DNA from: Methylophilus sp. QUAN
Lineage (GTDB): Bacteria; Pseudomonadota; Gammaproteobacteria; Burkholderiales; Methylophilaceae
Direction of reading: 5' to 3'
NCBI RefSeq assembly: GCF_015354445.1
Contig: NZ_JADKYT010000002.1
Coordinates: forward strand, 682,001-746,000
DNA length: 64,000 bases
The notes beneath the pieces were generated by a model, which worked only from the letters and a program-made list of their open reading frames with translations, was not told where the DNA came from and made no database searches. A program made the position numbers and the translations under genes. Positions 1 to 64,000 of the stretch are shown here, in pieces. Every line of letters starts with the position of its first letter. Position 1 is the stretch's first letter.

Positions 1-499
1 GCTTGCCAACGAGCTTCACATTATTCGATCCAATTTACGGCAAGTAGTATCAACAGATGGCTGGGTGGATGGAAACGGTAATAGTTTCATGCCAGATAGA
101 AATTTAAATTTACTTTCAATGCGAGGGCCATGGACATTAAGACAAGGCAATAAAGCTGGCGAGTTTGATACTTTGAAACAGGAAGTTGTTTTTGGTAAAA
201 CAACACAGGTGACTGTTCAGGAAAACTACTCTGGTAGATCCATGCAAATTATTAACTGGGCAAAGCCAATTACCGGGGAATCGTTCAAGCTATCTGCCTT
301 TTCTAAAGGAGGTGCAACCCTAGCGTTTAAGATAGTTGATAAAACGCAAAAAAAAGTTGTCTTTCAATCGAAAGAACTCAAAAACGAAGAGTTTGAGACT
401 TTTACCTGGCCCACTGATAACTTTTCAATCACATTGATAGTTTCCAGTGGCGTTGGCGATAGCTCTAGTATCAAGGCTGAATTAATCAAACAAAAGTAG
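1..499 (+). CDS. C-terminal part of a secreted protein of unknown function (5' end outside window)
   Basis: The reading frame is open from base 2 to the TAG at 497-499, with no start codon that has a ribosome binding site, so the gene begins upstream of the window. The visible 165 codons align with the C-terminal third of the protein at 601-2079: both have the NELxxIR, LNxLSMRGPW, FDTxKQxVVFG and SGVGxxSS patterns. They are therefore paralogues placed tail to tail. The C-terminal region looks like a beta-sandwich, which is my inference from the alternating hydrophobic pattern. I do not recognise the family and give no function. Confidence 0.75.
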   Translation, partial: LANELHIIRSNLRQVVSTDGWVDGNGNSFMPDRNLNLLSMRGPWTLRQGNKAGEFDTLKQEVVFGKTTQVTVQENYSGRSMQIINWAKPITGESFKLSAFSKGGATLAFKIVDKTQKKVVFQSKELKNEEFETFTWPTDNFSITLIVSSGVGDSSSIKAELIKQK

Positions 500-531
500 C
501 TATAGCTATTTAACATACTACGTGTAGTGAC

Positions 532-591
532 CTGCCCCATGCTGTACTGACATCATCAATAAGCCATACTGATGATTAGGCCGTGGGGCAG
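532..591. terminator. Nested inverted repeat between convergent genes
   Basis: An outer arm CTGCCCCA (532-539) pairs with TGGGGCAG (584-591). Inside it, ATCATCA (552-558) pairs with TGATGAT (570-576) around an 11-base loop. The structure lies between the ends of two convergent paralogous genes. It probably ends transcription from both sides, although no clear T-tract follows. A REP-like repeat is the alternative. Confidence 0.5.
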
Positions 592-600
592 TACTGGTTA

Positions 601-2079
601 TTATTTTACGCGCATTAAATTACCTCTTACACTTGAACCTTGACCAACGCCACTTGTGGCTAACAAGTTAAAGTACAAATCACCAGCTGGCCAATCAAAT
701 GTGACCGTTTGACCATTAGAAAGGTCATAGGTGTCTACTCTTGTTTTCCGCTCTTTATCATAAATAATCAACCTTAGCTTGGCGCCACCCGTTGTAATCG
801 CTGTCAGCTTGAATTTTTCACTGGCGTTGGGTTTAGCCCATGTCACTTGGCTGATAAAACGGTTGGTAGGGTTGGACTGTACAATTGGTGCTGTGGTCGG
901 GCCGAAAACCACCGCCTGTTTCCAAGTATCAAATTGTCCGATACTCGGGTGGTCTTTGTACCAGCCGTTACCCTTGTTTAGCCCCCATGGGCCACGCATA
1001 GATAAAATATTCAAATTTTTGTCTGGGATAAATGGGCTGCCATTTGCATTTATCCAATATTTAGCCGATGTGACCATGCGCAAAGACTGACGAATCAACT
1101 GCAACTCATTGACCGCTTTCATGTTATAGCCATTTTTATGCAAATTAAGCCCTGAGCCTATTTCAGCGTATATCACAAAGGGTGTCTCATAGTTTGCATC
1201 AACAACATAAGCACCAAACACTTTCAAGGTATTCACAATCTTGATTAACTCTGGCGTCTTAACCTTAGAAACGTCAAAGTCTGCTGGTAGCATTAATAAT
1301 GCCCCTTCGGGAATCTGACCAGTATTAATCGCACTATGGGAGTCTGCCGAGGTTGCAGGGAACACATATCCAGGGGCTAAGCCTGTTTGAAACAGTGACA
1401 TGGCAAGCGCATGCGGATAAATTGTGGCGTTACTTAAAAACTCGCTTTTACGAATAATCCCTGCGCAAGCACCGATACCCACAGCCCTGGCACCTTGGTA
1501 ATAATGCGCTGGATCTCCCCAGCCAGAACCATTGATTGGTGACCATGAATATAGGTTTGCAGTCCAAACACCGTTTAACTTTTTAAGTTGCCAGAAAGAA
1601 TGAATTACTCCGCTCGACACATCGTAAATATCTGCATGGCCATCGCCACCAGCTGCCGGCTCGACGTTATCTGGCCAATGTGGTATCACGATCTGCGGCA
1701 GGTACGTTTCTGAATCGGCATCTTTCAAGCCTTTAATGCCTGGAGTAGGTTTTACTGCCATCGGCCCACTTTTATCATCTGCAAAAAAACAGCCTGAAGA
1801 ATAACCGACAGATTCGATTAAAGGGTTATATTTTGCAGTGGGAATCACGAAATTTGAAAAAGTCGGTGAGATGGGTCTGCTGTTCCATAAAGAGCTACTT
1901 GTAAATGGTTTTTCGTAGTATTGCGAAAGGCCCACTTGGTTCGATGCACTATTAGTGGACTGTGCTCGAGACCCTGGAAAATTCGGAGCAACTTCACTAT
2001 TGGCGTGAAAACTGGATAATAAAAAGCCTGTGGCGAGGCAACTCTGGATAATAAAAGACACTTTAGTAGATGCTTTCAT
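601..2079 (-). CDS. Secreted protein of unknown function, paralogue of the partial gene at 1-499
   Basis: A 492-residue protein read from the ATG at 2079, which has a GGAG six bases upstream; the GTG one codon earlier is less likely. Residues 1-30 form a signal peptide (KASTK, hydrophobic stretch, SSFHANS). The mature part has stretches such as PHWPDNVEPAAGGDGHADIY near residue 130 and a C-terminal domain with LNILSMRGPW and SGVGQGSS shared with the neighbouring fragment. No catalytic motif that I can name is visible. The aromatic, glycine-rich mature region fits an exported surface or carbohydrate-active protein, but that is a guess. It stands alone on the minus strand, facing its paralogue. 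Confidence 0.7.
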   Translation of the reverse strand: MKASTKVSFIIQSCLATGFLLSSFHANSEVAPNFPGSRAQSTNSASNQVGLSQYYEKPFTSSSLWNSRPISPTFSNFVIPTAKYNPLIESVGYSSGCFFADDKSGPMAVKPTPGIKGLKDADSETYLPQIVIPHWPDNVEPAAGGDGHADIYDVSSGVIHSFWQLKKLNGVWTANLYSWSPINGSGWGDPAHYYQGARAVGIGACAGIIRKSEFLSNATIYPHALAMSLFQTGLAPGYVFPATSADSHSAINTGQIPEGALLMLPADFDVSKVKTPELIKIVNTLKVFGAYVVDANYETPFVIYAEIGSGLNLHKNGYNMKAVNELQLIRQSLRMVTSAKYWINANGSPFIPDKNLNILSMRGPWGLNKGNGWYKDHPSIGQFDTWKQAVVFGPTTAPIVQSNPTNRFISQVTWAKPNASEKFKLTAITTGGAKLRLIIYDKERKTRVDTYDLSNGQTVTFDWPAGDLYFNLLATSGVGQGSSVRGNLMRVK

Positions 2080-2785
2080 CACTTACTCCTGCAAGGAAAG
2101 GTTATGATTTAAATGATCAGCAAGTTGTAAAGTTGACGCAGTAACTTTAGGGAGCAGATCGATAGACCAATCTAAGACCTATTTCGTACGCTTTACAATG
2201 TTGATTGCACTGATATTTCTGGCCAGCAAAATACGCAGGTGTCGCGTATATATGCTGTCAAGAGCTGAAACACTTTCCAATACCACTTCTAACTCACCTG
2301 CATCATTCAAGCCTTGCGGCCGTTGTTTTGTTTAAGCAGAAAGACTATTGAGATAGCCAAAAGACCCGGTTAATTTTTTTACCCGATTTAGATTCACATC
2401 CCATCGCAAACCTTCAAAAAACAGTCAGAATTTGTCACAGTGTGGATATGGATTTTAAAAAAAGTGACCAATCTGGGTAATTTTGAGAGTGCCTAGACTT
2501 AAAATGCTTACTTTTTCAGGCTCAATATCGAGCTGGAATGTTTAAAGCAAAAAAGATACCATCGTTGATTAGATTGGCTGTGTTTAGTGACAGCTATGGG
2601 GCGCAGAGATATGTAAAGTCAGTCCTCAGAGATTGTTTTTATTGTATTCTTACATGACTACCTACTTTTATTATTGTAAGCAGTAGTCCTTGAGGTTGAT
2701 TTTTCGTTATTTAAAAGTTTTAATAAGGCTTGTTGGGCCAGTAACCTCCTAGCCTAATTAATAACGTATGTGAATTAGGACTTTA
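2080..2785. other. Long non-coding stretch upstream of the polysaccharide block
   Basis: About 700 bases without a supportable gene, separating two divergent units. Near 2424 there is a GTCAGAA...ACAGT motif resembling the dyad upstream of the PEP-CTERM gene at 8716-8750. That may mark a shared regulator of envelope genes, but the match is short. The last 100 bases are AT-rich and should hold the promoter of the glycosyltransferase operon. I could not fix its -35 and -10 elements. Confidence 0.3.
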
Positions 2786-3976
2786 ATGCTATTCATCCAG
2801 ATTATTTATAGCCTTTTAATTATTGTTTTTGCTATCCCGACCTTAGTTTTATTTATTCAAGTTTTTTTCGCTGCCTTTGCCTCTCGTAAAGCAAGAGTGA
2901 ATGTAAATGATGCTATTACTGATCGCGTGACAGTTCTAATTCCCGCACATAATGAATCCAGTAACATTCTCCCAACACTAGCGTCTCTAAAAGCGCAGTC
3001 AACAAAAGTAGAGGTATTAGTAGTTGCGGACAACTGCGAAGATGACACGGCCCACATAGCCCGTGCAGCAGGCGCCACAGCGGTTGAGCGATTTGATCAG
3101 AGCCTACGTGGTAAAGGTTATGCGCTAGACTTTGGTGTGCGTCATTTAGCTAAAGAGGCAGCACCTGATTATGTGGTGATCGTTGATGCAGATTGTGTGC
3201 TGGAGTCTAATGCCATCACTGCACTGATCAACACGGCAAAACATGAGGCTCGCCCAGTGCAAGCCTGCTATTTAATGAGATCATCTGCTCAGTCATCCAT
3301 AAAAACTAAAATAGCAGAGTTTGCATGGCTGCTTAAAAACTTTGTCCGGCCTTTGGGTTTTATGCAATTGAGGTTGCCGTGCCAATTGACAGGCTCGGGG
3401 ATGGCTTTTTCATGGAGCCTCATCTCCAAGGTTAACTTTGCGAGCGGACACATTGTCGAGGATATGAAAATGGGGCTGGATTTTGCAGACATTGGATTTG
3501 CCCCAGTTTTTTGCCCAGCAGCACTTGTTTATAGTGACTTCCCTGTAAATGAAGAAGGGATAAAAACCCAGCGCACGCGCTGGGAGCATGGTCATTTAGG
3601 GATTATTATTAAGGATGTTCCTAGCGTACTACGGAAAGGCATTACGCATAAAAACCTCAATTTATTCGCAATGGGCATAGACTTAATCGTCCCTCCATTG
3701 TCTTTAATGGCCATCATGCTAATGTCTTTGTTGATGGGCGGTTTGGCGCTCACGCTTATTTCGAACGCCTTTGCATCACTATTGGTCAACGCTGTAGCAG
3801 TGTTTGCTATATTTGTCATATCTATTATGCTTTTCTGGCTTGCCTATGGTCGCAAAGCAATTAGCTTGGGGCAATTACTAAGTATCCCGTATTACATCCT
3901 GATGAAGCTGCCTATTTATGCGAAATTTATTTTTCATCGGCAATCAGAATGGGTCCGTTCAAAACGTGATGAGTAA
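2786..3976 (+). CDS. Membrane glycosyltransferase, family 2
   Basis: A 396-residue membrane glycosyltransferase. One transmembrane helix lies at residues 3-27. The GT2 catalytic domain follows: VLIPAHNES near 49, ADNCEDDT near 78, the metal-binding VDADC near 129, the ED of EDMKMGLD near 224 and the QRTRW signature near 261. At least two helices follow (about 295-325 and 335-355). The ED plus QxxRW pattern is typical of processive polymer synthases, with the active site facing the cytoplasm. The start is the ATG after a TAGGA. It opens the block with WecB-like, GalE, ManC-like and phosphomannomutase genes, so a role in exopolysaccharide or lipid-linked glycan assembly is inferred. The sugar donor cannot be read from the sequence. 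Confidence 0.85.
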   Translation: MLFIQIIYSLLIIVFAIPTLVLFIQVFFAAFASRKARVNVNDAITDRVTVLIPAHNESSNILPTLASLKAQSTKVEVLVVADNCEDDTAHIARAAGATAVERFDQSLRGKGYALDFGVRHLAKEAAPDYVVIVDADCVLESNAITALINTAKHEARPVQACYLMRSSAQSSIKTKIAEFAWLLKNFVRPLGFMQLRLPCQLTGSGMAFSWSLISKVNFASGHIVEDMKMGLDFADIGFAPVFCPAALVYSDFPVNEEGIKTQRTRWEHGHLGIIIKDVPSVLRKGITHKNLNLFAMGIDLIVPPLSLMAIMLMSLLMGGLALTLISNAFASLLVNAVAVFAIFVISIMLFWLAYGRKAISLGQLLSIPYYILMKLPIYAKFIFHRQSEWVRSKRDE

Positions 3977-4020
3977 CTTTTGCCTTCGCCCCATAGGTAA
4001 CATCAACTTAAGTTAAAGAT

Positions 4021-4788
4021 ATGATTAATAAAATAGAAATGTTTGGTATTACCATCCACAAGTTTTCGATGAAAGAGACAGTCGATGTGCTACAGGAATG
4101 GCTGCAATTCGGAGGCAACGACTGTAAATATGTTGTTACACCCAATGTAGACCATGTTGTGCAGTTGGAGAAAAATTCAGCATTCAAACAGGCTTATGCC
4201 CATGCCGCTATGGTTGTCGCAGATGGAAAACCAGTTGTGCTGGCGTCAAAACTGCTGGGTAAACCATTACCGGAAACCGTGCCTGGCAGTGACTTGGTGC
4301 CGAATATATTTACCCGTTTTCAACAAAACAATTTGCCACTCAGAATATACTTACTTGGCGCCATGCCTGGTGTAGGTGAAGTAGCTGCCGCGAATATCAA
4401 ATCACAATGGCCAGTGGTTGAAGTGGTTGGTATATTGAGTCCGGACTTTGGTTTTGAGAAAGACAGTGATTATTGCGAGCGGATTTGCCAATCCGTGGCA
4501 AATGCCAAAGCAGATTTACTGGTCATCGGCCTGGGGGCGCCCAAGCAAGAAATCTGGGTGGATAAATATGCACATAAGCTGCCTGTCAAAGTCGCGTTGT
4601 GTGTTGGTGCCACCATTGATTTTCTGGCAGGCAACAAACCCAGGGCTCCGATGTGGATGCGCAAGTTTGGCCTGGAGTGGCTACATAGAATGTGTTCAGA
4701 GCCGAAACGCCTGGTAAAAAGATATTTAGTCGATGCAATTATTTTCCCCAAACTCTTCTTTAGGGAGTGGATGGCGCCTAGAAAATAA
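4021..4788 (+). CDS. WecB/TagA/CpsF family glycosyltransferase (GT26)
   Basis: A 255-residue cytoplasmic enzyme with the family landmarks: TPNVDHVV near 41, VADGKPVV near 66, PGSDLVP near 88, LGAMPGVGE near 113, GLGAPKQEIW near 170 and a C-terminal basic RKFGLEWLHR segment that probably docks on the membrane. Characterised members move ManNAcA, ManNAc or glucose from a nucleotide donor to an undecaprenyl-linked sugar. It starts 45 bases after the GT2 gene and 41 before galE, so it is probably in the same transcript. Its likely job is an early or second sugar transfer on the lipid carrier. Confidence 0.88.
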   Translation: MINKIEMFGITIHKFSMKETVDVLQEWLQFGGNDCKYVVTPNVDHVVQLEKNSAFKQAYAHAAMVVADGKPVVLASKLLGKPLPETVPGSDLVPNIFTRFQQNNLPLRIYLLGAMPGVGEVAAANIKSQWPVVEVVGILSPDFGFEKDSDYCERICQSVANAKADLLVIGLGAPKQEIWVDKYAHKLPVKVALCVGATIDFLAGNKPRAPMWMRKFGLEWLHRMCSEPKRLVKRYLVDAIIFPKLFFREWMAPRK

Positions 4789-4828
4789 TCTTGATGCCTA
4801 TCAATAGTTTTAAATGAAAGCCGAATAA

Positions 4829-5803
4829 ATGCGAGTGTTAGTCGTAGGCGGAGCAGGTTATATTGGCTCACATATGGTCAAAATGTTGCTGGGTGCCGGC
4901 CACGAGGTGATCACACTGGATAATCTGTCTAGCGGTCACCGTGATGCGGTGCTAGGTGGCACCTTTGTGGAAGGTGATTTGGCAGATCCAGCATGCCTGA
5001 GTCAAGTATTTAAGCAGCATCAGCCAGAATCGGTCATGCATTTTGCCTCTTATATTCAGGTTGGAGAATCTGTGCGCAAGCCAGACATCTACTACCGCAA
5101 TAATGTGACCAATACGCTGAATTTGCTGGATGCCATGTTGCAGTTTGATGTGAGGAAATTCATTTTTTCATCCACCGCAGCGGTATTTGGTGAGCCTGAT
5201 TACGTGCCGATTGATGAAGCCCATCCTAACCGCCCATTGAATCCTTATGGACGCTCAAAGTGGATGATTGAACAAGTGCTGGCCGACTATGACAAAGCGT
5301 TCGATTTACGCTCAGTCTGCTTGCGTTACTTTAATGCAGCAGGCGCTGACCCTGAAGGTCAACTGGGTGAACGCCACGATCCAGAAACGCATTTGATTCC
5401 ATTGATCCTGCAGGCGGCCTCTGGTCGACGCGATAGTATTCAGGTCTTTGGTCGTGATTACGACACACCTGATGGCACCTGCATTCGCGACTATATTCAT
5501 ATTGTAGACCTGTGTTCTGCACATTTGGCAGCACTGGAATACTTGAATAAAGGCGGCGGTAGCGATCGCTTCAACCTTGGTAATGGCTCCGGATTTTCTG
5601 TACAGGAAGTCATTGATGCCGTACAAAAAGTATCAGGCAAACCGGTCACGGTGATTAACGGCCCAAGGCGTGAAGGGGATCCAGCCAGGCTGGTGGCCGA
5701 TGCCAAACGTGCAAGAAATATACTGGCATGGCAGCCCCGCTTTACTGATCTGGAAACCATCGTTGCGCACGCATGGCAGTGGGAACGCAAGCAGTTAAAT
5801 TAA
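4829..5803 (+). CDS. galE: UDP-glucose 4-epimerase
   Basis: A 324-residue short-chain dehydrogenase-type epimerase that interconverts UDP-glucose and UDP-galactose, or the GlcNAc/GalNAc pair. The NAD-binding GGAGYIGSH is at residues 7-15, the catalytic SSTAAVFG near 113 and YGRSK near 137, followed by LRYFNAAGA near 165, which lines the sugar pocket. Its length matches bacterial GalE. Its place among polysaccharide genes suggests it supplies galactose-type donors to them. It could act on another UDP-sugar, since sequence alone does not separate these specificities. Confidence 0.9.
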   Translation: MRVLVVGGAGYIGSHMVKMLLGAGHEVITLDNLSSGHRDAVLGGTFVEGDLADPACLSQVFKQHQPESVMHFASYIQVGESVRKPDIYYRNNVTNTLNLLDAMLQFDVRKFIFSSTAAVFGEPDYVPIDEAHPNRPLNPYGRSKWMIEQVLADYDKAFDLRSVCLRYFNAAGADPEGQLGERHDPETHLIPLILQAASGRRDSIQVFGRDYDTPDGTCIRDYIHIVDLCSAHLAALEYLNKGGGSDRFNLGNGSGFSVQEVIDAVQKVSGKPVTVINGPRREGDPARLVADAKRARNILAWQPRFTDLETIVAHAWQWERKQLN

Positions 5804-5836
5804 CGAATTCAAAATACAGGCATAAGGTTGATACAG

Positions 5837-7249
5837 ATGAAAATTGTTCCAGTGATTCTTTCTGGTGGTTCCGGCACTCGTTTATGGCCTTTATCACGTG
5901 CAGTATTGCCTAAGCAGCTGTTGCCCTTGGTCACTGAAAATACCATGCTGCAAGAAACGCTGCTGAGGCTTTCCAGTTGGGCCGATGTGGAGTCGCCAAT
6001 TGTGGTATGTGGCAATGATCATCGCTTTCTCGTCGCAGAGCAGTTGCGTTTGGTTGGCCTCAATCCAGAAGCCATTGTGCTGGAGCCTGTCGCGCGCAAT
6101 ACGGCACCTGCCATCGCAGCAGCGGCCATTGCCCTCAAGGATAAAGAGGTCTTGATGCTGGTATTACCAGCAGATCATGTGATTACCGATGTAGCGGCCT
6201 TTGAAGCTGCCGTACGTCGCGCCAGTGTGGCCGCAGAGCAGGGCAGGCTGGTGACGTTTGGCATTAAACCAACGCACCCTGAAACGGGTTATGGTTATAT
6301 TCAATCGGGCAACACACTTGGTGATGCCGAGGGTTGCTTTGAAGTGGCGCGTTTTGTAGAGAAACCTGATGCAGCCACAGCACAGCAATACCTGGATGCC
6401 GGTAACTTTAACTGGAATAGCGGGATGTTTTTGTTTAAACCGGCGGTCTTCCTGGGCGAGTTGCAACAATATGCGCCTGCCATGGTGAGCGCTGTGTCCA
6501 AAGCGGTTGAACAAAGTTACAAAGACCTGGATTTTGTGCGCCTGCACGAAGCCTCATTTGCTGAGTCACCTTCAGATTCGATTGACTACGCGGTCATGGA
6601 AAAAACCAAACTGGCAGCGGTTGTCCCGGCAAGCATGGGCTGGAATGATGTTGGCTCTTGGACAGCATTAAAAGACGTGCAGCCAAATGACGAGGCGGGC
6701 AATGCTGCACGTGGCGATGTGTTTCTGAAAAACGTCAAAAACACATTGATACGCGCCGAGCATAGATTTGTCGCTGCCGTCGGCGTGGAAGATTTACTGA
6801 TTGTAGAAACCGGTGATGCAGTGCTGGTGGCGCATCGGGACTGTGCACAGGATGTAAAAAACATTGTCGATCATCTCAAGGCCAGTGGTCGGACCGAGCA
6901 TCAGGTGCATCCACGCGTTTATCGCCCATGGGGCTGGTATGAGGGCATTGATGTCGGTGAGCGCTTCCAGGTGAAGCGGATTATGGTCAAACCTGGTGAG
7001 AAACTGTCGCTGCAAATGCACCATCATCGCGCCGAGCACTGGGTGGTCGTGAGCGGGTCAGCCATGATTACCGTCGATGGTCAGACCAAGCTGTTTACCG
7101 AAAATGAATCGACCTACATCCCGATTGGCTCCACACATCGCTTGGAAAACCCAGGCAAATTACCATTGCATTTGATTGAAGTGCAATCTGGCAGCTATCT
7201 GGGCGAAGATGATATTGTCCGTTATGAAGATACCTATGGCCGCAACTAA
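5837..7249 (+). CDS. manC: Bifunctional mannose-1-phosphate guanylyltransferase / mannose-6-phosphate isomerase
   Basis: A type-II bifunctional enzyme of 470 residues that makes GDP-mannose. The nucleotidyltransferase half has LSGGSGTRLWPLSR near residue 8, LPADHVI near 113 and NWNSGMFLF near 193. The C-terminal isomerase cupin has RPWGWYEGIDVGERF near 360 and the metal-binding QMHHHRAEHWVVVSG near 394. I chose the ATG at 5837, nine bases after AAGG, over the TTG three codons upstream. The phosphomannomutase starts inside or just after the stop codon. Together the two enzymes convert fructose-6-phosphate to GDP-mannose for the polysaccharide block. Confidence 0.9.
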   Translation: MKIVPVILSGGSGTRLWPLSRAVLPKQLLPLVTENTMLQETLLRLSSWADVESPIVVCGNDHRFLVAEQLRLVGLNPEAIVLEPVARNTAPAIAAAAIALKDKEVLMLVLPADHVITDVAAFEAAVRRASVAAEQGRLVTFGIKPTHPETGYGYIQSGNTLGDAEGCFEVARFVEKPDAATAQQYLDAGNFNWNSGMFLFKPAVFLGELQQYAPAMVSAVSKAVEQSYKDLDFVRLHEASFAESPSDSIDYAVMEKTKLAAVVPASMGWNDVGSWTALKDVQPNDEAGNAARGDVFLKNVKNTLIRAEHRFVAAVGVEDLLIVETGDAVLVAHRDCAQDVKNIVDHLKASGRTEHQVHPRVYRPWGWYEGIDVGERFQVKRIMVKPGEKLSLQMHHHRAEHWVVVSGSAMITVDGQTKLFTENESTYIPIGSTHRLENPGKLPLHLIEVQSGSYLGEDDIVRYEDTYGRN

Positions 7250-8681
7250 GATGCAAGGTACTGATGTGTTACAAGCAGTGATGCAGCAAAGCGGTGTGGC
7301 CTTTGGCACCAGTGGTGCCAGAGGATTGGTGACTGCCATGACAGACGAGGTGTGTGCAGCTTACACGCAAGCGTTTATCCAGACACTCAAGCAGTCTTTT
7401 AACTTTAAGCAGGTGGCGATTGCCATTGACTTGCGTCCCAGCAGCCCAAGAATTGCCACCGCTTGTGTCGCGATGCTTGAGCAGCTAGGTCTGGAGGTTG
7501 TTTTTTGCGGGGCGATTCCCACTCCGGCGCTTGCCTTGTTTGCACAAACGCGCAATATACCTGGCATCATGGTGACCGGCAGCCATATTCCATTTGACCG
7601 TAATGGCCTCAAGTTCTACCGTCCTGACGGTGAAATCAGCAAGGCCGACGAAAGCGCCATGCTGGCATGTGAGTTGCAGCCATTTGCCGGAGTATCATCT
7701 GCTTTACCGGCAGAAGATCTCACAGCCAAAAATGCGTATATCCAGCGCTATAAAGACTTGCTGGGCGAGGGCACCCTCGCAGGCCAAACACTGGCAGTGT
7801 ACCAACACTCCAGCGTTGGCCGTGATTTGATGCCACAATTACTGCGCGAATTAGGTGCCGAAGTCATTTGCCTGGCGCGCTCGGATACCTTTGTCCCGAT
7901 TGATACCGAGGCAGTTTCTGCAGAGGATATGCAGAAGGGATTGGATTGGGCCAAGGAATATTCTGTAGACGCAATTATTTCAACCGATGGCGATGGTGAC
8001 CGCCCTTTAATGAGCGATGAAAAAGGGCAGTGGTTACGTGGTGATATTGTGGGGTTGCTGACAGCACACGCACTCAATATCACGCATCTGGCGGTGCCTG
8101 TCAGTTGTAACACGGCCATCGAGACCAGTGGCGCATTTAAGCAAGTCACACGCACACGCATAGGTTCGCCTTATGTAATTGCTGGCATGGAAACGTTGCA
8201 AGAAAACGGCGCCAGCAGCGTGGCCGGTTTTGAAGCTAACGGTGGCTTCTTGTTAGGCTCAACCGTGCCGGCCTACCCAACATTGGCACCACTGCCAACC
8301 CGTGATGCAGTATTGCCTGTGGTCTGTCTGCTGGCACAATCAAAACGCCAAAACCAACCGCTTTCTGCGTTGGTAGCCTCATTGCCGCAACGGTATACGG
8401 CTAGTGATCGCCTGCAAAATTTTGCAACAGAAAAAAGTAAGGCCTTGCTTGAAAACTGGTCCAGTTCAGCACAACAAATGTTGCAAGCGCTGAATCTGGA
8501 TGAAACGGTTTCCAGTGTTGACGCCACGGATGGCCTTAGAGTGACCTGTCAGTCAGGCAACATCGTTCATTTACGTCCATCAGGTAACGCGCCAGAACTC
8601 AGGTGTTATGTCGAAACTAACTCCGCAATATCGTCAAATCAACTTGTTGATGTGATTCTGAAACAGCTGGCTTGCCTCTAA
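7236..8681 (+). CDS. Phosphomannomutase / phosphoglucomutase
   Basis: An alpha-D-phosphohexomutase of about 480 residues. The catalytic phosphoserine loop reads VTGSHIPFDRNG near 110, where most relatives have T-A-S-H-N-P. The metal loop is DGDGDRP near 250, the sugar-binding loop GFEANGG near 330 and the phosphate loop RPSGNAPELR near 450. Two starts are plausible: ATG 7236, overlapping manC, and ATG 7251, directly after its stop. Both lack a strong ribosome binding site, as expected for translational coupling. It would convert mannose-6-phosphate to mannose-1-phosphate for the ManC reaction. The TGSHIP loop is a mild deviation from TASHNP. Confidence 0.88.
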   Translation: MAATKMQGTDVLQAVMQQSGVAFGTSGARGLVTAMTDEVCAAYTQAFIQTLKQSFNFKQVAIAIDLRPSSPRIATACVAMLEQLGLEVVFCGAIPTPALALFAQTRNIPGIMVTGSHIPFDRNGLKFYRPDGEISKADESAMLACELQPFAGVSSALPAEDLTAKNAYIQRYKDLLGEGTLAGQTLAVYQHSSVGRDLMPQLLRELGAEVICLARSDTFVPIDTEAVSAEDMQKGLDWAKEYSVDAIISTDGDGDRPLMSDEKGQWLRGDIVGLLTAHALNITHLAVPVSCNTAIETSGAFKQVTRTRIGSPYVIAGMETLQENGASSVAGFEANGGFLLGSTVPAYPTLAPLPTRDAVLPVVCLLAQSKRQNQPLSALVASLPQRYTASDRLQNFATEKSKALLENWSSSAQQMLQALNLDETVSSVDATDGLRVTCQSGNIVHLRPSGNAPELRCYVETNSAISSNQLVDVILKQLACL

Positions 8682-8715
8682 TCACTTACTATCGCATTTA
8701 AAATAAAAGAATCAC

Positions 8716-8750
8716 GTCAGAAATATAGTCCCTACTGTCATATTTCTGAC
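8716..8750. promoter_or_regulatory. Perfect 11-bp dyad upstream of PEP-CTERM gene
   Basis: GTCAGAAATAT (8716-8726) and its exact complement ATATTTCTGAC (8740-8750) are separated by 13 bases. The structure lies 35 bases after the mutase stop and about 290 bases before the PEP-CTERM start. It has no T-tract, so a regulator-binding site is at least as likely as a terminator. A weak sigma-54-like GG-N10-GC element follows at 8802-8817. Confidence 0.45.
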
Positions 8751-9038
8751 AAATTCTTTTGCTATGTTTTGTAAAGTCCCGGTACAATAAGTGCATTGAA
8801 ATGGTGCATTACACGCAACACCTTTCAAAATGGTGGTGCAATTCAAACATATTCTAAAATTTCAAGCACCTGCCACCCATTGAAAATTAAATACAAATCA
8901 ATGGGTTATAAAAAAACAAAGAACCTGGTCTATTTTTTGCTTATTAACAATCATAAAGTGATTGGTCAATTTGGGCTATATAAAAGTAGCTCTCGACATA
9001 ATAAGATGACCACAATTCACTTTCCGAGGAGAAGTAGC

Positions 9039-9542
9039 ATGTTTATGCAATGGCTAAAAAATGTATCAATTGTGACCGCATCTGTTGTTGCGTTCACTGG
9101 CAATGCGAATGCCACCAACGTCACTTTAAGCTATGGTGACACCCCTTTACTCGTCTCTGTAAATCGTGATGCAGGCGTCATCGGTGCGTTTAACTTCACG
9201 GATATTTATGACTTATTTATTGACCCCTCCTTAACATTCTCTCTTCCATTTACTTTCAAAACGACAGAGCTGGAAGAGCCTGCATACAACATCGTGGATG
9301 GAACCTTAACCTATGGTCTCTATGACTCCTCCAATACATTGCTGACTGGGCCATATCTCTTAGCAGCAGGTGAGTCTTACCAGTTAAGGGTTTCTGGCAC
9401 TGCTGACGGATTTAGCGGTGGACAATATTTCTTAAGCACCAATGTGAGCACTCCAGTACCTGAGCCAGACTTGGCCTTGATCATGCTGGCGGGCCTGGGC
9501 ATGATTAGCCTGGTGTCTGCGCGTAAATCACATTCTGCTTAA
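9039..9542 (+). CDS. PEP-CTERM sorted secreted protein (FxDxF-like)
   Basis: The start chosen is ATG 9039, which has GAGGAG eight bases upstream and begins a clear signal peptide (residues 1-25, ending GNANAT). The upstream in-frame extension to 8796 has no signal character. The 167-residue product has FNFTDIYDLF near residue 46 and a C-terminal sorting tag: VPEPDLA, a hydrophobic helix with AGLGMISLV, then ARKSHSA. PEP-CTERM proteins are exported, then processed by an exosortase in the inner membrane. They are commonly encoded near exopolysaccharide genes, as here. No exosortase is in the window. The specific function is unknown. Confidence 0.85.
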   Translation: MFMQWLKNVSIVTASVVAFTGNANATNVTLSYGDTPLLVSVNRDAGVIGAFNFTDIYDLFIDPSLTFSLPFTFKTTELEEPAYNIVDGTLTYGLYDSSNTLLTGPYLLAAGESYQLRVSGTADGFSGGQYFLSTNVSTPVPEPDLALIMLAGLGMISLVSARKSHSA

Positions 9543-9581
9543 ATTAAAAGGTTTTTTGTTTTTTAATTTAGAGGAGAGGAT

Positions 9582-10097
9582 ATGAAAGTATCTAATGTAT
9601 TGGGATCTATGGCCTTAATTTCTGCCATCAGCTTCTCACATCAGGCGTTTGCGACGACAAACGTGACTGACTTGGGCGACTTGAATGCTGGCCCGGTGGT
9701 TGATCAATCCTTGTTGCAAATTGACGGTTTGTGGTTGCCAGATCTATACAAGTTTGATTTGAGCTCTGACTCCACGGTGACTGTGGACTTCAAAGCGCTT
9801 TTGGGTATTGGCATTGGTTCAACATTTAGCCTGTATGACTCCTCAAATCACTTTATTTCTTCATACAACATTCCATTACTAACATTTGGTGCAACAACGA
9901 CCTTCACTTTTGCCAATCTGGCAGCCGGCGATGACTATGTATTCAAGTTCAATCCTGGTGCATTGAATGTGACTTTGAAAAACAAACTGACTTTCACTGC
10001 GTATGAAACCGTGCCAGTACCAGAACCAGAAAGCAATGCATTGATGCTGGTTGGTTTGGGTATCATTGGTTTGATCGCTCGCAGAAAATTTGCTTAA
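9582..10097 (+). CDS. PEP-CTERM sorted secreted protein
   Basis: A 171-residue protein with a signal peptide at residues 1-24 (ending QAFA), DLYKFDL near residue 50 and a beta-rich middle with FSLYDSSNHF. The sorting tail is VPEPESNALMLVGLGIIGL followed by ARRKFA. A GAGGAGAGG Shine-Dalgarno sits just before the ATG. It lies 39 bases after a paralogous PEP-CTERM gene, which suggests tandem duplication and co-transcription. The dense charged/aromatic pattern in the first 60 residues matches the gene before it. Substrate or partner unknown. Confidence 0.87.
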   Translation: MKVSNVLGSMALISAISFSHQAFATTNVTDLGDLNAGPVVDQSLLQIDGLWLPDLYKFDLSSDSTVTVDFKALLGIGIGSTFSLYDSSNHFISSYNIPLLTFGATTTFTFANLAAGDDYVFKFNPGALNVTLKNKLTFTAYETVPVPEPESNALMLVGLGIIGLIARRKFA

Positions 10098-10111
10098 TTT
10101 TTGCTTGCAAC

Positions 10112-10146
10112 AAAAAAGCCGGTTTGCATTTGCAACCGGCTTTTTT
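10112..10146. terminator. Bidirectional Rho-independent terminator
   Basis: AAAAAAGCCGGT pairs with ACCGGCTTTTTT around a short TGCA-containing loop. The A-tract and T-tract make it work in both directions. It lies between the convergent PEP-CTERM gene and dapC. Confidence 0.9.
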
Positions 10147-10165
10147 GTTTTTAACACATGCCTTA

Positions 10166-11353
10166 CTATAAGTAGTCTTTGATTCTTTGAGCGGCAGCGA
10201 TGGTTCCTTCTGTCGACGCCACTAGCGCCATACGAATAAAACCCTTGCCGGGGTTTAGGCCATGCGCTTCACGCGCCAGGAAAGAGCCTGGCAATACCGT
10301 AATATTCAACTCCTGGTATAACTGCCTGGCAACAACGGTGTCGTCTTGTTGTGTGTTAATCCACAAATAAAATGCTGCATCCGGCAATTGCGTGTGTGGC
10401 CAGACGTGTTGCAACAAGGGCGTCACAGCGCTGAATTTTTCACTGTATAAAGCACGATTATGAATCACATGCGTCTCATCATTCCAGGCGACGACACTGG
10501 CTGCCTGCACGGCCGGGTTCATGGCGCAGCCATGGTAGGTACGATACAAGGCAAACTTTTCAACAATATCAGCATCGCCCGCTACAAAGCCCGAGCGCAT
10601 GCCTGGTACGTTTGATCGCTTGGACAGCGAGCTGAACATGACGACACGGCTAAAGTCGCGCCCAAGCTGATGCGCAGCCTGCAAGGCACCTACAGGTGGG
10701 TTATTTTCATCAAAATAGATTTCTGAATAACACTCATCCGACGCAATGACAAACCCATATTGGTCAGACAGTTCAAACAGGGTTTTCCAAGCCTGGATAT
10801 CCATGACCTTGCCGGATGGGTTACCCGGGCTGCATACAAACACTAGTTGTGTACGCTTGAGGATATCCACCGGCACTTGTGTCAGGTCCATGACAAAGTC
10901 GTTGTCTGGCGTGGTGTTGATAAAGTAGGGTTGCGCACCAGCCAAAAAGGCGGCACCTTCATAAATCTGGTAAAACGGATTAGGAGAAATCACGACTGGT
11001 TGCTGGGTAACACTGGTATCGACCACCGCTTGCGCAAATGCAAACAATGCTTCTCGACTGCCATTCACCGGCAGAATCGCTTTATCGATATTGAGTGCCG
11101 GTATGCTATAGCGACGTTGCAACCACTGATTAATCGCTTCACGCAGGGCAGGGATCCCGATTGTGGTAGGATAACTGGCCAATCCCCCCAGGTTGCTGGC
11201 GAGTGCGCCACTAATGATACTCGGTGTGGCGTGTTTAGGCTCACCAATCGACAGATTGACAGGGCTAAACGCCGGATTAGGCGTCAGGCCCTGAAACAGA
11301 TCACGCAGGCGCTGAAAAGGATAAGGTTGGAGTAGGTTTAAATTTGGATTCAT
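10166..11353 (-). CDS. dapC: Succinyldiaminopimelate transaminase
   Basis: A 395-residue fold-type I aminotransferase that makes N-succinyl-LL-2,6-diaminopimelate in lysine and peptidoglycan synthesis. Landmarks are NLSIGEPKHATP near 32, PVNGSREALFA near 93, SPGNPSGKVM near 172, ASDECYSEIYF near 202 and the PLP lysine in SLSKRSNVPGMRSG near 243. Its length and the NLSIGEPKH and KRSNVPGMRSG signatures match betaproteobacterial DapC better than general aspartate aminotransferases. It is a single-gene unit, divergent from the EamA permease. The start has only a weak ribosome binding site. Confidence 0.88.
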   Translation of the reverse strand: MNPNLNLLQPYPFQRLRDLFQGLTPNPAFSPVNLSIGEPKHATPSIISGALASNLGGLASYPTTIGIPALREAINQWLQRRYSIPALNIDKAILPVNGSREALFAFAQAVVDTSVTQQPVVISPNPFYQIYEGAAFLAGAQPYFINTTPDNDFVMDLTQVPVDILKRTQLVFVCSPGNPSGKVMDIQAWKTLFELSDQYGFVIASDECYSEIYFDENNPPVGALQAAHQLGRDFSRVVMFSSLSKRSNVPGMRSGFVAGDADIVEKFALYRTYHGCAMNPAVQAASVVAWNDETHVIHNRALYSEKFSAVTPLLQHVWPHTQLPDAAFYLWINTQQDDTVVARQLYQELNITVLPGSFLAREAHGLNPGKGFIRMALVASTEGTIAAAQRIKDYL

Positions 11354-11368
11354 AGGTGTGTATTATAA

Positions 11369-12280
11369 GTGAGCCTGTCACATAAACAAAAAGCTTCCGG
11401 GCAAAAATATACAGCCTCAGCGGCATTGATCTATGGTGCGTTGTGCTGGGGTGTTATCTGGTATCCCTACCGCCTGCTCAACGATATTGGTCTGTCTGGC
11501 GTGCAATCCAGCTTGTTGAGCTATAGCCTGGCGTTGCTGATAGGTGGCATGCTGTTTTGGCGGCGATTCACATGCATCCTGCAAGTCCCGGCCTCTGCCT
11601 ATTGGTTGAGCCTGATTGCAGGCTGGACCAACCTGGCCTATGTGCTGGCGATTATTGACGGTGAAGTCATGCGGGTGATGCTGCTATTTTACTTGTCGCC
11701 ACTGTGGACCTTGTTACTGGCGAGAGTTTGGCTGCATGAGCCCTGGCATAAACCGCAACTACTGGCCATTGCATTATCGTTATTAGGCGCCGTTTTAATG
11801 CTAACCAACGGGCAATGGATGTGGCCCTGGCCGCAATCCACCTCGGACTGGCTGGCGCTCTCTGCCGGAATAGGTTTTTCTTTAACCAATGTCATGACCC
11901 GCTTTTCCACACATTTGACGATTGCAGCTAAAGGCATGCTGGTGTGGCTGGGCGTCTTTGGCTTATCCCTATTGGTATTATTCTGGCAATCTGGCATCGC
12001 TGGCCTTGCATTTATGACGGCATCACTCTTCACTTCACAAGTGGCAATCACGCTATTGGTGATTGCCTTATTGCTGGTTTCAGCGACCTTGCTAGTGCAA
12101 TATGGCGTGACTAAAATTCCGGCGATTCAGGCATCCGTCTTGTTTATGACTGAGTTGATTGTTGCAGCGGTTGCAGCCTATTTCCTGGCGCACGAAACAA
12201 TGTCAGCGATGGAAATGATAGGCGGCTGTTGCATTATTGCCGCAGGCATATTATCTGTCAGTGTCGGCGAGTCTGACTAA
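11369..12280 (+). CDS. EamA/DMT-family inner-membrane permease
   Basis: A 303-residue protein with about ten hydrophobic segments and the repeated EamA architecture. The first repeat starts near residue 15 (ALIYGALCWGVIWYPYRLL) and the second near residue 150 (LSAGIGFSLTNVMTRF). It begins with GTG 16 bases from the divergent dapC start. Family members export or import amino acids, sugars or metabolites; the substrate here cannot be read. It overlaps the end of the convergent OGT-like gene by four bases. Confidence 0.8.
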   Translation: MSLSHKQKASGQKYTASAALIYGALCWGVIWYPYRLLNDIGLSGVQSSLLSYSLALLIGGMLFWRRFTCILQVPASAYWLSLIAGWTNLAYVLAIIDGEVMRVMLLFYLSPLWTLLLARVWLHEPWHKPQLLAIALSLLGAVLMLTNGQWMWPWPQSTSDWLALSAGIGFSLTNVMTRFSTHLTIAAKGMLVWLGVFGLSLLVLFWQSGIAGLAFMTASLFTSQVAITLLVIALLLVSATLLVQYGVTKIPAIQASVLFMTELIVAAVAAYFLAHETMSAMEMIGGCCIIAAGILSVSVGESD

Positions 12281-14064
12281 GCGCGAGACAGCAATTGCCG
12301 ATAAGCCTGCTCCAGTTGCAGGCAGAATGTGTGCGGCTCAAACAGCACACCAGCCTGGCTTTTCACTTTAGACTTGAGCAATGCCAGTGCGCTTGCATCA
12401 TGCGCCAAAGTGATAGCGCGCTGTTCAAGCGTCGCCCAGTCGGCACAAATGCATTCATCCAGCCCGATATGCTTGAGCAAACTGGCACTGACCCTGGCCG
12501 GGAACGTGTCGCCAGCCAGCGTGAGCAGGGGAATCCCTTGCCATAAAGCATCACTGGCGGTGGTATGCGCGTTATAAGGCGCAGTATCCAGCATCAGGTC
12601 GGCATGTTGCTGCCTGGCAATATGCTGCGCAATGTTGGTGCGTGGCGCAAACACCAATCGATCGGCAGTAATGCCAGCGGCTTGCGCCTGCTGTTGCAGA
12701 TGCCGTGTGGCCCACTGGTTACATTGTAATAGCCACAAAACACTATCTGGCACTTGCTGCAGAATACGCATCCAGCCAGTAAACACATCCGGTGTGATTT
12801 TAAAACTCTGGTTCAAGCAACAAAACACGAAACCCTGTGCAGGTAAGCCATGCTGTTCGCGTGTACCAGCCTCAGCCATGGGGCGTTGTGCATTGTTTGC
12901 CTGATAGCATGGCAATACCACGGGCTGCTCGGCCAACTCCACGGCGTTCAAGGTGTTATCTACAATAATGGCATCAAATAATGGCCTGCCATTTACCAGG
13001 CCCATACTGCCGGGATAGCCCAGCCAATTAATGTGGGCGCGGGCAGGGCGGTAGGCGGCGACGCCGCTACGGCTATTTTGCGTATAGCCCGTTAAATCAA
13101 CCAGGACATCTATCCCTATGCGCTGCATATGTGAAGCGACTGCAGCATCTGCCATGCTGGTGATATCTACCCAGTGATTGGCTGCGGCAAACAAGGCGAG
13201 ACGCTCATCTGAGTGGTCGTCTTTGCTGTTGCTATATAAAAATACTTCAAACTGGTGTGAATCATGCGCAGCAATCACATCCGTGACTAAATAAGCCAGT
13301 GGGTGACGGCGGAAATCAGAAGACAGGTAGGCGACTTTGATGCGCTGCTGATTGACTGTTTGGCTAGCCTGTGGCGAAGCTGCCAGGGGCTGGATATGGC
13401 CATAATGCAACTGTGCCCAATTGCTTGCGCATGCCAGTTGCTCTGTCGCCGTGGTACCCGGCATCGCCAAAAACGCAAACGGCGGAATCTGCGCCTGGGG
13501 ATTGTGCGTTAATGCAGCACGCACCTCGGCAATGGCAGTATCCAGCCCTTGCCAGTCTGCCATATGTTGTTTTTGATGAATCCAGTGCACTTTGGCATGT
13601 AGCAGGTGAGGATCCAGCTTGATCGCCTGTGCATACGCCGCTACGGCTAAATCCAGCTGGCCTTGTTCACGGTAAGCATTGCCCAGGTTGTTGTGACACT
13701 CGGCATCGTCAGGTGCCAGAGCCAGGGCATGCTTGTAATGTTGAATCGCCAGGGCATTGTCACCCAGCTTGCGCAGGCTATTCGCCAGGTTGAAATGTAC
13801 ATCGGCCTGTTGCACATCTTGTGCCAACGATTGCCTGAAATATTGCGCAGCGGCAGCCTCATTCCCGCGCAAACTGGCGACGTTGCCAAGTTGCATCAAT
13901 ATTTGCGGATGATCCGGCGCCCAACGTAGCGCCTGAAGAAATGCCTGTTCTGCATCCTCAGCTTGCTTAAGTACCAGGTAGTGTCGCCCCAGTTCATAAT
14001 ACAGCTCAGGATCTTGTGGCGTGCGCGCCAATTGCTGCTTTAACTGCTGAATGCTGTCATTCAT
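12277..14064 (-). CDS. TPR protein with O-GlcNAc-transferase-like domain (GT41)
   Basis: A 595-residue protein. Residues 1-165 are about five tetratricopeptide repeats (YYELGRHYLVLKQAEDAEQA, LGNVASLRGNEAAAAQYF, NNLGNAYREQGQLDLAVAAY). The rest is a GT41 SPINDLY/OGT catalytic region with AYLSSDFRRHPLAYL near 250, NWLGYPGSMG near 350, FCCLNQSFKITPDVF near 422 and TASDALWQGIPLLTL near 513. Bacterial relatives transfer sugars to proteins such as flagellin or adhesins. Here it ends a lipid/tRNA-modification operon and overlaps mnmC by four bases (ATGA). The acceptor is unknown. Confidence 0.85.
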   Translation of the reverse strand: MNDSIQQLKQQLARTPQDPELYYELGRHYLVLKQAEDAEQAFLQALRWAPDHPQILMQLGNVASLRGNEAAAAQYFRQSLAQDVQQADVHFNLANSLRKLGDNALAIQHYKHALALAPDDAECHNNLGNAYREQGQLDLAVAAYAQAIKLDPHLLHAKVHWIHQKQHMADWQGLDTAIAEVRAALTHNPQAQIPPFAFLAMPGTTATEQLACASNWAQLHYGHIQPLAASPQASQTVNQQRIKVAYLSSDFRRHPLAYLVTDVIAAHDSHQFEVFLYSNSKDDHSDERLALFAAANHWVDITSMADAAVASHMQRIGIDVLVDLTGYTQNSRSGVAAYRPARAHINWLGYPGSMGLVNGRPLFDAIIVDNTLNAVELAEQPVVLPCYQANNAQRPMAEAGTREQHGLPAQGFVFCCLNQSFKITPDVFTGWMRILQQVPDSVLWLLQCNQWATRHLQQQAQAAGITADRLVFAPRTNIAQHIARQQHADLMLDTAPYNAHTTASDALWQGIPLLTLAGDTFPARVSASLLKHIGLDECICADWATLEQRAITLAHDASALALLKSKVKSQAGVLFEPHTFCLQLEQAYRQLLSRA

Positions 14065-16025
14065 GCTGATGCCTGATCATTGAATGGATTGAGCAATGAT
14101 TTCCAACCCAGTTGCTTGAATAAATGACGCTGCGGATGCAAACCCGCCCAAAAACTGTCTTCTGTCAGTTGCGGCAACTGGGTGCCAAAATCGCTTAGCA
14201 AGCGCCTGGCCAGCATGGCGCCACAATAAGGCGCTGTCATCAGGCCTTTGCTGCCATGCGCGACATGCACATATAAACCTTGCGGCGCAGGTAATGCTGC
14301 AAAATCGCTAATAGGCGCCTCTTGTGCATTCAACGTTGCTGTCGGCAGCACAGGCCCGACATAAGGCAAATAGTCCGGTGAACCGCACCTGGACGATGCG
14401 CGCGCATAAGTCACGTCTGCGGCGCTGACATGATCAAAATGCGGACTTAACTTGCCCACCATGTCGAGGTTACTCAAGTTATCCTGCTCGCGCACCTCGG
14501 TGCTACAATCACCCGGGGCAAAAGTAGCCCCCATCGCATGTTGACCTTTAAACAAGGGCGTCAAATAACCATCGCCACATAACACGACCTTGAGGGCCTG
14601 CATAGATGGCTGCCCGGCAATCATGCCCATCTGGCCGCGCACCGGATTCAGCCACATGCCACTACCAGGCAATAGCTTGGCCGCGTCTGCCGCATTGCAG
14701 ACAATCACAGCATCAAAGTAATCATTGATTGCGCCAGCCTGATGACTCAGCTGCCAACCTTGTTTTTGTAGAGACAATTGACGAATATCCTGCTGCAGAT
14801 GCAGCGTAATATTGGCATGGTCCATCATTCGCGCACAGGCTGTGGCTGGATTCACCCAGGCACCCGCAGCAAAGTACAGGCAATCATGCGTCAGACTAAC
14901 CCCAGCCTGCACGCTGGCCTGAGCCGCATCGAGTTGTTGCAACAAGCCTAATGCTGCATAGCGGCTGGCCACTTTTTGTACCCGCTTATGCTCGCGCGGG
15001 TTACTCCCCAGCTGTAACAAACCACAGACTTGAAAAGCCTCTTCACCCAAATTAAGGCTGGCATAATGCCGCACACTAAAACTATAGCTGCGCCATGCCA
15101 ATTGATCATTTTGCGGTTTTTCGGCATTCAGCCTGGGGTAGAGCATGCCTCGGGGATTGCCAGAGGCGCCATTGGCAATCTGCGCGGCACGTTCAAACAC
15201 ATGCACCTCGCAGCCTAAACCGGCTAACTGCCAGGCGGTACTAGATCCAGCAATACCGGCCCCAATAATCGCCACTTTAGGCAATGCTGCAGCGGACTGT
15301 TCGGATAACGGCCATGCGCCGCATAACATTTCACGTTTTTTGCCAAATCCGCGTGTTTTTTCAACCTGAAAGCCAACCGCTTGCAAACCACGCTTGACCA
15401 GTCCCGCACTGGTAAACGTGGCAAATGTGGTCCCGGCATGGGCGCATCTGGCCATACATTCAAATAAATAAGGCTGCCACATTTGAGGGTTTTTCGCCGG
15501 GGCAAATCCATCCAGAAACCAGGCATCAGCCTGCAGTTGTAGCTGCGGTAATATCTGCTGACTATCGCCGATATGCAAGGTCAAACTGGCAGAAAATGCA
15601 GGTAGCTCCAGCTGATTAATGCCTGGTTGCAACAAATGATATTGCTGGCATAAAGCCTGGCTCATGGCAGCGAGCTCTGGGAAATGTGCATGCGCCATCT
15701 GCAGGTCTTGCAAGGTAAATGGCGCAATTTCAATACTGACAAAATGCAGATGGGCATTCGCCGGTGCGGTTTCCTGCCACAGTTGCAGGGCCGCCAAAAA
15801 GTTAAGGCCACTGCCAAAGCCGGTTTCAACAATCACAAAATGGCTGGGGCGGTCGGTCGGCAATTGCTGCCATCTGGCCTGTAACTGGTTGTGTTGCAGA
15901 AAGACATGACGTGTTTCAGCCAGCCCATGCTGTGGATGATCCGGGTTGACTGAGAAATAAACATCATCGAATTGTGTGGAGTAGGGCAGGCCATCCCGCC
16001 ACTCCAATACTGCATGCGTGCTCAT
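14061..16025 (-). CDS. mnmC: Bifunctional tRNA mnm5s2U34 biosynthesis protein MnmC
   Basis: A 654-residue fusion that completes 5-methylaminomethyl-2-thiouridine at the tRNA wobble position. The N-terminal methyltransferase (MnmD) has ETGFGSGLNFL near 66 and DAWFLDGFAPAKNPQMW near 170. The C-terminal FAD oxidoreductase has VAIIGAGIAGSSTAWQL near 258, NPRGMLYPRL near 297 and HGSKGLMTAPYCGAML near 590. I place the start at ATG 16025 (MSTHAVLEWRDG), which matches the usual N-terminus; an earlier GTG adds seven residues. It begins 31 bases after cfa and overlaps the OGT-like gene. Its place in a lipid operon is unusual. Confidence 0.92.
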   Translation of the reverse strand: MSTHAVLEWRDGLPYSTQFDDVYFSVNPDHPQHGLAETRHVFLQHNQLQARWQQLPTDRPSHFVIVETGFGSGLNFLAALQLWQETAPANAHLHFVSIEIAPFTLQDLQMAHAHFPELAAMSQALCQQYHLLQPGINQLELPAFSASLTLHIGDSQQILPQLQLQADAWFLDGFAPAKNPQMWQPYLFECMARCAHAGTTFATFTSAGLVKRGLQAVGFQVEKTRGFGKKREMLCGAWPLSEQSAAALPKVAIIGAGIAGSSTAWQLAGLGCEVHVFERAAQIANGASGNPRGMLYPRLNAEKPQNDQLAWRSYSFSVRHYASLNLGEEAFQVCGLLQLGSNPREHKRVQKVASRYAALGLLQQLDAAQASVQAGVSLTHDCLYFAAGAWVNPATACARMMDHANITLHLQQDIRQLSLQKQGWQLSHQAGAINDYFDAVIVCNAADAAKLLPGSGMWLNPVRGQMGMIAGQPSMQALKVVLCGDGYLTPLFKGQHAMGATFAPGDCSTEVREQDNLSNLDMVGKLSPHFDHVSAADVTYARASSRCGSPDYLPYVGPVLPTATLNAQEAPISDFAALPAPQGLYVHVAHGSKGLMTAPYCGAMLARRLLSDFGTQLPQLTEDSFWAGLHPQRHLFKQLGWKSLLNPFNDQASA

Positions 16026-16055
16026 GGCCGCAAGTTTATCACGCACACAATAGCG

Positions 16056-17342
16056 TTACACGCGCTGCTTGATCCGGTAACCAGGTTTTGCCAGTAACAG
16101 ATGCACATCACCCAGCGCACACTCGGCAAATCCGCCCTCACAATAACTTAAATAAAAATCCCACATGCGAATAAACACTTCGCTATAGCCCAATTTTCTC
16201 ACTGCTTCTATATTGGCAAAAAAATTCTCCCGCCAGTGGCGCAAGGTAGTGGCGTAGTGCAGGCCGATATCCTGCAAATCCACTAATCGCAAATCGCTGC
16301 TACGGGTCATACTGGCCAGCATGGCAGTATTGGAGGGGATGTTAGAGCCCGGGAAAATATAGCGCTGGATAAAGTCTACCGAACGAATCGCACTGTCATA
16401 ACGCTGGTCGGCAATGGTGATGGCCTGAATCAAAGCCACGCCATCAGGCTTTAGCAGTTGGCTGACCTTACTAAAATAAGTATCGTAATACTGGTGCCCG
16501 ACAGCTTCTATCATCTCAATCGAAACCAGCTTGTCATACTGCCCTTGCAATTGCCGGTAATCTTGCTTGAGTAGCGTAATCTGCGCCTGTAAGCCCTCAG
16601 CGGCAATGTGTGCTTTTGCCAACACATATTGTTGCTCAGAAATGGTCGTGGTGGTGACTCTGCATCCATAGTGTTTGGCCGCATAAATAGCAAACCCGCC
16701 CCAGCCAGTGCCTATTTCAAGCACATGATCATGAGCGGTCAGTTGCAACTTGTCGCAAATGACCTGTAACTTACGTGCTGACGCTGCTTGCAGTGTCGTC
16801 GCCTCTGTATCAAAAATCGCCGACGAATACATCATGCTCGGATCCAGAAACAGCTTGAACAAATCGTTACCCAGGTCATAATGCGCCGCAATATTTTTTT
16901 GGCTTCCAGCTTCGCTATTACTATTCAGCCAATGAAAAAGCTTGAGTAGCGGTTTGCTCAGCCACTGATAGCCGCCTTCCAACGTATCAGTCACTGCTTG
17001 ATTCAGCACCATCAAGCGAATGACATTGGTGAGTGAATCCGCCTGCCAGTAACCCAGCATATAAGCCTCACCGGCGCCAATACTGCCACCGAAGGCAATT
17101 TCACCATAAAAGCGTGAATCCAAAATGGTGATGGTTGCGACAGGTGCTTGTGTCGATGCTTGACCAAACACATATTTCTCAATGCCATCAATCACCGTGA
17201 GTTGGCCCACTTTCAAGCTGGCCAGACGTTTGAGCACTTGCGATTTGGCCAATGTGGCTACCCATCTGGCACGGCTTTTAGATTTGAGCGGTGCAGTCAG
17301 TGTATCCATGATGATGGGGGGCGAAGAAAGTTCAGACTTCAT
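16056..17342 (-). CDS. cfa: Cyclopropane-fatty-acyl-phospholipid synthase
   Basis: A 428-residue enzyme that uses S-adenosylmethionine to methylenate cis double bonds of membrane phospholipids. The SAM site LEIGTGWGGFAIYAAKHYGC is near 200, preceded by NIAAHYDLGNDLFKLFLDPS near 150. IEMIEAVGHQYYDTYF near 275 and QRYIFPGSNIPS near 325 are typical CFA synthase motifs. It follows the DUF1365 gene by two bases. This DUF1365 - FAD oxidoreductase - CFA arrangement recurs in many proteobacteria. A methyltransfer without ring formation, as in branched or furan fatty-acid synthesis, is an alternative. Confidence 0.9.
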   Translation of the reverse strand: MKSELSSPPIIMDTLTAPLKSKSRARWVATLAKSQVLKRLASLKVGQLTVIDGIEKYVFGQASTQAPVATITILDSRFYGEIAFGGSIGAGEAYMLGYWQADSLTNVIRLMVLNQAVTDTLEGGYQWLSKPLLKLFHWLNSNSEAGSQKNIAAHYDLGNDLFKLFLDPSMMYSSAIFDTEATTLQAASARKLQVICDKLQLTAHDHVLEIGTGWGGFAIYAAKHYGCRVTTTTISEQQYVLAKAHIAAEGLQAQITLLKQDYRQLQGQYDKLVSIEMIEAVGHQYYDTYFSKVSQLLKPDGVALIQAITIADQRYDSAIRSVDFIQRYIFPGSNIPSNTAMLASMTRSSDLRLVDLQDIGLHYATTLRHWRENFFANIEAVRKLGYSEVFIRMWDFYLSYCEGGFAECALGDVHLLLAKPGYRIKQRV

Positions 17343-17344
17343 GG

Positions 17345-18127
17345 TCAGTCTCCAAAACGGGAATGCTGGTCAGGGTGTGAATAAAAAGGAGTTCTTTTAA
17401 GCCATAGGCGTAGTGCTTGCCAGTAGATCGCCACAATGACTTTCAGGGTCATCCATGGATAACTGAACAACAGCCTGTTCAACGTGCTGGCTTGCCAGGG
17501 CTGGCGTTGCAGTTTTAATGTGGCATAAAACATGGCCTGCGCTTGCTGCCAACTTTGCATATGGACACTGAGCGTCGCATCAGGCGGTGAAAACTGCCAT
17601 TGATATTGAATATCCATAGGCATAAAAGGCGACACATGAAAGCTTTTTTGTAGTTCAAATAACAGTGACCGGTCTTGCTTCACATCATGCACATACGCAA
17701 ATTGCGCTTTCCACGGTGTATTGGTGATATGACTGACAATTGCCTGTAATTCACCAGCCTGATCGTGGCAGTAATAAAAACTGACCGGGTTAAAGCAAAT
17801 GCCCCAATAACGGCCATGGGTGAGCAAACCTATGCGCCCTAAAGGTCGTTGGCCGGTGTGTTGCTCTACCAGGTCACGCACACAAAGATCCAGTGGTTTG
17901 TCAGTGGCGCCTAAATAATCCTCACGTCTAAAGTAAGCTAAGTTCGGTTTAAGATATGACCATAATCGATTGTTTTCAAACAATAATGGCAACTCTTCCA
18001 AATCCAGGTAAAGCATGAATAAGCGGTATTTAAAGCCATGCAGCCTGGGCTGCAAACGCTGATGGCTGACCCATCCGGTGTAGATGGCGCTACGCGTTAC
18101 TCGTTGAGGCATGCCTGGGGCAGTCAT
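17345..18127 (-). CDS. DUF1365 family protein
   Basis: A 260-residue protein with the DUF1365 pattern: SAIYTGWVSHQRLQPRLHGF near 12, DLCVRDLVEQHTG near 81, LLTHGRYWGICFNPVSFYYC near 102, EVSHITNTPWK-like HITNTPWK near 133 and HVSPFMPMDIQYQWQF near 165. The biochemical function of the family is not established. It is almost always encoded between an FAD-dependent oxidoreductase and a cyclopropane synthase, exactly as here. It overlaps the FAD gene by four bases, so the two are translationally coupled. A role in modifying unsaturated acyl chains is inferred from context only. Confidence 0.85.
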   Translation of the reverse strand: MTAPGMPQRVTRSAIYTGWVSHQRLQPRLHGFKYRLFMLYLDLEELPLLFENNRLWSYLKPNLAYFRREDYLGATDKPLDLCVRDLVEQHTGQRPLGRIGLLTHGRYWGICFNPVSFYYCHDQAGELQAIVSHITNTPWKAQFAYVHDVKQDRSLLFELQKSFHVSPFMPMDIQYQWQFSPPDATLSVHMQSWQQAQAMFYATLKLQRQPWQASTLNRLLFSYPWMTLKVIVAIYWQALRLWLKRTPFYSHPDQHSRFGD

Positions 18128-19377
18128 CGCATCGCCACCTTGAAGTGATCAATGGCAGCCAATGCACTGACAACGCCGTCTTCATGAAATCCGTTGCGCC
18201 AGTAGGCACCGGCGTAGCCTGTGCGGTTATGGCCGCTGATATCGGCATGTCTGGCCTGCGCACGCGCGCCTTGCAGAGTATAAAGCGGATGACGATAATG
18301 CAATTTTTTGATGATTTTGGCCGGATCAATCGCATCGGTATAGTTGAGTGTGACCAGTAAAGGCTCAGCGGATTGTATGCCTTGCAGAATATTCATATTG
18401 TAGGTGACTTGTACCTTGCCACTCGGGCTCGGCGTAACATGGTAATTCCAAGCCGCCCAGGCAAGCTTGCGCTTGGGCATCAAACGCGCATCGGTATGCA
18501 GATACACCGTATTATCCTGGTAAGGAATCGCGGCCAGGATGTCAGACTCGGCAGCAGTCGCCTCCACGCCCAGAATACGCAGGGCTTCATCGCTATGGCA
18601 GGCAAAAAACACATAGTCAAACGTGAGCGACTGGCCGTTTTTGGTGTTTAGCGTCACGCCTTGTGCATGCCGCTGCACTGATGCCACTGGACAATTGAGC
18701 TCGATGCGATCACGGTAACCAGCCGTTAGCTTTTGCAGATAGGCCGCAGAACCGCCAACGATGGTCCGCCATTGGGGCCGCTGGTCTATAGTGAGCATGC
18801 CATGGTGGTGAAAAAACCGCACAAAAAAGCGCGCAGGAAATTGCAGCATTTGCTCGGCATCGGTAGACCAGATAGCTGCACCCATAGGGATAATGTAATC
18901 GCGGATAAATTGCCGGGAATATCCATGCTGTTGCAAATATTCGCCGAGTGCAATTTCTGTCCCAGGAGCTAACAGGCTGAGAGACTGTTTGTTAAAGCGC
19001 AGGATATCGCGCACCATGCGGTAAAACGCCGGGGAGAGTAAATTTCGCCGCTGCGCAAACAGGCTGTTAAACGTGGTGCCATTGTACTCAAGACCGGTTA
19101 ACTCGTTACGCACGCTGAAACTCATGCTGCTATCACGCCAGGCAACGCCGGCTTCACGCAGCAGGCGTTCAAATTGCGGGTAGGTTTTATCATTGAAAAC
19201 AATAAAGCCGGTGTCTACTGCATGGGTTTCGCCGCCGACCTCTACCTGATGGGTATGCGTATGTCCGCCAATATAGTCATTGGCTTCAAACAGGGTAATC
19301 TGGTGCTGTTGATGCAAATGGTAGGCAAGGGTGTTACCAGCAATGCCGCCACCGATGATTGCGATATTCAACCCCAT
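18124..19377 (-). CDS. FAD-dependent oxidoreductase (amine-oxidase/desaturase-like)
   Basis: A 417-residue flavoprotein with the dinucleotide motif IAIIGGGIAGNTLAYHL at residues 5-21, LFEANDYIGGHTHTH near 33, the DTGFIVFND strand near 56 and a C-terminal FAD-closing segment with GYAGAYWRNGFHEDG near 385. Relatives include plant cyclopropane-synthase N-terminal domains and carotenoid-type desaturases. Its position beside DUF1365 and CFA genes suggests a redox step on membrane acyl chains. It starts three bases after the desaturase stop and overlaps DUF1365. Confidence 0.85.
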   Translation of the reverse strand: MGLNIAIIGGGIAGNTLAYHLHQQHQITLFEANDYIGGHTHTHQVEVGGETHAVDTGFIVFNDKTYPQFERLLREAGVAWRDSSMSFSVRNELTGLEYNGTTFNSLFAQRRNLLSPAFYRMVRDILRFNKQSLSLLAPGTEIALGEYLQQHGYSRQFIRDYIIPMGAAIWSTDAEQMLQFPARFFVRFFHHHGMLTIDQRPQWRTIVGGSAAYLQKLTAGYRDRIELNCPVASVQRHAQGVTLNTKNGQSLTFDYVFFACHSDEALRILGVEATAAESDILAAIPYQDNTVYLHTDARLMPKRKLAWAAWNYHVTPSPSGKVQVTYNMNILQGIQSAEPLLVTLNYTDAIDPAKIIKKLHYRHPLYTLQGARAQARHADISGHNRTGYAGAYWRNGFHEDGVVSALAAIDHFKVAMR

Positions 19378-19380
19378 GGA

Positions 19381-20322
19381 TTAAGGCCTTTCTACCGCAC
19401 GTTGATCACGCACGTCGACCGGCACTTGCTTGAGGTTCCAGATGAGTCCCATGGCCTCCAGCACCTTTAAGCCATAGTAGGTGAAATCAATCTCCCACCA
19501 ATAAAACCCCTGTTTGGCTGAGCCCGGAAAATGGTGGTGATTGTTATGCCAGCCTTCGCCCAGAGTGAAAATAGCGATCAGCAAATTGTTGCGGCTGTGG
19601 TCACGTGTGGCATAACGACGGCTGCCCCAGACATGGGCCAGCGAGTTGACGCAAAATGTGGCGTGATACAAAGCAATCGTAGACACGACAAATCCCCACA
19701 CCAATAGCTGCCAGCCATTTGTCTGCAATCCAGGCGCATACTGACTGAGCAGCTCGCCCAGGCCAAACAAGCCAAATGCCAGCGCAATAGGGACCAGGCT
19801 ATCAAAACGATCCAGCCAGCAGAGCTCTTTGAATCGAGTCAACTCACGGACACGATCCACCTGTGTTTTAAAGTTGGCATGACTTAAAAACCAGCCCAGG
19901 TGGCTCCATAAAAAGCCATGCTGGTGAGGGGAGTGTATATCTTGCGGCTGATCGGCATGTACATGGTGGCTGCGATGATGTGCCGCCCACCACAACGGGC
20001 CTCGCTGCACGGCCATCGCACCAATTAATGCAAACACGAATTGTGCAATCCGCGAAGTTTGAAAGGTTTTGTGCGCAAAATAACGATGATAAAACCCCGT
20101 CACGGCAAACATGCGCACCACATACATCAACAAAGCAAACATGACAGCAAATGGGCTCCAACCGACCCATAACAGAGCAAGCAAGGCAATATGCAGCGCG
20201 ACAAAAGGCAATACCCGCCACCAGTCTATGCTCTCAGCATTGGCATATGCCGGGGGCTGGTATTGCTGATTATCCAGCCAGCCTATCAGCCGCCAGAGCA
20301 GGCCATGCGTTCTCTGTTGCAT
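19381..20322 (-). CDS. Membrane fatty-acid desaturase
   Basis: A di-iron desaturase of about 313 residues. Three histidine boxes bind the iron pair: HRYFAH near 88, HRSHH near 125 and HNNHH near 264. Four hydrophobic segments surround them, as in delta-9 acyl desaturases. I start at ATG 20322, preceded by GGAGAGAGG; the TTG six codons earlier lies within that binding site. It would introduce a cis double bond in acyl chains, giving substrate to the two CFA-type methyltransferases in the same operon. Regiochemistry cannot be read. Confidence 0.9.
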   Translation of the reverse strand: MQQRTHGLLWRLIGWLDNQQYQPPAYANAESIDWWRVLPFVALHIALLALLWVGWSPFAVMFALLMYVVRMFAVTGFYHRYFAHKTFQTSRIAQFVFALIGAMAVQRGPLWWAAHHRSHHVHADQPQDIHSPHQHGFLWSHLGWFLSHANFKTQVDRVRELTRFKELCWLDRFDSLVPIALAFGLFGLGELLSQYAPGLQTNGWQLLVWGFVVSTIALYHATFCVNSLAHVWGSRRYATRDHSRNNLLIAIFTLGEGWHNNHHHFPGSAKQGFYWWEIDFTYYGLKVLEAMGLIWNLKQVPVDVRDQRAVERP

Positions 20323-20364
20323 CGTGATACCTCTCTCCAAAGTCTCATGCGTATTATTGTTGGT

Positions 20365-20904
20365 TTATTTTGTATGGGAATCTTGCTGCGGAAAAACGCG
20401 CAATTTGCGCACGTCATAGCCCATCGCCTCAATCCTTGAAACCAGATTGGTGTAAGTTTCCTTGTCCAGGTGTGGCGTGCGCGACATCAGCCAGACATAG
20501 TCGCGCTTATTTCTGGCAATAATGGTGTGCTGGTAATCGTCACTCAGGTAGGCGATTAAATATTCCGACTTGAATGGCCATAAAAACTGCATCCGCCATT
20601 CAGCATTACCGCTATCAGGCACCACATAGCCTGTCGGATGATAGGTTTTAACTGGTCCGTCAAAGCTGCTTTGGCGAAAACTGAAGGTGGTCGCAATACT
20701 GCCATCCGCATTTTTTTCATATCGTTCATGCGGGTTGTATGGATCCTTTTCGATCAATGTAGGAATCGCTGCGATCACATACCAGTAACCCATAAAGCGA
20801 TCCAGATCCACCTGGTGCACCGTTTTGATCGTCGGCAGGTTTTGACAGGCACTTAATCCCAATAGCGTCATGATACAAATCACTTTAACTAAAATATTCA
20901 TCAT
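20365..20904 (-). CDS. Lipocalin-family outer-membrane lipoprotein (Blc-like)
   Basis: A 179-residue lipoprotein. The signal peptide ends in the lipobox LSAC near residue 20, so the mature protein is lipid-anchored. DRFMGYWYVIAAIPT near 36 is the lipocalin GxW signature, and RYEKNADGSIATTFSFR plus IARNKRDYVWLMSRTP complete the bacterial Blc pattern. Bacterial lipocalins bind fatty acids or lysophospholipids at the outer membrane. That fits an operon for altered phospholipid acyl chains. It lies between the desaturase and the DUF6134 gene. Confidence 0.88.
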   Translation of the reverse strand: MMNILVKVICIMTLLGLSACQNLPTIKTVHQVDLDRFMGYWYVIAAIPTLIEKDPYNPHERYEKNADGSIATTFSFRQSSFDGPVKTYHPTGYVVPDSGNAEWRMQFLWPFKSEYLIAYLSDDYQHTIIARNKRDYVWLMSRTPHLDKETYTNLVSRIEAMGYDVRKLRVFPQQDSHTK

Positions 20905-20909
20905 ATTGA

Positions 20910-21545
20910 TTAAATGGGTTTATAAACAATTTTATATCCTTCTGGCGTGACCGATTCCAGTCCCACCCATTCTTGTTTCTGGTCATACCACAAGGTAATT
21001 TTCAGCTTGTCTTTTCCTTCAAACCTGCCTTGCAAATAATATTGGTGAGCACTGATAACTTGCCCTTTGACGGTAATATTTTTAAACCCCTGATCTGTCA
21101 CCGTGATATCCAGATACTCTGCATTTTGCGGATTGAGCAAGCGCGTTTGCTTGAGAATTTCCGGATTCCAGTAAGCAAATGTCATCACGCAGCCAGGCAG
21201 GAATTGCTTACGGCTATTGTTCTCCACCACGAACTGCGCATCCTGCTGCTGACCTCTGACGTCGGTGCGCGCTTTATTTTCTTCGGTATGGGCGCTGAGT
21301 TTTTTCAGGCATGGACCTTGCCAGGTTTCATCGGCTTGGTGCTGGTAGCGATAAGCATTGATAAACAACACTTTCACTTTAAAGTCTGCCCGGCTTTGCA
21401 GTTGGTTTTGGTCTAAGCTAAAACGGTGTGTGCCGATCTGCTGTTGATCGAGCCAGACAGCAAATGACCATTCTTGTGCTTGCACCATCTGACTGCACAA
21501 CACGCTATAGGCTAAGGCCAAGCTTAGCGTTATGCGTTTAATCAT
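20910..21545 (-). CDS. DUF6134-like exported protein
   Basis: About 211 residues from the ATG at 21545, whose signal peptide runs MIKRITLSLALAYSVLC and ends QAQ. The first eight bases overlap the end of the DUF1295 gene, so translation is probably coupled. The mature part is beta-rich, with WSFAVWLDQQQIGTHRF near 25, FNINAYRYQHQAD-like VLFINAYRYQHQ near 60 and WYDQKQEWVGLES near 190. The pattern fits small periplasmic proteins annotated DUF6134, often next to DUF1295 and CFA genes. Function unknown; it may bind or carry modified lipids. Confidence 0.65.
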   Translation of the reverse strand: MIKRITLSLALAYSVLCSQMVQAQEWSFAVWLDQQQIGTHRFSLDQNQLQSRADFKVKVLFINAYRYQHQADETWQGPCLKKLSAHTEENKARTDVRGQQQDAQFVVENNSRKQFLPGCVMTFAYWNPEILKQTRLLNPQNAEYLDITVTDQGFKNITVKGQVISAHQYYLQGRFEGKDKLKITLWYDQKQEWVGLESVTPEGYKIVYKPI

Positions 21546-22314
21546 GGTCAGCCCGCTTGCTTTTTGGTAAACCGGGGATAAACGCATTGGTCGTTGCGAC
21601 ATATTCGCGGTAACCTGGCCTACGCCTGTGTATGGTCTGCTCCATCAAATACACACCACTGAATTTGAGCAGTAAAAAAGTCATTAAAACGGGCGAAAAC
21701 CAAATAAAGACATTGCCATCCGTCGCGGCGAACAACGCGAAGCCCCACCAGATGAGGGCCTCACCAAAATAGTTGGGATGTCTGCTATATCGCCATAAAC
21801 CATGATTCATCACGGCGGCATCATGCTCGGGCTGTGCTCGAAACTGCATGAGCTGCCAATCTGCAACCACCTCCCAGTAAAACCCGATTACAAATAAAGA
21901 TAAACCTGCATAGTCCAGCCATTGCAGCGGTGTATGGCTGCTGACAGCGCTGTAGACAGGATAGGAAATCAACCAGCCCAATACTCCCTGGAAAGCAAAA
22001 ATAATATAAACACTCTTAAAAACGAAAAAGGGCTCGTTGTTGATGCGTATCGTTTCGTAGCGATGGTCCTCTTTCCCCCAGTTGCGCCAGGTGAGAAAAA
22101 TACTCAGACGCAACGCCCACAATGTCACTGCAGCTAATACCAGCGCGGCGCGCAGTGACAGGTCGCAAGTGAATATCGCTGTCACGTAAGCCGTGATCGC
22201 CATAAACAAACTCCACATACTATCGACATGGCTGTAGTGACGTGTAGCAAAACTCAGCAGCCATCCGCAGAGCGCGAACGTCAGGATAGCGATCAGGGCG
22301 TAGTAGTAAATCAT
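21538..22314 (-). CDS. DUF1295 family membrane protein
   Basis: A 258-residue integral membrane protein with about six hydrophobic helices. The C-terminal region YSRHPNYFGEALIWWG near 185 is the signature shared by DUF1295, steroid 5-alpha-reductase-like and isoprenylcysteine methyltransferase-like proteins. NADPH-dependent reduction of a lipid double bond or methyl transfer are the activities known in the wider group. It overlaps DUF2878 upstream by four bases and DUF6134 downstream by eight. Context points to a step in acyl-lipid modification. Confidence 0.85.
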   Translation of the reverse strand: MIYYYALIAILTFALCGWLLSFATRHYSHVDSMWSLFMAITAYVTAIFTCDLSLRAALVLAAVTLWALRLSIFLTWRNWGKEDHRYETIRINNEPFFVFKSVYIIFAFQGVLGWLISYPVYSAVSSHTPLQWLDYAGLSLFVIGFYWEVVADWQLMQFRAQPEHDAAVMNHGLWRYSRHPNYFGEALIWWGFALFAATDGNVFIWFSPVLMTFLLLKFSGVYLMEQTIHRRRPGYREYVATTNAFIPGLPKSKRADHD

Positions 22315-22853
22315 GGCAGGGCGATACCCATATGTTGGTTAAAGCGGCGGCGTATCAACAGCATCAGTGGCAAGGCCACCGCCCATTCAATGGCGATCAA
22401 AACCAAGCTTAACGTGGAGTAGGGCAGTCGCACTGCACCCAGTTTTTCGGCAGCCAAATAGGCAACAGGACCAAAAATTGCACCCAAAACGGCTGCCATA
22501 AACAAGTGTTGTTGCATCCAGCGCATGCTGAGATTCAGTGTATTCGCAAACGCCATCCACAATGCCATCATCCAAAGGGGCAGCACGGCAACATGCGCTA
22601 GCGGCAATTGAGGATGAAACTTGATCCAGCCAGCCATCAGCATGGTTTGATCAAGAATGCAGCCTGTCGTGGCAGCAAGCAGGGTGGGCACAACTTGCTG
22701 CCAACCTTCGAGCCAGTGTAATTGAGCGGCTGAAATTAAAGCCACCAACAGTAGCACGAGCCCGCCAACAGTGGAGGTTGCGGATAACACACAGACCCAC
22801 CATAACAACTGAAAGCCCAGAAAATTAAGGATCATCCACTTTTGCGTTGGCAT
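22311..22853 (-). CDS. DUF2878 family membrane protein
   Basis: A 180-residue protein made almost wholly of five or six hydrophobic helices, with PLWMMALWMAFANTLN near 92 and GPVAYLAAEKLGAV near 127. The family has no assigned function. It repeatedly occurs next to DUF1295 and cyclopropane-synthase-like genes, as here. It starts 12 bases after the CFA-like gene and overlaps DUF1295 by four. Confidence 0.8.
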   Translation of the reverse strand: MPTQKWMILNFLGFQLLWWVCVLSATSTVGGLVLLLVALISAAQLHWLEGWQQVVPTLLAATTGCILDQTMLMAGWIKFHPQLPLAHVAVLPLWMMALWMAFANTLNLSMRWMQQHLFMAAVLGAIFGPVAYLAAEKLGAVRLPYSTLSLVLIAIEWAVALPLMLLIRRRFNQHMGIALP

Positions 22854-22865
22854 ATCTAGTGTTTT

Positions 22866-23918
22866 CTATTTTTTTGAAAACAGATAGTGGCTCACCCACC
22901 ATGTCTGGCCTTGATTGAAACCAAACAGTTCGGCACATGCCATAAAGAAAATACGCCAGCGTTGACGCCAGAGTTCAGCGTCTGCCTTGCCATAAATCGA
23001 CTCTAAAACAGAGGTCAGTTCAGCATGATGTTTATCCATATTGGCAAGCCATGCATTAGCCGTTTTTTGATAATGCGTGCCGTTCCAGCGCCACTTGTTC
23101 ACAATTTTCAGGTCATCCTGGAAATACAGTGGCAGATCATCACTGGGCATCATGCCACCACTAAAAAAGTACTGACTCATCCAGTCATCATCTGCTTTCA
23201 CATCAAATGGATAGACCGCGTCTTTGTGCACGAATATGTGCTTAAAAAACAAACCATCCGGTTTGAGCCAACGCGCCACGCGTGCATACAACGCCTGGTA
23301 ATTGCGCATATGCTCGAACATCTCTACAGACACCACGCGGTCAAATGTTTGCGTAGTATCAAACACATTCATGTCTGCGGTAATGATATTGATATTCGAC
23401 AGTCCCCGTGCATTGGCTTGCTGCAAGATATATTCGCGTTGCGAGGCTGAGTTAGAAACCCCGGTAATCTGCGCACTAGGATAATGACTGGCCATCCACA
23501 AGGTCAGCGAGCCCCAGCCACAACCCAGTTCTAATATATCTAATGGCCCACCCAGGCAGGCATGTGAACAGGTTTGCGCTAGCGCCAGTTGCTCGGCTTC
23601 ATCGAGTGTTTGCGTATCATGCTGCCAAAAACAGCTGCTGTATTTACGGTTCATGCCCAGACAATACTGGTAAAACGACGACGGTATTTCATAGTGCTGC
23701 GCATTGGCTTTTTCAGGTAAGAGCGCAATGTCAGCCAAGCCCATTTGCTCAATAAACTGGATCAGCTTGCACTGCATGCTTTCGCAATCCCCAGCAGCGA
23801 TATCCTGCAACCTGTCCTTGCACAACGACCTGATGCCGCGACGGATTAACGCATCAGATAACATTCCCTTCTCGGCCAGCTTGAGTCCAATAGGTGTTTT
23901 TTTAGATTTAGTTGTCAT
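22866..23918 (-). CDS. Cyclopropane-synthase-family SAM methyltransferase
   Basis: First gene of the minus-strand operon. The 350-residue protein has the SAM-binding LELGCGWGSLTLWMASHYP near 128, VVSVEMFEHMRNYQALY near 197 and HIFVHKDAVYPFD near 230. It is shorter than the Cfa at 16056 and belongs to the sister group that includes coclaurine N-methyltransferase-like proteins. In several bacteria this type methylates unsaturated acyl chains rather than closing a ring; that activity is an inference here. The promoter should lie in 23919-24030, but I could not identify its elements. Confidence 0.85.
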   Translation of the reverse strand: MTTKSKKTPIGLKLAEKGMLSDALIRRGIRSLCKDRLQDIAAGDCESMQCKLIQFIEQMGLADIALLPEKANAQHYEIPSSFYQYCLGMNRKYSSCFWQHDTQTLDEAEQLALAQTCSHACLGGPLDILELGCGWGSLTLWMASHYPSAQITGVSNSASQREYILQQANARGLSNINIITADMNVFDTTQTFDRVVSVEMFEHMRNYQALYARVARWLKPDGLFFKHIFVHKDAVYPFDVKADDDWMSQYFFSGGMMPSDDLPLYFQDDLKIVNKWRWNGTHYQKTANAWLANMDKHHAELTSVLESIYGKADAELWRQRWRIFFMACAELFGFNQGQTWWVSHYLFSKK

Positions 23919-24040
23919 GCTTATTATTATTGTACGAATTAATTGATACTGTCTATGGCCATTTCAGGCTAGATTTAGTTTCGTGGTTTAAATTTTTTTG
24001 CATCGGCTAATCCACTTCGCAAGTCCACACTTTTAAGGTG

Positions 24041-24057
24041 TATACTAACCTGTATAG
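24041..24057 (+). promoter_or_regulatory. Candidate -10 element for the PQQ-dehydrogenase-like gene
   Basis: TATACT at 24041-24046 and TATAGT at 24052-24057 are both close to the TATAAT consensus. They lie within 35 bases of the chosen start at 24074. No convincing -35 element is visible. A transcript from here would exclude the upstream GTG at 24038, which supports ATG 24074. Confidence 0.35.
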
Positions 24058-24073
24058 TTTATGGGCTTTTGAT

Positions 24074-25876
24074 ATGAACCTGGCACCTCACAAACAGATT
24101 ACACGTTGCATTACTGCTACCATTTGCGGCCTCTTGCTGGCCTGCACACAAGCGACCAAGCCGCAGGCACAACACAATAACCAGGTGGATTGGCCAAGTT
24201 ATGGTTTAAATATGGCATCGCAGCGTTTTTCAGCGCTGTCGCAGATCAACCAAAACAATGTATCCCAATTGCAACCAGCTTGGTCTGTCGAAACAGGCGT
24301 GAAGGCAACCTTTCAGGCCACGCCTATTGTGGTGAATGGCATCATGTATGTCAGCCTGCCGTTTAACCACGTATTAGCCCTGGATGCAGCCAGCGGCAAG
24401 CCATTATGGAAATACACACACGAACGCAAAGCAGATTGGCAAATGTGCTGTGGCCCAGCCAATCGCGGCGTCGCCGTGGCAGAAGGCAAGGTCTTTATTG
24501 GCACTGTGGATGCCAGGCTGATCGCACTGGATGCACAAAGCGGGCAAAAGCTGTGGGATATTGATGTAGCAGGCAACCAGGTGAATACCGAACACCAGGA
24601 TGCTTTAAGTGGCTCGGATCCGAATAAAACACGTAAAGTCACTGGCGGCACCGGCGTGGGCATCGCTATGGCGCCGGTGGTATACCGGCATAAAGTCATT
24701 ATTGGTATTACCGGTGTTGGTTACGGCCTGCATATCGACAACCCGCGCAGTGATGCGCCCTTGGGCGCGGTGATAGGCGTCACCGGGCGCTATGGCCGCC
24801 CAGGTTTTCTGGCGGCGTTTGATGTCAATGACGGTCACCAGGTATGGCAATTTGACACGATACCCAAGCAAGGCTGGGAAGGGCAGTTTGCAACAAAAAC
24901 CGCTGACGATAATCAATTCGATCGAGATGTTGCTGCGGAGCAAGCCGCGCTGAAAGACTACCCGGACGCTGCGCGCTTTGGCGGCGGCTCAGCATGGAGC
25001 ACACCAGCCATTGATACGGCCAGCCATACCCTCTATTTTGGGACAGGCAATCCGTCGCCGCAAATGAATGATGTTTCCAGGCCTGGCGACAACCTTTACA
25101 CCGTTTCGCTGGTCGCCCTGGATACAGAAACCGGCAAATACAAATGGCATTACCAACAAGTACCACATGACTTATGGGGCTATGATTTGGCCAGCCCGCC
25201 AGTATTGTTTAATTACAACCTCCAGGGAAAAACCATTGCTGCAGTCGGCCAGGCGAGTAAAACGGGCTGGTTCTATATTCATGACCGTGCCAACGGGCAA
25301 TTCCTGGCTAAGTCGGCACCCTTTGTACCACAACACAACCTATTCAAAAAACCGAGCGCAGAAGGCACGATTGTCTACCCGGGCATTCTTGGTGGTGCCA
25401 ATTGGTCGCCAGTCAGCGTAGATGAACAGCAGCAAAAGGCTTATGTCGCGGCGATGCACAGCCCGATCAAATACAGCGTGCACGAAACTGAAGTCAGCGC
25501 AGGTGAAAAGCCAATCCGCTATGCTGCCAGCGAACCAACAGACGATGCGCGCTGGGGCTTACTCAGTGCAATTGACCTTAAATCCGGGCAGATTGCCTGG
25601 CAACACAAAACCAGCCAGCCTTTGGTAGGTGGTGTGCTGGCCACGGCGGGCGGTTTATTATTTTGCGGGGAGGGCGATGGAAAATTCGCCGCCTATGACA
25701 GTCAAACCGGGCAATCGTTATGGCAGTTTGCATCGGAGTATGGCGTCAATGCGCCACCGATTACATATCAAATCAATGGCGAACAATATATTGCGGTGGT
25801 CAGTGGCGGTAATTCGCTGTTTGGTTTCAAGCAAGGTGACCGTATTTTAACGTTTAAATTGCCGCCAAAGCATTAA
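24074..25876 (+). CDS. PQQ-dependent dehydrogenase-like lipoprotein (beta-propeller)
   Basis: A 600-residue protein starting at ATG 24074 with a lipoprotein signal (ICGLLLACTQ, lipobox cysteine near 24). The propeller has WDIDVAG, LYFGTGNPSP, GWFYIHDRANG and VYPGILGGANWSPVS blades. A Cys-Cys pair (MCCGPANRGV near 125) resembles the vicinal disulfide of methanol dehydrogenases. There is no C-terminal haem c site. The catalytic-aspartate segment reads HDLWGYD where glucose and methanol dehydrogenases have WD, so glycine replaces the expected base. It could be an altered or inactive dehydrogenase, or an electron-transfer or assembly protein. It is a single-gene unit, divergent from the lipid operon. 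Confidence 0.8.
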   Translation: MNLAPHKQITRCITATICGLLLACTQATKPQAQHNNQVDWPSYGLNMASQRFSALSQINQNNVSQLQPAWSVETGVKATFQATPIVVNGIMYVSLPFNHVLALDAASGKPLWKYTHERKADWQMCCGPANRGVAVAEGKVFIGTVDARLIALDAQSGQKLWDIDVAGNQVNTEHQDALSGSDPNKTRKVTGGTGVGIAMAPVVYRHKVIIGITGVGYGLHIDNPRSDAPLGAVIGVTGRYGRPGFLAAFDVNDGHQVWQFDTIPKQGWEGQFATKTADDNQFDRDVAAEQAALKDYPDAARFGGGSAWSTPAIDTASHTLYFGTGNPSPQMNDVSRPGDNLYTVSLVALDTETGKYKWHYQQVPHDLWGYDLASPPVLFNYNLQGKTIAAVGQASKTGWFYIHDRANGQFLAKSAPFVPQHNLFKKPSAEGTIVYPGILGGANWSPVSVDEQQQKAYVAAMHSPIKYSVHETEVSAGEKPIRYAASEPTDDARWGLLSAIDLKSGQIAWQHKTSQPLVGGVLATAGGLLFCGEGDGKFAAYDSQTGQSLWQFASEYGVNAPPITYQINGEQYIAVVSGGNSLFGFKQGDRILTFKLPPKH

Positions 25877-26139
25877 TCCCTTTTTAAAATACCAGCCAAT
25901 TAAATTGACTGTCATGCATTTGTTTAATTGCTAAAAATGGCATTTTTATCTTGAAAAACAGATTGTTAGATTTACAGAATGTAGCGTAAACAGTTAGAAT
26001 GGCTGCGATTTTGAAATTGCAGTTTTATGATTATAAAAATAAGCCGTGGAGTAGCCCGTTAGTACTATTGTGTATCTAACAGTTGTCACAAATAATGATT
26101 ATAGTTTTTTAGTTAGTATTCATCCTTGGAGAAGTCATA

Positions 26140-26655
26140 ATGTTTCAAACCTTGAAAAAAATGGCAATCGCTGGCGTATTCGGCATTGCATCTATGTCTG
26201 CAGCACAAGCGCAAGACTTTGGCGTTTATACCACCAGCCAAAGCCTGGATTTCGTTCGCCTGATCGCTGATGCAGATTTCACAAAAAATACTGGCGCTTT
26301 GAATACCAGAGGCCCATATTTTGAAGATATTTATGAAATCAACCTGACTCAGGTGTCTGATTTTTCATACAGCATCACAGAAATCACCACAGGCAACAAT
26401 GCACAGTATGACGTAACATTCATGAACTATGGTTTTTATGATGCAAACGGCGAAGCCGTGACCACATTGACTAACCTGGCTGCTGGTACTTATTTCCTGA
26501 CTGCCACAGGCAAACTGTCTGGTTCTTTGGGCGGTGACTTCAATGTCAGCTTTAACATCAATCCACTGACACCAGTACCAGAAGCGGATACATACGCTTT
26601 GATGCTGGCTGGTTTGGGTTTGATGGGTTTGGTTACTCGTCGTAAAACTAAATAA
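26140..26655 (+). CDS. PEP-CTERM sorted secreted protein (FxDxF type)
   Basis: A 171-residue protein with a signal peptide ending AQAQ near residue 24, YFEDIYEINL near 65 and a beta-rich body. The tail VPEADTYALMLAGLGLMGL followed by TRRKTK is a canonical exosortase tag. GGAGAAG precedes the ATG. It is closely similar in design to the proteins at 9039 and 9582, so the strain carries a small paralogous family. It stands alone, closed by two tandem hairpins. Function unknown. Confidence 0.88.
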   Translation: MFQTLKKMAIAGVFGIASMSAAQAQDFGVYTTSQSLDFVRLIADADFTKNTGALNTRGPYFEDIYEINLTQVSDFSYSITEITTGNNAQYDVTFMNYGFYDANGEAVTTLTNLAAGTYFLTATGKLSGSLGGDFNVSFNINPLTPVPEADTYALMLAGLGLMGLVTRRKTK

Positions 26656-26704
26656 GCGCTCGCTTATTTAAGCAGTTTTAAAAGGGCTCTTTGAGCCCTT
26701 TTTG
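26651..26704 (+). terminator. Two tandem hairpins, the second a Rho-independent terminator
   Basis: AATAAGCG/CGCTTATT (26651-26668) forms a first stem that begins inside the stop codon region. AAAGGGCTC pairs with GAGCCCTTT (26681-26702) and is followed by more T. Only the second has the full terminator form. Confidence 0.8.
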
Positions 26705-26969
26705 CTTTTCAAGCCTACCGCAACATAGACCTCATTGATGATTAACCAATCGGCCATTGAACCGGCGCATAGCTTCCCCTCATGCACCCATTTATTCCTC
26801 CCACCATCAACAACCAAATATTTACATATGTTATATTAATTAATGTAAAATGTTAACAAGTGTTGTGCATAGGTGAGGGAAGATATAACAAATCCATGAA
26901 TCCACTTGCGCATGATCTTTATAGATGTCATTGATATTCAATAGATTTACTACTTGAGGAGAAGAGGTT
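26705..26969. other. AT-rich intergenic region before PEP-CTERM gene
   Basis: No gene is visible. Around 26822-26850 the sequence is very AT-rich, with TTACAT and a matching ATGTAA about 15 bases later, a possible regulator site or bent promoter DNA. The Shine-Dalgarno GAGGAGAAGAGG lies just before the next gene. Confidence 0.3.
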
Positions 26970-27866
26970 ATGCGCGCTAAATTTGGTTTGCTGGCAGCAG
27001 CAGTCTCACTGGCGCTTGTGTCTCAAGGCGCACAGGCGATGAGTTATGCAACAGCCACATTGGGGCCGGTGACGGTGACCCTGATTGATTTAAACCCGCT
27101 AGACAGCATTTTGCCCAGCATTAACTGGGGCAATAATACCTACTACGGCTACAGTAACTACACCTATGTCTATGCTTATGACACGGCCAATGGTAATTTC
27201 CCAACTAATGGTGCATTGGGCACCTATATTGGTTCAAACAACAGCTCAAGTACAAGCACTGCGCACAGTGCGGCCACATCAAGCATTAGCAGTGGTGGCG
27301 ATGAAACCAATATTAATGGTATGAGCATGGCCTCTTATGGCTATGCTGACGGCACCACCGTGGCTGGCAACTATTGCTATTTTCAGGGCGGCTCTTACGC
27401 GCCTTATTACAACTACGATACGTTTACACTGGGCGCGTATACCGGCGTGGTGTTCAGCGCCAATGTGAGCGCCTCTGCCAGCACAACCGTAGGTTACCAG
27501 GATGGCTGGGGCAATGAAGCTGCCAGCGCCTCCTCAGTGCTGAATGTATGGGGGACGCAGCCATCAGGTAATTCAGGCTCACAAAGCAGTTATTCCAGCA
27601 TCAGTGCTAATGCCAGTTACGACGCTGTGTGGAACAACCAAACACAAACCTATGACTATATCGGCCAGAATGATGACAAGACCGACGTATTGGGCGCCGC
27701 ATATATCAACTACACAGGCAGCGATAAAGTCGGCTACCTGCAAGTCAACACTTATGTCAGTGGTATTAGCTATGTCGCCAGCGCCGTACCGGAATCCGAC
27801 GCATACGCATTGCTGATGGCAGGCATGCTACTCATCAGCAGCATCGCACGCCGCAAATCCGAATAG
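26970..27866 (+). CDS. PEP-CTERM protein rich in Ser, Tyr, Asn and Gly
   Basis: A 298-residue exported protein. The signal peptide ends AQAM near residue 24. The body has low-complexity tracts such as NNTYYGYSNYTYVYAYD near 52 and SNNSSSTSTAHSAATSSISS near 90. The sorting tail is VPESDAYALLMAGMLLISS followed by ARRKSE; it has PES in place of PEP. The composition suggests a flexible or adhesive surface component of biofilm matrix, by inference. It differs from the three shorter PEP-CTERM proteins in the window. Confidence 0.85.
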   Translation: MRAKFGLLAAAVSLALVSQGAQAMSYATATLGPVTVTLIDLNPLDSILPSINWGNNTYYGYSNYTYVYAYDTANGNFPTNGALGTYIGSNNSSSTSTAHSAATSSISSGGDETNINGMSMASYGYADGTTVAGNYCYFQGGSYAPYYNYDTFTLGAYTGVVFSANVSASASTTVGYQDGWGNEAASASSVLNVWGTQPSGNSGSQSSYSSISANASYDAVWNNQTQTYDYIGQNDDKTDVLGAAYINYTGSDKVGYLQVNTYVSGISYVASAVPESDAYALLMAGMLLISSIARRKSE

Positions 27867-27893
27867 TAGCAACGTCACCCTCTCGTGACTTTT

Positions 27894-27917
27894 AGGGCTC
27901 TTGTAGCCCTTTTTTTA
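27894..27917 (+). terminator. Rho-independent terminator after PEP-CTERM gene
   Basis: AGGGCT (27894-27899) pairs with AGCCCT (27905-27910) and is followed by seven T. It closes the PEP-CTERM unit before the signalling operon. Confidence 0.8.
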
Positions 27918-28144
27918 TTGCCGCGCCTGATTCATGCTTTGCCTTATCTCAGTCGATCTTAGCCGGAGAAGAGCAGATATCCCTGCGCAAGCGCTGCGAC
28001 TATTTCCCAATATCCTATTACTCACATAATTTAATTGATACAAATAAAATACTTACGTGTTTTCTTAATTTAGTATTTAATAGCTCTACAGTGCGAGCAC
28101 CGGAACTGATTGATCCTTGAAGTTAAAAACAAGAAGGAGTCATA

Positions 28145-28174
28145 ATGTTGAACGGCAAGGTTTCATTGGTATGA
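28145..28174 (+). CDS. Nine-codon leader ORF overlapping the hybrid-kinase start
   Basis: ATG 28145 has a good ribosome binding site (AAGGAG at 28134-28139) and encodes MLNGKVSLV before a TGA that overlaps the kinase ATG at 28171 as ATGA. The kinase start itself has no convincing binding site. The simplest reading is that ribosomes load on the leader and restart at the kinase gene. It could instead be chance. Confidence 0.45.
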   Translation: MLNGKVSLV

Positions 28175-31100
28175 GTTCGAAAAAGAAAGAGCTGTGGGCG
28201 CTGGAATCCGTCATTATTTATGGATTCATCAGTTTCTTTGTATTGCTCGTTTTGCTTGGTATTACCAGCATGGTCTACCTGCAGCGTTTCGCTGAAAATA
28301 ACCGCTGGGTCAGCCATACTAACGAGGTCATTTCCAAGCTGGATAAAGGCCTGGTGCTATTCAATCAACTAGAAGTTTCACAACGCGGCTTCCTGCTCAC
28401 GGCTGATGATAGCTCTATTACACGCCGCGACGCGGCACTGGCTGACTTACAAAAAGATGTCACCGAGCTTGCCGTACTGACCAAAGATAACTACTTCCAG
28501 CAGCAGCAAATTACCCAATTGAGGCAACTGATTGATAAGCGGATTATTTACTTTAATCACATTATCGAGATTGCGCGCACCACTTCGGCCGATAAACTAA
28601 AAGAGACTCTGCGTAAAGACTATATCCGCAGGGAAGACATGCTTGAGATTCGTGGTGTCTTTAGTGCAATGTCACTTGAAGAGCAGAACCTGCTCACTGA
28701 CCGTACACAATCTGAACAGAGCCACGCCAAAGACCTGCTAACGCTGCTTGCGGTCATGTCTATTGCCATTTTAATTTTTTTCCCACTGCTGATCTGGCGT
28801 ATTCAGCGGGACCTGCATATCCGCAAACAAGCCTCCACAGAGCAAAAACGACTCACGGATATCCTTGATGCTTCGCCTGACCTCATCGCCAACGCAAATC
28901 TGCAGGGAGATTTCTTTTACCTGAATAGCGGCGGGCGCAAGCTCCTGGGCATTGGTGAACAGGAAGAAATCACACCTCAGGCGATTTCGCACATACGGCC
29001 AGACTGGGCGACTGATTTAATCCATCATCAAGCAATCCCTGCTGCGTTAAGCAGTGGCGTCTGGAGTGGCGAGTCTGCTTATATTACCCGCGCCGGCATA
29101 CAGATTCCTGTGTCACAAGTCATCGTGGCGCATCGGGATGTGGATGGAATGCCGTCACATTTATCGATGGTTGCACGCAATGTCAGCGACTTTAAACAGA
29201 TTCAAGTCGACCTGACCAACGCAGCTATTTATGACCAAACCCATAGCGAGGTTTTAAGGTTATTCAATGCCAATGATGACCGCGCAACAATCTTGACCGG
29301 CATGCTGGACATTCTAGCCAACAACCATGCGCTGCCGGTCTCGGCCATTTATGGTTATGATGAATGGAGTGGCTGCTATCAGCTGGAGAGCACGCATGCG
29401 GCCCCGATCGATATCCTCAATGAGTTTAAATTGGGGCATGGCGTGATCGGGGAGGCCATTCAAAAGAACCAGACACTGATACTGGGCGATACCAACGAGT
29501 TACCATCACTGACCATTGAAGCCGGGCTGGTATCTATCAAGCCAGCTGGCATCATCATCTGCCCGGTGACCTACCAGGAAAAGCGCCTGGCCGTACTGGT
29601 GCTTGCAGCCACTCAAAGCCTTACCGAGCGCGACCAAACCTTTATCGAGCGCTTGGCTGCGCAGCTTGGTGTCGCGCTGCATAATATTCAGCAATATGGT
29701 GACCTCAAATTACTGGCCGAACAGTTGCACCTGCGTAGTGAAGAAATCGGCTCAAAAAACGAACAGCTACTCGAAGCAGACCGCATGAAATCTGAATTCC
29801 TGGCCACCATGTCGCATGAACTACGAACGCCACTCAATGCCATTATCGGCTTCTCCGAGATCCTGCGGGATGGCTTAACTGGGCCGTTAGCAGACAAGCA
29901 AAAAGAGTATATCAGCGATATTTTTGAAAGCGGGCAGCACCTGCTGTCATTGATTAATGATGTACTGGATTTGTCAAAAATAGAAGCAGGCCGCATGGAG
30001 CTTGAACCTGAAATCGCCGACGTTAAAGTGCTGCTGCAAAACAGCCTCTCTATTGTTAAGGAAAAAGCCACTACGCAACATATCAAACTGCAAGCGGACT
30101 TATCGGAAGACTTAGGCAATGCGTGGTTGGATGCACGAAAGGTGAAGCAGATTATTTATAATCTGCTGTCCAATGCCGTTAAATTTACGCCTGAAGGCGG
30201 GCAGATAACCTTGCAAGCCAGCTTGCTTGAGCGTGCCGCCGTACTTGAGCAGACCAAAGACATTCCGTCACACCAGATATCGCCCATAGGTAACGCGCAA
30301 CACTTCATTCAGATTGCCATTACCGATACCGGGATAGGCATTGAGGCGCAGGACATTGAGCGTCTATTCCAACCCTTTGTTCAACTAGAAAGCACGCTTT
30401 CCCGGCGTTTTGAGGGCACAGGGCTAGGGCTGGCACTCGTGCGCAAGCTGGCAGAGCTGCATGGCGGCGCAGTCGCCGTCCGCAGCACGCCAGGGGAGGG
30501 CAGTACATTCACGGTCTGGCTGCAATATAAAGTCAATCTGCTGGCACCTGAAAATACCATTCATCAGGCTAAAGAGACCGCCGGTCAATTATTAAATAAA
30601 GAGTCACCGCATGTGCTGGTTCTGGAGGATGATGACCGTGCCGCCGACTTGATCAGGTTGCAACTGGAATCTGACCATTGCCGTGTGACGCGTGCAGCCA
30701 CCGCCGAAATTGCCCTGGCTATTTTGGCCGATGGTGCGCCACCTGATTTAATTACGCTGGATATTTTGCTGCCAGGCATGGATGGCTGGGAATTTTTGAC
30801 AAAGCTCAAGGCTAATCAGAAGCTGGCCCATATTCCGGTAGTGATCCTGTCTATTGTCGCGGACAGCAACCGAGGCCTATCACTCGGCGCAGCTCAGGTA
30901 TTACAAAAACCCGTTTCTGCCGATGATTTACATACAGCGCTTGGCAAGCTGGGATTGACATCCCCAATCAACAATCAAGCCAGCGTGAAGGTATTGGTTG
31001 TCGACGATGACCCTAAAGCCGTAGAAATTATTTCGTCTTATCTTGAGCATGCCAGATACTCGGTGATGCGTGCTTATGGCGGCCATGAGGCCGCTCAAAT

Positions 31101-31365
31101 TGCAAAACAACAGAAACCAGACCTAATCATCCTGGATTTAATGATGCCGGAAGTTAATGGCTTTGAGGTGGTCGAAGAGCTAAAACAGGACAAACGTACG
31201 GCAAAAATCCCTATCATTATCGTCACCTCAAAATTCCTGGCACCAGCAGAACACCACGTGCTTAAAGGCCATGTATTAGCCGTCCTCGAAAAATCTGAAT
31301 TTAATCATGGCAACTTCTTAAGCGAAGTGCATCGCGCATTGGCTGGCCAGGCCAAGCAGCCGTAA
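28171..31365 (+). CDS. Hybrid sensor histidine kinase with CHASE3-like, PAS, GAF and two receiver domains
   Basis: A 1064-residue membrane kinase starting at ATG 28171. Helix 1 (about residues 12-35) and helix 2 (about 188-210) flank a periplasmic CHASE3-like all-alpha domain. A PAS domain (about 230-350) and a GAF domain (about 365-515) follow. The HisKA box SHELRTPLNAIIGFSEIL carries the phospho-histidine near 549, and the ATPase has NLLSNAVKF, DTGIGI and GTGLGLALV. Two receivers follow: LITLDILLPGMDG (Asp near 862) and LIILDLMMPEVNGF (Asp near 986). The signal is unknown. It heads a three-gene operon with two response regulators. Confidence 0.9.
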   Translation: MSSKKKELWALESVIIYGFISFFVLLVLLGITSMVYLQRFAENNRWVSHTNEVISKLDKGLVLFNQLEVSQRGFLLTADDSSITRRDAALADLQKDVTELAVLTKDNYFQQQQITQLRQLIDKRIIYFNHIIEIARTTSADKLKETLRKDYIRREDMLEIRGVFSAMSLEEQNLLTDRTQSEQSHAKDLLTLLAVMSIAILIFFPLLIWRIQRDLHIRKQASTEQKRLTDILDASPDLIANANLQGDFFYLNSGGRKLLGIGEQEEITPQAISHIRPDWATDLIHHQAIPAALSSGVWSGESAYITRAGIQIPVSQVIVAHRDVDGMPSHLSMVARNVSDFKQIQVDLTNAAIYDQTHSEVLRLFNANDDRATILTGMLDILANNHALPVSAIYGYDEWSGCYQLESTHAAPIDILNEFKLGHGVIGEAIQKNQTLILGDTNELPSLTIEAGLVSIKPAGIIICPVTYQEKRLAVLVLAATQSLTERDQTFIERLAAQLGVALHNIQQYGDLKLLAEQLHLRSEEIGSKNEQLLEADRMKSEFLATMSHELRTPLNAIIGFSEILRDGLTGPLADKQKEYISDIFESGQHLLSLINDVLDLSKIEAGRMELEPEIADVKVLLQNSLSIVKEKATTQHIKLQADLSEDLGNAWLDARKVKQIIYNLLSNAVKFTPEGGQITLQASLLERAAVLEQTKDIPSHQISPIGNAQHFIQIAITDTGIGIEAQDIERLFQPFVQLESTLSRRFEGTGLGLALVRKLAELHGGAVAVRSTPGEGSTFTVWLQYKVNLLAPENTIHQAKETAGQLLNKESPHVLVLEDDDRAADLIRLQLESDHCRVTRAATAEIALAILADGAPPDLITLDILLPGMDGWEFLTKLKANQKLAHIPVVILSIVADSNRGLSLGAAQVLQKPVSADDLHTALGKLGLTSPINNQASVKVLVVDDDPKAVEIISSYLEHARYSVMRAYGGHEAAQIAKQQKPDLIILDLMMPEVNGFEVVEELKQDKRTAKIPIIIVTSKFLAPAEHHVLKGHVLAVLEKSEFNHGNFLSEVHRALAGQAKQP

Positions 31366-31386
31366 TATCAAGAAGAGAGGGTGGGC

Positions 31387-31746
31387 ATGGCGAAAATACT
31401 CATCGTTGAAGACAATCCTAACAATATGAAACTGGCGCAACTGCTGCTTGAAAGCTCTGGACACGAGGTACTACAGGCCGTTAACGCGCTGGATGGCCTG
31501 GACATTGCACGTAGCCTGTTACCCGCAGTGATCCTCATGGATATTCAGCTTCCAGGCATGGATGGCCTGACCGCGACACGACTGCTTAAAGAAGATGCTC
31601 AAACCAGTCATATCAAAATCATCGCGCTCACGGCCTTTGCCATGAAGGGGGATGAAGAGAAAATGCGCCAGGCAGGGTGCGACAGCTATATCGCAAAACC
31701 TATCCGCTATAAAGAGTTTCTGCAAACAGTAGATGCCTTACTTTAA
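31387..31746 (+). CDS. Single-domain response regulator (DivK/CheY-like)
   Basis: A 119-residue receiver with no output domain. The acidic pair is in ILIVEDNPNN, the phospho-aspartate in VILMDIQLPGMDG near 52, and TAFAMKGDE and IAKPI supply the conserved Thr and Lys. I start at ATG 31387 after AAGAAGAGAGG. It lies 21 bases after the hybrid kinase and 42 before the HD-GYP gene. Such proteins act as phosphate shuttles or bind a partner protein. Confidence 0.9.
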   Translation: MAKILIVEDNPNNMKLAQLLLESSGHEVLQAVNALDGLDIARSLLPAVILMDIQLPGMDGLTATRLLKEDAQTSHIKIIALTAFAMKGDEEKMRQAGCDSYIAKPIRYKEFLQTVDALL

Positions 31747-31788
31747 AGCAGACATCACCAGAAAATACGCTTGCAGGGGACCCATCAC

Positions 31789-32865
31789 ATGGATATGAAA
31801 GTCACGCGTAAAACCATTCTGATTGTCGATGATGAAGAAAACAATCGTGCCTTCCTGGAAGCCTTGCTCACCGCTGAAGGCTACGCCACACTGCAAGCCC
31901 ACGATGGCAAAATGGCGCTCGAAATGACCTTAAGCCATCAACCAGACCTGATTCTGCTGGATGCCATGATGCCGGTATTGAACGGCTTCGAGCTGGCTGA
32001 ACAATTAAAAAATAATGAAGCGACAAAAATCATTCCGATTATTATGCTCACGGCATTGATAGACCGCACGTCCAAAATGCGCGCCCTGCAATGTGGTGTT
32101 GAAGAGTTTGTCACCAAACCCATAGACAGGGCCGAGCTCTGGATCAGAGTGCGTAACTTGCTGCGACTAAAGGAATATAACGACTTCCTGACCGATTATA
32201 GCCATACACTGGAAATACAGGTAGAAGAGCGGACCGCGCAATTGCTCACCAGTTACTTTGACTCCATGTTCAGCATTATGCGTGCGGCAGAGTTCAGGGA
32301 TAAAGAAACCGGCGAGCACATTCACCGCATCGCCTTTTACTGCAAAGAACTGGCAACAGATTTGGGCATGGACTCAAATTTTATTGATACGATATATCAT
32401 GCCAGCCCGCTACATGATGTCGGCAAAATTGGTATCCCGGACCATATCTTACTCAAACCGGGCCCACACACAGATGAGGAGTGGGAAGTGATGAAAACCC
32501 ACACTGTCTTGGGCAATAGTATTTTAGGGCACGGCAAAAGTACCTCACCATTTACCATCATGGGTGCAGAAATCGCCTTAAACCATCACGAGCGCTGGGA
32601 TGGCACCGGCTATCCGAATGGTCTGCAACAAGAACAAATCCCATTATCAGCACGCATCATGATGATGAGCGATGTCTATGATGCGCTGCGTAGCAAACGC
32701 CCATACAAGCCAGCGTACTCACACGAGCATACGTTGCAAATTATCATGCAAGGCGACGGCCGTACGCAGCCTGAACACTTTGATCCATGCATACTCAATG
32801 CATTCAAAAAACTCGCCAATCGTTTCAGAGAGATCTTCGACGAACACTCAGACGGTGCAGATTAA
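31789..32865 (+). CDS. HD-GYP response regulator, probable cyclic-di-GMP phosphodiesterase (RpfG-like)
   Basis: A 358-residue protein starting at ATG 31789 after AGGGGA. The receiver (residues 1-125) has LILLDAMMPVLNGFE with the phospho-aspartate near 56. A short coiled linker follows. The HD-GYP domain has HIHRIAFYCKELA near 177, the metal-binding HDVGK near 209, HTVLGNSIL near 234 and HHERWDGTGYP near 265. This family hydrolyses cyclic-di-GMP, which links sensing to biofilm or matrix output. The PEP-CTERM and polysaccharide genes nearby are plausible targets. It ends the signalling operon. Confidence 0.9.
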   Translation: MDMKVTRKTILIVDDEENNRAFLEALLTAEGYATLQAHDGKMALEMTLSHQPDLILLDAMMPVLNGFELAEQLKNNEATKIIPIIMLTALIDRTSKMRALQCGVEEFVTKPIDRAELWIRVRNLLRLKEYNDFLTDYSHTLEIQVEERTAQLLTSYFDSMFSIMRAAEFRDKETGEHIHRIAFYCKELATDLGMDSNFIDTIYHASPLHDVGKIGIPDHILLKPGPHTDEEWEVMKTHTVLGNSILGHGKSTSPFTIMGAEIALNHHERWDGTGYPNGLQQEQIPLSARIMMMSDVYDALRSKRPYKPAYSHEHTLQIIMQGDGRTQPEHFDPCILNAFKKLANRFREIFDEHSDGAD

Positions 32866-32994
32866 GCATCTGTCAAATTCAGCATCTTGCGTTCTTGCCT
32901 GAACAGCTGGATGAATAGCCACAACATTAATTTAACTTCTCTGAACTCTGAGTAAGTTCGTGAACATATTTCAATTTAAAACAATCAGTTGAAC

Positions 32995-33021
32995 TTCACG
33001 AAGTAATATTTACTTCGTGAA
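32995..33021. repeat. Perfect 12-bp inverted repeat with 3-base loop
   Basis: TTCACGAAGTAA (32995-33006) and TTACTTCGTGAA (33010-33021) enclose TAT. A further GTTCGTGAAC palindrome lies at about 32957. The site is between convergent genes. It could act as a terminator, although the T-run is interrupted, or as a protein-binding site. Confidence 0.6.
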
Positions 33022-33086
33022 TTCTTTTAAAAGAATAGAGCTAGAGGCCATTTGTTCATGAGTTGCTTTACCCATTCATACATGCT

Positions 33087-34478
33087 TTACATAATCTGCA
33101 GGTGCATATGATGAGGGTACTCCAATGTATCGGCTATAATTTTCAAGCTGTGCTCACACTCTTCTCTTGTAGTGGGGCCACCTAAGCAAATTCTGACGGC
33201 ATCTGGTGGATTATTATCCGTGCAGAATGCGGAACTAGATACGACGCTAATACCATTAGATCTTAAATGAACAGCAAGTTCGGATGGGCTCCACCCTGTT
33301 GTATTGGGCACTGGAAGCCATATATGAAATCCTTCCGGGTGTGACATGAATTGCCACATATCTAATATGCGACTGGCCAAGCGGACACGAGTTGCCGACT
33401 CAGATCGAATAGCCTTCAGCATGTCATCAACAATGCCATTCTTGATCCAATTGGTAATTAATAGATTAGTGATGGGGCTAGACATTACAGATGTGGCTCT
33501 TAAAGAGCCTGCTAAACGTTGCGCCTGTCTTTGAGAAGGGGCTGCGACAAAGGCAGTTCTAAGTCCTGCACCAAAGCACTTGGAAAAGCCGCTGATATAC
33601 CAGGTCACCTCTGGGGCGATGCTTGCGATAGTGTCCAATCTGTCAGTTGGTAGCATGCCATACGCGTCATCCTCAATAATTGGAACGTTAAAGCGGATCG
33701 CAACATCAGCAAGAGCTTCCCTCCGATGTTTGGTCATCGTCAATGTGCTTGGGTTTTGAATGGTGGGATTGCAATAGAAGCCTTTGATTCTCTTGGTTTT
33801 ACAAGCTTCCTCAAAAGCAGAAACTACGGGCCCGTCTTTATCACTAGGAATGGATAACAGAGTGATGCCCAGTTGAGCTGCAATCGCCTTAATGCCCGGA
33901 TAGACCAGGTCCTCGACACAGATGGTTTCCCCTGGTCTAGCTAAGTTGGTCATTAATGCTAGTAGTACCGAGTGTATGCCAGGGCACACCAGAACTTGCT
34001 CTGCGCCGCAGGTGGGAACGTATTGTTTCAACCATGAGGCGGCCACCTGTCTTTCTTCTGGAGTGCCTCCAAAGTCTTGGTATCTCAACAGGTCGTATAG
34101 GTCGGCATTTGAAACTATTCTTGCAGCATCTTCCTTGATCTTTTGTGCCACGGACATGGGTTCTGGTGGCATGTTCATGGTCATTGCAATGCTGCTGCCA
34201 TCTCTTAGTTTAAATGCTGGAGGTTTACCTTTGATGAAGGTGCCTGAGCCGGCTTGAGAGTCTATGAGGCCACGGCGTTTAGCTTCACTGTAAGCTCTGG
34301 ATATCGTTGTGTAATTTAAATCTAGAAATTGAGACAGCTCTCTTAGGGTAGGTAATTGATCCCGAGGACGTAATCTTTCGTTGCTTATATCCTCTTCTAT
34401 CAAATCTGCCACAAGTAGATATGCAGGTTTGTTGCTATCTTTTAAGCGCTTTATCCAGTGTTGAATATTCGGGGCCAT
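33087..34478 (-). CDS. MocR-type GntR/aminotransferase transcriptional regulator
   Basis: A 463-residue regulator. The N-terminal winged helix has RPRDQLPTLRELSQFLDLNY near 37 and GLIDSQAGSGTFIKG near 70. The aminotransferase-fold domain has FCNPTIQNPSTLT-like YCNPTIQNPSTLT near 235, IEDDAYGMLP near 265 and the PLP lysine in ISGFSKCFGAGLRTAF near 295. MocR proteins sense PLP or amino compounds. It is divergent from the porin across a 306-bp region that holds a sigma-54 promoter, so it may also act there. Confidence 0.87.
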   Translation of the reverse strand: MAPNIQHWIKRLKDSNKPAYLLVADLIEEDISNERLRPRDQLPTLRELSQFLDLNYTTISRAYSEAKRRGLIDSQAGSGTFIKGKPPAFKLRDGSSIAMTMNMPPEPMSVAQKIKEDAARIVSNADLYDLLRYQDFGGTPEERQVAASWLKQYVPTCGAEQVLVCPGIHSVLLALMTNLARPGETICVEDLVYPGIKAIAAQLGITLLSIPSDKDGPVVSAFEEACKTKRIKGFYCNPTIQNPSTLTMTKHRREALADVAIRFNVPIIEDDAYGMLPTDRLDTIASIAPEVTWYISGFSKCFGAGLRTAFVAAPSQRQAQRLAGSLRATSVMSSPITNLLITNWIKNGIVDDMLKAIRSESATRVRLASRILDMWQFMSHPEGFHIWLPVPNTTGWSPSELAVHLRSNGISVVSSSAFCTDNNPPDAVRICLGGPTTREECEHSLKIIADTLEYPHHMHLQIM

Positions 34479-34520
34479 CTTTTATTTCCCTAGAAATCTA
34501 AAAAGCATGTATCGACTTTT

Positions 34521-34582
34521 ATACTGCACTGGCACCATTTTGTGGCGACCAAACTTTCAATATTGCACCTAATTGAACCATG
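34521..34582 (+). promoter_or_regulatory. NtrC-like enhancer region upstream of porin
   Basis: Two elements GCACCATTTTG (from 34532) and GCACCTAATTGA (from 34565) begin 33 bases apart, 124-171 bases upstream of the -24/-12 promoter. Both have counterparts in reverse orientation upstream of the Nit1C operon. NtrC consensus halves are GCACC/GGTGC. The dyads here are imperfect, so another sigma-54 activator remains possible. Confidence 0.5.
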
Positions 34583-34667
34583 AAATCACTTCTAGCCGAG
34601 GAGCAATATTTCTTTCAATAAATCGATAAAAAAACTTAAAGTCCTATTAGCAATAATATATCAATAT

Positions 34668-34719
34668 GATTGCATATTGATTGCTTTTTGTTAAAAAGTA
34701 AATGGCATGGCTGTTGCTG
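34668..34719 (+). promoter_or_regulatory. Sigma-54 promoter of the porin gene with upstream 17-bp box
   Basis: TGGCATGGCTGTTGCTG (34703-34719) has GG and GC separated by ten bases, as in -24/-12 promoters. The box GATTGCATATTGATTGC (34668-34684) lies exactly 18 bases upstream. The same box and spacing occur at the Nit1C promoter. The porin start is 66 bases downstream of the -12 element. Confidence 0.8.
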
Positions 34720-34784
34720 AACTGGGTTAGCGCATCTCCAGGTGCGTTTATCACTTAACTATTAACTCAGGGAATGTAGAGCCT

Positions 34785-36008
34785 ATGAAAAAGAATGCAG
34801 TTTCAAAAACTAAACTAAAGTTAGTCCTTGCCCAGGCGATGCTCGGGATGGTTGCCAGTAATGCTCATGCTGGTGCCACTATTAGCTTTGGTGAAGATAA
34901 ATTTCTCCATTTGGGCTTAGGCTTAAGAGCTGCTTACACTTCAGCTTCAGATGGTGCCGCAGATGGCAAATCTCGCTCCAATGATTTCGATGTATATAGT
35001 ACTCGTATCTACACCAGTGCCCAGTTGAATAGGGTTATTAAAGGCACACTGAACCTTGAAGGCACACATGGTGCTGAAAGCACAACCGGCGGCTCTAAAC
35101 TTGGTGAGAATTTTGAAATCTATGAGGCGATCGCGCAATTTGAGTTTGCACCCGAATTCAATCTTTGGGCTGGGCGCATGCTAACACCAAGCGATCGTTC
35201 CAACTTGGATGGACCATACTTTCTGTCCTCCTGGCTGTATCCAGGTGTTGTTGCTCAATATCCAAGCCAGCTGGCTGGCCGTGATACTGGTGTGACCGTG
35301 TGGGGTAAATTGATTGACCAGCATTTAATCTACTCAGTTGGATCCTTTGAGGGGCACAACAACTTCAAAGGCGCCTCCAGTGAAGATGATAATTTGCTCT
35401 ATGCAGGGCGTGTGCAATATGACTTTTGGGGTGAGGGCATGACCCCAGCTTACTACACTGCCAGTACCTTCTATGGGAAGGATTACTTATCTATCGGCTT
35501 TGCATCTCAATATCAAAAGAATGGTGTGGGCAGTGCAAATTTAAAAGGCGATTACCTGGCATATAACGCAGATTTGCTTTGGGAAAAGGATGTTGGTTTC
35601 GGCTTTCTCGATGTAGAGGCGGGCATATATAAATTCGATACTGATGGGAGATCAGATGTATCAAAATCACTATTAACCTCTACTCCAAGCTTGACTGCAA
35701 ACGTTGGTGGCATCAAGCAAGGCAAAGCCTATCTGTTTTCATCAGCCTTATTATTCCCTCAGCAGATTGGTTGGGGAAAGCTGCAACCTTACTTCAGATA
35801 TCAAAAGTTTGATGCTGACTCAACAAAGGGTGATGGCGGCGCTCTGTCGGTCGACGTGCTCTCCAGTGAAACCAAGCAATACGATTACGGCGTGCACTAC
35901 GTGATTGATGGTCACAATGCACGGTTAAGTGCCACTTACACTAAAAATGACTACTCAAACGCTAAAGACGAGAACAAGGTAACACTTGGCGTTCAGCTGC
36001 AGTTCTAA
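34785..36008 (+). CDS. Outer-membrane porin
   Basis: A 407-residue exported protein. The signal peptide ends SNAHAG near residue 28. The mature part is a long series of alternating beta-strand segments (FLHLGLGLRAAYTS, IYTSAQLNRVIKGTLNLEGT, FNLWAGRML) and ends in a C-terminal phenylalanine strand (KVTLGVQLQF), as in trimeric porins. It resembles phosphate-selective-porin-type proteins in general layout. The sigma-54 promoter links it to nitrogen control and to Nit1C next door. A nitrogen-regulated amide/urea porin (FmdC) is known in Methylophilus; whether this is the same family needs alignment. Substrate not readable. Confidence 0.83.
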   Translation: MKKNAVSKTKLKLVLAQAMLGMVASNAHAGATISFGEDKFLHLGLGLRAAYTSASDGAADGKSRSNDFDVYSTRIYTSAQLNRVIKGTLNLEGTHGAESTTGGSKLGENFEIYEAIAQFEFAPEFNLWAGRMLTPSDRSNLDGPYFLSSWLYPGVVAQYPSQLAGRDTGVTVWGKLIDQHLIYSVGSFEGHNNFKGASSEDDNLLYAGRVQYDFWGEGMTPAYYTASTFYGKDYLSIGFASQYQKNGVGSANLKGDYLAYNADLLWEKDVGFGFLDVEAGIYKFDTDGRSDVSKSLLTSTPSLTANVGGIKQGKAYLFSSALLFPQQIGWGKLQPYFRYQKFDADSTKGDGGALSVDVLSSETKQYDYGVHYVIDGHNARLSATYTKNDYSNAKDENKVTLGVQLQF

Positions 36009-36038
36009 TTTTAAAGATTCTCAAACCTCTCTCTTTGC

Positions 36039-36062
36039 CTGGCCTAACGTCGGGCTTTTTTT
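36039..36062 (+). terminator. Probable Rho-independent terminator after porin
   Basis: GCCTGG and TCGGGC form a short stem with two G-T pairs around CCTAACG. It is followed by a run of seven T. The stem is weak but well placed. Confidence 0.6.
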
Positions 36063-36081
36063 ATTCAGGCGATCCAAACAA

Positions 36082-36123
36082 GTGCATCCAAAATGGTGCG
36101 CATTGAATCAATTTGGTGCGCAT
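36082..36123 (+). promoter_or_regulatory. NtrC-like enhancer region upstream of Nit1C operon
   Basis: TGGTGCGCAT occurs twice, at 36094-36103 and 36114-36123, a 20-base period that puts both on one face of the DNA. The first continues a partial dyad with GTGCATCC. Read on the other strand these are GCACCATTTTG and GCACCAAATTGA, matching the porin elements. They lie 119-160 bases before the -24/-12 promoter. Confidence 0.55.
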
Positions 36124-36206
36124 GGGCTTCCAGTTGGCGGGCGGTAAATAACCAACCAAATTTCCTAAAAAAATTACTGCCGATCAATACCAATTTATTT
36201 CATATT

Positions 36207-36258
36207 GATTGCAAATTGATTGCATTATTTAAATTAATTGATGGCATACCGATTGCTA
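36207..36258 (+). promoter_or_regulatory. Sigma-54 promoter of the Nit1C operon with upstream 17-bp box
   Basis: TGGCATACCGATTGCTA (36242-36258) is a close match to the -24/-12 consensus, with GG-N10-GC. GATTGCAAATTGATTGC (36207-36223) ends 18 bases before it, the same spacing as at the porin. It consists of two TTGATTGC copies 11 bases apart. The first gene starts 61 bases after the -12 element. Confidence 0.85.
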
Positions 36259-36318
36259 TTGTCACTGTGAAGAGAAAATGAGTTCTTTTCATTTTGAAAA
36301 TCATTTATGGAGAAAAAA

Positions 36319-36801
36319 ATGCCTGCAATCACAGCACCCAAACATCAAGACGGAGACTTTTTCGTTGATTTTGAAGAGAAGGTATTTGAAGACGTAAAAG
36401 CGGAGCCAGGTCAGAAGGCTTTGGTGACTTTCCACACAGTAGCGTTCGAAGGCTCCATCGGCTTTGTAAACATGCTGCAAGCAACTCGCCTGCAACGCAA
36501 AGGCTTTGAGACATCCATTCTACTCTACGGCCCAGGTGTAACTCTCGGTGTTCAACGCGGCTTTCCAAAGTTGGGTGATGAGGCATTTCCTGGCCACTTG
36601 AACTTCAATCGTCAGCTGACAAAGTTCATGGCTGAAGGTGGGAAGGTCTATGCATGCCGTTTTGCATTGCAAGCGCTGTACGGTCATGGTGAGCCTGCAT
36701 TGATCGAAGGCATTCGCCCAATCAATCCTCTGGATGTTCTGGATTTGAAGCTGTTACACGTGCGTGACAACGCTGTGATTATCGACACCTGGACTGTGTA
36801 A
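36319..36801 (+). CDS. nitB: Nitrogen-starvation protein of the MSMEG_0572/Sll0783 family
   Basis: A 160-residue protein, first gene of the Nit1C operon. The start is ATG 36319, six bases after GGAG; the ATG at 36307 overlaps that binding site. Segments such as [18 protein letters not shown] and [16 protein letters not shown] match the family found at the head of nitrilase-1 clusters and first known from nitrogen-starved Synechocystis. The fold resembles DsrE-like proteins by my reading; no catalytic function is established. A 17-base repeat duplicates the stop-codon region just downstream. Confidence 0.88.
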
Positions 36802-36827
36802 TTAAATCTAGGACTGTGTAATTAAAT
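36791..36827 (+). repeat. Tandem 17-bp direct repeat spanning the nitB stop codon
   Basis: GGACTGTGTAATTAAAT occurs at 36791-36807 and 36811-36827. The first copy contains the last codons and stop of nitB, and the second repeats them in the spacer before nitC. This looks like a recent slippage duplication. Confidence 0.9.
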
Positions 36828-36844
36828 AAGGGATAGGTATCACG

Positions 36845-37855
36845 ATGTCAGAAAAGCGAATTATTAAGGCGGCAGCAGTTCAGATTACTCCTGATTTTGA
36901 ATCGGCTGATGGAACTGCGAAGAAGGTTTGTAGTGTCATTGATGAGGCAGGTGCCAAGGGGGTACAAATTATCGTCTTCCCTGAAACATTTCTCCCTTAT
37001 TACCCATACTTCTCCTTCATTACTCCGCCAGTGCTTGCCGGTGCTGAGCATTTGAAGCTTTATGAGAAGAGTGTCGTGATACCTGGCCCGATTACCCAGG
37101 CAATTTCAGAGCGTGCCAGGACCAATCAAATGGTTGTCGTGTTAGGCGTCAATGAGCGTGACAACGGCAGCTTATACAACACTCAATTAATCTTCGATGC
37201 TAGCGGTGAAGTGCTGCTCAAGCGAAGAAAAATTACACCCACTTATCATGAGCGAATGATATGGGGGCAGGGCGATGCGGCTGGGCTGAAAGTCGTTGAT
37301 ACCAAAGTTGGTCGTGTCGGCGCACTTGCCTGCTGGGAGCATTACAACCCATTAGCTAGATATTCACTGATGACACAGCATGAAGAAATTCATTGTGCTC
37401 AATTCCCAGGCTCCATGGTTGGTCAAATTTTCGCCGATCAAATGGAAGTCACTATTCGCCACCACGCACTTGAATCTGGTTGCTTCGTGATCAATTCGAC
37501 GGGCTGGCTGACAGATGATCAGATCAAATCAATTACGGATGACCCCAAAATGCAAAAAGCATTAAGAGGTGGCTGTAACACCGCAATTATTTCGCCAGAA
37601 GGGCAGCACTTAGCTGATCCATTAAGAGAAGGCGAGGGCATGGTGATTGCTGACTTGGATATGTCCTTAATCACTAAGCGAAAAAGAATGATGGACTCCG
37701 TCGGTCATTACTCACGACCGGAGCTGTTAAGCCTGGCGATTAATGACACGCCAACAAAAACAATATTTCCAATGAACGAGGGGCGACCACAAAACGAACA
37801 AATGCACATCGCAGAGGAGTTGAAAAATGAAGACAAGCTTGGCAGTTCAAACTAA
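36845..37855 (+). CDS. nitC: Nit1C-type nitrilase (Nit6803-like)
   Basis: A 336-residue carbon-nitrogen hydrolase. The catalytic triad is visible: Glu in [13 protein letters not shown] near 47, Lys in [15 protein letters not shown] near 130 and Cys in [11 protein letters not shown] near 162. Relatives hydrolyse nitriles to acids and ammonia. In Pseudomonas, the Nit1C cluster is linked to growth on cyanide as nitrogen source. The natural substrate of the cluster is not settled. It overlaps nitD by 29 bases. Confidence 0.92.
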
Positions 37856-38945
37856 ACAGCAACTCATTACTGAATTGCAGTCCATTGGTCTGCGATTAGA
37901 ACAACCAAACATTGGTGCCTCTAGCAGGCGAGGTGGCGCGGGTCCTTCTGATCATAAGGCGGTCACGATTGATGGTGTCACTGTCATGGTGCCGGTGCAT
38001 ACGAATACAGCATGGAATTCATCATTCAAGGCTGATATTCCGGATCAAGCAGGTGTAAGTAAGCTGTTGAAGGGGATTATACCCATCGCTGAGATTAGCT
38101 TTCCAAAGGCACCTAAGTTCTACGATCTGAAAACAGAGGACGGCATTCCTTACTCACATATTGCGACATTGCATAGCGCTGATGTGTTAGCGACAACTGT
38201 GCTTCAAACATGTGTGAGATACGAAAGTAAAAAGCAGTCATGCAAATTTTGTTCGATTGGCCAGTCGTTATCTGCTGGAAGAACGATTCCTTATAAAACG
38301 CCAAGTCAATTAGCGGAGGTTGCAAGTGCAGCCGTTCGCCTTGACGGTGTAAAACACATGATTTTAACAACAGGCACACCTGCAACGGATGACCGTGGGG
38401 CCAAAATTCTGTGTGAAAGTGTCGCAGCCATTAAAGCTGCAGTAGATCTGCCTGTTCAAGTTCAATGCGAACCACCAGAGGATCTTAATTGGTTTAATCG
38501 CATGAAAGATGTAGGCGTTGATTCAATTGGCCTGCATTTGGAGGCAGTGACCCAAGAAGTTAGAGAGAAAGTCATGCCCGGGAAAGCTCAAGTAAGCCTG
38601 GATAAGTATTTTGAAGCCTTCGAAGCCGCTGTTGCAGTATTTGGTCGAGGCCAGGTGAATACATACATCCTTGCCGGCCTGGGTGATAGCAAAGAGGCTA
38701 TTTTGAGCATGTCAGAACAGTTGATCGACATCGGAGTTTATCCTTTCGTTGTGCCTTTTGTACCCATCACAGGAACCCCTCTCGAAGACCATCCGGCCCC
38801 AACGCCAGACTTTATGCGCTCGATTCTGGAACCTTTGGGTGGCATGCTCAAACGGGCAAAAATGACCTCTGAGGACATCAAAGCGGGTTGTGGTAAATGT
38901 GGCGCCTGTTCATCTCTGTCTACATATGAGGTGGAACATGCTTGA
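37827..38945 (+). CDS. nitD: Radical SAM protein of the MSMEG_0568 family
   Basis: A 372-residue radical SAM enzyme. The cluster-binding segment is [20 protein letters not shown] near 130, with cysteines spaced C-X9-C-X2-C, unlike the canonical C-X3-C-X2-C. A C-terminal [10 protein letters not shown] near 355 could ligate another cluster. GGDxP-like and [17 protein letters not shown] segments follow the BioB/HydG-like barrel pattern. The ATG has GAGGAG seven bases upstream inside nitC, so the 29-base overlap is real. Its reaction is unknown. Confidence 0.88.
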
Positions 38946-39519
38946 TTCTTCTCTACAAGGCGACCATTCAAGTTTTGATTACCCAATTTATGCGGAATTT
39001 CCCAAATATCAGCCGGTTGAGTATCTGATCAAATGGGCAACCTCGGCATGGGAGATTGAGCAAGCAATGCAAATTCGTAAAGATGTTTTTTGCGAAGAGC
39101 AGGGCATCTTTGATGGCAATGATAAAGATGCGATTGATGAAAAAGCGCAAATTATCGTCGCCCTGTCATGTGAAGCTGGTCACCCAGATGCTGTAGTAGG
39201 CACGGTGCGTATCCATGAGGATGAGCCTGGCGTTTGGTACGGATCACGCCTTGCAGTTCATCAAAAGTTCAGGTCTCAAGGAAAGCTTGGCGCTTCGCTT
39301 ATCAAGCTGGCTGTGAGTAGCGCGAACTGGGTCGGTTGCACGACCTTTTTAGCGCATGTTCAAAGTCAAAACGTACCCTTGTTCAGACGCTTGCATTGGG
39401 ACATCTTACAGCAGGAGACGCTGCTCAACCGCTCGCATCACTTGATGCAAGCCCGGTTGGATAAGTATCCCGCCTTTAAAAAGCCAACTGAAGGCTTCGT
39501 GATTCAGGCCAGGAGTTGA
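38938..39519 (+). CDS. nitE: GNAT acetyltransferase of the MSMEG_0567/Sll0786 family
   Basis: A 193-residue GNAT protein starting at ATG 38938, eight bases before the end of nitD. IRKDVFCEEQGIFDGND near 49 and the acetyl-CoA region SRLAVHQKFRSQGKLGASL near 107 are visible. ARSLGC-like C-terminal strands complete the fold. The family is restricted to Nit1C clusters and responds to nitrogen limitation. The acceptor could be the product of the radical SAM or AIR-synthase-like step, which is inference. Its stop overlaps the nitF ribosome binding region. Confidence 0.85.
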   Translation: MLDSSLQGDHSSFDYPIYAEFPKYQPVEYLIKWATSAWEIEQAMQIRKDVFCEEQGIFDGNDKDAIDEKAQIIVALSCEAGHPDAVVGTVRIHEDEPGVWYGSRLAVHQKFRSQGKLGASLIKLAVSSANWVGCTTFLAHVQSQNVPLFRRLHWDILQQETLLNRSHHLMQARLDKYPAFKKPTEGFVIQARS

Positions 39520-39521
39520 TC

Positions 39522-40496
39522 ATGGCTCTCAATGAAATTGTGAAGTCACTGAAGGCAAGCAGGTTCTTCCAACATAAACACGATATTTCAGATGTGCTTG
39601 GTTATTTAAACAAGGTTGTACCTGTTAACTCAGCCCAGGACATTCTGATTGGCGACGATTGTGCCGCGATTCCTGATGGTGATGAATATCTCCTGTTTGC
39701 TATCGAAGGCCTCGTTGGCGAGTTTGTCCGGGAAATGCCAGAGTTTGCCGGTTACAGCGGAGTCATGGTGAATATCAGTGACATCTATGCCATGGGCGGG
39801 CGGCCATTAGCGGTGGTGAATGCTCTCTGGAGCGAGGGAGCCATCAATGCTAAAGCCATTGTCGAGGGTATGGCAAAAGCCTCAAAAGCTTATGGTGTTC
39901 CTATTGTCGGTGGGCACTCTAACGTCAGGTCTAATCAAGGCCAGTTAGCAGTATCCATTTTGGGCAAGGCCAAGAAATTATTATCAAGCTTTAATGCGCG
40001 CCCTGGCGACAAGCTTCTGATGGCTATCGATATGCGAGGCAAGTTTGAAAGCGCATATCCGTATTGGAATGCATCAACAAAGGCCTCTTCAGAAAGACTG
40101 AGGGGCGATCTCGAAATACTTCCAACGCTGGCGGAAGAGGGACTATGTGATGCCGCTAAAGATATCAGCATGGCTGGTGTCATAGGTACATCCATCATGC
40201 TGCTGGAGTGCTCAAAGGCTGGAGCCCATATAAACCTGGATGCATTACCAATTCCTGCAGACGTTCCTATGCTGCGTTGGTTATCTGCGTTCCCAAGCTT
40301 TGGTTTCATTTTGTCGGTCAGACCAGAGAACAGTGACGCCGTCATCAAGAAGTTCAAAGACAGATTCATTGCCTGCCAGGAAATTGGAAGTATCAACAAT
40401 ACGAAATTAGTCACTCTTGGCTATCAAGGCAATACAGAAACCCTCTGGGATTTGAATACTAATAATTTTATTTTGCCCTCTGTCAGTGCGGACTGA
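39522..40496 (+). CDS. nitF: AIR-synthase-like protein (Sll0787 family)
   Basis: A 324-residue ATP-dependent enzyme of the PurM/ThiL/HypE/SelD superfamily. IGDDCAAIPDGDEYLLFAIE near 43 is the nucleotide-binding start, GVMVNISDIYAMGGRPLAVV near 84 the dimer core, and PIVGGHSNVRSNQG near 128 the phosphate-binding region. I use ATG 39522, six bases after AGGAG; the earlier TTG overlaps it. Homologues activate an amide or carboxylate with ATP. This may be an energy-using step on the nitrilase-derived compound, but the substrate is unknown. Confidence 0.88.
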   Translation: MALNEIVKSLKASRFFQHKHDISDVLGYLNKVVPVNSAQDILIGDDCAAIPDGDEYLLFAIEGLVGEFVREMPEFAGYSGVMVNISDIYAMGGRPLAVVNALWSEGAINAKAIVEGMAKASKAYGVPIVGGHSNVRSNQGQLAVSILGKAKKLLSSFNARPGDKLLMAIDMRGKFESAYPYWNASTKASSERLRGDLEILPTLAEEGLCDAAKDISMAGVIGTSIMLLECSKAGAHINLDALPIPADVPMLRWLSAFPSFGFILSVRPENSDAVIKKFKDRFIACQEIGSINNTKLVTLGYQGNTETLWDLNTNNFILPSVSAD

Positions 40497-40526
40497 CTGA
40501 GGCTTAAAGCTCGAAAAGGAGAACCT

Positions 40527-40823
40527 ATGCCTAGCGTTTATTTTAATGTTGTCTGGCCAGATGAAAGCCGGTCCCAATGCTACTCACCTTCAACAGTGAT
40601 CAAACAGTTCTTAGTTGAGGGCGAGTCTTATGAAGTTGACGTCTTCATGGAAAAAGTGAGAGAGGGACTGGCACAAGCGTCTGAAAAAGTCAGGGCTAAA
40701 TATGGATACAGCTGCTCAGCTGCGGCAGATCAATTAAAAACCATTGAGGACTTGGTTGCGAAAGGCAACTTCCCTAAAGGATCAAAAATTCTCATCAGAA
40801 GAATTACTGAGAACGACCTTTAA
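40527..40823 (+). CDS. nitG: MSMEG_0570-family nitrogen starvation small protein
   Basis: A 98-residue protein with VYFNVVWPDESRSQCYSPST at the start and GYSCSAAADQLKTIE near 70, matching the small protein between AIR synthase and flavin oxidoreductase genes in Nit1C clusters. Function not established. AAAAGGAG precedes the ATG. Two cysteines (positions near 20 and 69) could be redox-active. Its constant place suggests it is a partner of NitF or NitH. Confidence 0.82.
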   Translation: MPSVYFNVVWPDESRSQCYSPSTVIKQFLVEGESYEVDVFMEKVREGLAQASEKVRAKYGYSCSAAADQLKTIEDLVAKGNFPKGSKILIRRITENDL

Positions 40824-40855
40824 ACCAAGCCATTAATCATTACTGAGGAAAGAAC

Positions 40856-42142
40856 ATGAACAACACAATTCAATCGAATTTAACCTTCAACAAAAGCCAT
40901 TTCTCTGTGATCGTGGTCGGCGGCGGCCAAGCTGGATTATCACTCAGCTACTATTTGCAGCAGACAAACACTGATCACCTGGTCATTGAAAAGCATACGG
41001 CAACTCATGCATGGCGCACACAACGCTGGGACACATTCTGTCTTGTGACACCTAACTGGCAATGTAACTTACCAGGCTACTCCTATAGTGGCGCCGATCC
41101 TCACGGCTTCATGGTTAAAGAGGAAATCATTGCCTTCCTGGATGGCTTCATTAAGCATGTGAACCCACCAATCAAAGAGGGCGTTGAGGTTAAACAAGTG
41201 AAATCTCTTCCTCAAGGCGGTTTTGCTGTGACAACGTCTGATGGTGAGTACACGGCTGACCAAGTAGTTGTGGCATCAGGTGGCTACCATGTGCCGATTA
41301 TTCCAAGAATGGCGGAAAGAATTCCGGCAACCGTTAAACAAATTCACTCGGAGCAATATCGCAACCCGAGCATGCTACCTGAGGGGGCTGTTCTGGTTGT
41401 TGGCTCCGGTCAATCAGGTGCTCAAATCGCAGAGGACCTACATTTGGCCGGCCGTAAAGTGTTCCTGGCCGTTGGGGATGCTCCAAGATGCGCTCGCTTC
41501 TACAGGGGTAAAGATGTAGTGGATTGGTTGGCAGATATGAACTACTACGACTTACCAGTTGACCAGCATCCATTACGCGAAGGTGTGCGTGATAACACCA
41601 ACCATTATGTAACTGGTCGCGATGGCGGTAGAGATATCGACTTGCGTAGATTTGCCAGCGAAGGCATGCAGTTATTTGGATTCCTGAATGACTTCAAAGA
41701 TGGTGTATTTGAATTTAGCGGCAATTTGAGCGAGTTGTTAGATCAGGCCGATGCCGTCTATAACCGTATTAATCAGACAATTGATAAATACATTGCAGAA
41801 AATAATATTGATGCGCCAGCTTCCTCTAGCTATGCACCTGTATGGAAGCCTGAAAAGGAAAACTTAGAGTTAGACCTGGCTAACTCTGGTATTACAAGCA
41901 TTGTCTGGTGCATTGGCTTCAGACCAGATTTTAGCTGGATCGATGCGCCTATATTTACTGGCCGTGGCTATCCATCCCATACACGTGGGATCACTCCACA
42001 AGCGGGGCTTTACTTCCTTGGATTGCCATGGCTCTACACTTGGGGGTCAGGCAGATTCTCAGGCATTGATCGTGATGCCAAATATATTTCCGAAGCGATT
42101 AGTTCAGCCAAATCAAAGATCGAAGCTAAGGAAGCTGCTTAA
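40856..42142 (+). CDS. nitH: MSMEG_0569-family flavin-dependent oxidoreductase
   Basis: A 428-residue flavoprotein monooxygenase. FAD motif VIVVGGGQAGLSLSYYLQ starts near 19, THAWRTQRWDTFCLVTPNW near 48 is typical of N-hydroxylating or Baeyer-Villiger-type monooxygenases, and the NAD(P) motif VVGSGQSGAQIAEDL is near 180. C-terminal GRGYPSHTRGITPQAGLYFL closes the fold. It completes the seven-gene Nit1C set. Oxygenation of a nitrogen or carbon atom of the pathway product is the likely role. The LnmK-like gene follows after five bases. Confidence 0.9.
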   Translation: MNNTIQSNLTFNKSHFSVIVVGGGQAGLSLSYYLQQTNTDHLVIEKHTATHAWRTQRWDTFCLVTPNWQCNLPGYSYSGADPHGFMVKEEIIAFLDGFIKHVNPPIKEGVEVKQVKSLPQGGFAVTTSDGEYTADQVVVASGGYHVPIIPRMAERIPATVKQIHSEQYRNPSMLPEGAVLVVGSGQSGAQIAEDLHLAGRKVFLAVGDAPRCARFYRGKDVVDWLADMNYYDLPVDQHPLREGVRDNTNHYVTGRDGGRDIDLRRFASEGMQLFGFLNDFKDGVFEFSGNLSELLDQADAVYNRINQTIDKYIAENNIDAPASSSYAPVWKPEKENLELDLANSGITSIVWCIGFRPDFSWIDAPIFTGRGYPSHTRGITPQAGLYFLGLPWLYTWGSGRFSGIDRDAKYISEAISSAKSKIEAKEAA

Positions 42143-42147
42143 GGAGT

Positions 42148-42984
42148 ATGAGTTTGCAAGAAGAAGTCTACATCGCTGGCATGCCTCAATTGTCTTATGA
42201 GGGGCTATCAGAGAACTGGTTGCTCAAAGAGTGTGGTCATCGCCATTGGTTGGGGTTGGCTGAGCTCAATAACCAAGAGTTACCTGAGTTCTTTGATCTA
42301 TCTGGGAACAAAGCATATGCGGCGTTTACTGCGGTAAAGATTAAGTCTAAATCACTGGAGGGTATCGATGAGAATCAGTCCTTTTCGATACGCTCAGAGG
42401 TTGCCAGGGTTGGGCCAGCTAGATACCTGGGAGAGCATACTGTCACGTCCAGAAGCTTTCAATGTGCTCAGGTAACGATGCTCTCCACTTTCGTGTTCCG
42501 CCGTGAATTCAAGAACAATCAATCTGTCACAAGAGCGAGCTTTAAGGCAGAGCCTACGGAGTTTAATGGGGATCGTGAACAGCTGGATGAGTGGGTCGCC
42601 TTTGCAAAGATGGCTAGAAGCGGTAATTGGGTCGAGCATATGGGCATTAAGCGGTACTACACCGGAAAGAAACATGCCCTGACCTATACTCCTTGCCCAC
42701 ACTCAGATTTTAATGGAGCCAATTTCCTGTACTTCGCAAGCTTCCAAAACTATATCGATAAGGCTGAGTGGGAGTGGTTTAGAGGTGATGAGTTATGGGC
42801 CTTGGATTCTCGTGAGCTTTACTACTACGGCAACATCAATGTTGGTGACTCATTGACCATTACTTTAGGCTCAGTGGAGTTGTCGACGGATACACTACTG
42901 CATTGGTGTGAGGTCGTAAATAACCAGAACGTCAAAATTGCGGATGTCTTTACGATCAAGAGAAGGGCAAAACATGCAACCTAG
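42148..42984 (+). CDS. LnmK-like protein (Pnap_2097-type hot-dog enzyme)
   Basis: A 278-residue protein with tandem hot-dog-like halves: IAGMPQLSYEGLSENWLLKE near 9, FSIRSEVARVGPARYLGEHT near 79, YFASFQNYIDKAEWEW near 190 and NINVGDSLTITLGS near 230. This layout fits the LnmK group. LnmK from leinamycin synthesis is an acyltransferase/decarboxylase that turns methylmalonyl-CoA into propionyl-ACP. A methylmalonyl-CoA mutase overlaps its 3' end by 11 bases, which supports use of a methylmalonyl unit. No acyl carrier protein is in the window. GGAG precedes the ATG. The tight spacing suggests the gene belongs to the Nit1C transcript. Confidence 0.72.
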   Translation: MSLQEEVYIAGMPQLSYEGLSENWLLKECGHRHWLGLAELNNQELPEFFDLSGNKAYAAFTAVKIKSKSLEGIDENQSFSIRSEVARVGPARYLGEHTVTSRSFQCAQVTMLSTFVFRREFKNNQSVTRASFKAEPTEFNGDREQLDEWVAFAKMARSGNWVEHMGIKRYYTGKKHALTYTPCPHSDFNGANFLYFASFQNYIDKAEWEWFRGDELWALDSRELYYYGNINVGDSLTITLGSVELSTDTLLHWCEVVNNQNVKIADVFTIKRRAKHAT

Positions 42985-45064
42985 CCTTATTCAAACCCCT
43001 GAGTCTGGGTTAAATATTGAAACCGGATTTAAGTATAAGCCCTTATATACAGCTGAGGACTTGCAGTGGATTACCCATCTGAATAGTAAACCAGGTGAGT
43101 TACCTTTTTTACGTGGTCCATACCCGACCATGTATACACAAAGGCCGTGGACAATAAGGCAGTATGCGGGATTTGGTGATGCCAAGACAACAAACCAGCT
43201 CTACCGTAATGCCGTAGGCAATGGGGCCAAAGGCCTTTCCGTTGCATTTGACCTGCCTACTCATAGAGGGTGGGACTCCGACAGCCCTCATGCAGCTGGA
43301 GACGTTGGCAAAGCAGGTGTTGCCATTGATAGCGTTGAAGATATGAAGGAGCTCCTTGCTGGGATACCACTGAATGACATCTCAGTTTCAATGACCATGA
43401 ACGGTGCTGTATTGCCAATCATGGCGGCCTATATTGTTGCAGCAGATGAGCTTGGTTTTAATGTGGCGGACCTCAGCGGGACGATCCAAAACGATATTCT
43501 GAAAGAATTTATGGTAAGAAATACTTATATTTTCTCGCCAGAGATGTCACTCAGAATCGCTGCGGATATCGTTGAGTACAACGCCCAGAATATCCCCAGG
43601 TTCAACTCCATGTCTATTTCTGGATATCACTTTCAGGAAGCGGGTGCTGACCCTGTGCTTGAGCTTGCGTTAACCCTATCTAATGCAAAAACCTATATTG
43701 AGTATGCAATCAAGCAAGGCTGGGACATCAATAAATTCTGTGAGCATCTCACATTTTTCTTCTGCGTAGGTTCTGACTTTTACCTGGAAATTGCAAAACT
43801 GAGAGCGGCCAGATTGATATGGACCGAATTGCTTGAAAGCTATGGCGTAACCAGCAAAAAAGCAAAGGCACTCAGAATGCACTGCCAAACCTCGGGTTGG
43901 TCTTTGGTTGCAGGAGATCCATTGAATAATATTGCCCGTACGACAGCACAGGCCATGGCAGCGGCGTTTGGCGGTACTCAGTCTCTACATACCAACTCCT
44001 ACGATGAAGCCTACTCATTGCCTACCGAACAATCATCAAAGGTGGCAAGGGACACTCAGCGAATTTTGCAGGAAGAAACTGGCATCTGCAATGTCATTGA
44101 CCCATGGGCCGGATCCTACATGATGGAAAAAATTACGGCAGAAGTCATTGATGAAGTCAAAGCTGTTTTCAATCACATTGACTCTGCGGGCGGAATGTTA
44201 AAGGCCCTTGATGACAGCTTGATTCAGAAATTAATTCAGACACGTGCTGCAAAAACTCAGGCTAACCTTGACTCTGGAAAACAGAAAGTTGTTGGTGCGG
44301 ATAATATTACGCACAAGACTGAGAGTCTTAATTTTGACTCAGATGTGATTCGTTTACAGCAAACAACTAAAATAAAGGCAATGAAGCTTTGTCGTGACGA
44401 TATGAAAGTTCGACGCGCCCTTAAAAATCTCAGCAGAGTAGCTCAAAAAAGGCAGGGTAATTTGTTAAGTGCGACTATAGAGGCAATCAAATACCGAGCT
44501 ACTATTCAAGAATGCACTGACGCTCTCACAAAAGCTTTTCCAAGGCATCAACAATTTCCTGTTTTGATTGAAGGCATCTATAAGGGTGAAATCGACGATC
44601 ATCCTGAATGGATGACTGCTAAACAGGCAGTGAGCGATATTGCCGACCTTCTTAGTAGATCGCCTAGGGTGCTTGTAGCGAAAGTTGGTCAAGACGGGCA
44701 TGATAGAGGAGCAAATGTCGTAACCTCTATTTTGTGTGATTCGGGTTGTGAGGTTAAACAACTTCCATTATTTATTCACATCGAAAACATCGTTTCTTAT
44801 GCAAGTAATTTTGAGGCAGATATGATTGCCATTTCTTCTTTGGCGAATGCTCATAATGAACTAATCCCCCAATTAATGTACGAGCTAAGGTGTAAGAATA
44901 TTGATATACCAGTAGTTTTAGGTGGCATTGTGCCTGTTGAGGATCATGAAGCCTTAAAAAGATACGGAGTGGCTTTTGTGATGGAACCCGGAGTGACGAT
45001 TCAAAAAGCAATCCCTTCATTGATGAGTATTATTAAAAAAAGAAGTTTGAATAATTGGCCATGA
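42974..45064 (+). CDS. Methylmalonyl-CoA mutase (B12-dependent)
   Basis: A 696-residue mutase from ATG 42974, overlapping the LnmK-like gene by 11 bases; the earlier in-frame ATGs lie deeper inside that gene. The catalytic barrel has LRGPYPTMYTQRPWTIRQY near 38, VAFDLPTHRGWDSDSP near 90, SVSMTMNGAVLPI near 136 and SISGYHFQEAGADP near 215. The C-terminal cobalamin domain has KVGQDGHDRG near 573. Single-chain length and the RQY tyrosine favour methylmalonyl-CoA over isobutyryl-CoA mutase. It would interconvert succinyl-CoA and methylmalonyl-CoA, feeding the LnmK-like protein. The last third is more AT-rich than the first. Confidence 0.87.
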   Translation: MQPSLIQTPESGLNIETGFKYKPLYTAEDLQWITHLNSKPGELPFLRGPYPTMYTQRPWTIRQYAGFGDAKTTNQLYRNAVGNGAKGLSVAFDLPTHRGWDSDSPHAAGDVGKAGVAIDSVEDMKELLAGIPLNDISVSMTMNGAVLPIMAAYIVAADELGFNVADLSGTIQNDILKEFMVRNTYIFSPEMSLRIAADIVEYNAQNIPRFNSMSISGYHFQEAGADPVLELALTLSNAKTYIEYAIKQGWDINKFCEHLTFFFCVGSDFYLEIAKLRAARLIWTELLESYGVTSKKAKALRMHCQTSGWSLVAGDPLNNIARTTAQAMAAAFGGTQSLHTNSYDEAYSLPTEQSSKVARDTQRILQEETGICNVIDPWAGSYMMEKITAEVIDEVKAVFNHIDSAGGMLKALDDSLIQKLIQTRAAKTQANLDSGKQKVVGADNITHKTESLNFDSDVIRLQQTTKIKAMKLCRDDMKVRRALKNLSRVAQKRQGNLLSATIEAIKYRATIQECTDALTKAFPRHQQFPVLIEGIYKGEIDDHPEWMTAKQAVSDIADLLSRSPRVLVAKVGQDGHDRGANVVTSILCDSGCEVKQLPLFIHIENIVSYASNFEADMIAISSLANAHNELIPQLMYELRCKNIDIPVVLGGIVPVEDHEALKRYGVAFVMEPGVTIQKAIPSLMSIIKKRSLNNWP

Positions 45065-45136
45065 TTGTCAATTAGTAAGCCTAGACAGGTTCGAGGGTAT
45101 TAAAGTCTAGTGATGCATCGATTTCTAATTAACTTG

Positions 45137-45670
45137 TTAACTTTCAGCATCATAAAGTCTTGTTGAAATGTTGGCATACTCTTGAGCGGAGACTTGTCCA
45201 TCATTGTTTCCGTTTTTGTCCATTAAATTTAAAATGGACTGGGATAGCGGGCTGTTATTTTGTGCGGCTTGAGAGAGCGATTTTAGAATTTCACCGTGTG
45301 AGATAGTGTTGTCAGAGTTTGTGTCAAACGCTGAGATAATGTCTTGTTGATCTGTTTCTTTAACGCCAAGGCTGCTTAATAAAGCTGCAAAATCATCCTT
45401 TGAAATCTTTTTGTCTGTGACAATTGAATTGGAAAACTGTGCGGAGCTACCTGCAGCATTTGTTTTAGTTAATGGGGTATCGAATTCCTTCATCGATACC
45501 GCAATTCCTTTGTTTGTAAAATTGGCCAGGGCCTTGGCATCCTCACTAAGCGTTACTTTGGAGGATTCAGTGGCTTGAGGTGGTGGCGTATTAGCTTTAT
45601 CTGAATCTTGCTTGCTCGCTAGTTTTTCAAAGACTCTGATGTTGTTACTAATACCATTGATTAATGACAT
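45137..45670 (-). CDS. EF-hand protein
   Basis: A 177-residue protein, start ATG 45670 with GGAGAG upstream. Two EF-hand loops are clear: DTNSDNTISHGE near 118 and DKNGNNDGQVSA near 150. The N-terminal half is Ser/Lys/Thr-rich, with VTLSEDAKALANF near 40, a pattern seen in small bacterial calcium-binding proteins of unknown role. It has no signal peptide. It faces the mutase gene and is divergent from the TetR regulator. Confidence 0.75.
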   Translation of the reverse strand: MSLINGISNNIRVFEKLASKQDSDKANTPPPQATESSKVTLSEDAKALANFTNKGIAVSMKEFDTPLTKTNAAGSSAQFSNSIVTDKKISKDDFAALLSSLGVKETDQQDIISAFDTNSDNTISHGEILKSLSQAAQNNSPLSQSILNLMDKNGNNDGQVSAQEYANISTRLYDAES

Positions 45671-45787
45671 TGCTATTCTCTCCATGTGGAATTTCAGAAA
45701 CAATCCTAACTAATTAGAAGCTCAAGCTTTTTCCAGAGTAAAAGCCATCTTTATGCTTATTTCTACTCGAAAATTAAAAAAAACTAA

Positions 45788-45839
45788 TTGACATTTGGAT
45801 TTGGTGGTTCAATAATATAAAAAACCAACCGGTCATCTA
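45788..45839 (+). promoter_or_regulatory. Promoter of the TetR gene with overlapping operator
   Basis: TTGACA (45788-45793) and AATAAT (45811-45816) are 17 bases apart. The operator at 45820-45839, read on the minus strand, is TAGATGACCGGTTGG followed by T. It matches 46435-46454 at 15 of 20 positions. Its place over the transcription start suggests autorepression. Confidence 0.65.
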
Positions 45840-45848
45840 TTTTAAGTT

Positions 45849-46415
45849 ATGCCACGCCCAGTCAATTTTGTTGTTAGAGAAAAGATTTTATCCGTAGGGC
45901 AAGAATTCGTTCAAGCTAATGGATTCAATGCATGTTCAGTCCAAGATATTGCGCAAGCAGCGAATATCCCTAAAGGGTCTTTTTACAGCTATTTTGAAAG
46001 CAAGGAGGCTTTTGCTGTTGAGATATTGCAGGCTTACTGGGTAGGAATTTTAGAGTCAGATCATTCGGTAAACGGTAGGGCCACAACCCTTATTGAGCAT
46101 TTTGACTTATTGGCTAATTACCATGAGGAGAATCTGTTTGTTAAGGGGTGTTTATTAGGTAATCTCGCTTTGGAGTTAGGTGGAAACAACGCTGTTGTTA
46201 GAGATACTTTGTTAGAAATTTTCATTCAATGGAAAAAGCTACTTTTAACAAAGATCCAGGCTGAGTTTCCAAATAAAGCTGAAAATGAGCTAAATCAACT
46301 GGCCGACGTTTGCATATCAGGATTTGAGGGGGCGGTTATGCAAGCTAAGTTGCTAAAAAGTAATACCCCATTTTTAAGTTTTAAAAATATTTTTTTGAAA
46401 CAAATTTTGAAGTAA
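45849..46415 (+). CDS. TetR/AcrR-family repressor
   Basis: A 188-residue regulator. The N-terminal helix-turn-helix has FNACSVQDIAQAANIPKGSF near 24 and YSYFESKEAFAVEIL near 43, typical of the NemR/AcuR side of the family. The C-terminal ligand domain includes KGCLLGNLALELGG near 93; this has one cysteine in a position where electrophile-sensing relatives also have one, which is suggestive only. Matching operators lie upstream of this gene and of the hydrolase gene. It therefore probably controls itself and the next two genes. Confidence 0.87.
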   Translation: MPRPVNFVVREKILSVGQEFVQANGFNACSVQDIAQAANIPKGSFYSYFESKEAFAVEILQAYWVGILESDHSVNGRATTLIEHFDLLANYHEENLFVKGCLLGNLALELGGNNAVVRDTLLEIFIQWKKLLLTKIQAEFPNKAENELNQLADVCISGFEGAVMQAKLLKSNTPFLSFKNIFLKQILK

Positions 46416-46434
46416 ATTTTTTTAAGCATTTAAA

Positions 46435-46454
46435 TAGTTGACCAGTCGTCTTTT
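46435..46454 (+). promoter_or_regulatory. TetR operator upstream of cysteine-hydrolase gene
   Basis: The sequence begins TAGTTGACCAGTCGTC and contains the near-palindrome GACCAGTCGTC. It is the second copy of the operator over the TetR promoter. It ends 13 bases before the hydrolase start at 46468, where it would block transcription or ribosome access. Confidence 0.6.
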
Positions 46455-46467
46455 AAAGGAGATTAAG

Positions 46468-47184
46468 ATGAAAGAAAGTAAGAGTATTTATGCCGATCCG
46501 ACAAATCCAGTATTGCCAAAAAGCCAATTCGAACTTGATATTAATCGTGTTGCATTAGTCGTCGTCGATCCACAAAACGATTTTCTTACTCCGCAGGGGG
46601 TAAGTTGGCCTTTCGTCGGCGAATGCGTAACAGAGAACAATACAGTTTCAAATATCGAGTCACTGTTCAAGGCAGCAAAAAGATCTGAAATAACGGTAGC
46701 AGTGTCCCCTCATTTTTACTATCCGGTAGATCATCAGTGGGATTTTGGAGGGCCATTGGAGCATGTAATGCATGACATTGGCATGTTCGAAAGAAAGAGC
46801 CCATTAAGTTTGGAAGGTTTTGAGGGGTCGGGCGCAGATTTCCTGGAAATATATAAGCCTTACATTCTTGATGGAAAAACAATCATTGCTTCTCCACATA
46901 AGGTCTATGGGCCTGAAAGCAATGATCTTGCACTTCAGTTAAGAAAGAAAGGTGTAACACAAGTTTTGCTAGCGGGTATGGCGGCAAATTTGTGTATTGA
47001 ATCACATTTGCGTGAGTTGGTAGAGCAAGGTTTTGAGGTTGCTGTCGTTAGAGATGCCACTGCTGCGCCAAGAGTGCCAGAAGGAGACGGATATTTGGCC
47101 GCGTTAATTAATTTTAGATTTATTGCACATGCGCTTTGGACTACTGACGAAACCGTCAATCAGTTAGCTAGTAAAACTAAATAG
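46468..47184 (+). CDS. Isochorismatase-like cysteine hydrolase
   Basis: A 238-residue enzyme starting at ATG 46468 after AAAGGAG. The catalytic triad of the family is visible: Asp in VVVDPQNDFLTPQG near 27, a Lys in ASPHKVYGP near 143 and the nucleophile in AGMAANLCIESHLRE near 172. Members hydrolyse amides, ureides or related C-N bonds. Here it is coupled to a DUF779 gene and controlled by a TetR-type regulator. Substrate unknown; a nitrogen-release step would match the nearby Nit1C genes but is not shown. Confidence 0.85.
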   Translation: MKESKSIYADPTNPVLPKSQFELDINRVALVVVDPQNDFLTPQGVSWPFVGECVTENNTVSNIESLFKAAKRSEITVAVSPHFYYPVDHQWDFGGPLEHVMHDIGMFERKSPLSLEGFEGSGADFLEIYKPYILDGKTIIASPHKVYGPESNDLALQLRKKGVTQVLLAGMAANLCIESHLRELVEQGFEVAVVRDATAAPRVPEGDGYLAALINFRFIAHALWTTDETVNQLASKTK

Positions 47185-47203
47185 CTTATTAAGGGAGATG
47201 AGC

Positions 47204-47578
47204 ATGGTGGAACGTGTCGTAGCATCTGAGGAAAGTAAGAAGGCAGTTGAGCTTTTAAAGGAGCAATATGGTGACTTAATTTTCTTTCAGTCATCAGGTT
47301 GTTGCGAGGGTAGTACTCCAATGTGTTACCCCAAAAACGAATATGCGATTGGCCCCAACGATATCCAGATTGGCTTTGTTGGAAGCGTTCCATATTTCAT
47401 GTCCAAATCTCAGTATGAGTATATGAAACACACTCAGCTGATCCTTGAACTAGAGGTTGGGAATAACAATACTTTCTCATTGAATGCACCTGATGGACGC
47501 AGCTTTGTTACTAAGTCTAGATTATTTACTGACGAGGAGTGGAGCGCTTTGGTAGTAGCTTTGCCTGAGTTAGCTTAA
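47204..47578 (+). CDS. DUF779 family protein
   Basis: A 124-residue protein from ATG 47204, six bases after GGGAG. The family signature is FFQSSGCCEGSTPMCYP near 28, with three cysteines in nine residues, followed by GPNDIQIGFVGSVPYFM near 50. DUF779 proteins are commonly found beside aldehyde dehydrogenase genes; a metal- or thiol-based role is often supposed but not proven. It is 19 bases after the cysteine hydrolase in one operon. Confidence 0.85.
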   Translation: MVERVVASEESKKAVELLKEQYGDLIFFQSSGCCEGSTPMCYPKNEYAIGPNDIQIGFVGSVPYFMSKSQYEYMKHTQLILELEVGNNNTFSLNAPDGRSFVTKSRLFTDEEWSALVVALPELA

Positions 47579-47592
47579 GTCAGGATGGAGGC

Positions 47593-47611
47593 GGGGAAAA
47601 TTATTTTCCCC
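47593..47611. repeat. Perfect 8-bp palindrome after the DUF779 gene
   Basis: GGGGAAAA and TTTTCCCC are separated by TTA, 14 bases after the stop codon. The stem is strong, but no T-tract follows. It may slow or end transcription, or bind a protein. Confidence 0.6.
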
Positions 47612-47637
47612 AGCTTTCAACATGAGTATTCATTGGC

Positions 47638-47847
47638 ATGCTGATGATCGGCGGGAAGAGCGTGAGACATTTAAAGCTAATTAAGATTGCTATTCCAACG
47701 GGTTTTGCCAGTTCAATTACTAGTGCACAATTCTTACTTTCCCATTTTGGTATTGAAAAGGTAACCTTGGGTACTTGGCTAAGTGGTTGGTTATTTTCAT
47801 GGGTTATTTCAATCTTAGTCTCCTTGGCATTTTCTCAATTAATGTAG
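47638..47847 (+). CDS. Small two-helix membrane protein (DUF2798-like)
   Basis: Up to 69 residues with two hydrophobic helices: IAIPTGFASSITSAQFLL near 17 and LGTWLSGWLFSWVISIL near 43. Pattern and size resemble DUF2798 proteins, whose role is unknown. The ATG at 47638 has no clear ribosome binding site; the GTG at 47662, with GGGAAGAG nearby, is a credible alternative. The same frame continues after its TAG into the transposase fragment, so it may be chance or a remnant. Confidence 0.45.
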   Translation: MLMIGGKSVRHLKLIKIAIPTGFASSITSAQFLLSHFGIEKVTLGTWLSGWLFSWVISILVSLAFSQLM

Positions 47848-48794
47848 GGAAGTAAGGTTAAATATCATAATAGGTTAAGCAAGGTTGATCCATCTTTATT
47901 CGAAACAAATGGATACTCTGGAGCATTTCTTTCTCTTTTAGAAAATCATACTGTTTTAAAGGACTTGATAGAAAGAGAGGTATTTAAAAAATTTAAGAAG
48001 AAAGAAGTTTACGAAAGTAGGATTTCAATAAGAAGTTTGCAAAAAAAATTCTTGGATAAATGTAGGGAATTGGGGTTGGAAATAAAAAATGCCTATCCCT
48101 TTAATACTCATAAGTTAGCTTATAACGCACTTGCTGAATATGTTAATAAAATTCAACTAGAAAATCCAAGGTTAGCAATTGCAGCTAATCAATCGGAAGG
48201 TGCTTCAAAGACTTTTGTAACTTCAGATGGCAGTGACCGGCCGGTAACAGAAGCTTTTCAACGTGTAGAGTGCGATGCGCATCACATCGATGCAATGTTT
48301 TGCATTCTTATTCCTTCACAATTTGGGGAGTTAATACCCAAGATCTTAAAGAGACTATGGGTAATAATTATTGAAGAAGTAAAATCTCGAGCAATTTTAG
48401 GGTATTACCTTTCTCTGAGACGAGAGTGCAATTCAAGTGATGTCTTAGAGGCCATCAAATCAGCGCTGACCGAATGGCAGCCTAGGCAATTAATGATCCC
48501 AACATTGAAATACAACGATGGGGCTGGATTTCCTTCGGGTTATTCCTCAAAATATTGCGGTGTTTTATGGAAAGAATTCAGTACTGATCAGGCTCTAGCC
48601 AATATTTCAGATCGGGTTAAATCAAAATTAAGTCTCATTTCCTCAGGCTACACCGAACCTTTAGTTGTAAATCGACATAATCCCAATGACAGACCATTTA
48701 TTGAGAGGTTTTTCAAAACCTTGGAAACAAATGGTTTTCATAGACTACCTAGTACCACAGGATCAGGGATAGATGATCCAAGTAAGAACAACCC
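47848..48794 (+). pseudogene. Truncated Mu/TnsB-type transposase, cut by the IS3 element
   Basis: An open frame of about 315 codons with no start codon that has a ribosome binding site, so the N-terminus is missing. The catalytic core is visible: first Asp in ECDAHHIDAMF near 47848+408, second Asp in LKYNDGAGFPSG, and Glu in PFIERFFKTLETNGFHRLP. That last segment is typical of Mu-type transposases of Tn7- or Tn5053-like elements. The frame is cut at 48794 by the IS3 terminal repeat, and the sequence after the IS is not recognisably its continuation. It is a decayed relic of a larger transposon. Confidence 0.75.
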
Positions 48795-48857
48795 TGAATC
48801 GACCCGGCTGCATTAGATACTTTTTAGCCTCATAATTGAGGTTAACAGGAGTATTAA

Positions 48858-49136
48858 ATGAGCAATAAAAGATTCACTGAGGAATTCAAACAAGAAGCGG
48901 TCAAATTGATCAACGAACGGCAGTACTCTGTTGCAGAGGTTTCCTCCCGTCTGGGTGTTTCAACACATAGCCTGTACGCATGGCTAAAAGCCTACGGTCC
49001 CAATTCGGATGCTTACCAAGTGAAGGCAGCGGATCACGCAGAGATACTCCGCCTTCGCAAAGAACTTAAACGCGTCACCGAAGAGCGTGACATCTTAAAA
49101 AAGGCCGCCGCGTACTTTGCAAAAGTGTCGCAGTAA
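48858..49136 (+). CDS. IS3-family transposase OrfA
   Basis: A 92-residue DNA-binding subunit. The helix-turn-helix has FTEEFKQEAVKLINERQYSV near 6 and VSSRLGVSTHSLYAWLKAYG near 28. A leucine-zipper-like tail (AEILRLRKELKRVTEERDIL) follows near 61. AACAGGAG precedes the ATG. Near the end, CAAAAG (about 49120-49125) is a plausible -1 frameshift site leading into OrfB. Confidence 0.93.
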   Translation: MSNKRFTEEFKQEAVKLINERQYSVAEVSSRLGVSTHSLYAWLKAYGPNSDAYQVKAADHAEILRLRKELKRVTEERDILKKAAAYFAKVSQ

Positions 49137-50008
49137 AGTACGCATTCATTCGCGAACATCATCGGCTGTACTCGATATACCGTATGTGTCACGTGATGAA
49201 TGTACATCCCAGTGGGTTTTATGCATGGAAAAATGCGCCCCAATCCAATAGGCAGCGTGAAGATGAGCGGATGACTGGGCTGATCAAGCAATTCTGGCTA
49301 GAGAGTGGTGGCGTGTATGGCTATCGTAAGATCACGCAGGATTTGCGAGATGTCGGCGAGCGCTGCGGCAAACATCGCGTCTATCGATTGATGAAGCAGG
49401 AAGGCTTGCGCTCGCAGACTGGTTATCGGCGTCGACCAGGTGGCCGCTATAGCAGGCCATCTATTGCAGCCCCTAATCACGTTGCCCAGCAATTCGACGT
49501 CATGGAGCCTAATAAGATATGGGTCACAGATATTACCTATATCCGAACGCATGAAGGATGGTTGTATCTGGCGGTTGTCTTGGATTTATTCTCCCGACAA
49601 GTGATTGGCTGGTCTATGCAGCCGAGGATGGAGAGTGAACTCGCAATTAATGCACTTCTCATGGCTGTGTGGCGTAGGCAACCTGAACAAGAGGTTGTTA
49701 TCCACTCCGATCAGGGTAGTCAATTCAATAGTTATGAGTGGCGTGACTTCCTGAAGACTCATCACTTATGTGCAAGTCAGAGTCGTCGTGGCAATTGTCA
49801 TGATAACGCTGTGGCCGAAAGCTTCTTTCAACTATTGAAGCGTGAGCGCATAAGGCGAAAGATTTATTTGACACGCGAAGAGGCAAGGCGGGATGTCTTC
49901 GATTACATCGAAATGTTTTACAATCCAAAACGCCGACATGGCTATGCTGATCAACTCGCTCCCGCAGAGTTTGAACGGCGGTATTTCGAGAGGCTCGAAA
50001 ATATCTAG
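49121..50008 (+). CDS. IS3-family transposase OrfB (probably made by -1 frameshift)
   Basis: The frame is open from about 49121, inside the end of orfA, to 50008. An internal ATG at 49184 gives 274 residues but lacks the usual N-terminal KYAFIREHH segment. The DDE core is intact: Asp in WVTDITYI, Asp in VIHSDQGSQF and Glu in GNCHDNAVAESFFQLLKRE. Fusion with OrfA by slippage at CAAAAG would give the active transposase. The element may still be mobile. Confidence 0.92.
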   Translation, partial: KSVAVKYAFIREHHRLYSIYRMCHVMNVHPSGFYAWKNAPQSNRQREDERMTGLIKQFWLESGGVYGYRKITQDLRDVGERCGKHRVYRLMKQEGLRSQTGYRRRPGGRYSRPSIAAPNHVAQQFDVMEPNKIWVTDITYIRTHEGWLYLAVVLDLFSRQVIGWSMQPRMESELAINALLMAVWRRQPEQEVVIHSDQGSQFNSYEWRDFLKTHHLCASQSRRGNCHDNAVAESFFQLLKRERIRRKIYLTREEARRDVFDYIEMFYNPKRRHGYADQLAPAEFERRYFERLENI

Positions 50009-50026
50009 GCTAGCCGGGTCGATTCA

Positions 50027-50349
50027 AAGTACCTGAATTCGATTCGGACGAAGAAGTGTTATGCACGACAACTCACTTATTGTCAGATATAAACAAACTG
50101 ACAGAGTTTGCCAGTAATAATCAAACCGCCAAGGCCTATGTGATCAGTCCAGGATATTTGAATAAATCCAAAAGTTGGAAACTACAAATCCTGAAAAGCG
50201 TCTTACAGGCGAAATACAAAGTTAACGACGAGAGTGGTTGTATCTATCGTTTTGAAGTTGAAAATGGATGTGGTTTTGATCATGATCTGCAGGGGAAAAG
50301 GGAATTTTCGGAGGACTTAAATTTCAAGACAATTTTGAAGTTTGATTAA
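50027..50349 (+). pseudogene. Orphan 3' ORF fragment to the right of the IS3 element
   Basis: An open frame runs out of the IS right end to a stop at 50349. It reads KVPEFDSDEEVLCTTTHLL and later AKAYVISPGYLNKSKSWKL. No start with a ribosome binding site lies outside the IS; GTG 50056 is the first candidate. It is not recognisably the C-terminus of the Mu-type transposase, so it is either that tail in diverged form or the end of another gene lost by deletion. Confidence 0.4.
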
Positions 50350-50356
50350 CATTTTC

Positions 50357-50665
50357 ATGTCAAAAGAATCTTTCCATCCAAACGACCAGATTAGTGTTAC
50401 ACCTTCTACACTCAAGCTTAATGAGCAACGTAAAGGCAAAGGTCCCGGCATGCTTACTCCAGAGGAAATTCAGCTGTTAAGGCAGAGCGCGAAGGAGATA
50501 CAGGAAGTGTTGCTACAAGCTCGTCAAAAAACATCCCCAAAGGGGGATATCACTAGTTTTGTTGGGTCGCTTGCAGATAAAACAGATCATGTAGCCACTC
50601 TCGAAGAAATTGAAAGTGCTATTGCTGATGGATGGGCCCAGAAAGGGCATAAGAGCGACGAATAA
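50357..50665 (+). CDS. Small hypothetical protein (102 aa)
   Basis: A 102-residue soluble, charged protein from ATG 50357, seven bases after the end of the preceding fragment. It has a helical middle (LTPEEIQLLRQSAKEIQEVL near 34) and an acidic tail (DKTDHVATLEEIESAI). I do not recognise it. In frame and spacing it may be the downstream partner gene of the same relic transposon. No strong ribosome binding site is visible. Confidence 0.45.
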   Translation: MSKESFHPNDQISVTPSTLKLNEQRKGKGPGMLTPEEIQLLRQSAKEIQEVLLQARQKTSPKGDITSFVGSLADKTDHVATLEEIESAIADGWAQKGHKSDE

Positions 50666-50667
50666 TC

Positions 50668-50826
50668 ATGCTGAATGTTGCAATTTACCTAAGTGTTATT
50701 GGGACTATAGGTGCAATAGGGTTATCGATATTCGCTTATAAAATGCATAAATCCAAGAATTGTAAAGTCAAATCAGCAAAGCCTCTGAAACGACTATCTC
50801 TCGGAAAGAGTCTGGAAGTCCGTTAG
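50668..50826 (+). CDS. Possible small membrane peptide (52 aa)
   Basis: ATG 50668, three bases after the previous stop, opens 52 codons with one hydrophobic helix (VAIYLSVIGTIGAIGLSIFA) followed by a Lys-rich tail. Its last 59 bases overlap the antisense end of the nucleotidyltransferase gene. No clear ribosome binding site. It may be translated by coupling, or may be chance. Confidence 0.3.
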   Translation: MLNVAIYLSVIGTIGAIGLSIFAYKMHKSKNCKVKSAKPLKRLSLGKSLEVR

Positions 50827-51058
50827 GAGTCAAAACATGGACTTTAATCCCAAGTAGGGTTCTTAGCTGATACTGAATTGCGCCCAGGTCAAACAAGGTA
50901 GTGTTTCCAGTAGGTTCAACCAGAATGTCCAGGTCACTTGATTCGGTATCTTCGCCAGTCAAAACTGAACCAAACACCTTTGCGTTACAAGCATTATTCT
51001 GAACGACAATTTCTCTAATTGCCCGTCTATTCATTTCGAGAGCTTCCGACTGTTTCAT
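50768..51058 (-). CDS. MNT-type minimal nucleotidyltransferase (MntA-like)
   Basis: A 96-residue protein with the nucleotidyltransferase signature FGSVLTGEDTESSDLDILVE near 30 (GS then DxD). Size and motif match MntA antitoxins, which AMPylate HEPN toxins, and related stand-alone proteins. No HEPN gene lies on either side, so this is a solitary copy: either a remnant of a HEPN-MNT pair after deletion near the IS, or an independent enzyme. A helical C-terminus follows the catalytic loop. Confidence 0.78.
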   Translation of the reverse strand: MKQSEALEMNRRAIREIVVQNNACNAKVFGSVLTGEDTESSDLDILVEPTGNTTLFDLGAIQYQLRTLLGIKVHVLTPNGLPDSFREIVVSEALLI

Positions 51059-51101
51059 AGACTTCCTCTATATGTTGGTATGATCATTTTCCGAAATTGA
51101 A

Positions 51102-52532
51102 TCAAAGATTCGCTGTAGATTTTTTCATTCTTAGAATCAGCTCTTTCGCATATTCAGTTGAGTGGATATTCGTAAAGCCCATAATCAAACCTTGACCTTC
51201 AAAATATTGCGATCCCCAGTCTGATAGGGCTCGAATGCCGAAACCGGCTTCATTAAGGTGCCGAACCAAATATTTGTCATCGTTTATTTTATTCAGCCGA
51301 ACAACTAAATGCATTCCTCCTGCTTGTAACTCAATACTAACATCCTCTCCATAAACCTCCATTAATGCCTGTACAAGGAACTGTCTTCGAAGTTTATATA
51401 AAGAACGCGTCTTCTTGAGATGTCTAGAAAAGTGGCCTTGCGTAATGAATTCAGCCACCGTTGCCTGAGTAACCCACGGACATCCATTTTGGAAAATCCT
51501 GCAAATTGTTTCAACGTGATTTACCTGTGACTCGGGCACTACGATATAAGCGAGTCGAAGAGAGGGTGAAATTACTTTGCTCATTGTCCCGCAAAAAATA
51601 ACCCGGTCTTGTGAGTCCAGGCTTTTGAGGGCCGGGATAGGGCGCGAAGCATAGCGATATTCCCCGTCATAATCATCTTCAACTATCCAAGCGTGATTAT
51701 TTGCGGCCCATTCAAGCAGTGCGAGCCTGCGCTCCAGGGAAAGCGTCATGCCTAACGGACTTTGATGAGAGGGCGTGACCACAGCCATTTTTGCTTCTGG
51801 AGCATTATCTACCCCTCTAGTGACTACGATGCCTTCCTGATCTACCGGCACATAAACGACATCGCCTCCAGCCGCTTGAATGAGTTTCAACGCTGCGGGA
51901 TATCCCGGATCTTCCATCCACACTTTCTCTCCCGGATTTAAGAATGCCCGGCATATCAAATCAAGCGACCCTCGATAACCGTCGGTAATGATGATTTGCT
52001 CAGGCTTGCACGATATTCCACGCGAGACTTTGAGGTAAGAGGCCAATGCATAACGAAGTGACATTAAACCTAGTTGTGATGGGTATCCCATATCAGCTTC
52101 AGTAGCCGATCTAAGCACTTGAGAACCCAATTTCGCCCAGAGCTTACGGGGAAATGTATCTAAGGCAGGGAGGCCTAGGCTTAACGGAAGAGGGGTCGAG
52201 CTAAGGTGTCTTGATCGAGGATACGGATACGGAGTTGACTGTTCCACTATACGTATCGTCGGAAGATGCTCCTCTAGGAAGGGGGCTATCACAGTACCCG
52301 CCTGACCTTGAGACAAGAAGTAGCCTTCACCAATCAGCATTCCATATGCCGTTTCTATCGTGCCTCGAGCTAAATTGAGGTCTTCAGCCAAATTTCGTAA
52401 TGAAGGCACCCTGTCTCCAGGCTTGAGTAATCCTTCGGAGATAGCTTCTCTGAAACGGAGGTAAATCTGCAAATAAATTGGCTGTTGGCTTTCTGAATTC
52501 AGCTCAATATGCATATCTGATTTTCGCATCAT
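51102..52532 (-). CDS. MocR-type (PdxR-like) GntR/aminotransferase regulator
   Basis: A 476-residue regulator. The winged helix has LLKPGDRVPSLRNLAEDLNL near 36 and ARGTIETAYGMLIGEGYF near 56. The aminotransferase-fold part has QIIITDGYRGSLDLICRAF near 180, VEDDYDGEYRYASRPIPAL near 285 and the PLP lysine in FCGTMSKVISPSLRLAYIV near 315. It is divergent from the GNAT-azoreductase pair, which it probably controls. A candidate operator dyad, ATGAC/GTCAT at 52555-52576, lies between them. Confidence 0.87.
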   Translation of the reverse strand: MMRKSDMHIELNSESQQPIYLQIYLRFREAISEGLLKPGDRVPSLRNLAEDLNLARGTIETAYGMLIGEGYFLSQGQAGTVIAPFLEEHLPTIRIVEQSTPYPYPRSRHLSSTPLPLSLGLPALDTFPRKLWAKLGSQVLRSATEADMGYPSQLGLMSLRYALASYLKVSRGISCKPEQIIITDGYRGSLDLICRAFLNPGEKVWMEDPGYPAALKLIQAAGGDVVYVPVDQEGIVVTRGVDNAPEAKMAVVTPSHQSPLGMTLSLERRLALLEWAANNHAWIVEDDYDGEYRYASRPIPALKSLDSQDRVIFCGTMSKVISPSLRLAYIVVPESQVNHVETICRIFQNGCPWVTQATVAEFITQGHFSRHLKKTRSLYKLRRQFLVQALMEVYGEDVSIELQAGGMHLVVRLNKINDDKYLVRHLNEAGFGIRALSDWGSQYFEGQGLIMGFTNIHSTEYAKELILRMKKSTANL

Positions 52533-52554
52533 GGCCTACTTATTTAATCAAAAC

Positions 52555-52576
52555 ATGACCCTGTTAATTATGTCAT
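52555..52576. promoter_or_regulatory. Candidate operator between MocR regulator and GNAT gene
   Basis: ATGAC (52555-52559) and GTCAT (52572-52576) form an inverted repeat with a 12-base centre in the 92-bp divergent intergenic region. The short arms make chance possible. Confidence 0.3.
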
Positions 52577-52624
52577 TTAATCCTTAAAGTTCACACCATT
52601 GAGTATTAATAAGAAAGAGCGAAC

Positions 52625-53083
52625 ATGGCCAAAAAATTGAATTCTCCAGACATTGTTATCAAATTTGCGGAAAGCGACGAGGAGATTCTTGCTTGCTTCG
52701 AGGTGATGCGCGAGCTACGTCCTAATCTGACTAGCGCACAAAGTTTTTTGGACCAAGTACTCAGAATGCGTGAACGTGGTTATCAGCTTCTTACTGCACA
52801 AGAGAACGGAGTTCCAGTTGCGCTAGCCGGCTTCAGGGATAAAGAAATGATCATTCACGGCAATTTCATTTACGTGGACGACCTTGTGACCAGCAAAAGT
52901 CGACGAGGGCATAAGTTAGGCGAACGCCTACTGAAATATATATTTGAATTTGCCCGATCACAACATTACAACAAAGTGATCCTGGATACAGGTATCGGAA
53001 ACTCACTTGCACAACGTTTTTACTACCGCATGGGCATGCTGGCCATGGGCATGCATTTTTCATATCAATTGGGAGATCAATAA
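52625..53083 (+). CDS. GNAT-family acetyltransferase
   Basis: A 152-residue GNAT protein. FAESDEEILACFEVMRELRP near 14 opens the fold, and VDDLVTSKSRRGHKLGERL near 80 carries the acetyl-CoA-binding R/Q-x-x-G-x-G/A-type loop. LDTGIGNSLAQRFYYRMGM near 122 is the usual C-terminal segment. It overlaps the azoreductase gene by one base (TAATG). The acceptor is unknown. Confidence 0.85.
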   Translation: MAKKLNSPDIVIKFAESDEEILACFEVMRELRPNLTSAQSFLDQVLRMRERGYQLLTAQENGVPVALAGFRDKEMIIHGNFIYVDDLVTSKSRRGHKLGERLLKYIFEFARSQHYNKVILDTGIGNSLAQRFYYRMGMLAMGMHFSYQLGDQ

Positions 53084-53706
53084 TGAAATCAATTTTGTTT
53101 ATTCGCTGTAGCCCCAAAATTAAGGGATCTGACAGTGGGACATTCGGTCAGGAGTTAGTTAACCGTTTGGCTGACATTTTCGGGTTGTCAAAAATAGTCG
53201 AGCGGGATCTCAGTACATCTCCAATCCCGCATGTTTCTAGCCAGCACGCCTTAGCATCTGAGGTACCAGAAAACTTGCGAACACCTGAAGAGGTGGAAGC
53301 TCTGAAGTTATCAGAAACCCTTATTAAAGAAGTTGAGGCGAGCGATATCTTGGTGATTGCCACTCCCATGCACAATTTTACTGTTCCGTCTGTGCTCAAG
53401 GCTTGGATTGATCACGTCGTACGTGCTCACCGTACTATAAAGTTAACGCCCCAAGGCAAAGTAGGATTGATTGGCGACAAGAGAACTTACGTTGTAGTCG
53501 CTTCTGGAGGACATCACACAAGCAGACCTGCCTGGCAACCTGATTTTCTTACGCCTTACATGAAGGAAATTCTAAAAACTATAGGCATTACCAACGTCGA
53601 ATTTATATACCTTGAATCGATGGGACATGGACCGGATGCTGCAGAATATGCCAGGTCATTGGCCAGGTCTCATGTATCCGAACTTTTGGCAGATTTAGGA
53701 GTGTGA
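53083..53706 (+). CDS. FMN-dependent NADH-azoreductase / quinone reductase
   Basis: A 207-residue flavodoxin-fold reductase with SILFIRCSPKIKGSDSGTFG at the start (phosphate-binding loop), ATPMHNFTVPSVLKAWIDHV near 92 and VVASGGHHTSRP near 141. AzoR-type enzymes reduce quinones and azo dyes by two electrons and protect against electrophile stress. It is translationally coupled to the GNAT gene. The divergent MocR gene probably regulates both. Confidence 0.87.
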   Translation: MKSILFIRCSPKIKGSDSGTFGQELVNRLADIFGLSKIVERDLSTSPIPHVSSQHALASEVPENLRTPEEVEALKLSETLIKEVEASDILVIATPMHNFTVPSVLKAWIDHVVRAHRTIKLTPQGKVGLIGDKRTYVVVASGGHHTSRPAWQPDFLTPYMKEILKTIGITNVEFIYLESMGHGPDAAEYARSLARSHVSELLADLGV

Positions 53707-53796
53707 TTCCAAAACTGTACTCGGCTGTAATCAGTAACTTGGATCTAGAAATTCCCTGTTTCTATAGAAGTTATTTATTTAATTAATGGGCGCTAT

Positions 53797-54711
53797 ATGA
53801 ATCTCAGAAACCTTTATTATTTCTTTCTTTTGTTATTTTCGATGGAGACATTCGGCGCTCAGACATTCCCAGAACATGTAATGCTTGAGACGGTGAATGG
53901 AGCGCAAATTGATGTGGACTCATACAAAGGGAATACCCCTGTATACATAAAGTTTTGGGCTACCTGGTGCAGGGATTGTATTAAGCAAATGCCTCACTTA
54001 GAGGCCACTCAGAAAAAGTACAAAGGGAAAATTAAAATCATCGCTGTTAACCTCGGTGTTAACGATGACAAAAAATCTGTTGCAGAAGTTATCAATAAGT
54101 TTAAATTATCGATGGATGTAGTCATCGATAAGGATGGTGAACTAGCACAGAAATTAAACCTGATTGGGACTCCCTATCATGTAGTGGTGAATAAATCTGG
54201 CCAGATTGCTTACAAAGGCTACATCGACACCAATCCTGTAGATGAAGCTTTGCAAAAGGTGTTGCTAGATAATCCTAAGCAAACTCCTCATCAGGCTGAG
54301 ACCCACTCGGTAAATGCTGAGTCGAAACCAAACCAGCCAAGCGGACGGCAAGCAATCTTTTATTTCGCGACTTGGTGCGATTGGTATTTGAAATCTTCCA
54401 GGCCGAGCATGAGCCAGCAATGTGTTCAGTCCCAGAATCTAGTAAATGAGCTTCAAGCCAAAAACAAGGCGATCGCATGGAAAGGTGTCGCCACCAGACT
54501 CTGGACCAACGAGGAGGATATTCGCAAATATGCCCTCAGATTCAATGTTTCTTATCCTATCGAGATCGACACTACTAACCAGCAAATATTCGATTCTCAA
54601 ATACGTAGATTTCCAACGTTAGTGCTTCTAGATAACGGAAAAGAAGTTTTTCGAACTAGTGACTTTGACGAAACAAAACTCTGTAAAGCCCGCATGGAAT
54701 TTTGTAAGTAA
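53797..54711 (+). CDS. Periplasmic thioredoxin-like protein with two domains, the second lacking CxxC
   Basis: A 304-residue exported protein. The signal peptide runs FFLLLFSMETFGAQ. Domain 1 (about 25-165) is TlpA/ResA-like with FWATWCRDCIKQMPHLE (CRDC site) near 48 and a cis-proline loop LIGTPYHVVV. Domain 2 (about 180-300) has FYFATWCDWYLKSSRPSMS, where the second cysteine is replaced by Tyr, and RRFPTLVLLDNG. The design suggests one redox domain and one binding or altered domain. It may serve the P460/Ccm region nearby, by inference. Confidence 0.82.
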   Translation: MNLRNLYYFFLLLFSMETFGAQTFPEHVMLETVNGAQIDVDSYKGNTPVYIKFWATWCRDCIKQMPHLEATQKKYKGKIKIIAVNLGVNDDKKSVAEVINKFKLSMDVVIDKDGELAQKLNLIGTPYHVVVNKSGQIAYKGYIDTNPVDEALQKVLLDNPKQTPHQAETHSVNAESKPNQPSGRQAIFYFATWCDWYLKSSRPSMSQQCVQSQNLVNELQAKNKAIAWKGVATRLWTNEEDIRKYALRFNVSYPIEIDTTNQQIFDSQIRRFPTLVLLDNGKEVFRTSDFDETKLCKARMEFCK

Positions 54712-54730
54712 TGGAGGAAATTCGTAAGAA

Positions 54731-54757
54731 ACAAGGGCACGAAAATCGTGCCCTTGT
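54731..54757. terminator. Bidirectional terminator between thioredoxin-like and EF-hand genes
   Basis: ACAAGGGCACGA pairs with TCGTGCCCTTGT around AAA, a 12-bp stem, between convergent genes. The T-tract is short on both sides. Confidence 0.8.
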
Positions 54758-54814
54758 TTGAAGCTTCTGACGAAGATAACAATCGAAATTGCATCTTCTG
54801 GCTTAAATCAATAT

Positions 54815-55285
54815 TCAGTTGCGGGTAATTTTTCTCAACCAGTTTTGGGGATCAATTTCACCCTCGTTTTTGAGGTCCATTCTGTTGAAAATGGTGGCGT
54901 GTAAAGCCATGAACTCCTGCCTGGAGACTTTGTTGTTTTTATCGATATCCATTGAACCCATAAGCTTCACCGATCCTAACTCTCGAACATAACCACCAGT
55001 GGCAAGACTTGGTTTGATGTCTTTAGTAGCACCAATCCATTCTTTTTCATCTAAGTGGCCGTCTTTGTTTTTATCAAGGATATCAAAGACTTTGTTGTAG
55101 TAATTGTTGAATTCTTCTTTCGTAACCATGCTGTTACCGTTTGCATCAAGCATTTCCATCATTTCTTTGGTTTGGAGCTCACGTTCGTAGCCTCCGGTAT
55201 CCAAATCAGGTTGTGCGATAGCAACAGTGGATATTGAAGCAACCAAGGAGATCGCAGCTAGCGTCAGTTTTTTCGATTGAGACAT
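54815..55285 (-). CDS. Exported EF-hand calcium-binding protein
   Basis: A 156-residue protein with a signal peptide ending STVAIAQ near 25. Four EF-hand-like loops follow: DANGNSMVTKEE, DKNKDGHLDEKE, DIDKNNKVSRQE and a weaker DLKNEGEIDPQN. GGYERELQTKEMME and GGYVRELGSVKLMG mark a duplicated unit. No loop has proline at position 2, so it is not lanmodulin-like. GGAAATAC precedes the ATG. It probably binds calcium in the periplasm. Confidence 0.82.
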   Translation of the reverse strand: MSQSKKLTLAAISLVASISTVAIAQPDLDTGGYERELQTKEMMEMLDANGNSMVTKEEFNNYYNKVFDILDKNKDGHLDEKEWIGATKDIKPSLATGGYVRELGSVKLMGSMDIDKNNKVSRQEFMALHATIFNRMDLKNEGEIDPQNWLRKITRN

Positions 55286-55491
55286 AGTATTTCCTTTTAA
55301 ATAATTGATGAGGAGGCTTCTTCAGGAAACTATAACTATTTTCCGTCAAGAGCCGAATTAAGGCTTCGGAGTGATGGAATGAATAAAATAAGATATTGAT
55401 AATTAAGTAATTTGTAGTTTTCAATAACTTAAAACATCAGGATTAAGTTAATTTCGTAAACAAGTTATCCGCCGTTTTTAAAGGAGCGAAT

Positions 55492-55650
55492 ATGAAATAC
55501 CAGTCCCAATTTTTACTCACGATCAATCACGAAATCATCTTAGCTATGTCCGTGTTCTGTATGGTCTCGATTTGGTTCTTATTCGTCTATAAATTCAGAT
55601 CGGCAGTTTTAATGCCTTCAAATTTCACTCAGAATCCGTCCCATGTTTAA
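55492..55650 (+). CDS. 52-residue single-pass membrane peptide coupled to the AraC regulator
   Basis: ATG 55492 has an AAAGGAG six bases upstream, the best ribosome binding site in the region. The product has one helix (EIILAMSVFCMVSIWFLFVY) after a short N-terminus and a polar tail. Its TAA overlaps the AraC start by eight bases (ATGTTTAA), and that start has no binding site of its own. The peptide therefore probably drives regulator translation and may itself work at the membrane. I do not recognise it. Confidence 0.65.
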   Translation: MKYQSQFLLTINHEIILAMSVFCMVSIWFLFVYKFRSAVLMPSNFTQNPSHV

Positions 55651-56593
55651 TTACACCTCACCCTCACATATGGCCATGGATCGCTTACTGTCAGTACTTG
55701 ACGTTGGCGTTGTCCACTTCACTATTTGCGATATTCGCGATGGCTGGGGAGCGCGTTTTGATGCGTGCAAAACAGCTACTCTCCACTATTGCGTAGACGG
55801 TATGGGCTCGCTGATAGTCCATAACGCGTTACCAATTCCACTTGATAGAAATACTTTTGTACTTCTACCACCTGATCTTCCTTACCGGATTGAAAGTGGC
55901 GCGCAAAAACAAGTACGAATTGAACATAGAGCGCGTATTTGCGGATCGGCAACAAACGAATCGGTTCCCATGTTGACTGTTGGAGATGGGCAACAAGGCA
56001 TCATCACATCATGCGGCGAAATTCGAGTTGGTTTAACGGGTGGTCCTGATCTATTCACTTCATTGGGTGAACCCTTCGTGGTTCGTTTTGACACCAAAAA
56101 CGGACTGCATGATCAGTTTGTAATGTTGATGGCCGAATCGGCAAGACCGAGTATGGGTTCGCGTGTTTTGACTGAAGCCTTACTAAAACAATGTTTAGTT
56201 CTGTCTTTACGACGCAGGATGGAGGATGGAGCATCCCCATTACCCTGGTTAACCGGTGTTACGGATCCAAGACTAAGTCGTGCATTACACGCCATCATTG
56301 AGCAGCCTGCAGTCGAATACACCGTGGATAACCTAGCCAGGATTGCAGGTATGAGTCGGTCTGCATTTGCTGCTGCGTTTCGCCGCGCTTTTGGTCAGTC
56401 ACCCATGAACCTCGTCAAGTTACTCCGTCTCAGGCGAGCAAGTGACCTATTGGTCACCACTTCGCTTCCAGTAACAGAAGTCGCAAAGCGAGTTGGGTTT
56501 TCAAGCAGAAGTAATTTCTCCTTATCTTTTAGTGAAGTTTATGGCGTGGATCCAAGTGGTTTCCGTCGTAAGCATACGGTTGCCCCAACATGA
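55643..56593 (+). CDS. AraC-family regulator with cupin N-terminal domain (RclR-like)
   Basis: A 316-residue regulator. The N-terminal cupin region has cysteines in FTICDIRDGWGARFDACKT near 27-42 and TLHYCVDGMGS near 46. The two C-terminal helix-turn-helices are at VDNLARIAGMSRSAFAAAF near 230 and VTEVAKRVGFSSRSNFSLSF near 276. RclR, a hypochlorite sensor, has this layout with reactive cysteines. The DUF417 (RclC-like) gene next to it supports that reading. Residue-level equivalence of the cysteines is not proven. Confidence 0.8.
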   Translation: MFNYTSPSHMAMDRLLSVLDVGVVHFTICDIRDGWGARFDACKTATLHYCVDGMGSLIVHNALPIPLDRNTFVLLPPDLPYRIESGAQKQVRIEHRARICGSATNESVPMLTVGDGQQGIITSCGEIRVGLTGGPDLFTSLGEPFVVRFDTKNGLHDQFVMLMAESARPSMGSRVLTEALLKQCLVLSLRRRMEDGASPLPWLTGVTDPRLSRALHAIIEQPAVEYTVDNLARIAGMSRSAFAAAFRRAFGQSPMNLVKLLRLRRASDLLVTTSLPVTEVAKRVGFSSRSNFSLSFSEVYGVDPSGFRRKHTVAPT

Positions 56594-56712
56594 TGCCAGG
56601 GACTAGGCTGACAATGGACAGGAAACCTAAAGAAGTTTATTGCTAGCTCCTGCATTACCCGGGGATAGCTTAAATCCGATTGTTTGCGTTTAGGTAACTA
56701 AAGCTTACAAGC

Positions 56713-56729
56713 ACTCTCCACCAGAGAGT
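56713..56729. promoter_or_regulatory. Inverted repeat upstream of DUF417 gene
   Basis: ACTCTC and GAGAGT enclose CACCA, 26 bases before the DUF417 start. It could be an operator for the adjacent AraC regulator or a small hairpin in the leader. Confidence 0.4.
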
Positions 56730-56754
56730 TCTATAACAACGAAAGGAAATTAAA

Positions 56755-57273
56755 ATGAAAATTAGTAAAAATGGATATCGGCTGCAAATCGCAGAAGAAA
56801 GTGCTGGGTCGCGAGCTTTTCTCGTGTATCTCAGATGGGCTTTGGTCTTGATTTTTCTTTGGTTTGGCGGAATGAAATTCACTGCATACGAGGCCAATGC
56901 TATTTCGCCATTTATCACCCACAGTCCTTTAATGAGCTGGTTAAATTCGTTGTTTGGAGTGACGGGTGCAAGTTATGTTATTGGCATACTTGAGCTTTCA
57001 ACAGCAGTTGCATTAATTGCCGGTGCCTTCAATCCGCTCTTTTCAGCTCTGGGAGCAGCCATGTCAGCAGTGACTTATATCATCACTCTAACTTTCATGT
57101 TGACCACACCAGGTATCACAGAGGCTTCTGAGGGAGGGTTTCCTGCATTAGGTGCTATGCCAGGTCAGTTCTTACTCAAAGACAGCGTATTACTGGCTGC
57201 ATCAATTTGTTTGTTTTTAGCTTCGGTTCAACGATATGGATCCAGTCCAAGAAATCATGAAAACATTGGTTAA
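56755..57273 (+). CDS. DUF417 family membrane protein (RclC-like)
   Basis: A 172-residue inner-membrane protein with four hydrophobic helices. FLWFGGMKFTAYEANAISPF near 39 and PLMSWLNSLFGVTGASYVIG near 61 are the DUF417 landmarks. The E. coli members YkgB/RclC protect against reactive chlorine. AAAGGAAA precedes the ATG. Gene order regulator-then-DUF417 matches rcl-type loci, though the flavoprotein RclA is absent here. Confidence 0.85.
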   Translation: MKISKNGYRLQIAEESAGSRAFLVYLRWALVLIFLWFGGMKFTAYEANAISPFITHSPLMSWLNSLFGVTGASYVIGILELSTAVALIAGAFNPLFSALGAAMSAVTYIITLTFMLTTPGITEASEGGFPALGAMPGQFLLKDSVLLAASICLFLASVQRYGSSPRNHENIG

Positions 57274-57443
57274 CTTGAATTGAGTTTCGGCTGATAGCTG
57301 CTGGGGAAAGCATGCGGTTCTAGACAAAAATGCGTTTTCCAGCGTAAAGTCGAGCAGCGAAGTGAGCTAGTAAATGAGTAACTGCAAGACGAGTTTGTAT
57401 GGATATAACAGTAAGAACTTTTAAATTCATCTAAGGAGGCTTT

Positions 57444-57725
57444 ATGGCACTGTTACAAAAATCAGATTTGGTTTACGAATATTCATGGAACGCGATCCCA
57501 CCAGATGATCCCAGAGCTACCGGCAAGCCTGATAGCACGTTGCTTAATCGCAATGAAGGCTATGAAGTTTTAGCGTTCATAAACAACTTTGCAAAAAAAC
57601 ACTCTCTTGAAAAAAAGGAATCCGGCCTAAAAGTGGAACGGATGATCAAAGATAAGTTACCTGGCGATGTTAGAAGCCATGCTAATGTCACAAAATGGTT
57701 AGAAACTAATTGGGCATCCCATTAA
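57444..57725 (+). CDS. Hypothetical protein (93 aa)
   Basis: A 93-residue soluble protein with a near-ideal AAGGAGG before the ATG. It reads YEYSWNAIPPDDPRATGKPD near 11, EGYEVLAFINNFAKKH near 38 and LPGDVRSHANVTKWLETNW near 71. The sequence looks conserved and folded, but I cannot name the family. It lies 29 bases before the next hypothetical gene, so they may be co-transcribed. Confidence 0.7.
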   Translation: MALLQKSDLVYEYSWNAIPPDDPRATGKPDSTLLNRNEGYEVLAFINNFAKKHSLEKKESGLKVERMIKDKLPGDVRSHANVTKWLETNWASH

Positions 57726-57754
57726 ACTGAACCATCTTTCCAGCTGGAAGCACT

Positions 57755-58468
57755 ATGAATCCTTTATTCGGTGAAAAGAAGAACGACCTTATAGCTTCAG
57801 TCGGCAAATCAATCGTAGGTATTGTTCCCTTTGTGGGGCCATTACTTACAGAAATAGTTGATCACCTGGTCCCAAACCAAAGATTGGATCGACTAAGCTT
57901 ATATGTGCAAGAACTTGAATTGCGCCTGTCGCAAGCCGAAGAAAAGGTGATAAGGGCCTCACTGGCGCAACCGGAAAATTTAGTGCTCGCCGAAGATGGA
58001 TTCATAGCTGCATCCAGATCAATTACTCCTGAACGCACGGCATATATCGCATCAATTGTTGCGAAAGGGTTGGCCAATGAAGATATCGAGGCCGGCCGGC
58101 AGAGATATCTTCTTGGACTGCTATCAGAGCTCAATGACGAAGAAGTATTGTGGCTCCGTTTTTATTTGAATCCTACTATTGGCGGTGATGTAAAGTTTCG
58201 AGATAAACATGCCAATGTTTTTAAGCATGCCAGGGCTCATATCGGCGCTGAAGAAGCCGTAATGGACAAAAGTGCTATCCAAGACAGCTACAAAGAGCAT
58301 CTTGAGCGTTTAGGGTTACTTAGATCTAATGTCAGATTGGATCGAGACACTGGGCTTCCAGAGTTTGACAAATTTACCGGTAGGCCCCGCACTAGTTATA
58401 TGGCCATCACCCATCTCGGACGTATGTTGTTACGTGAGATCGATATGTTAGAAGAGGTTGCTGACTAA
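57755..58468 (+). CDS. Hypothetical protein (237 aa)
   Basis: A 237-residue mostly helical protein. An amphipathic or hydrophobic N-terminus (SVGKSIVGIVPFVGPLLTEI near 16) may contact a membrane. A coiled region (LYVQELELRLSQAEEKVI) follows near 47, then a conserved-looking core with RTAYIASIVAKGLANEDIEA near 92 and LLSELNDEEVLWLRFYLN near 121. The C-terminus resembles a winged helix (ITHLGRMLLREI). I do not recognise it. A membrane-linked effector or accessory role would be speculation. Confidence 0.68.
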   Translation: MNPLFGEKKNDLIASVGKSIVGIVPFVGPLLTEIVDHLVPNQRLDRLSLYVQELELRLSQAEEKVIRASLAQPENLVLAEDGFIAASRSITPERTAYIASIVAKGLANEDIEAGRQRYLLGLLSELNDEEVLWLRFYLNPTIGGDVKFRDKHANVFKHARAHIGAEEAVMDKSAIQDSYKEHLERLGLLRSNVRLDRDTGLPEFDKFTGRPRTSYMAITHLGRMLLREIDMLEEVAD

Positions 58469-58520
58469 ACAATAAAGCATAGCTAGCATTCGACTATCTC
58501 GTCCAAAAAACCTATTAAAC

Positions 58521-58543
58521 AAAAGCCCCATTGGGGCTTTTTT
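58521..58543 (+). terminator. Rho-independent terminator
   Basis: AAAAGCCCCA pairs with TGGGGCTTTT around a single T and is followed by further T. It ends the hypothetical pair; it is symmetrical enough to work both ways. Confidence 0.85.
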
Positions 58544-58815
58544 CTTAAGGTCTTGCTGCTCACTTGGTTACTATATTGATCTAGGTTGGCCACATGCGAA
58601 AGACAGAATATTTTATCCAGACTTTTGTCTTGTTCACCTCCTATGCTCTGAAATTTCTTTATTGCAGGGCAGCAACAAATGTTTTTTTCCAAAAGTTAGC
58701 TTTCCAAAAAAGACGTGGATAAAGATATGGACGAATAAGAACATATTCGAGACCAAACAGAACTTGGATATCGCTAAGATGACTTCCACATCAATTACAA
58801 AATAGGAGAGATGAG
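58544..58815. other. Intergenic region before the cytochrome P460 genes
   Basis: About 270 bases without a supportable gene. The final part has the Shine-Dalgarno TAGGAGAG (58803-58810) for the P460 gene. I could not define a sigma-70 or sigma-54 promoter in it. Confidence 0.3.
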
Positions 58816-59412
58816 ATGCGTACTTCTTTGTTGATCACCAGTCTGGTAGCTTTTGCAATAACTGCTACAACTGCATTAGCGCAACCAGGGACAGACGATG
58901 GAAACCTTCCGGCAAGAAAACGTTACCTGCCGGAATACACTGACTCCGGGGAGTTAATTCTGCCAAAGAACTTCAACGAGTGGGTGTATGTAGGTTCTCC
59001 AATAACTCCAAACGGCCTTAATAATGGCAAAGCTGGTTTCCCTGAATATCACAATGTCTACATTGAACCAGGTTCGTACGAGATTTACAAAAAAACCGGC
59101 AAATTCCCAGAAGGAACAATCTTTTTCAAAGAGCTGCAACTTACTCTTCCAGGCCAGCATGCTGATGGCTCTCGCGATGAGCCTTCAGGTCGTGGCTATT
59201 TCCCTGGAAAACTCAATGGTGCGGATGTGACTGTTAAAGACTCCAAGCGATTTGCTGAAACGGGGGGGTGGGGATACTTCAACTTCAACCACAGCGAACC
59301 AAAAGCACCTACAGCAAAAGTCAAAGGTAAAGGCGAATGTGCATACTGCCATATTGCGAGTGCGAAAAAAGACGACGTATGGACGCAGTTCTATCCGTTG
59401 TTAGATAAGTAA
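58816..59412 (+). CDS. Cytochrome P460 family protein (first of two)
   Basis: A 198-residue periplasmic cytochrome. The signal peptide ends TTALAQ near 23. NFNEWVYVGSPITPNGLN near 55 starts the beta-rich core, the KTGKFPEGTIFFKELQ segment near 95 holds the Lys that may cross-link to haem, and CAYCH near 176 is the haem-c site. P460 proteins oxidise hydroxylamine or bind nitric oxide, and cytochrome c'-beta relatives bind gases. It pairs with the next gene, and ccm genes lie downstream. Confidence 0.85.
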   Translation: MRTSLLITSLVAFAITATTALAQPGTDDGNLPARKRYLPEYTDSGELILPKNFNEWVYVGSPITPNGLNNGKAGFPEYHNVYIEPGSYEIYKKTGKFPEGTIFFKELQLTLPGQHADGSRDEPSGRGYFPGKLNGADVTVKDSKRFAETGGWGYFNFNHSEPKAPTAKVKGKGECAYCHIASAKKDDVWTQFYPLLDK

Positions 59413-59456
59413 GTTCCTTGCGAGCGCCTATCATCTAATGTAAAGAGAATAACACT

Positions 59457-60038
59457 ATGAAAATTATCAATACCTTATGTTACACCCCATTACTCTTATC
59501 AATGATGGTGGGCGTTCCAGCTTTTGTATACGCTGAATCAGCTCCTGCCTATAAGGGGGCTGCTGCTGAAGTCGTTGACGGTAAGGGGAATATGCACGTT
59601 CCCAAGGAATACAGAACAGTGTATCAAATGCTTGGCACATGGGCGGTAGCTTCAGATCCTGAGCCGGGCAACAAGGAAATGCATGTAGTTTATGCCTCTC
59701 CTAAAACAATTTCTGCTTTTAGAAGGACAGGTCACTACCCTGATGGCACAGTACTGGTCAAAGAAGTATACAAATCTGCCAACAATAAAATGACGACAGG
59801 ACTCGTCGGCAGTCCGGGAAATTTAGTAGGTTGGTTTGTCATGGTTAAAGACGATTTGCACCGCTTTCCTGATAACAAGCTCTGGGGAGATGGTTGGGGC
59901 TGGGCTTGGTTTGACGCTAAAGATCCAAAAAACACAACCTCTACCAACTACGTAACCGATTGCCAGGCATGCCATGTACCTGCAAAAAATTCTGACTGGG
60001 TTTACAGCTCAGGTTATCCAGTTCTAAAAAATAAATAG
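59457..60038 (+). CDS. Cytochrome P460 family protein (second of two)
   Basis: A 193-residue exported cytochrome. The signal peptide ends FVYAES near 25. MHVPKEYRTVYQMLGTWAV near 44, RTGHYPDGTVLVKEVY near 88, GWGWAWFDAKDP near 145 and the haem site CQACH near 171 are the matching landmarks. It diverges strongly from its neighbour outside these motifs, so the duplication is old. Together they may act on reactive nitrogen species or form an electron pair. Which group of the family each belongs to cannot be decided here. Confidence 0.85.
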   Translation: MKIINTLCYTPLLLSMMVGVPAFVYAESAPAYKGAAAEVVDGKGNMHVPKEYRTVYQMLGTWAVASDPEPGNKEMHVVYASPKTISAFRRTGHYPDGTVLVKEVYKSANNKMTTGLVGSPGNLVGWFVMVKDDLHRFPDNKLWGDGWGWAWFDAKDPKNTTSTNYVTDCQACHVPAKNSDWVYSSGYPVLKNK

Positions 60039-60090
60039 TGATGTGGGCCATTAAGATCTATGGCCCAGTTGTACTAAGGAGAGATGGGCC

Positions 60091-61008
60091 ATGAAGGCGA
60101 TCGTTGTAGACGACCAGGAAACTGGCTTGTCTGGTATGCAGCTAGTTGATCGACCTGTACCAGAAGCGGGGATTAACGAAGTAGTTGTGCAGGTTTTCGC
60201 TGCAGGGTTTGTTCGAGATGAAATGGAATGGCCTCCCACTTGGATAGATAGGAGAGGGCTGATCAGGAGTCCAACAATTCCTGGGCATGAATTAGCTGGA
60301 GTGGTGACATCTGTTGGCTATGGCACGACCGGACTATCGATCGGTCAACGCGTGTTCGGCCTTGCTGATTGGTATAGAGACGGTTCGCTCGCTGAGTATA
60401 TCGCCATAGAAGCACGCAACCTTGCTCCACTTCCTGAAGATATTGAGTTTTCAGTGGGCGCAAGTCTACCTATTTCAGGCTTGACTGCATGGCAAGGTTT
60501 ATTCCAGCACGGCCGTATTAAGGCGGGTCAACGCATTCTCGTTCACGGAGCTGCCGGCGCTGTAGGCACAATGGTTTCACAACTCGCTTTAGAAGCAGGG
60601 GCTCACGTTATTGGCACTGGACGTGCAGTTGATCGTATGAAAGCTCTTCACTATGGCTGTCACGAATTTATTGATTTGGATAACGAGATACTTGAAGGCA
60701 TAGATGTTGTTGATCTGGTCTTTGATGTCATCGGCGGGGAAATAGGTGCGCGTTCAGCAAACTTGATTAGACCCGGGGGAGTGTTTGTCTCGGTAGTAGG
60801 CCCACAATCTTCACTCCCTCAAAACATTGAAGTAATTGATTTTGTTGTAGAGGCTGACCGCAGTCAGCTCGTTGAACTCGCTAATCGGATCCGCGATGGC
60901 CGGCTGCTGGCAAATATTGGAAGAGTGATCACATTAGAAAACGCAGCGGCAGATTTAAATATGCACCACCGCATCTCTGGGAAAACGATTATCCATATTC
61001 GGTGCTAG
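60091..61008 (+). CDS. MDR-family NAD(P)H quinone oxidoreductase / alcohol dehydrogenase
   Basis: A 305-residue zinc-independent-type MDR protein. GLSGMQLVDRPVPEAGINEV near 12, IPGHELAGVVTSVGYG near 67, RILVHGAAGAVGTMVSQLAL near 145 (nucleotide loop) and DLVFDVIGGE near 208 are the landmarks. The N-terminal zinc-ligand cysteine of alcohol dehydrogenases is absent; Glu/His of PGHE remains. It probably reduces quinones or enals using NADPH. It follows the P460 pair. Confidence 0.85.
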   Translation: MKAIVVDDQETGLSGMQLVDRPVPEAGINEVVVQVFAAGFVRDEMEWPPTWIDRRGLIRSPTIPGHELAGVVTSVGYGTTGLSIGQRVFGLADWYRDGSLAEYIAIEARNLAPLPEDIEFSVGASLPISGLTAWQGLFQHGRIKAGQRILVHGAAGAVGTMVSQLALEAGAHVIGTGRAVDRMKALHYGCHEFIDLDNEILEGIDVVDLVFDVIGGEIGARSANLIRPGGVFVSVVGPQSSLPQNIEVIDFVVEADRSQLVELANRIRDGRLLANIGRVITLENAAADLNMHHRISGKTIIHIRC

Positions 61009-61187
61009 GAATGTAGGTGAATCACAAGTGTTTCAAATTTGGGTCAGGTTAGAACAGGCAATTAAAAAAATAAGCAAAATTTCCTGGGGATGTTCATCAC
61101 TTCATAAACGGAAAGTATTTCTGGATTATTAAGCTAGATTCGCATACCCACATCCTTGTTCCTTAATTAACGCATTGGAGTTTCACT

Positions 61188-61631
61188 ATGCAGTATCGTA
61201 AGTCGCAGAAAGCAATCAAGCAATTGACTGATGAACAGAGGCGAGTCACCCAAGAAGGCGGAACAGAAGCACCGTTTACTGGGATATACGACGATCATCA
61301 CGAGCCTGGCATTTATGTTGATATCGTTTCAGGAGAGCCATTATTCATATCAACGGATAAATATGATTCCGGATGTGGCTGGCCAAGTTTCACAAGGCCA
61401 GTTGTTTCAGAAAATATCAATACTCTTCGTGATAACTCTCTCGGAATGATTCGGACTGAAGTGAGATCGACCCATGGAGACAGCCATCTCGGCCATGTTT
61501 TTCCTGACGGACCACCTGATCAAGGCGGACTTAGATATTGCATTAATTCAGCCTCGCTTCGTTTCATTCATCGCGACGACATGGAACGTGAAGGCTATAG
61601 GGAATTTATTAGTCAGATCAGAGAGGCATGA
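61188..61631 (+). CDS. msrB: Peptide-methionine (R)-S-oxide reductase, zinc-free type
   Basis: A 147-residue MsrB that repairs methionine-R-sulfoxide. [16 protein letters not shown] near 44, [15 protein letters not shown] near 65, [11 protein letters not shown] near 101 and the catalytic [11 protein letters not shown] near 118 are visible. The two CxxC zinc pairs are absent, as in MsrA/MsrB fusion-type enzymes. No export signal is present, so it is cytoplasmic. It fits an oxidative/chlorine-stress neighbourhood with RclR-like and DUF417 genes. Confidence 0.93.
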
Positions 61632-61727
61632 CACATATGTATACGGTTCATTCTGAGGTTATTTGCATCGGGTCGTCCGATAAGTACTGAATAAAACGAA
61701 ATAGATTATTCAGAAAAATGCATTGTC

Positions 61728-62402
61728 ATGCTCGAACTCCATTCCCAAAAGAAAAGCAGTCTTGGCTCATCCCCGATACTTGAAGCGGTAGATTTAAGTT
61801 GTGTGAGGAATAATCGCCAACTCTTTAAGTCCCTTAGCTTCAAGCTTAGAGCAGGTGATATGTTGCATATTCGGGGTCATAACGGCAGTGGCAAGAGCAG
61901 CTTACTGCGTCTCCTAAATGGACTAAACCAACCAACATCCGGGCATGTATTACTGTTAGGCCGGCCACTCGCCGACCTTCGTAATACTCTGGCTTCGAGA
62001 ATGATTTGGATTGGACATACCCCAGGAATTAAAGCAACTCTGACAGCTCGAGAAAACTTGGAATGGCTGCAGTCTCTGCATAATAGATCTGCGAGTTCGG
62101 AAATCCCCCTTGCATTAGAAAAGGTGGGCTTAAGAGACTTCGAAGACACCCCTTGCCATGCTCTGTCAGCCGGTCAACAACGTCGTGTAGCCCTGGCCCG
62201 TCTTTACTTATCAAATCCAGCATCTTTGTGGGTGTTGGACGAACCATTTACTTGTCTAGACGCTGAAGCCATATGGCAGCTGGAAGCGCATTTGGAAACA
62301 CATTGCCGTAATGGTGGACTGGTTGTTTTGACTACCCATCACGAATTGAACACCAGACCACACGCTTATTCTGGACTTGACTTGAGGCAGTACGCATCTT
62401 GA
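61728..62402 (+). CDS. ccmA: Haem exporter ATP-binding protein CcmA
   Basis: A 224-residue ABC ATPase. Walker A is [18 protein letters not shown] near 49, the signature [14 protein letters not shown] near 146 and Walker [15 protein letters not shown] near 167. With CcmB and CcmC it releases haem-loaded CcmE for c-type cytochrome maturation. It overlaps ccmB by four bases. The sequential ccmA-B-C-D order matches system I. Confidence 0.93.
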
Positions 62403-63070
62403 ATAACCTATTCATTACCTCATTCCTTTATGAGTTACGCGTGCTGTTTCGACAACCGTCTGAACTCGTTAATCCCTTAGCATTTTTCACCCTGGTTGGA
62501 TCTTTATTTCCGTTAGCCCTAGGCACTCAACCAGACTTTTTAAGAGCTTCCGCACCGGGTCTGTTATGGGTTTCTGCGCTACTCGCAGTGCTGTTGTCAC
62601 TTGAAGGATTATTCCGATCGGACTTTGATGATGGTTCGCTTGAGCAATGGATTGTGTCGCCGAACTCATTAGCAATTCTAAGCCTGGCAAAAGTATCGGC
62701 CAATTGGATTTGTACTGGCCTGTCATTAGTCGTGCTTGCTCCAGTCCTGGCTTTGATGCTGGGGCTTCCAGGTTACTGCCTTCCTGCATTGATGCTATCG
62801 CTTTTATTAGGAACGCCAATCCTAAGTCTAATCGGTGCTATCGGAGCCGCTCTAACTGTAGGGCTCAGAAGAGGAGGGGTATTGCTAGCGCTTTTGATAC
62901 TTCCCCTATATGTACCCGTCTTGATTTTGGGTTGCGGAGCAGTTGAGGCCTCGTTACAAGGCCTCCCCATCACTGCACATATACTTTGGCTGGCATGCCT
63001 CACGGTATTGGCAATTACCCTGACACCGTTTGCCATTGGCGCCAGCCTTTCAATTAGCGTTACCGAGTGA
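62399..63070 (+). CDS. ccmB: Haem exporter permease CcmB
   Basis: A 223-residue membrane protein with six helices. [20 protein letters not shown] near 10, [20 protein letters not shown] near 56 and SLEQWIVSP near 81 are the CcmB landmarks. It overlaps ccmA by four bases, and its stop lies 18 bases before the ccmC start. It forms the channel of the CcmAB complex in cytochrome c maturation. Confidence 0.93.
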
Positions 63071-63087
63071 TTGAAAGGACATTGAAA

Positions 63088-63843
63088 ATGAATTGGGTTT
63101 GGCTACATAAATGGGGATCCCCAAAATGGTTTTATGCCTTAAGCGGCAGATATTTGCCATGGCTGACCATTACTAGCGTGGTTTTGTTAACTGTCGGCAT
63201 AGTATGGGGACTGTTTTTTGCACCTCCTGACTATCAACAAGGAAACAGTTTCCGCATCATCTACATCCATGTTCCAGCCGCCATATTGGCTCAGTCGATT
63301 TATGTCATGTTGGCGGTGGCTGGTGCGGTAGGCCTGATCTGGAAGATTAAACTTGCTGATATTGCCCTTCGCCAGGCTGCACCGATTGGCGTTTGGATGA
63401 CCGTCATCGCACTAATGACTGGCTCTATATGGGGCAAACCCACGTGGGGCGCTTACTGGGTCTGGGATGCTCGTCTCACATCCATGCTTATTCTGTTATT
63501 TCTTTATCTGGGCGTAATTGCACTGGGGCAAGCAATTACGAATCGTGATAATTCAGCACGGGCTTGTGCGGTCCTGTCCTTGGTCGGCGTGGTCAACATT
63601 CCAATTATCAAATACTCGGTTGAATGGTGGAACACCTTGCATCAATCAGCCAGTTTCTCATTCACTCAAAAACCAGCAATGCCAACCCAGATGTGGTTTC
63701 CATTATTACTGACTGTAATAGGTTTTTATTGTTATTTCGGTGCGATGTTGTTCATGCGCATGCGACTTGAAGTGTTACAACGTGAAAACGGCAGCCAATG
63801 GTCTACAACTGAAATTGACAGACTCATAGGAGAGCATAAATGA
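63088..63843 (+). CDS. ccmC: Haem delivery protein CcmC
   Basis: A 251-residue protein with six helices and the periplasmic tryptophan-rich WWD-type segment TWGAYWVWDARLTSMLI near 124, flanked by conserved histidines. I start at ATG 63088 after AAGGA; an earlier GTG adds seven residues. It loads haem on CcmE. It overlaps ccmD by four bases. Confidence 0.93.
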   Translation: MNWVWLHKWGSPKWFYALSGRYLPWLTITSVVLLTVGIVWGLFFAPPDYQQGNSFRIIYIHVPAAILAQSIYVMLAVAGAVGLIWKIKLADIALRQAAPIGVWMTVIALMTGSIWGKPTWGAYWVWDARLTSMLILLFLYLGVIALGQAITNRDNSARACAVLSLVGVVNIPIIKYSVEWWNTLHQSASFSFTQKPAMPTQMWFPLLLTVIGFYCYFGAMLFMRMRLEVLQRENGSQWSTTEIDRLIGEHK

Positions 63844-64000
63844 GTTCCTTCATATCTAGTCTTGCTATGGGAGGTCATGGAGGTTATGTCTGGACTGCCT
63901 ACGGACTATGCATTTTTTTAATGCTACTAAACGTAGTCTTAACCTTCATGGCACGCCGGCGCTATTTGGATCAGTTATCTAAACGCAGGCAAAGAGAAGC
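63840..64000 (+). CDS. ccmD: CcmD, small haem-export partner (runs off window)
   Basis: ATG 63840 overlaps the ccmC stop as ATGA. The visible 53 codons read MSSFISSLAMGGHGGYVWTA at the start, then one hydrophobic helix and a basic ARRRYLDQLSKRRQRE tail, as in CcmD. It continues beyond base 64000. Confidence 0.85.
   Translation, partial: MSSFISSLAMGGHGGYVWTAYGLCIFLMLLNVVLTFMARRRYLDQLSKRRQRE

Follow-up and report, generated by a model that had tools for sequence, protein, structure and literature searches.

The Nit1C gene cluster is known for cyanide and nitrile use. It ranges from cyanobacteria to proteobacteria, and the relevant passages of Podar 2005 state that experimental evidence linking any Nit1C gene to a known metabolic step was not found (PMC1199592). 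Passages of work on the Pseudomonas nitBCDEFGH cluster tie NitC to growth on cyanide (PMC11049912). As described in those passages, both clusters comprise the same seven genes that we find here, arranged as in proteobacteria, where the flavoprotein comes at the end, and the words "mutase" and "methylmalonyl" are absent from the main text of both papers. A nine-gene order was already printed in 2016 for a nitrilase operon from a Red Sea brine pool, in which the last two genes are a hypothetical protein and a mutase (PMC4751646). The passages on this operon give annotation alone, assign it no role, and name a Cupriavidus sequence as the closest relative of its nitrilase. Our literature searches found no paper naming "Pnap_2097" and none joining "LnmK" with "nitrilase", and the searched passages of PMC7029842 hold nothing on the mutase.

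The locus analyzed here departs from the seven-gene definition of Nit1C in that the run continues with two extra genes, which we call K and M. In E. coli, Sbm and ScpB convert succinyl-CoA to methylmalonyl-CoA and then to a propionyl thioester, and ScpB is a crotonase-fold decarboxylase. We propose the same two-step logic for M and K, although the model of K is a double hot-dog rather than a crotonase fold. K shares its predicted fold, catalytic tyrosine, and family model with LnmK of leinamycin biosynthesis (PDB 4hzn, 6x7l), which is specific for (2R)-methylmalonyl-CoA according to the title of Lohman & Shen 2020 (cited in PMC8666670). Because a Cupriavidus plasmid (locus L186) carries Nit1C-K-M and the Red Sea nitrilase is nearest to Cupriavidus in the passages cited above, we infer that the hypothetical protein of that operon is K.

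Results

The window (the whole stretch of DNA analyzed, 64,000 nt) spans positions 682,001–746,000 of contig NZ_JADKYT010000002.1 from Methylophilus sp. QUAN (GCF_015354445.1). It contains a nine-gene run, entirely on the plus strand, of seven Nit1C genes (36319–42142) followed by K and M (Table 1). All seven Nit1C proteins scored above the curated NCBIfam cut-offs, and their genes are contiguous. These matches and coordinates confirmed the single run of Nit1C, LnmK-like, and mutase genes described in the initial annotation, and its values for the nitH-K gap (5 bases) and the K-M overlap (11 bases) were both exact. With the chosen start codons, the remaining spacings are 43 bases for nitB-nitC, −29 for nitC-nitD, −8 for nitD-nitE, 2 for nitE-nitF, 30 for nitF-nitG, and 32 for nitG-nitH.

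Table 1. Genes of the Nit1C-K-M run and its upstream flank (window coordinates)
Feature	Position	Strand	Evidence
MocR-type regulator (GntR + aminotransferase), divergent from cluster	33087–34478	-	Pfam GntR, Aminotran_1_2
Porin-like protein, upstream of nitB	34785–36008	+	Judged by eye; Pfam: no match
nitB, MSMEG_0572/Sll0783 family	36319–36801	+	TIGR04044, 284.7 bits
nitC, Nit6803 family nitrilase	36845–37855	+	TIGR04048, 584.8 bits
nitD, radical SAM protein	37827–38945	+	TIGR04043, 595.2 bits
nitE, GNAT acyltransferase (weak FeeM similarity)	38938–39519	+	TIGR04045, 236.6 bits
nitF, AIR synthase-like	39522–40496	+	TIGR04049, 464.9 bits
nitG, MSMEG_0570 family	40527–40823	+	TIGR04042, 109.1 bits
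nitH, flavin-dependent oxidoreductase	40856–42142	+	TIGR04046, 691.6 bits
K, LnmK-family (Pnap_2097) acyltransferase/decarboxylase-like protein	42148–42984	+	TIGR04099, TIGR04098
M, methylmalonyl-CoA mutase (single chain, B12 domain)	42974–45064	+	NF006944, PF01642, PF02310

The MocR-type protein is probably the regulator of the cluster, and was matched in 70 of 87 compared loci, a count in which some contigs are present twice and paralogues may be included. Homologues of the porin-like protein occurred in 4 of these 87 loci (L059 and L018, which lie on one Methylobacillus contig, L021, and L063). No tRNA was found in the 64,000-nt window, and an Rfam search of 33000–48500 gave zero matches at gathering scores. 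Between 35900 and 46000, there were 15 promoter-like matches against a shuffle mean of 16.7, and 13 terminator-like matches against 9.3 in shuffles (sd 3.6).

Our preferred reading, to which we assign a probability of roughly 0.6, is that Nit1C is accompanied here by a two-enzyme module, K-M, supplying a propionyl group from succinyl-CoA. M would use adenosylcobalamin to convert succinyl-CoA to (2R)-methylmalonyl-CoA. K, as an LnmK-type double hot-dog enzyme, would then decarboxylate this substrate, with Tyr57 carrying the resulting propionyl group over to an acceptor, and the group would be used for a Nit1C-dependent compound.

Linkage of K and M to Nit1C

To describe the surroundings of K, we used the best-scoring 80 of 195 loci in named genomes, so distant K contexts are under-sampled. 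Within this best 80 of 195, a complete seven-gene Nit1C cluster was present at 71 loci and M lay directly 3′ of K at 39, adjoining it on the same strand at every M-bearing locus (39/39). The adjacency, which the initial annotation had allowed might be unique to this strain, is widespread; since two further genomes from Methylophilaceae, the window's family, also carry nitH-K-M, chance is not at issue. In a draw of 397 genomes from the phylum, K exceeded its cut-off in six, five of which had Nit1C, while Nit1C occurred in 19 overall. As 14 of these 19 lacked K, K is accessory to Nit1C. The state of M changes once on the K tree, and genome counts therefore overstate independence. We saw no K-associated nitH subtype, as the nitH tree intermixes K-bearing and K-less clusters.

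Alternatively, K-M could be a stand-alone shunt from succinyl-CoA to propionyl-CoA and CO2, feeding general metabolism (odd-chain lipids, the methylcitrate route) and merely co-regulated with Nit1C. The pairing of a mutase with a decarboxylase would match Sbm-ScpB. Moreover, K-M is set apart from the full Nit1C cluster in L022 and L025, both of which have that cluster elsewhere, and an orphan K occurs in a genome without a Nit1C radical SAM match (L060/G483). However, the split units of L022 and L025 still have a nitH copy, and complete clusters at 71 of the best 80 loci also speak against independence from Nit1C. We consider such a shunt unlikely.

Carrier proteins and the acceptor of K

Our search of the window genome turned up a single carrier, the fatty-acid protein AcpP, and no dedicated acyl carrier protein of the kind that serves LnmK. 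The likeness of K to LnmK therefore ends at the acceptor, for which AcpP or a molecule other than an ACP is expected in this genome. We also considered NitG, which has an invariant CS motif, as a hidden carrier. This idea was rejected because its AF2 model (pLDDT 88.7) consists of strands and helices unlike an ACP and had no match in the PDB at E ≤ 0.001. The initial annotation thus holds in part: the distribution of mutase, epimerase, and MeaB genes described below gives good support to its chain from succinyl-CoA through methylmalonyl-CoA to K, whereas propionyl-ACP on a dedicated carrier is unsupported, given that AcpP is the single carrier found and the NitG model does not resemble one.

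A further possibility is that K makes propionyl-AcpP, with which NitE N-acylates a Nit1C intermediate, NitE taking another acyl group where K is absent. FeeM uses acyl-ACP as substrate, and NitE matched Pfam FeeM weakly in both members scanned (window NitE 29.2, cut-off 27). AcpP as the only carrier found is consistent with this route, as are the K relatives outside Nit1C, which lie near or are fused to a carrier protein in three of the four contexts examined. Still, the FeeM score is barely above its cut-off, general GNAT domains match NitE too, and NitE is equally present in Nit1C clusters without K. This route is, in our judgment, improbable.

K is predicted to share the fold and catalytic tyrosine of LnmK

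K scored 288.8 bits against TIGR04099 (cut-off 125) and 247.4 bits against the LnmK model TIGR04098 (cut-off 100). The latter matched all 52 members of the alignment also used for modeling (K from the window together with 51 of the 80 loci) at E ≤ 0.001. The AF2 model of K (pLDDT 94.7) is a double hot-dog, and the top seven Foldseek matches were all LnmK (TM 0.76–0.79 on query), so that by its model K has an LnmK-like fold. Tyr57 of K aligns with LnmK Tyr62, the active-site tyrosine, and the numbering is consistent with the index of the 6x7l chain. The initial annotation had made its reading depend on the LnmK active site, and this tyrosine is indeed kept in 80/80 aligned K sequences with a residue at that column (window included) as well as in four non-Nit1C relatives of K. 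The NG of the LnmK loop is retained, but, counting against the LnmK-type reading, GHxHW stands at the place of GDWTW in LnmK. In one locus (L043), the K reading frame is interrupted by a stop at codon 28.

K might instead be some other kind of hot-dog enzyme, such as a methylmalonyl-CoA thioesterase, with neither acyltransferase nor decarboxylase activity. Its identity to LnmK is just 14–15%, and the fold matches ranked next were acyl-ACP and acyl-CoA thioesterases. With LnmK filling all seven top ranks, its tyrosine and NG kept, and TIGR04098 above cut-off in the window K and matching throughout the alignment, we regard this alternative as quite improbable. The substrate of K is very likely (2R)-methylmalonyl-CoA, and its product is probably a propionyl group.

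M and the mutase complement of its hosts

M scored 913 bits against NF006944 (cut-off 876), 643 bits against PF01642, and 74 bits against PF02310. In alignment, it retains the substrate residues of true methylmalonyl-CoA mutases, with Tyr89, Gln197, Arg207, Tyr243, His244, and the His of DxHxxG (MutB numbering) kept in all 37 M sequences. Domains and pocket residues are thus common to M and single-chain mutases such as human MUT and MutB. However, M forms its own clade (support 0.955) apart from 13 housekeeping mutases. We built the gene trees without the early-stop K of L043 and without three M sequences that are broken or cut (L039, L052, and L071). M is broken in L039 and truncated in G470, a K genome.

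We searched for mutases in 56 K genomes, representing 49 of the 80 loci (picked for diversity; L033 not included) and 7 others. Another canonical mutase was found in 0 of 29 K+M genomes, compared with a canonical mutase elsewhere in 26 of 27 K-only genomes; the exception, the MAG G487, has only a mutase of another type among those found. A canonical mutase was counted in 54 of 56 K genomes, with the truncated M of G470 not counted, and Fisher tests on these counts ignore shared ancestry. In the window's family, none of 34 genomes lacking K (5 of them <90% complete) had a mutase at E ≤ 1e-20. Methylmalonyl-CoA epimerase exceeded its cut-off in 0 of 29 K+M vs. 18 of 27 K-only genomes. MeaB, for which we scored the best 40 candidates in each genome, did so in 0 of 29 K+M vs. 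9 of 10 K-only genomes (10 of 27 tested). All 29 K+M genomes had a cobalamin adenosyltransferase, belonging to either of two kinds.

This host pattern fits K needing methylmalonyl-CoA. Given the mutase pattern and the absence of an epimerase above cut-off in K+M genomes, the most likely role of M is to supply K with (2R)-methylmalonyl-CoA formed from succinyl-CoA. That neither epimerase nor MeaB was found over cut-off makes a housekeeping mutase less likely and leaves the identification as a mutase unaffected. Methylmalonyl-CoA mutases are reversible and commonly used for propionyl-CoA breakdown, a route that needs a (2S)-to-(2R) epimerase and is usually accompanied by MeaB; however, we rejected the idea that M runs toward succinyl-CoA and sits beside K by accident as highly unlikely, as the epimerase and MeaB searches of the 29 K+M genomes and the mutase search of the 34 K-less family genomes all count against it, as does the position of M 3′ of K at all 39 M-bearing loci among the best 80 of 195.

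Discussion

Returning to the supply of a propionyl group by K-M, we lean toward the view that the group from K serves the Nit1C pathway, and its entry into the Nit1C metabolite itself is plausible, judging from linkage. A broader interpretation is tentative, and we see it as possible rather than probable. Nit1C would be biosynthetic, beyond nitrogen release, with a propionyl-bearing variant of its product. K and M would provide the C3 unit, K would pass it to AcpP or straight to a Nit1C intermediate, and the mutase would have been recruited for hosts without methylmalonyl-CoA of their own. If this is true, K would be the first small-molecule or AcpP-dependent LnmK.

With K-M, an LnmK-type enzyme stands in a genome where AcpP is the single carrier protein found, and a B12 mutase would serve as the supplier in hosts otherwise without a canonical mutase. 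K-M is also a first testable lead on the Nit1C product. It points to a specific building block, either (2R)-methylmalonyl-CoA or propionyl, so that a precursor can be labelled and two enzymes assayed in the search for that product.

Organization of the cluster

The initial annotation held that Nit1C runs straight into an LnmK-like gene (K) and a methylmalonyl-CoA mutase gene (M). This run of nine genes was borne out and proved general, with intergenic gaps of -29 to 43 bases, and all nine proteins exceeded the curated cut-off of their own NCBIfam models. The window genome comprises 3.15 Mb in 6 contigs. The MocR-type regulator upstream had matches in 70 of the 87 loci compared, some contigs being present twice. 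In a Methylotenera locus (L021), a hydrolase 74% identical to the isochorismatase-like one of the window directly follows M and is encoded on the other strand.

Features of the window (nitB-nitH lettering follows Pseudomonas usage in PMC11049912)
Feature	Position	Strand	Remarks
TPR/GT41 glycosyltransferase, MnmC-like protein, cyclopropane fatty acid synthase-like methyltransferase, fatty acid desaturase	12277-20340	-	four named genes of the run scanned
MocR-type regulator	33087-34478	divergent	upstream of cluster; Pfam GntR and aminotransferase
Nit1C cluster, nitB to nitH, complete	36319-42142	+	each protein over curated NCBIfam cut-off
K	42148-42984	+	starts 5 bases past nitH; over curated NCBIfam cut-off
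M	42974-45064	+	11-base overlap with K; over curated NCBIfam cut-off
EF-hand protein	45137-45703	opposite to M	directly downstream of M; homologue in 0 of 87 loci compared
Isochorismatase-like hydrolase	46438-47184		downstream of cluster, behind TetR gene
DUF779 protein	47198-47578		downstream of cluster, behind TetR gene

Distribution of K and M

Among the window genome and 60 relatives, K exceeded the cut-off in 3 of 61 genomes (that of the window, a congener and another member of its family), and all three carried nitH-K-M. In a draw of 397 genomes across the phylum, K was over cut-off in 6, the Nit1C nitrilase in 19, and both in 5. The sixth K, from genome G277, differs from the other five: it is a hexapeptide acyltransferase-carrier-LnmK fusion, and its genome had no match for the Nit1C radical SAM protein. 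The 14 Nit1C genomes lacking K had complete clusters, and tblastn (E <= 1e-5) found no K-like sequence in the 16-17 kb fetched at each locus. A fifteenth locus fetched with them (G428, nitrilase under cut-off) had a nitrilase alone.

In a scan of named genomes, keeping the best 80 of 195 K relatives, all seven Nit1C genes were found at 71 of 80 loci and M at 39, directly after K on the same strand every time (39/39). The adjacency is thus not unique to this strain. Among the nine loci without full Nit1C, two are cut by a contig end (L033, L082), two have K at a contig edge (L054, L072), and two hold only nitC-F and K (L087, L089); L060 comes from a genome in which the Nit1C radical SAM protein had no match. 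At L022 and L025, K-M stands with a second nitH copy, and full Nit1C lies elsewhere in the same genome. These two genomes are Burkholderiaceae, with full clusters at L153 and L154 as against the separate nitH-K-M units; L025 also has nitB and nitE matches.

Hosts bearing M were Methylophilus, Methylotenera, Methylobacillus, Paraburkholderia, Caballeronia, Burkholderia, Pseudomonas, Marinomonas, Oceanobacter, and Sessilibacter, while K without M occurred in Azospirillum, Ancylobacter, Methyloversatilis, Rhodoferax, Azorhizobium, and others. K also matched 60 plasmid records, of which we examined nine. Nit1C-K-M was found on plasmids of Paraburkholderia sp. FT54 (M annotated scpA) and Cupriavidus oxalaticus; Nit1C-K without M in Agrobacterium, Rhizobium, and Alloyangia; nitC-F and K, with nitB ~7 kb further on and M absent, in Methylocystis; and K without Nit1C in Azospirillum argentinense, Roseobacter, and Thalassospira.

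Several Pseudomonas loci are arranged differently. K-M is divergent from nitB-H in L029, L035, L037, L040, L042, and L043, and in L029 a sigma-54/PAS regulator (NitA-like) lies upstream of K in the same orientation, an arrangement that would suit a single nitA-K-M operon. A stop after 579 codons breaks M in L039, and L071 has a 212-codon remnant of M, with K open in both; L043 shows the converse, an open M and a stop at codon 28 of K.

Identity of K and M

The AF2 model of K (pLDDT 94.7) had all seven LnmK structures as its first fold matches (E 4e-15 to 8e-14, TM 0.76-0.79 on the query), at 14-15% identity. In the profile alignment, the tyrosine in the YAAF motif of K falls opposite TYLAF of LnmK, at chain index 62 in 6x7l; Tyr62 is reported to be the catalytic residue of LnmK (Lohman 2013). 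All 80 aligned sequences with a residue at this position (79 loci plus the window; L043 drops out with its early stop) retained the tyrosine, as well as Asn189, Gly190, and Asn229. The tyrosine was also kept in all 12 sequences of a further set, four of them from outside Nit1C. K has GHxHW, in contrast to GDWTW in LnmK. According to PMC8666670, decarboxylation by LnmK uses a loop asparagine, and Asn189, in the NG loop of K, is a candidate for this residue.

M is a single-chain mutase with a B12 domain. In a tree of 54 sequences, the 37 cluster mutases formed one clade (support 0.955), and 13 housekeeping mutases grouped separately (0.988). The residues that distinguish methylmalonyl-CoA mutase from the isobutyryl and hydroxyisobutyryl types were kept in 37 of 37. 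Cluster mutases have Arg207 (MutB numbering), while 3 of 4 outgroup mutases have Gln there.

Supply and stereochemistry of the substrate

We searched 56 K genomes with PF01642, 29 with M adjoining K (K+M) and 27 without (K-only). No second canonical mutase was found in the 29 K+M genomes; extra matches were IcmF-like fusions in eight (by score and frame length, with one sequence fetched), a hydroxyisobutyryl-type enzyme in G464, and a contig-end fragment, 35% identical, in G471. By contrast, 26 of 27 K-only genomes carried a canonical mutase at another site (756-811 bits), the sole exception being a MAG (G487). In the family of the window genome, no mutase of any kind was found in 34 K-less genomes (E <= 1e-20). 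Canonical mutases were present in 54 of 56 K genomes, counting G487 and G470 as without one, versus 8 of 14 K-less Nit1C genomes (Fisher p 0.0005, ancestry ignored). Because M changes state once on the K tree, this pattern amounts to a single M gain (or loss), after which M stayed in several mutase-less lineages; it does not represent dozens of separate events. Judging from these gene contents, K probably needs methylmalonyl-CoA.

Epimerase was over cut-off in 0 of 29 K+M versus 18 of 27 K-only genomes, with one match under it (43.9 bits, G472). MeaB was over cut-off in 0 of 29 versus 9 of 10 K-only genomes tested (best 40 candidates per genome scored); matches under it in eight K+M genomes lay in IcmF-length frames or, for G464, also close to the second mutase. 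All 29 had one or more cobalamin adenosyltransferases, belonging to one or other of two families. M cannot act on (2S)-methylmalonyl-CoA from a carboxylase unless an epimerase is present; it directly makes the (2R) form. This is the form named for LnmK in the title of Lohman & Shen 2020, as given in the reference list of PMC8666670. We think that this fit, which the initial annotation leaves unmentioned, makes the strongest mechanistic point.

The acyl acceptor

A single phosphopantetheine protein was found in the window genome, AcpP, between fabG and fabF, and likewise one in the Methylobacillus genome G023; the other five genomes searched had 2 to 20. Therefore, K in these two genomes can hardly load a dedicated carrier. 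Propionyl-AcpP as donor for NitE, which has weak FeeM similarity, is a rival worth testing. Outside Nit1C, the Azospirillum relative of K lies in a polyketide cluster with a carrier, and that of Thalassospira is part of a fatty acyl-AMP ligase cluster, about 7 kb from a carrier. In the G277 fusion (locus L017:3613-5022), the carrier domain sits between the hexapeptide and LnmK-like domains. A Roseobacter litoralis plasmid (L180:7323-8780) has the LnmK-like domain behind a hexapeptide domain, among glycosyltransferase genes, and no carrier was found in that frame. These two fusions are possibly acyl-decorating enzymes of sugars.

The suggestion that the unit builds an acyl part for the Nit1C metabolite fared unevenly: the mutase, epimerase, and MeaB patterns strengthened the substrate route, while AcpP as the only carrier in the window genome weakened the carrier step.

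Relation to known Nit1C clusters

The literature searched yielded no description of a role for Nit1C combined with K-M. The seven-gene Nit1C cluster is that of Podar 2005, and Nit1C-K-M adds to this known cluster a module whose enzyme families are likewise known. In P. fluorescens PS833 (L034), nitH is separated by K, M, and one or more further genes from a gene with 90.5% identity to the regulator (NitA-like, sigma-54) seen in L029. According to PMC11049912, the nitA gene of P. fluorescens NCIMB 11764 is three genes downstream from nitH. Because this spacing resembles the K-M-bearing stretch of PS833, the cyanotroph NCIMB 11764 may, by analogy, carry K-M as well.
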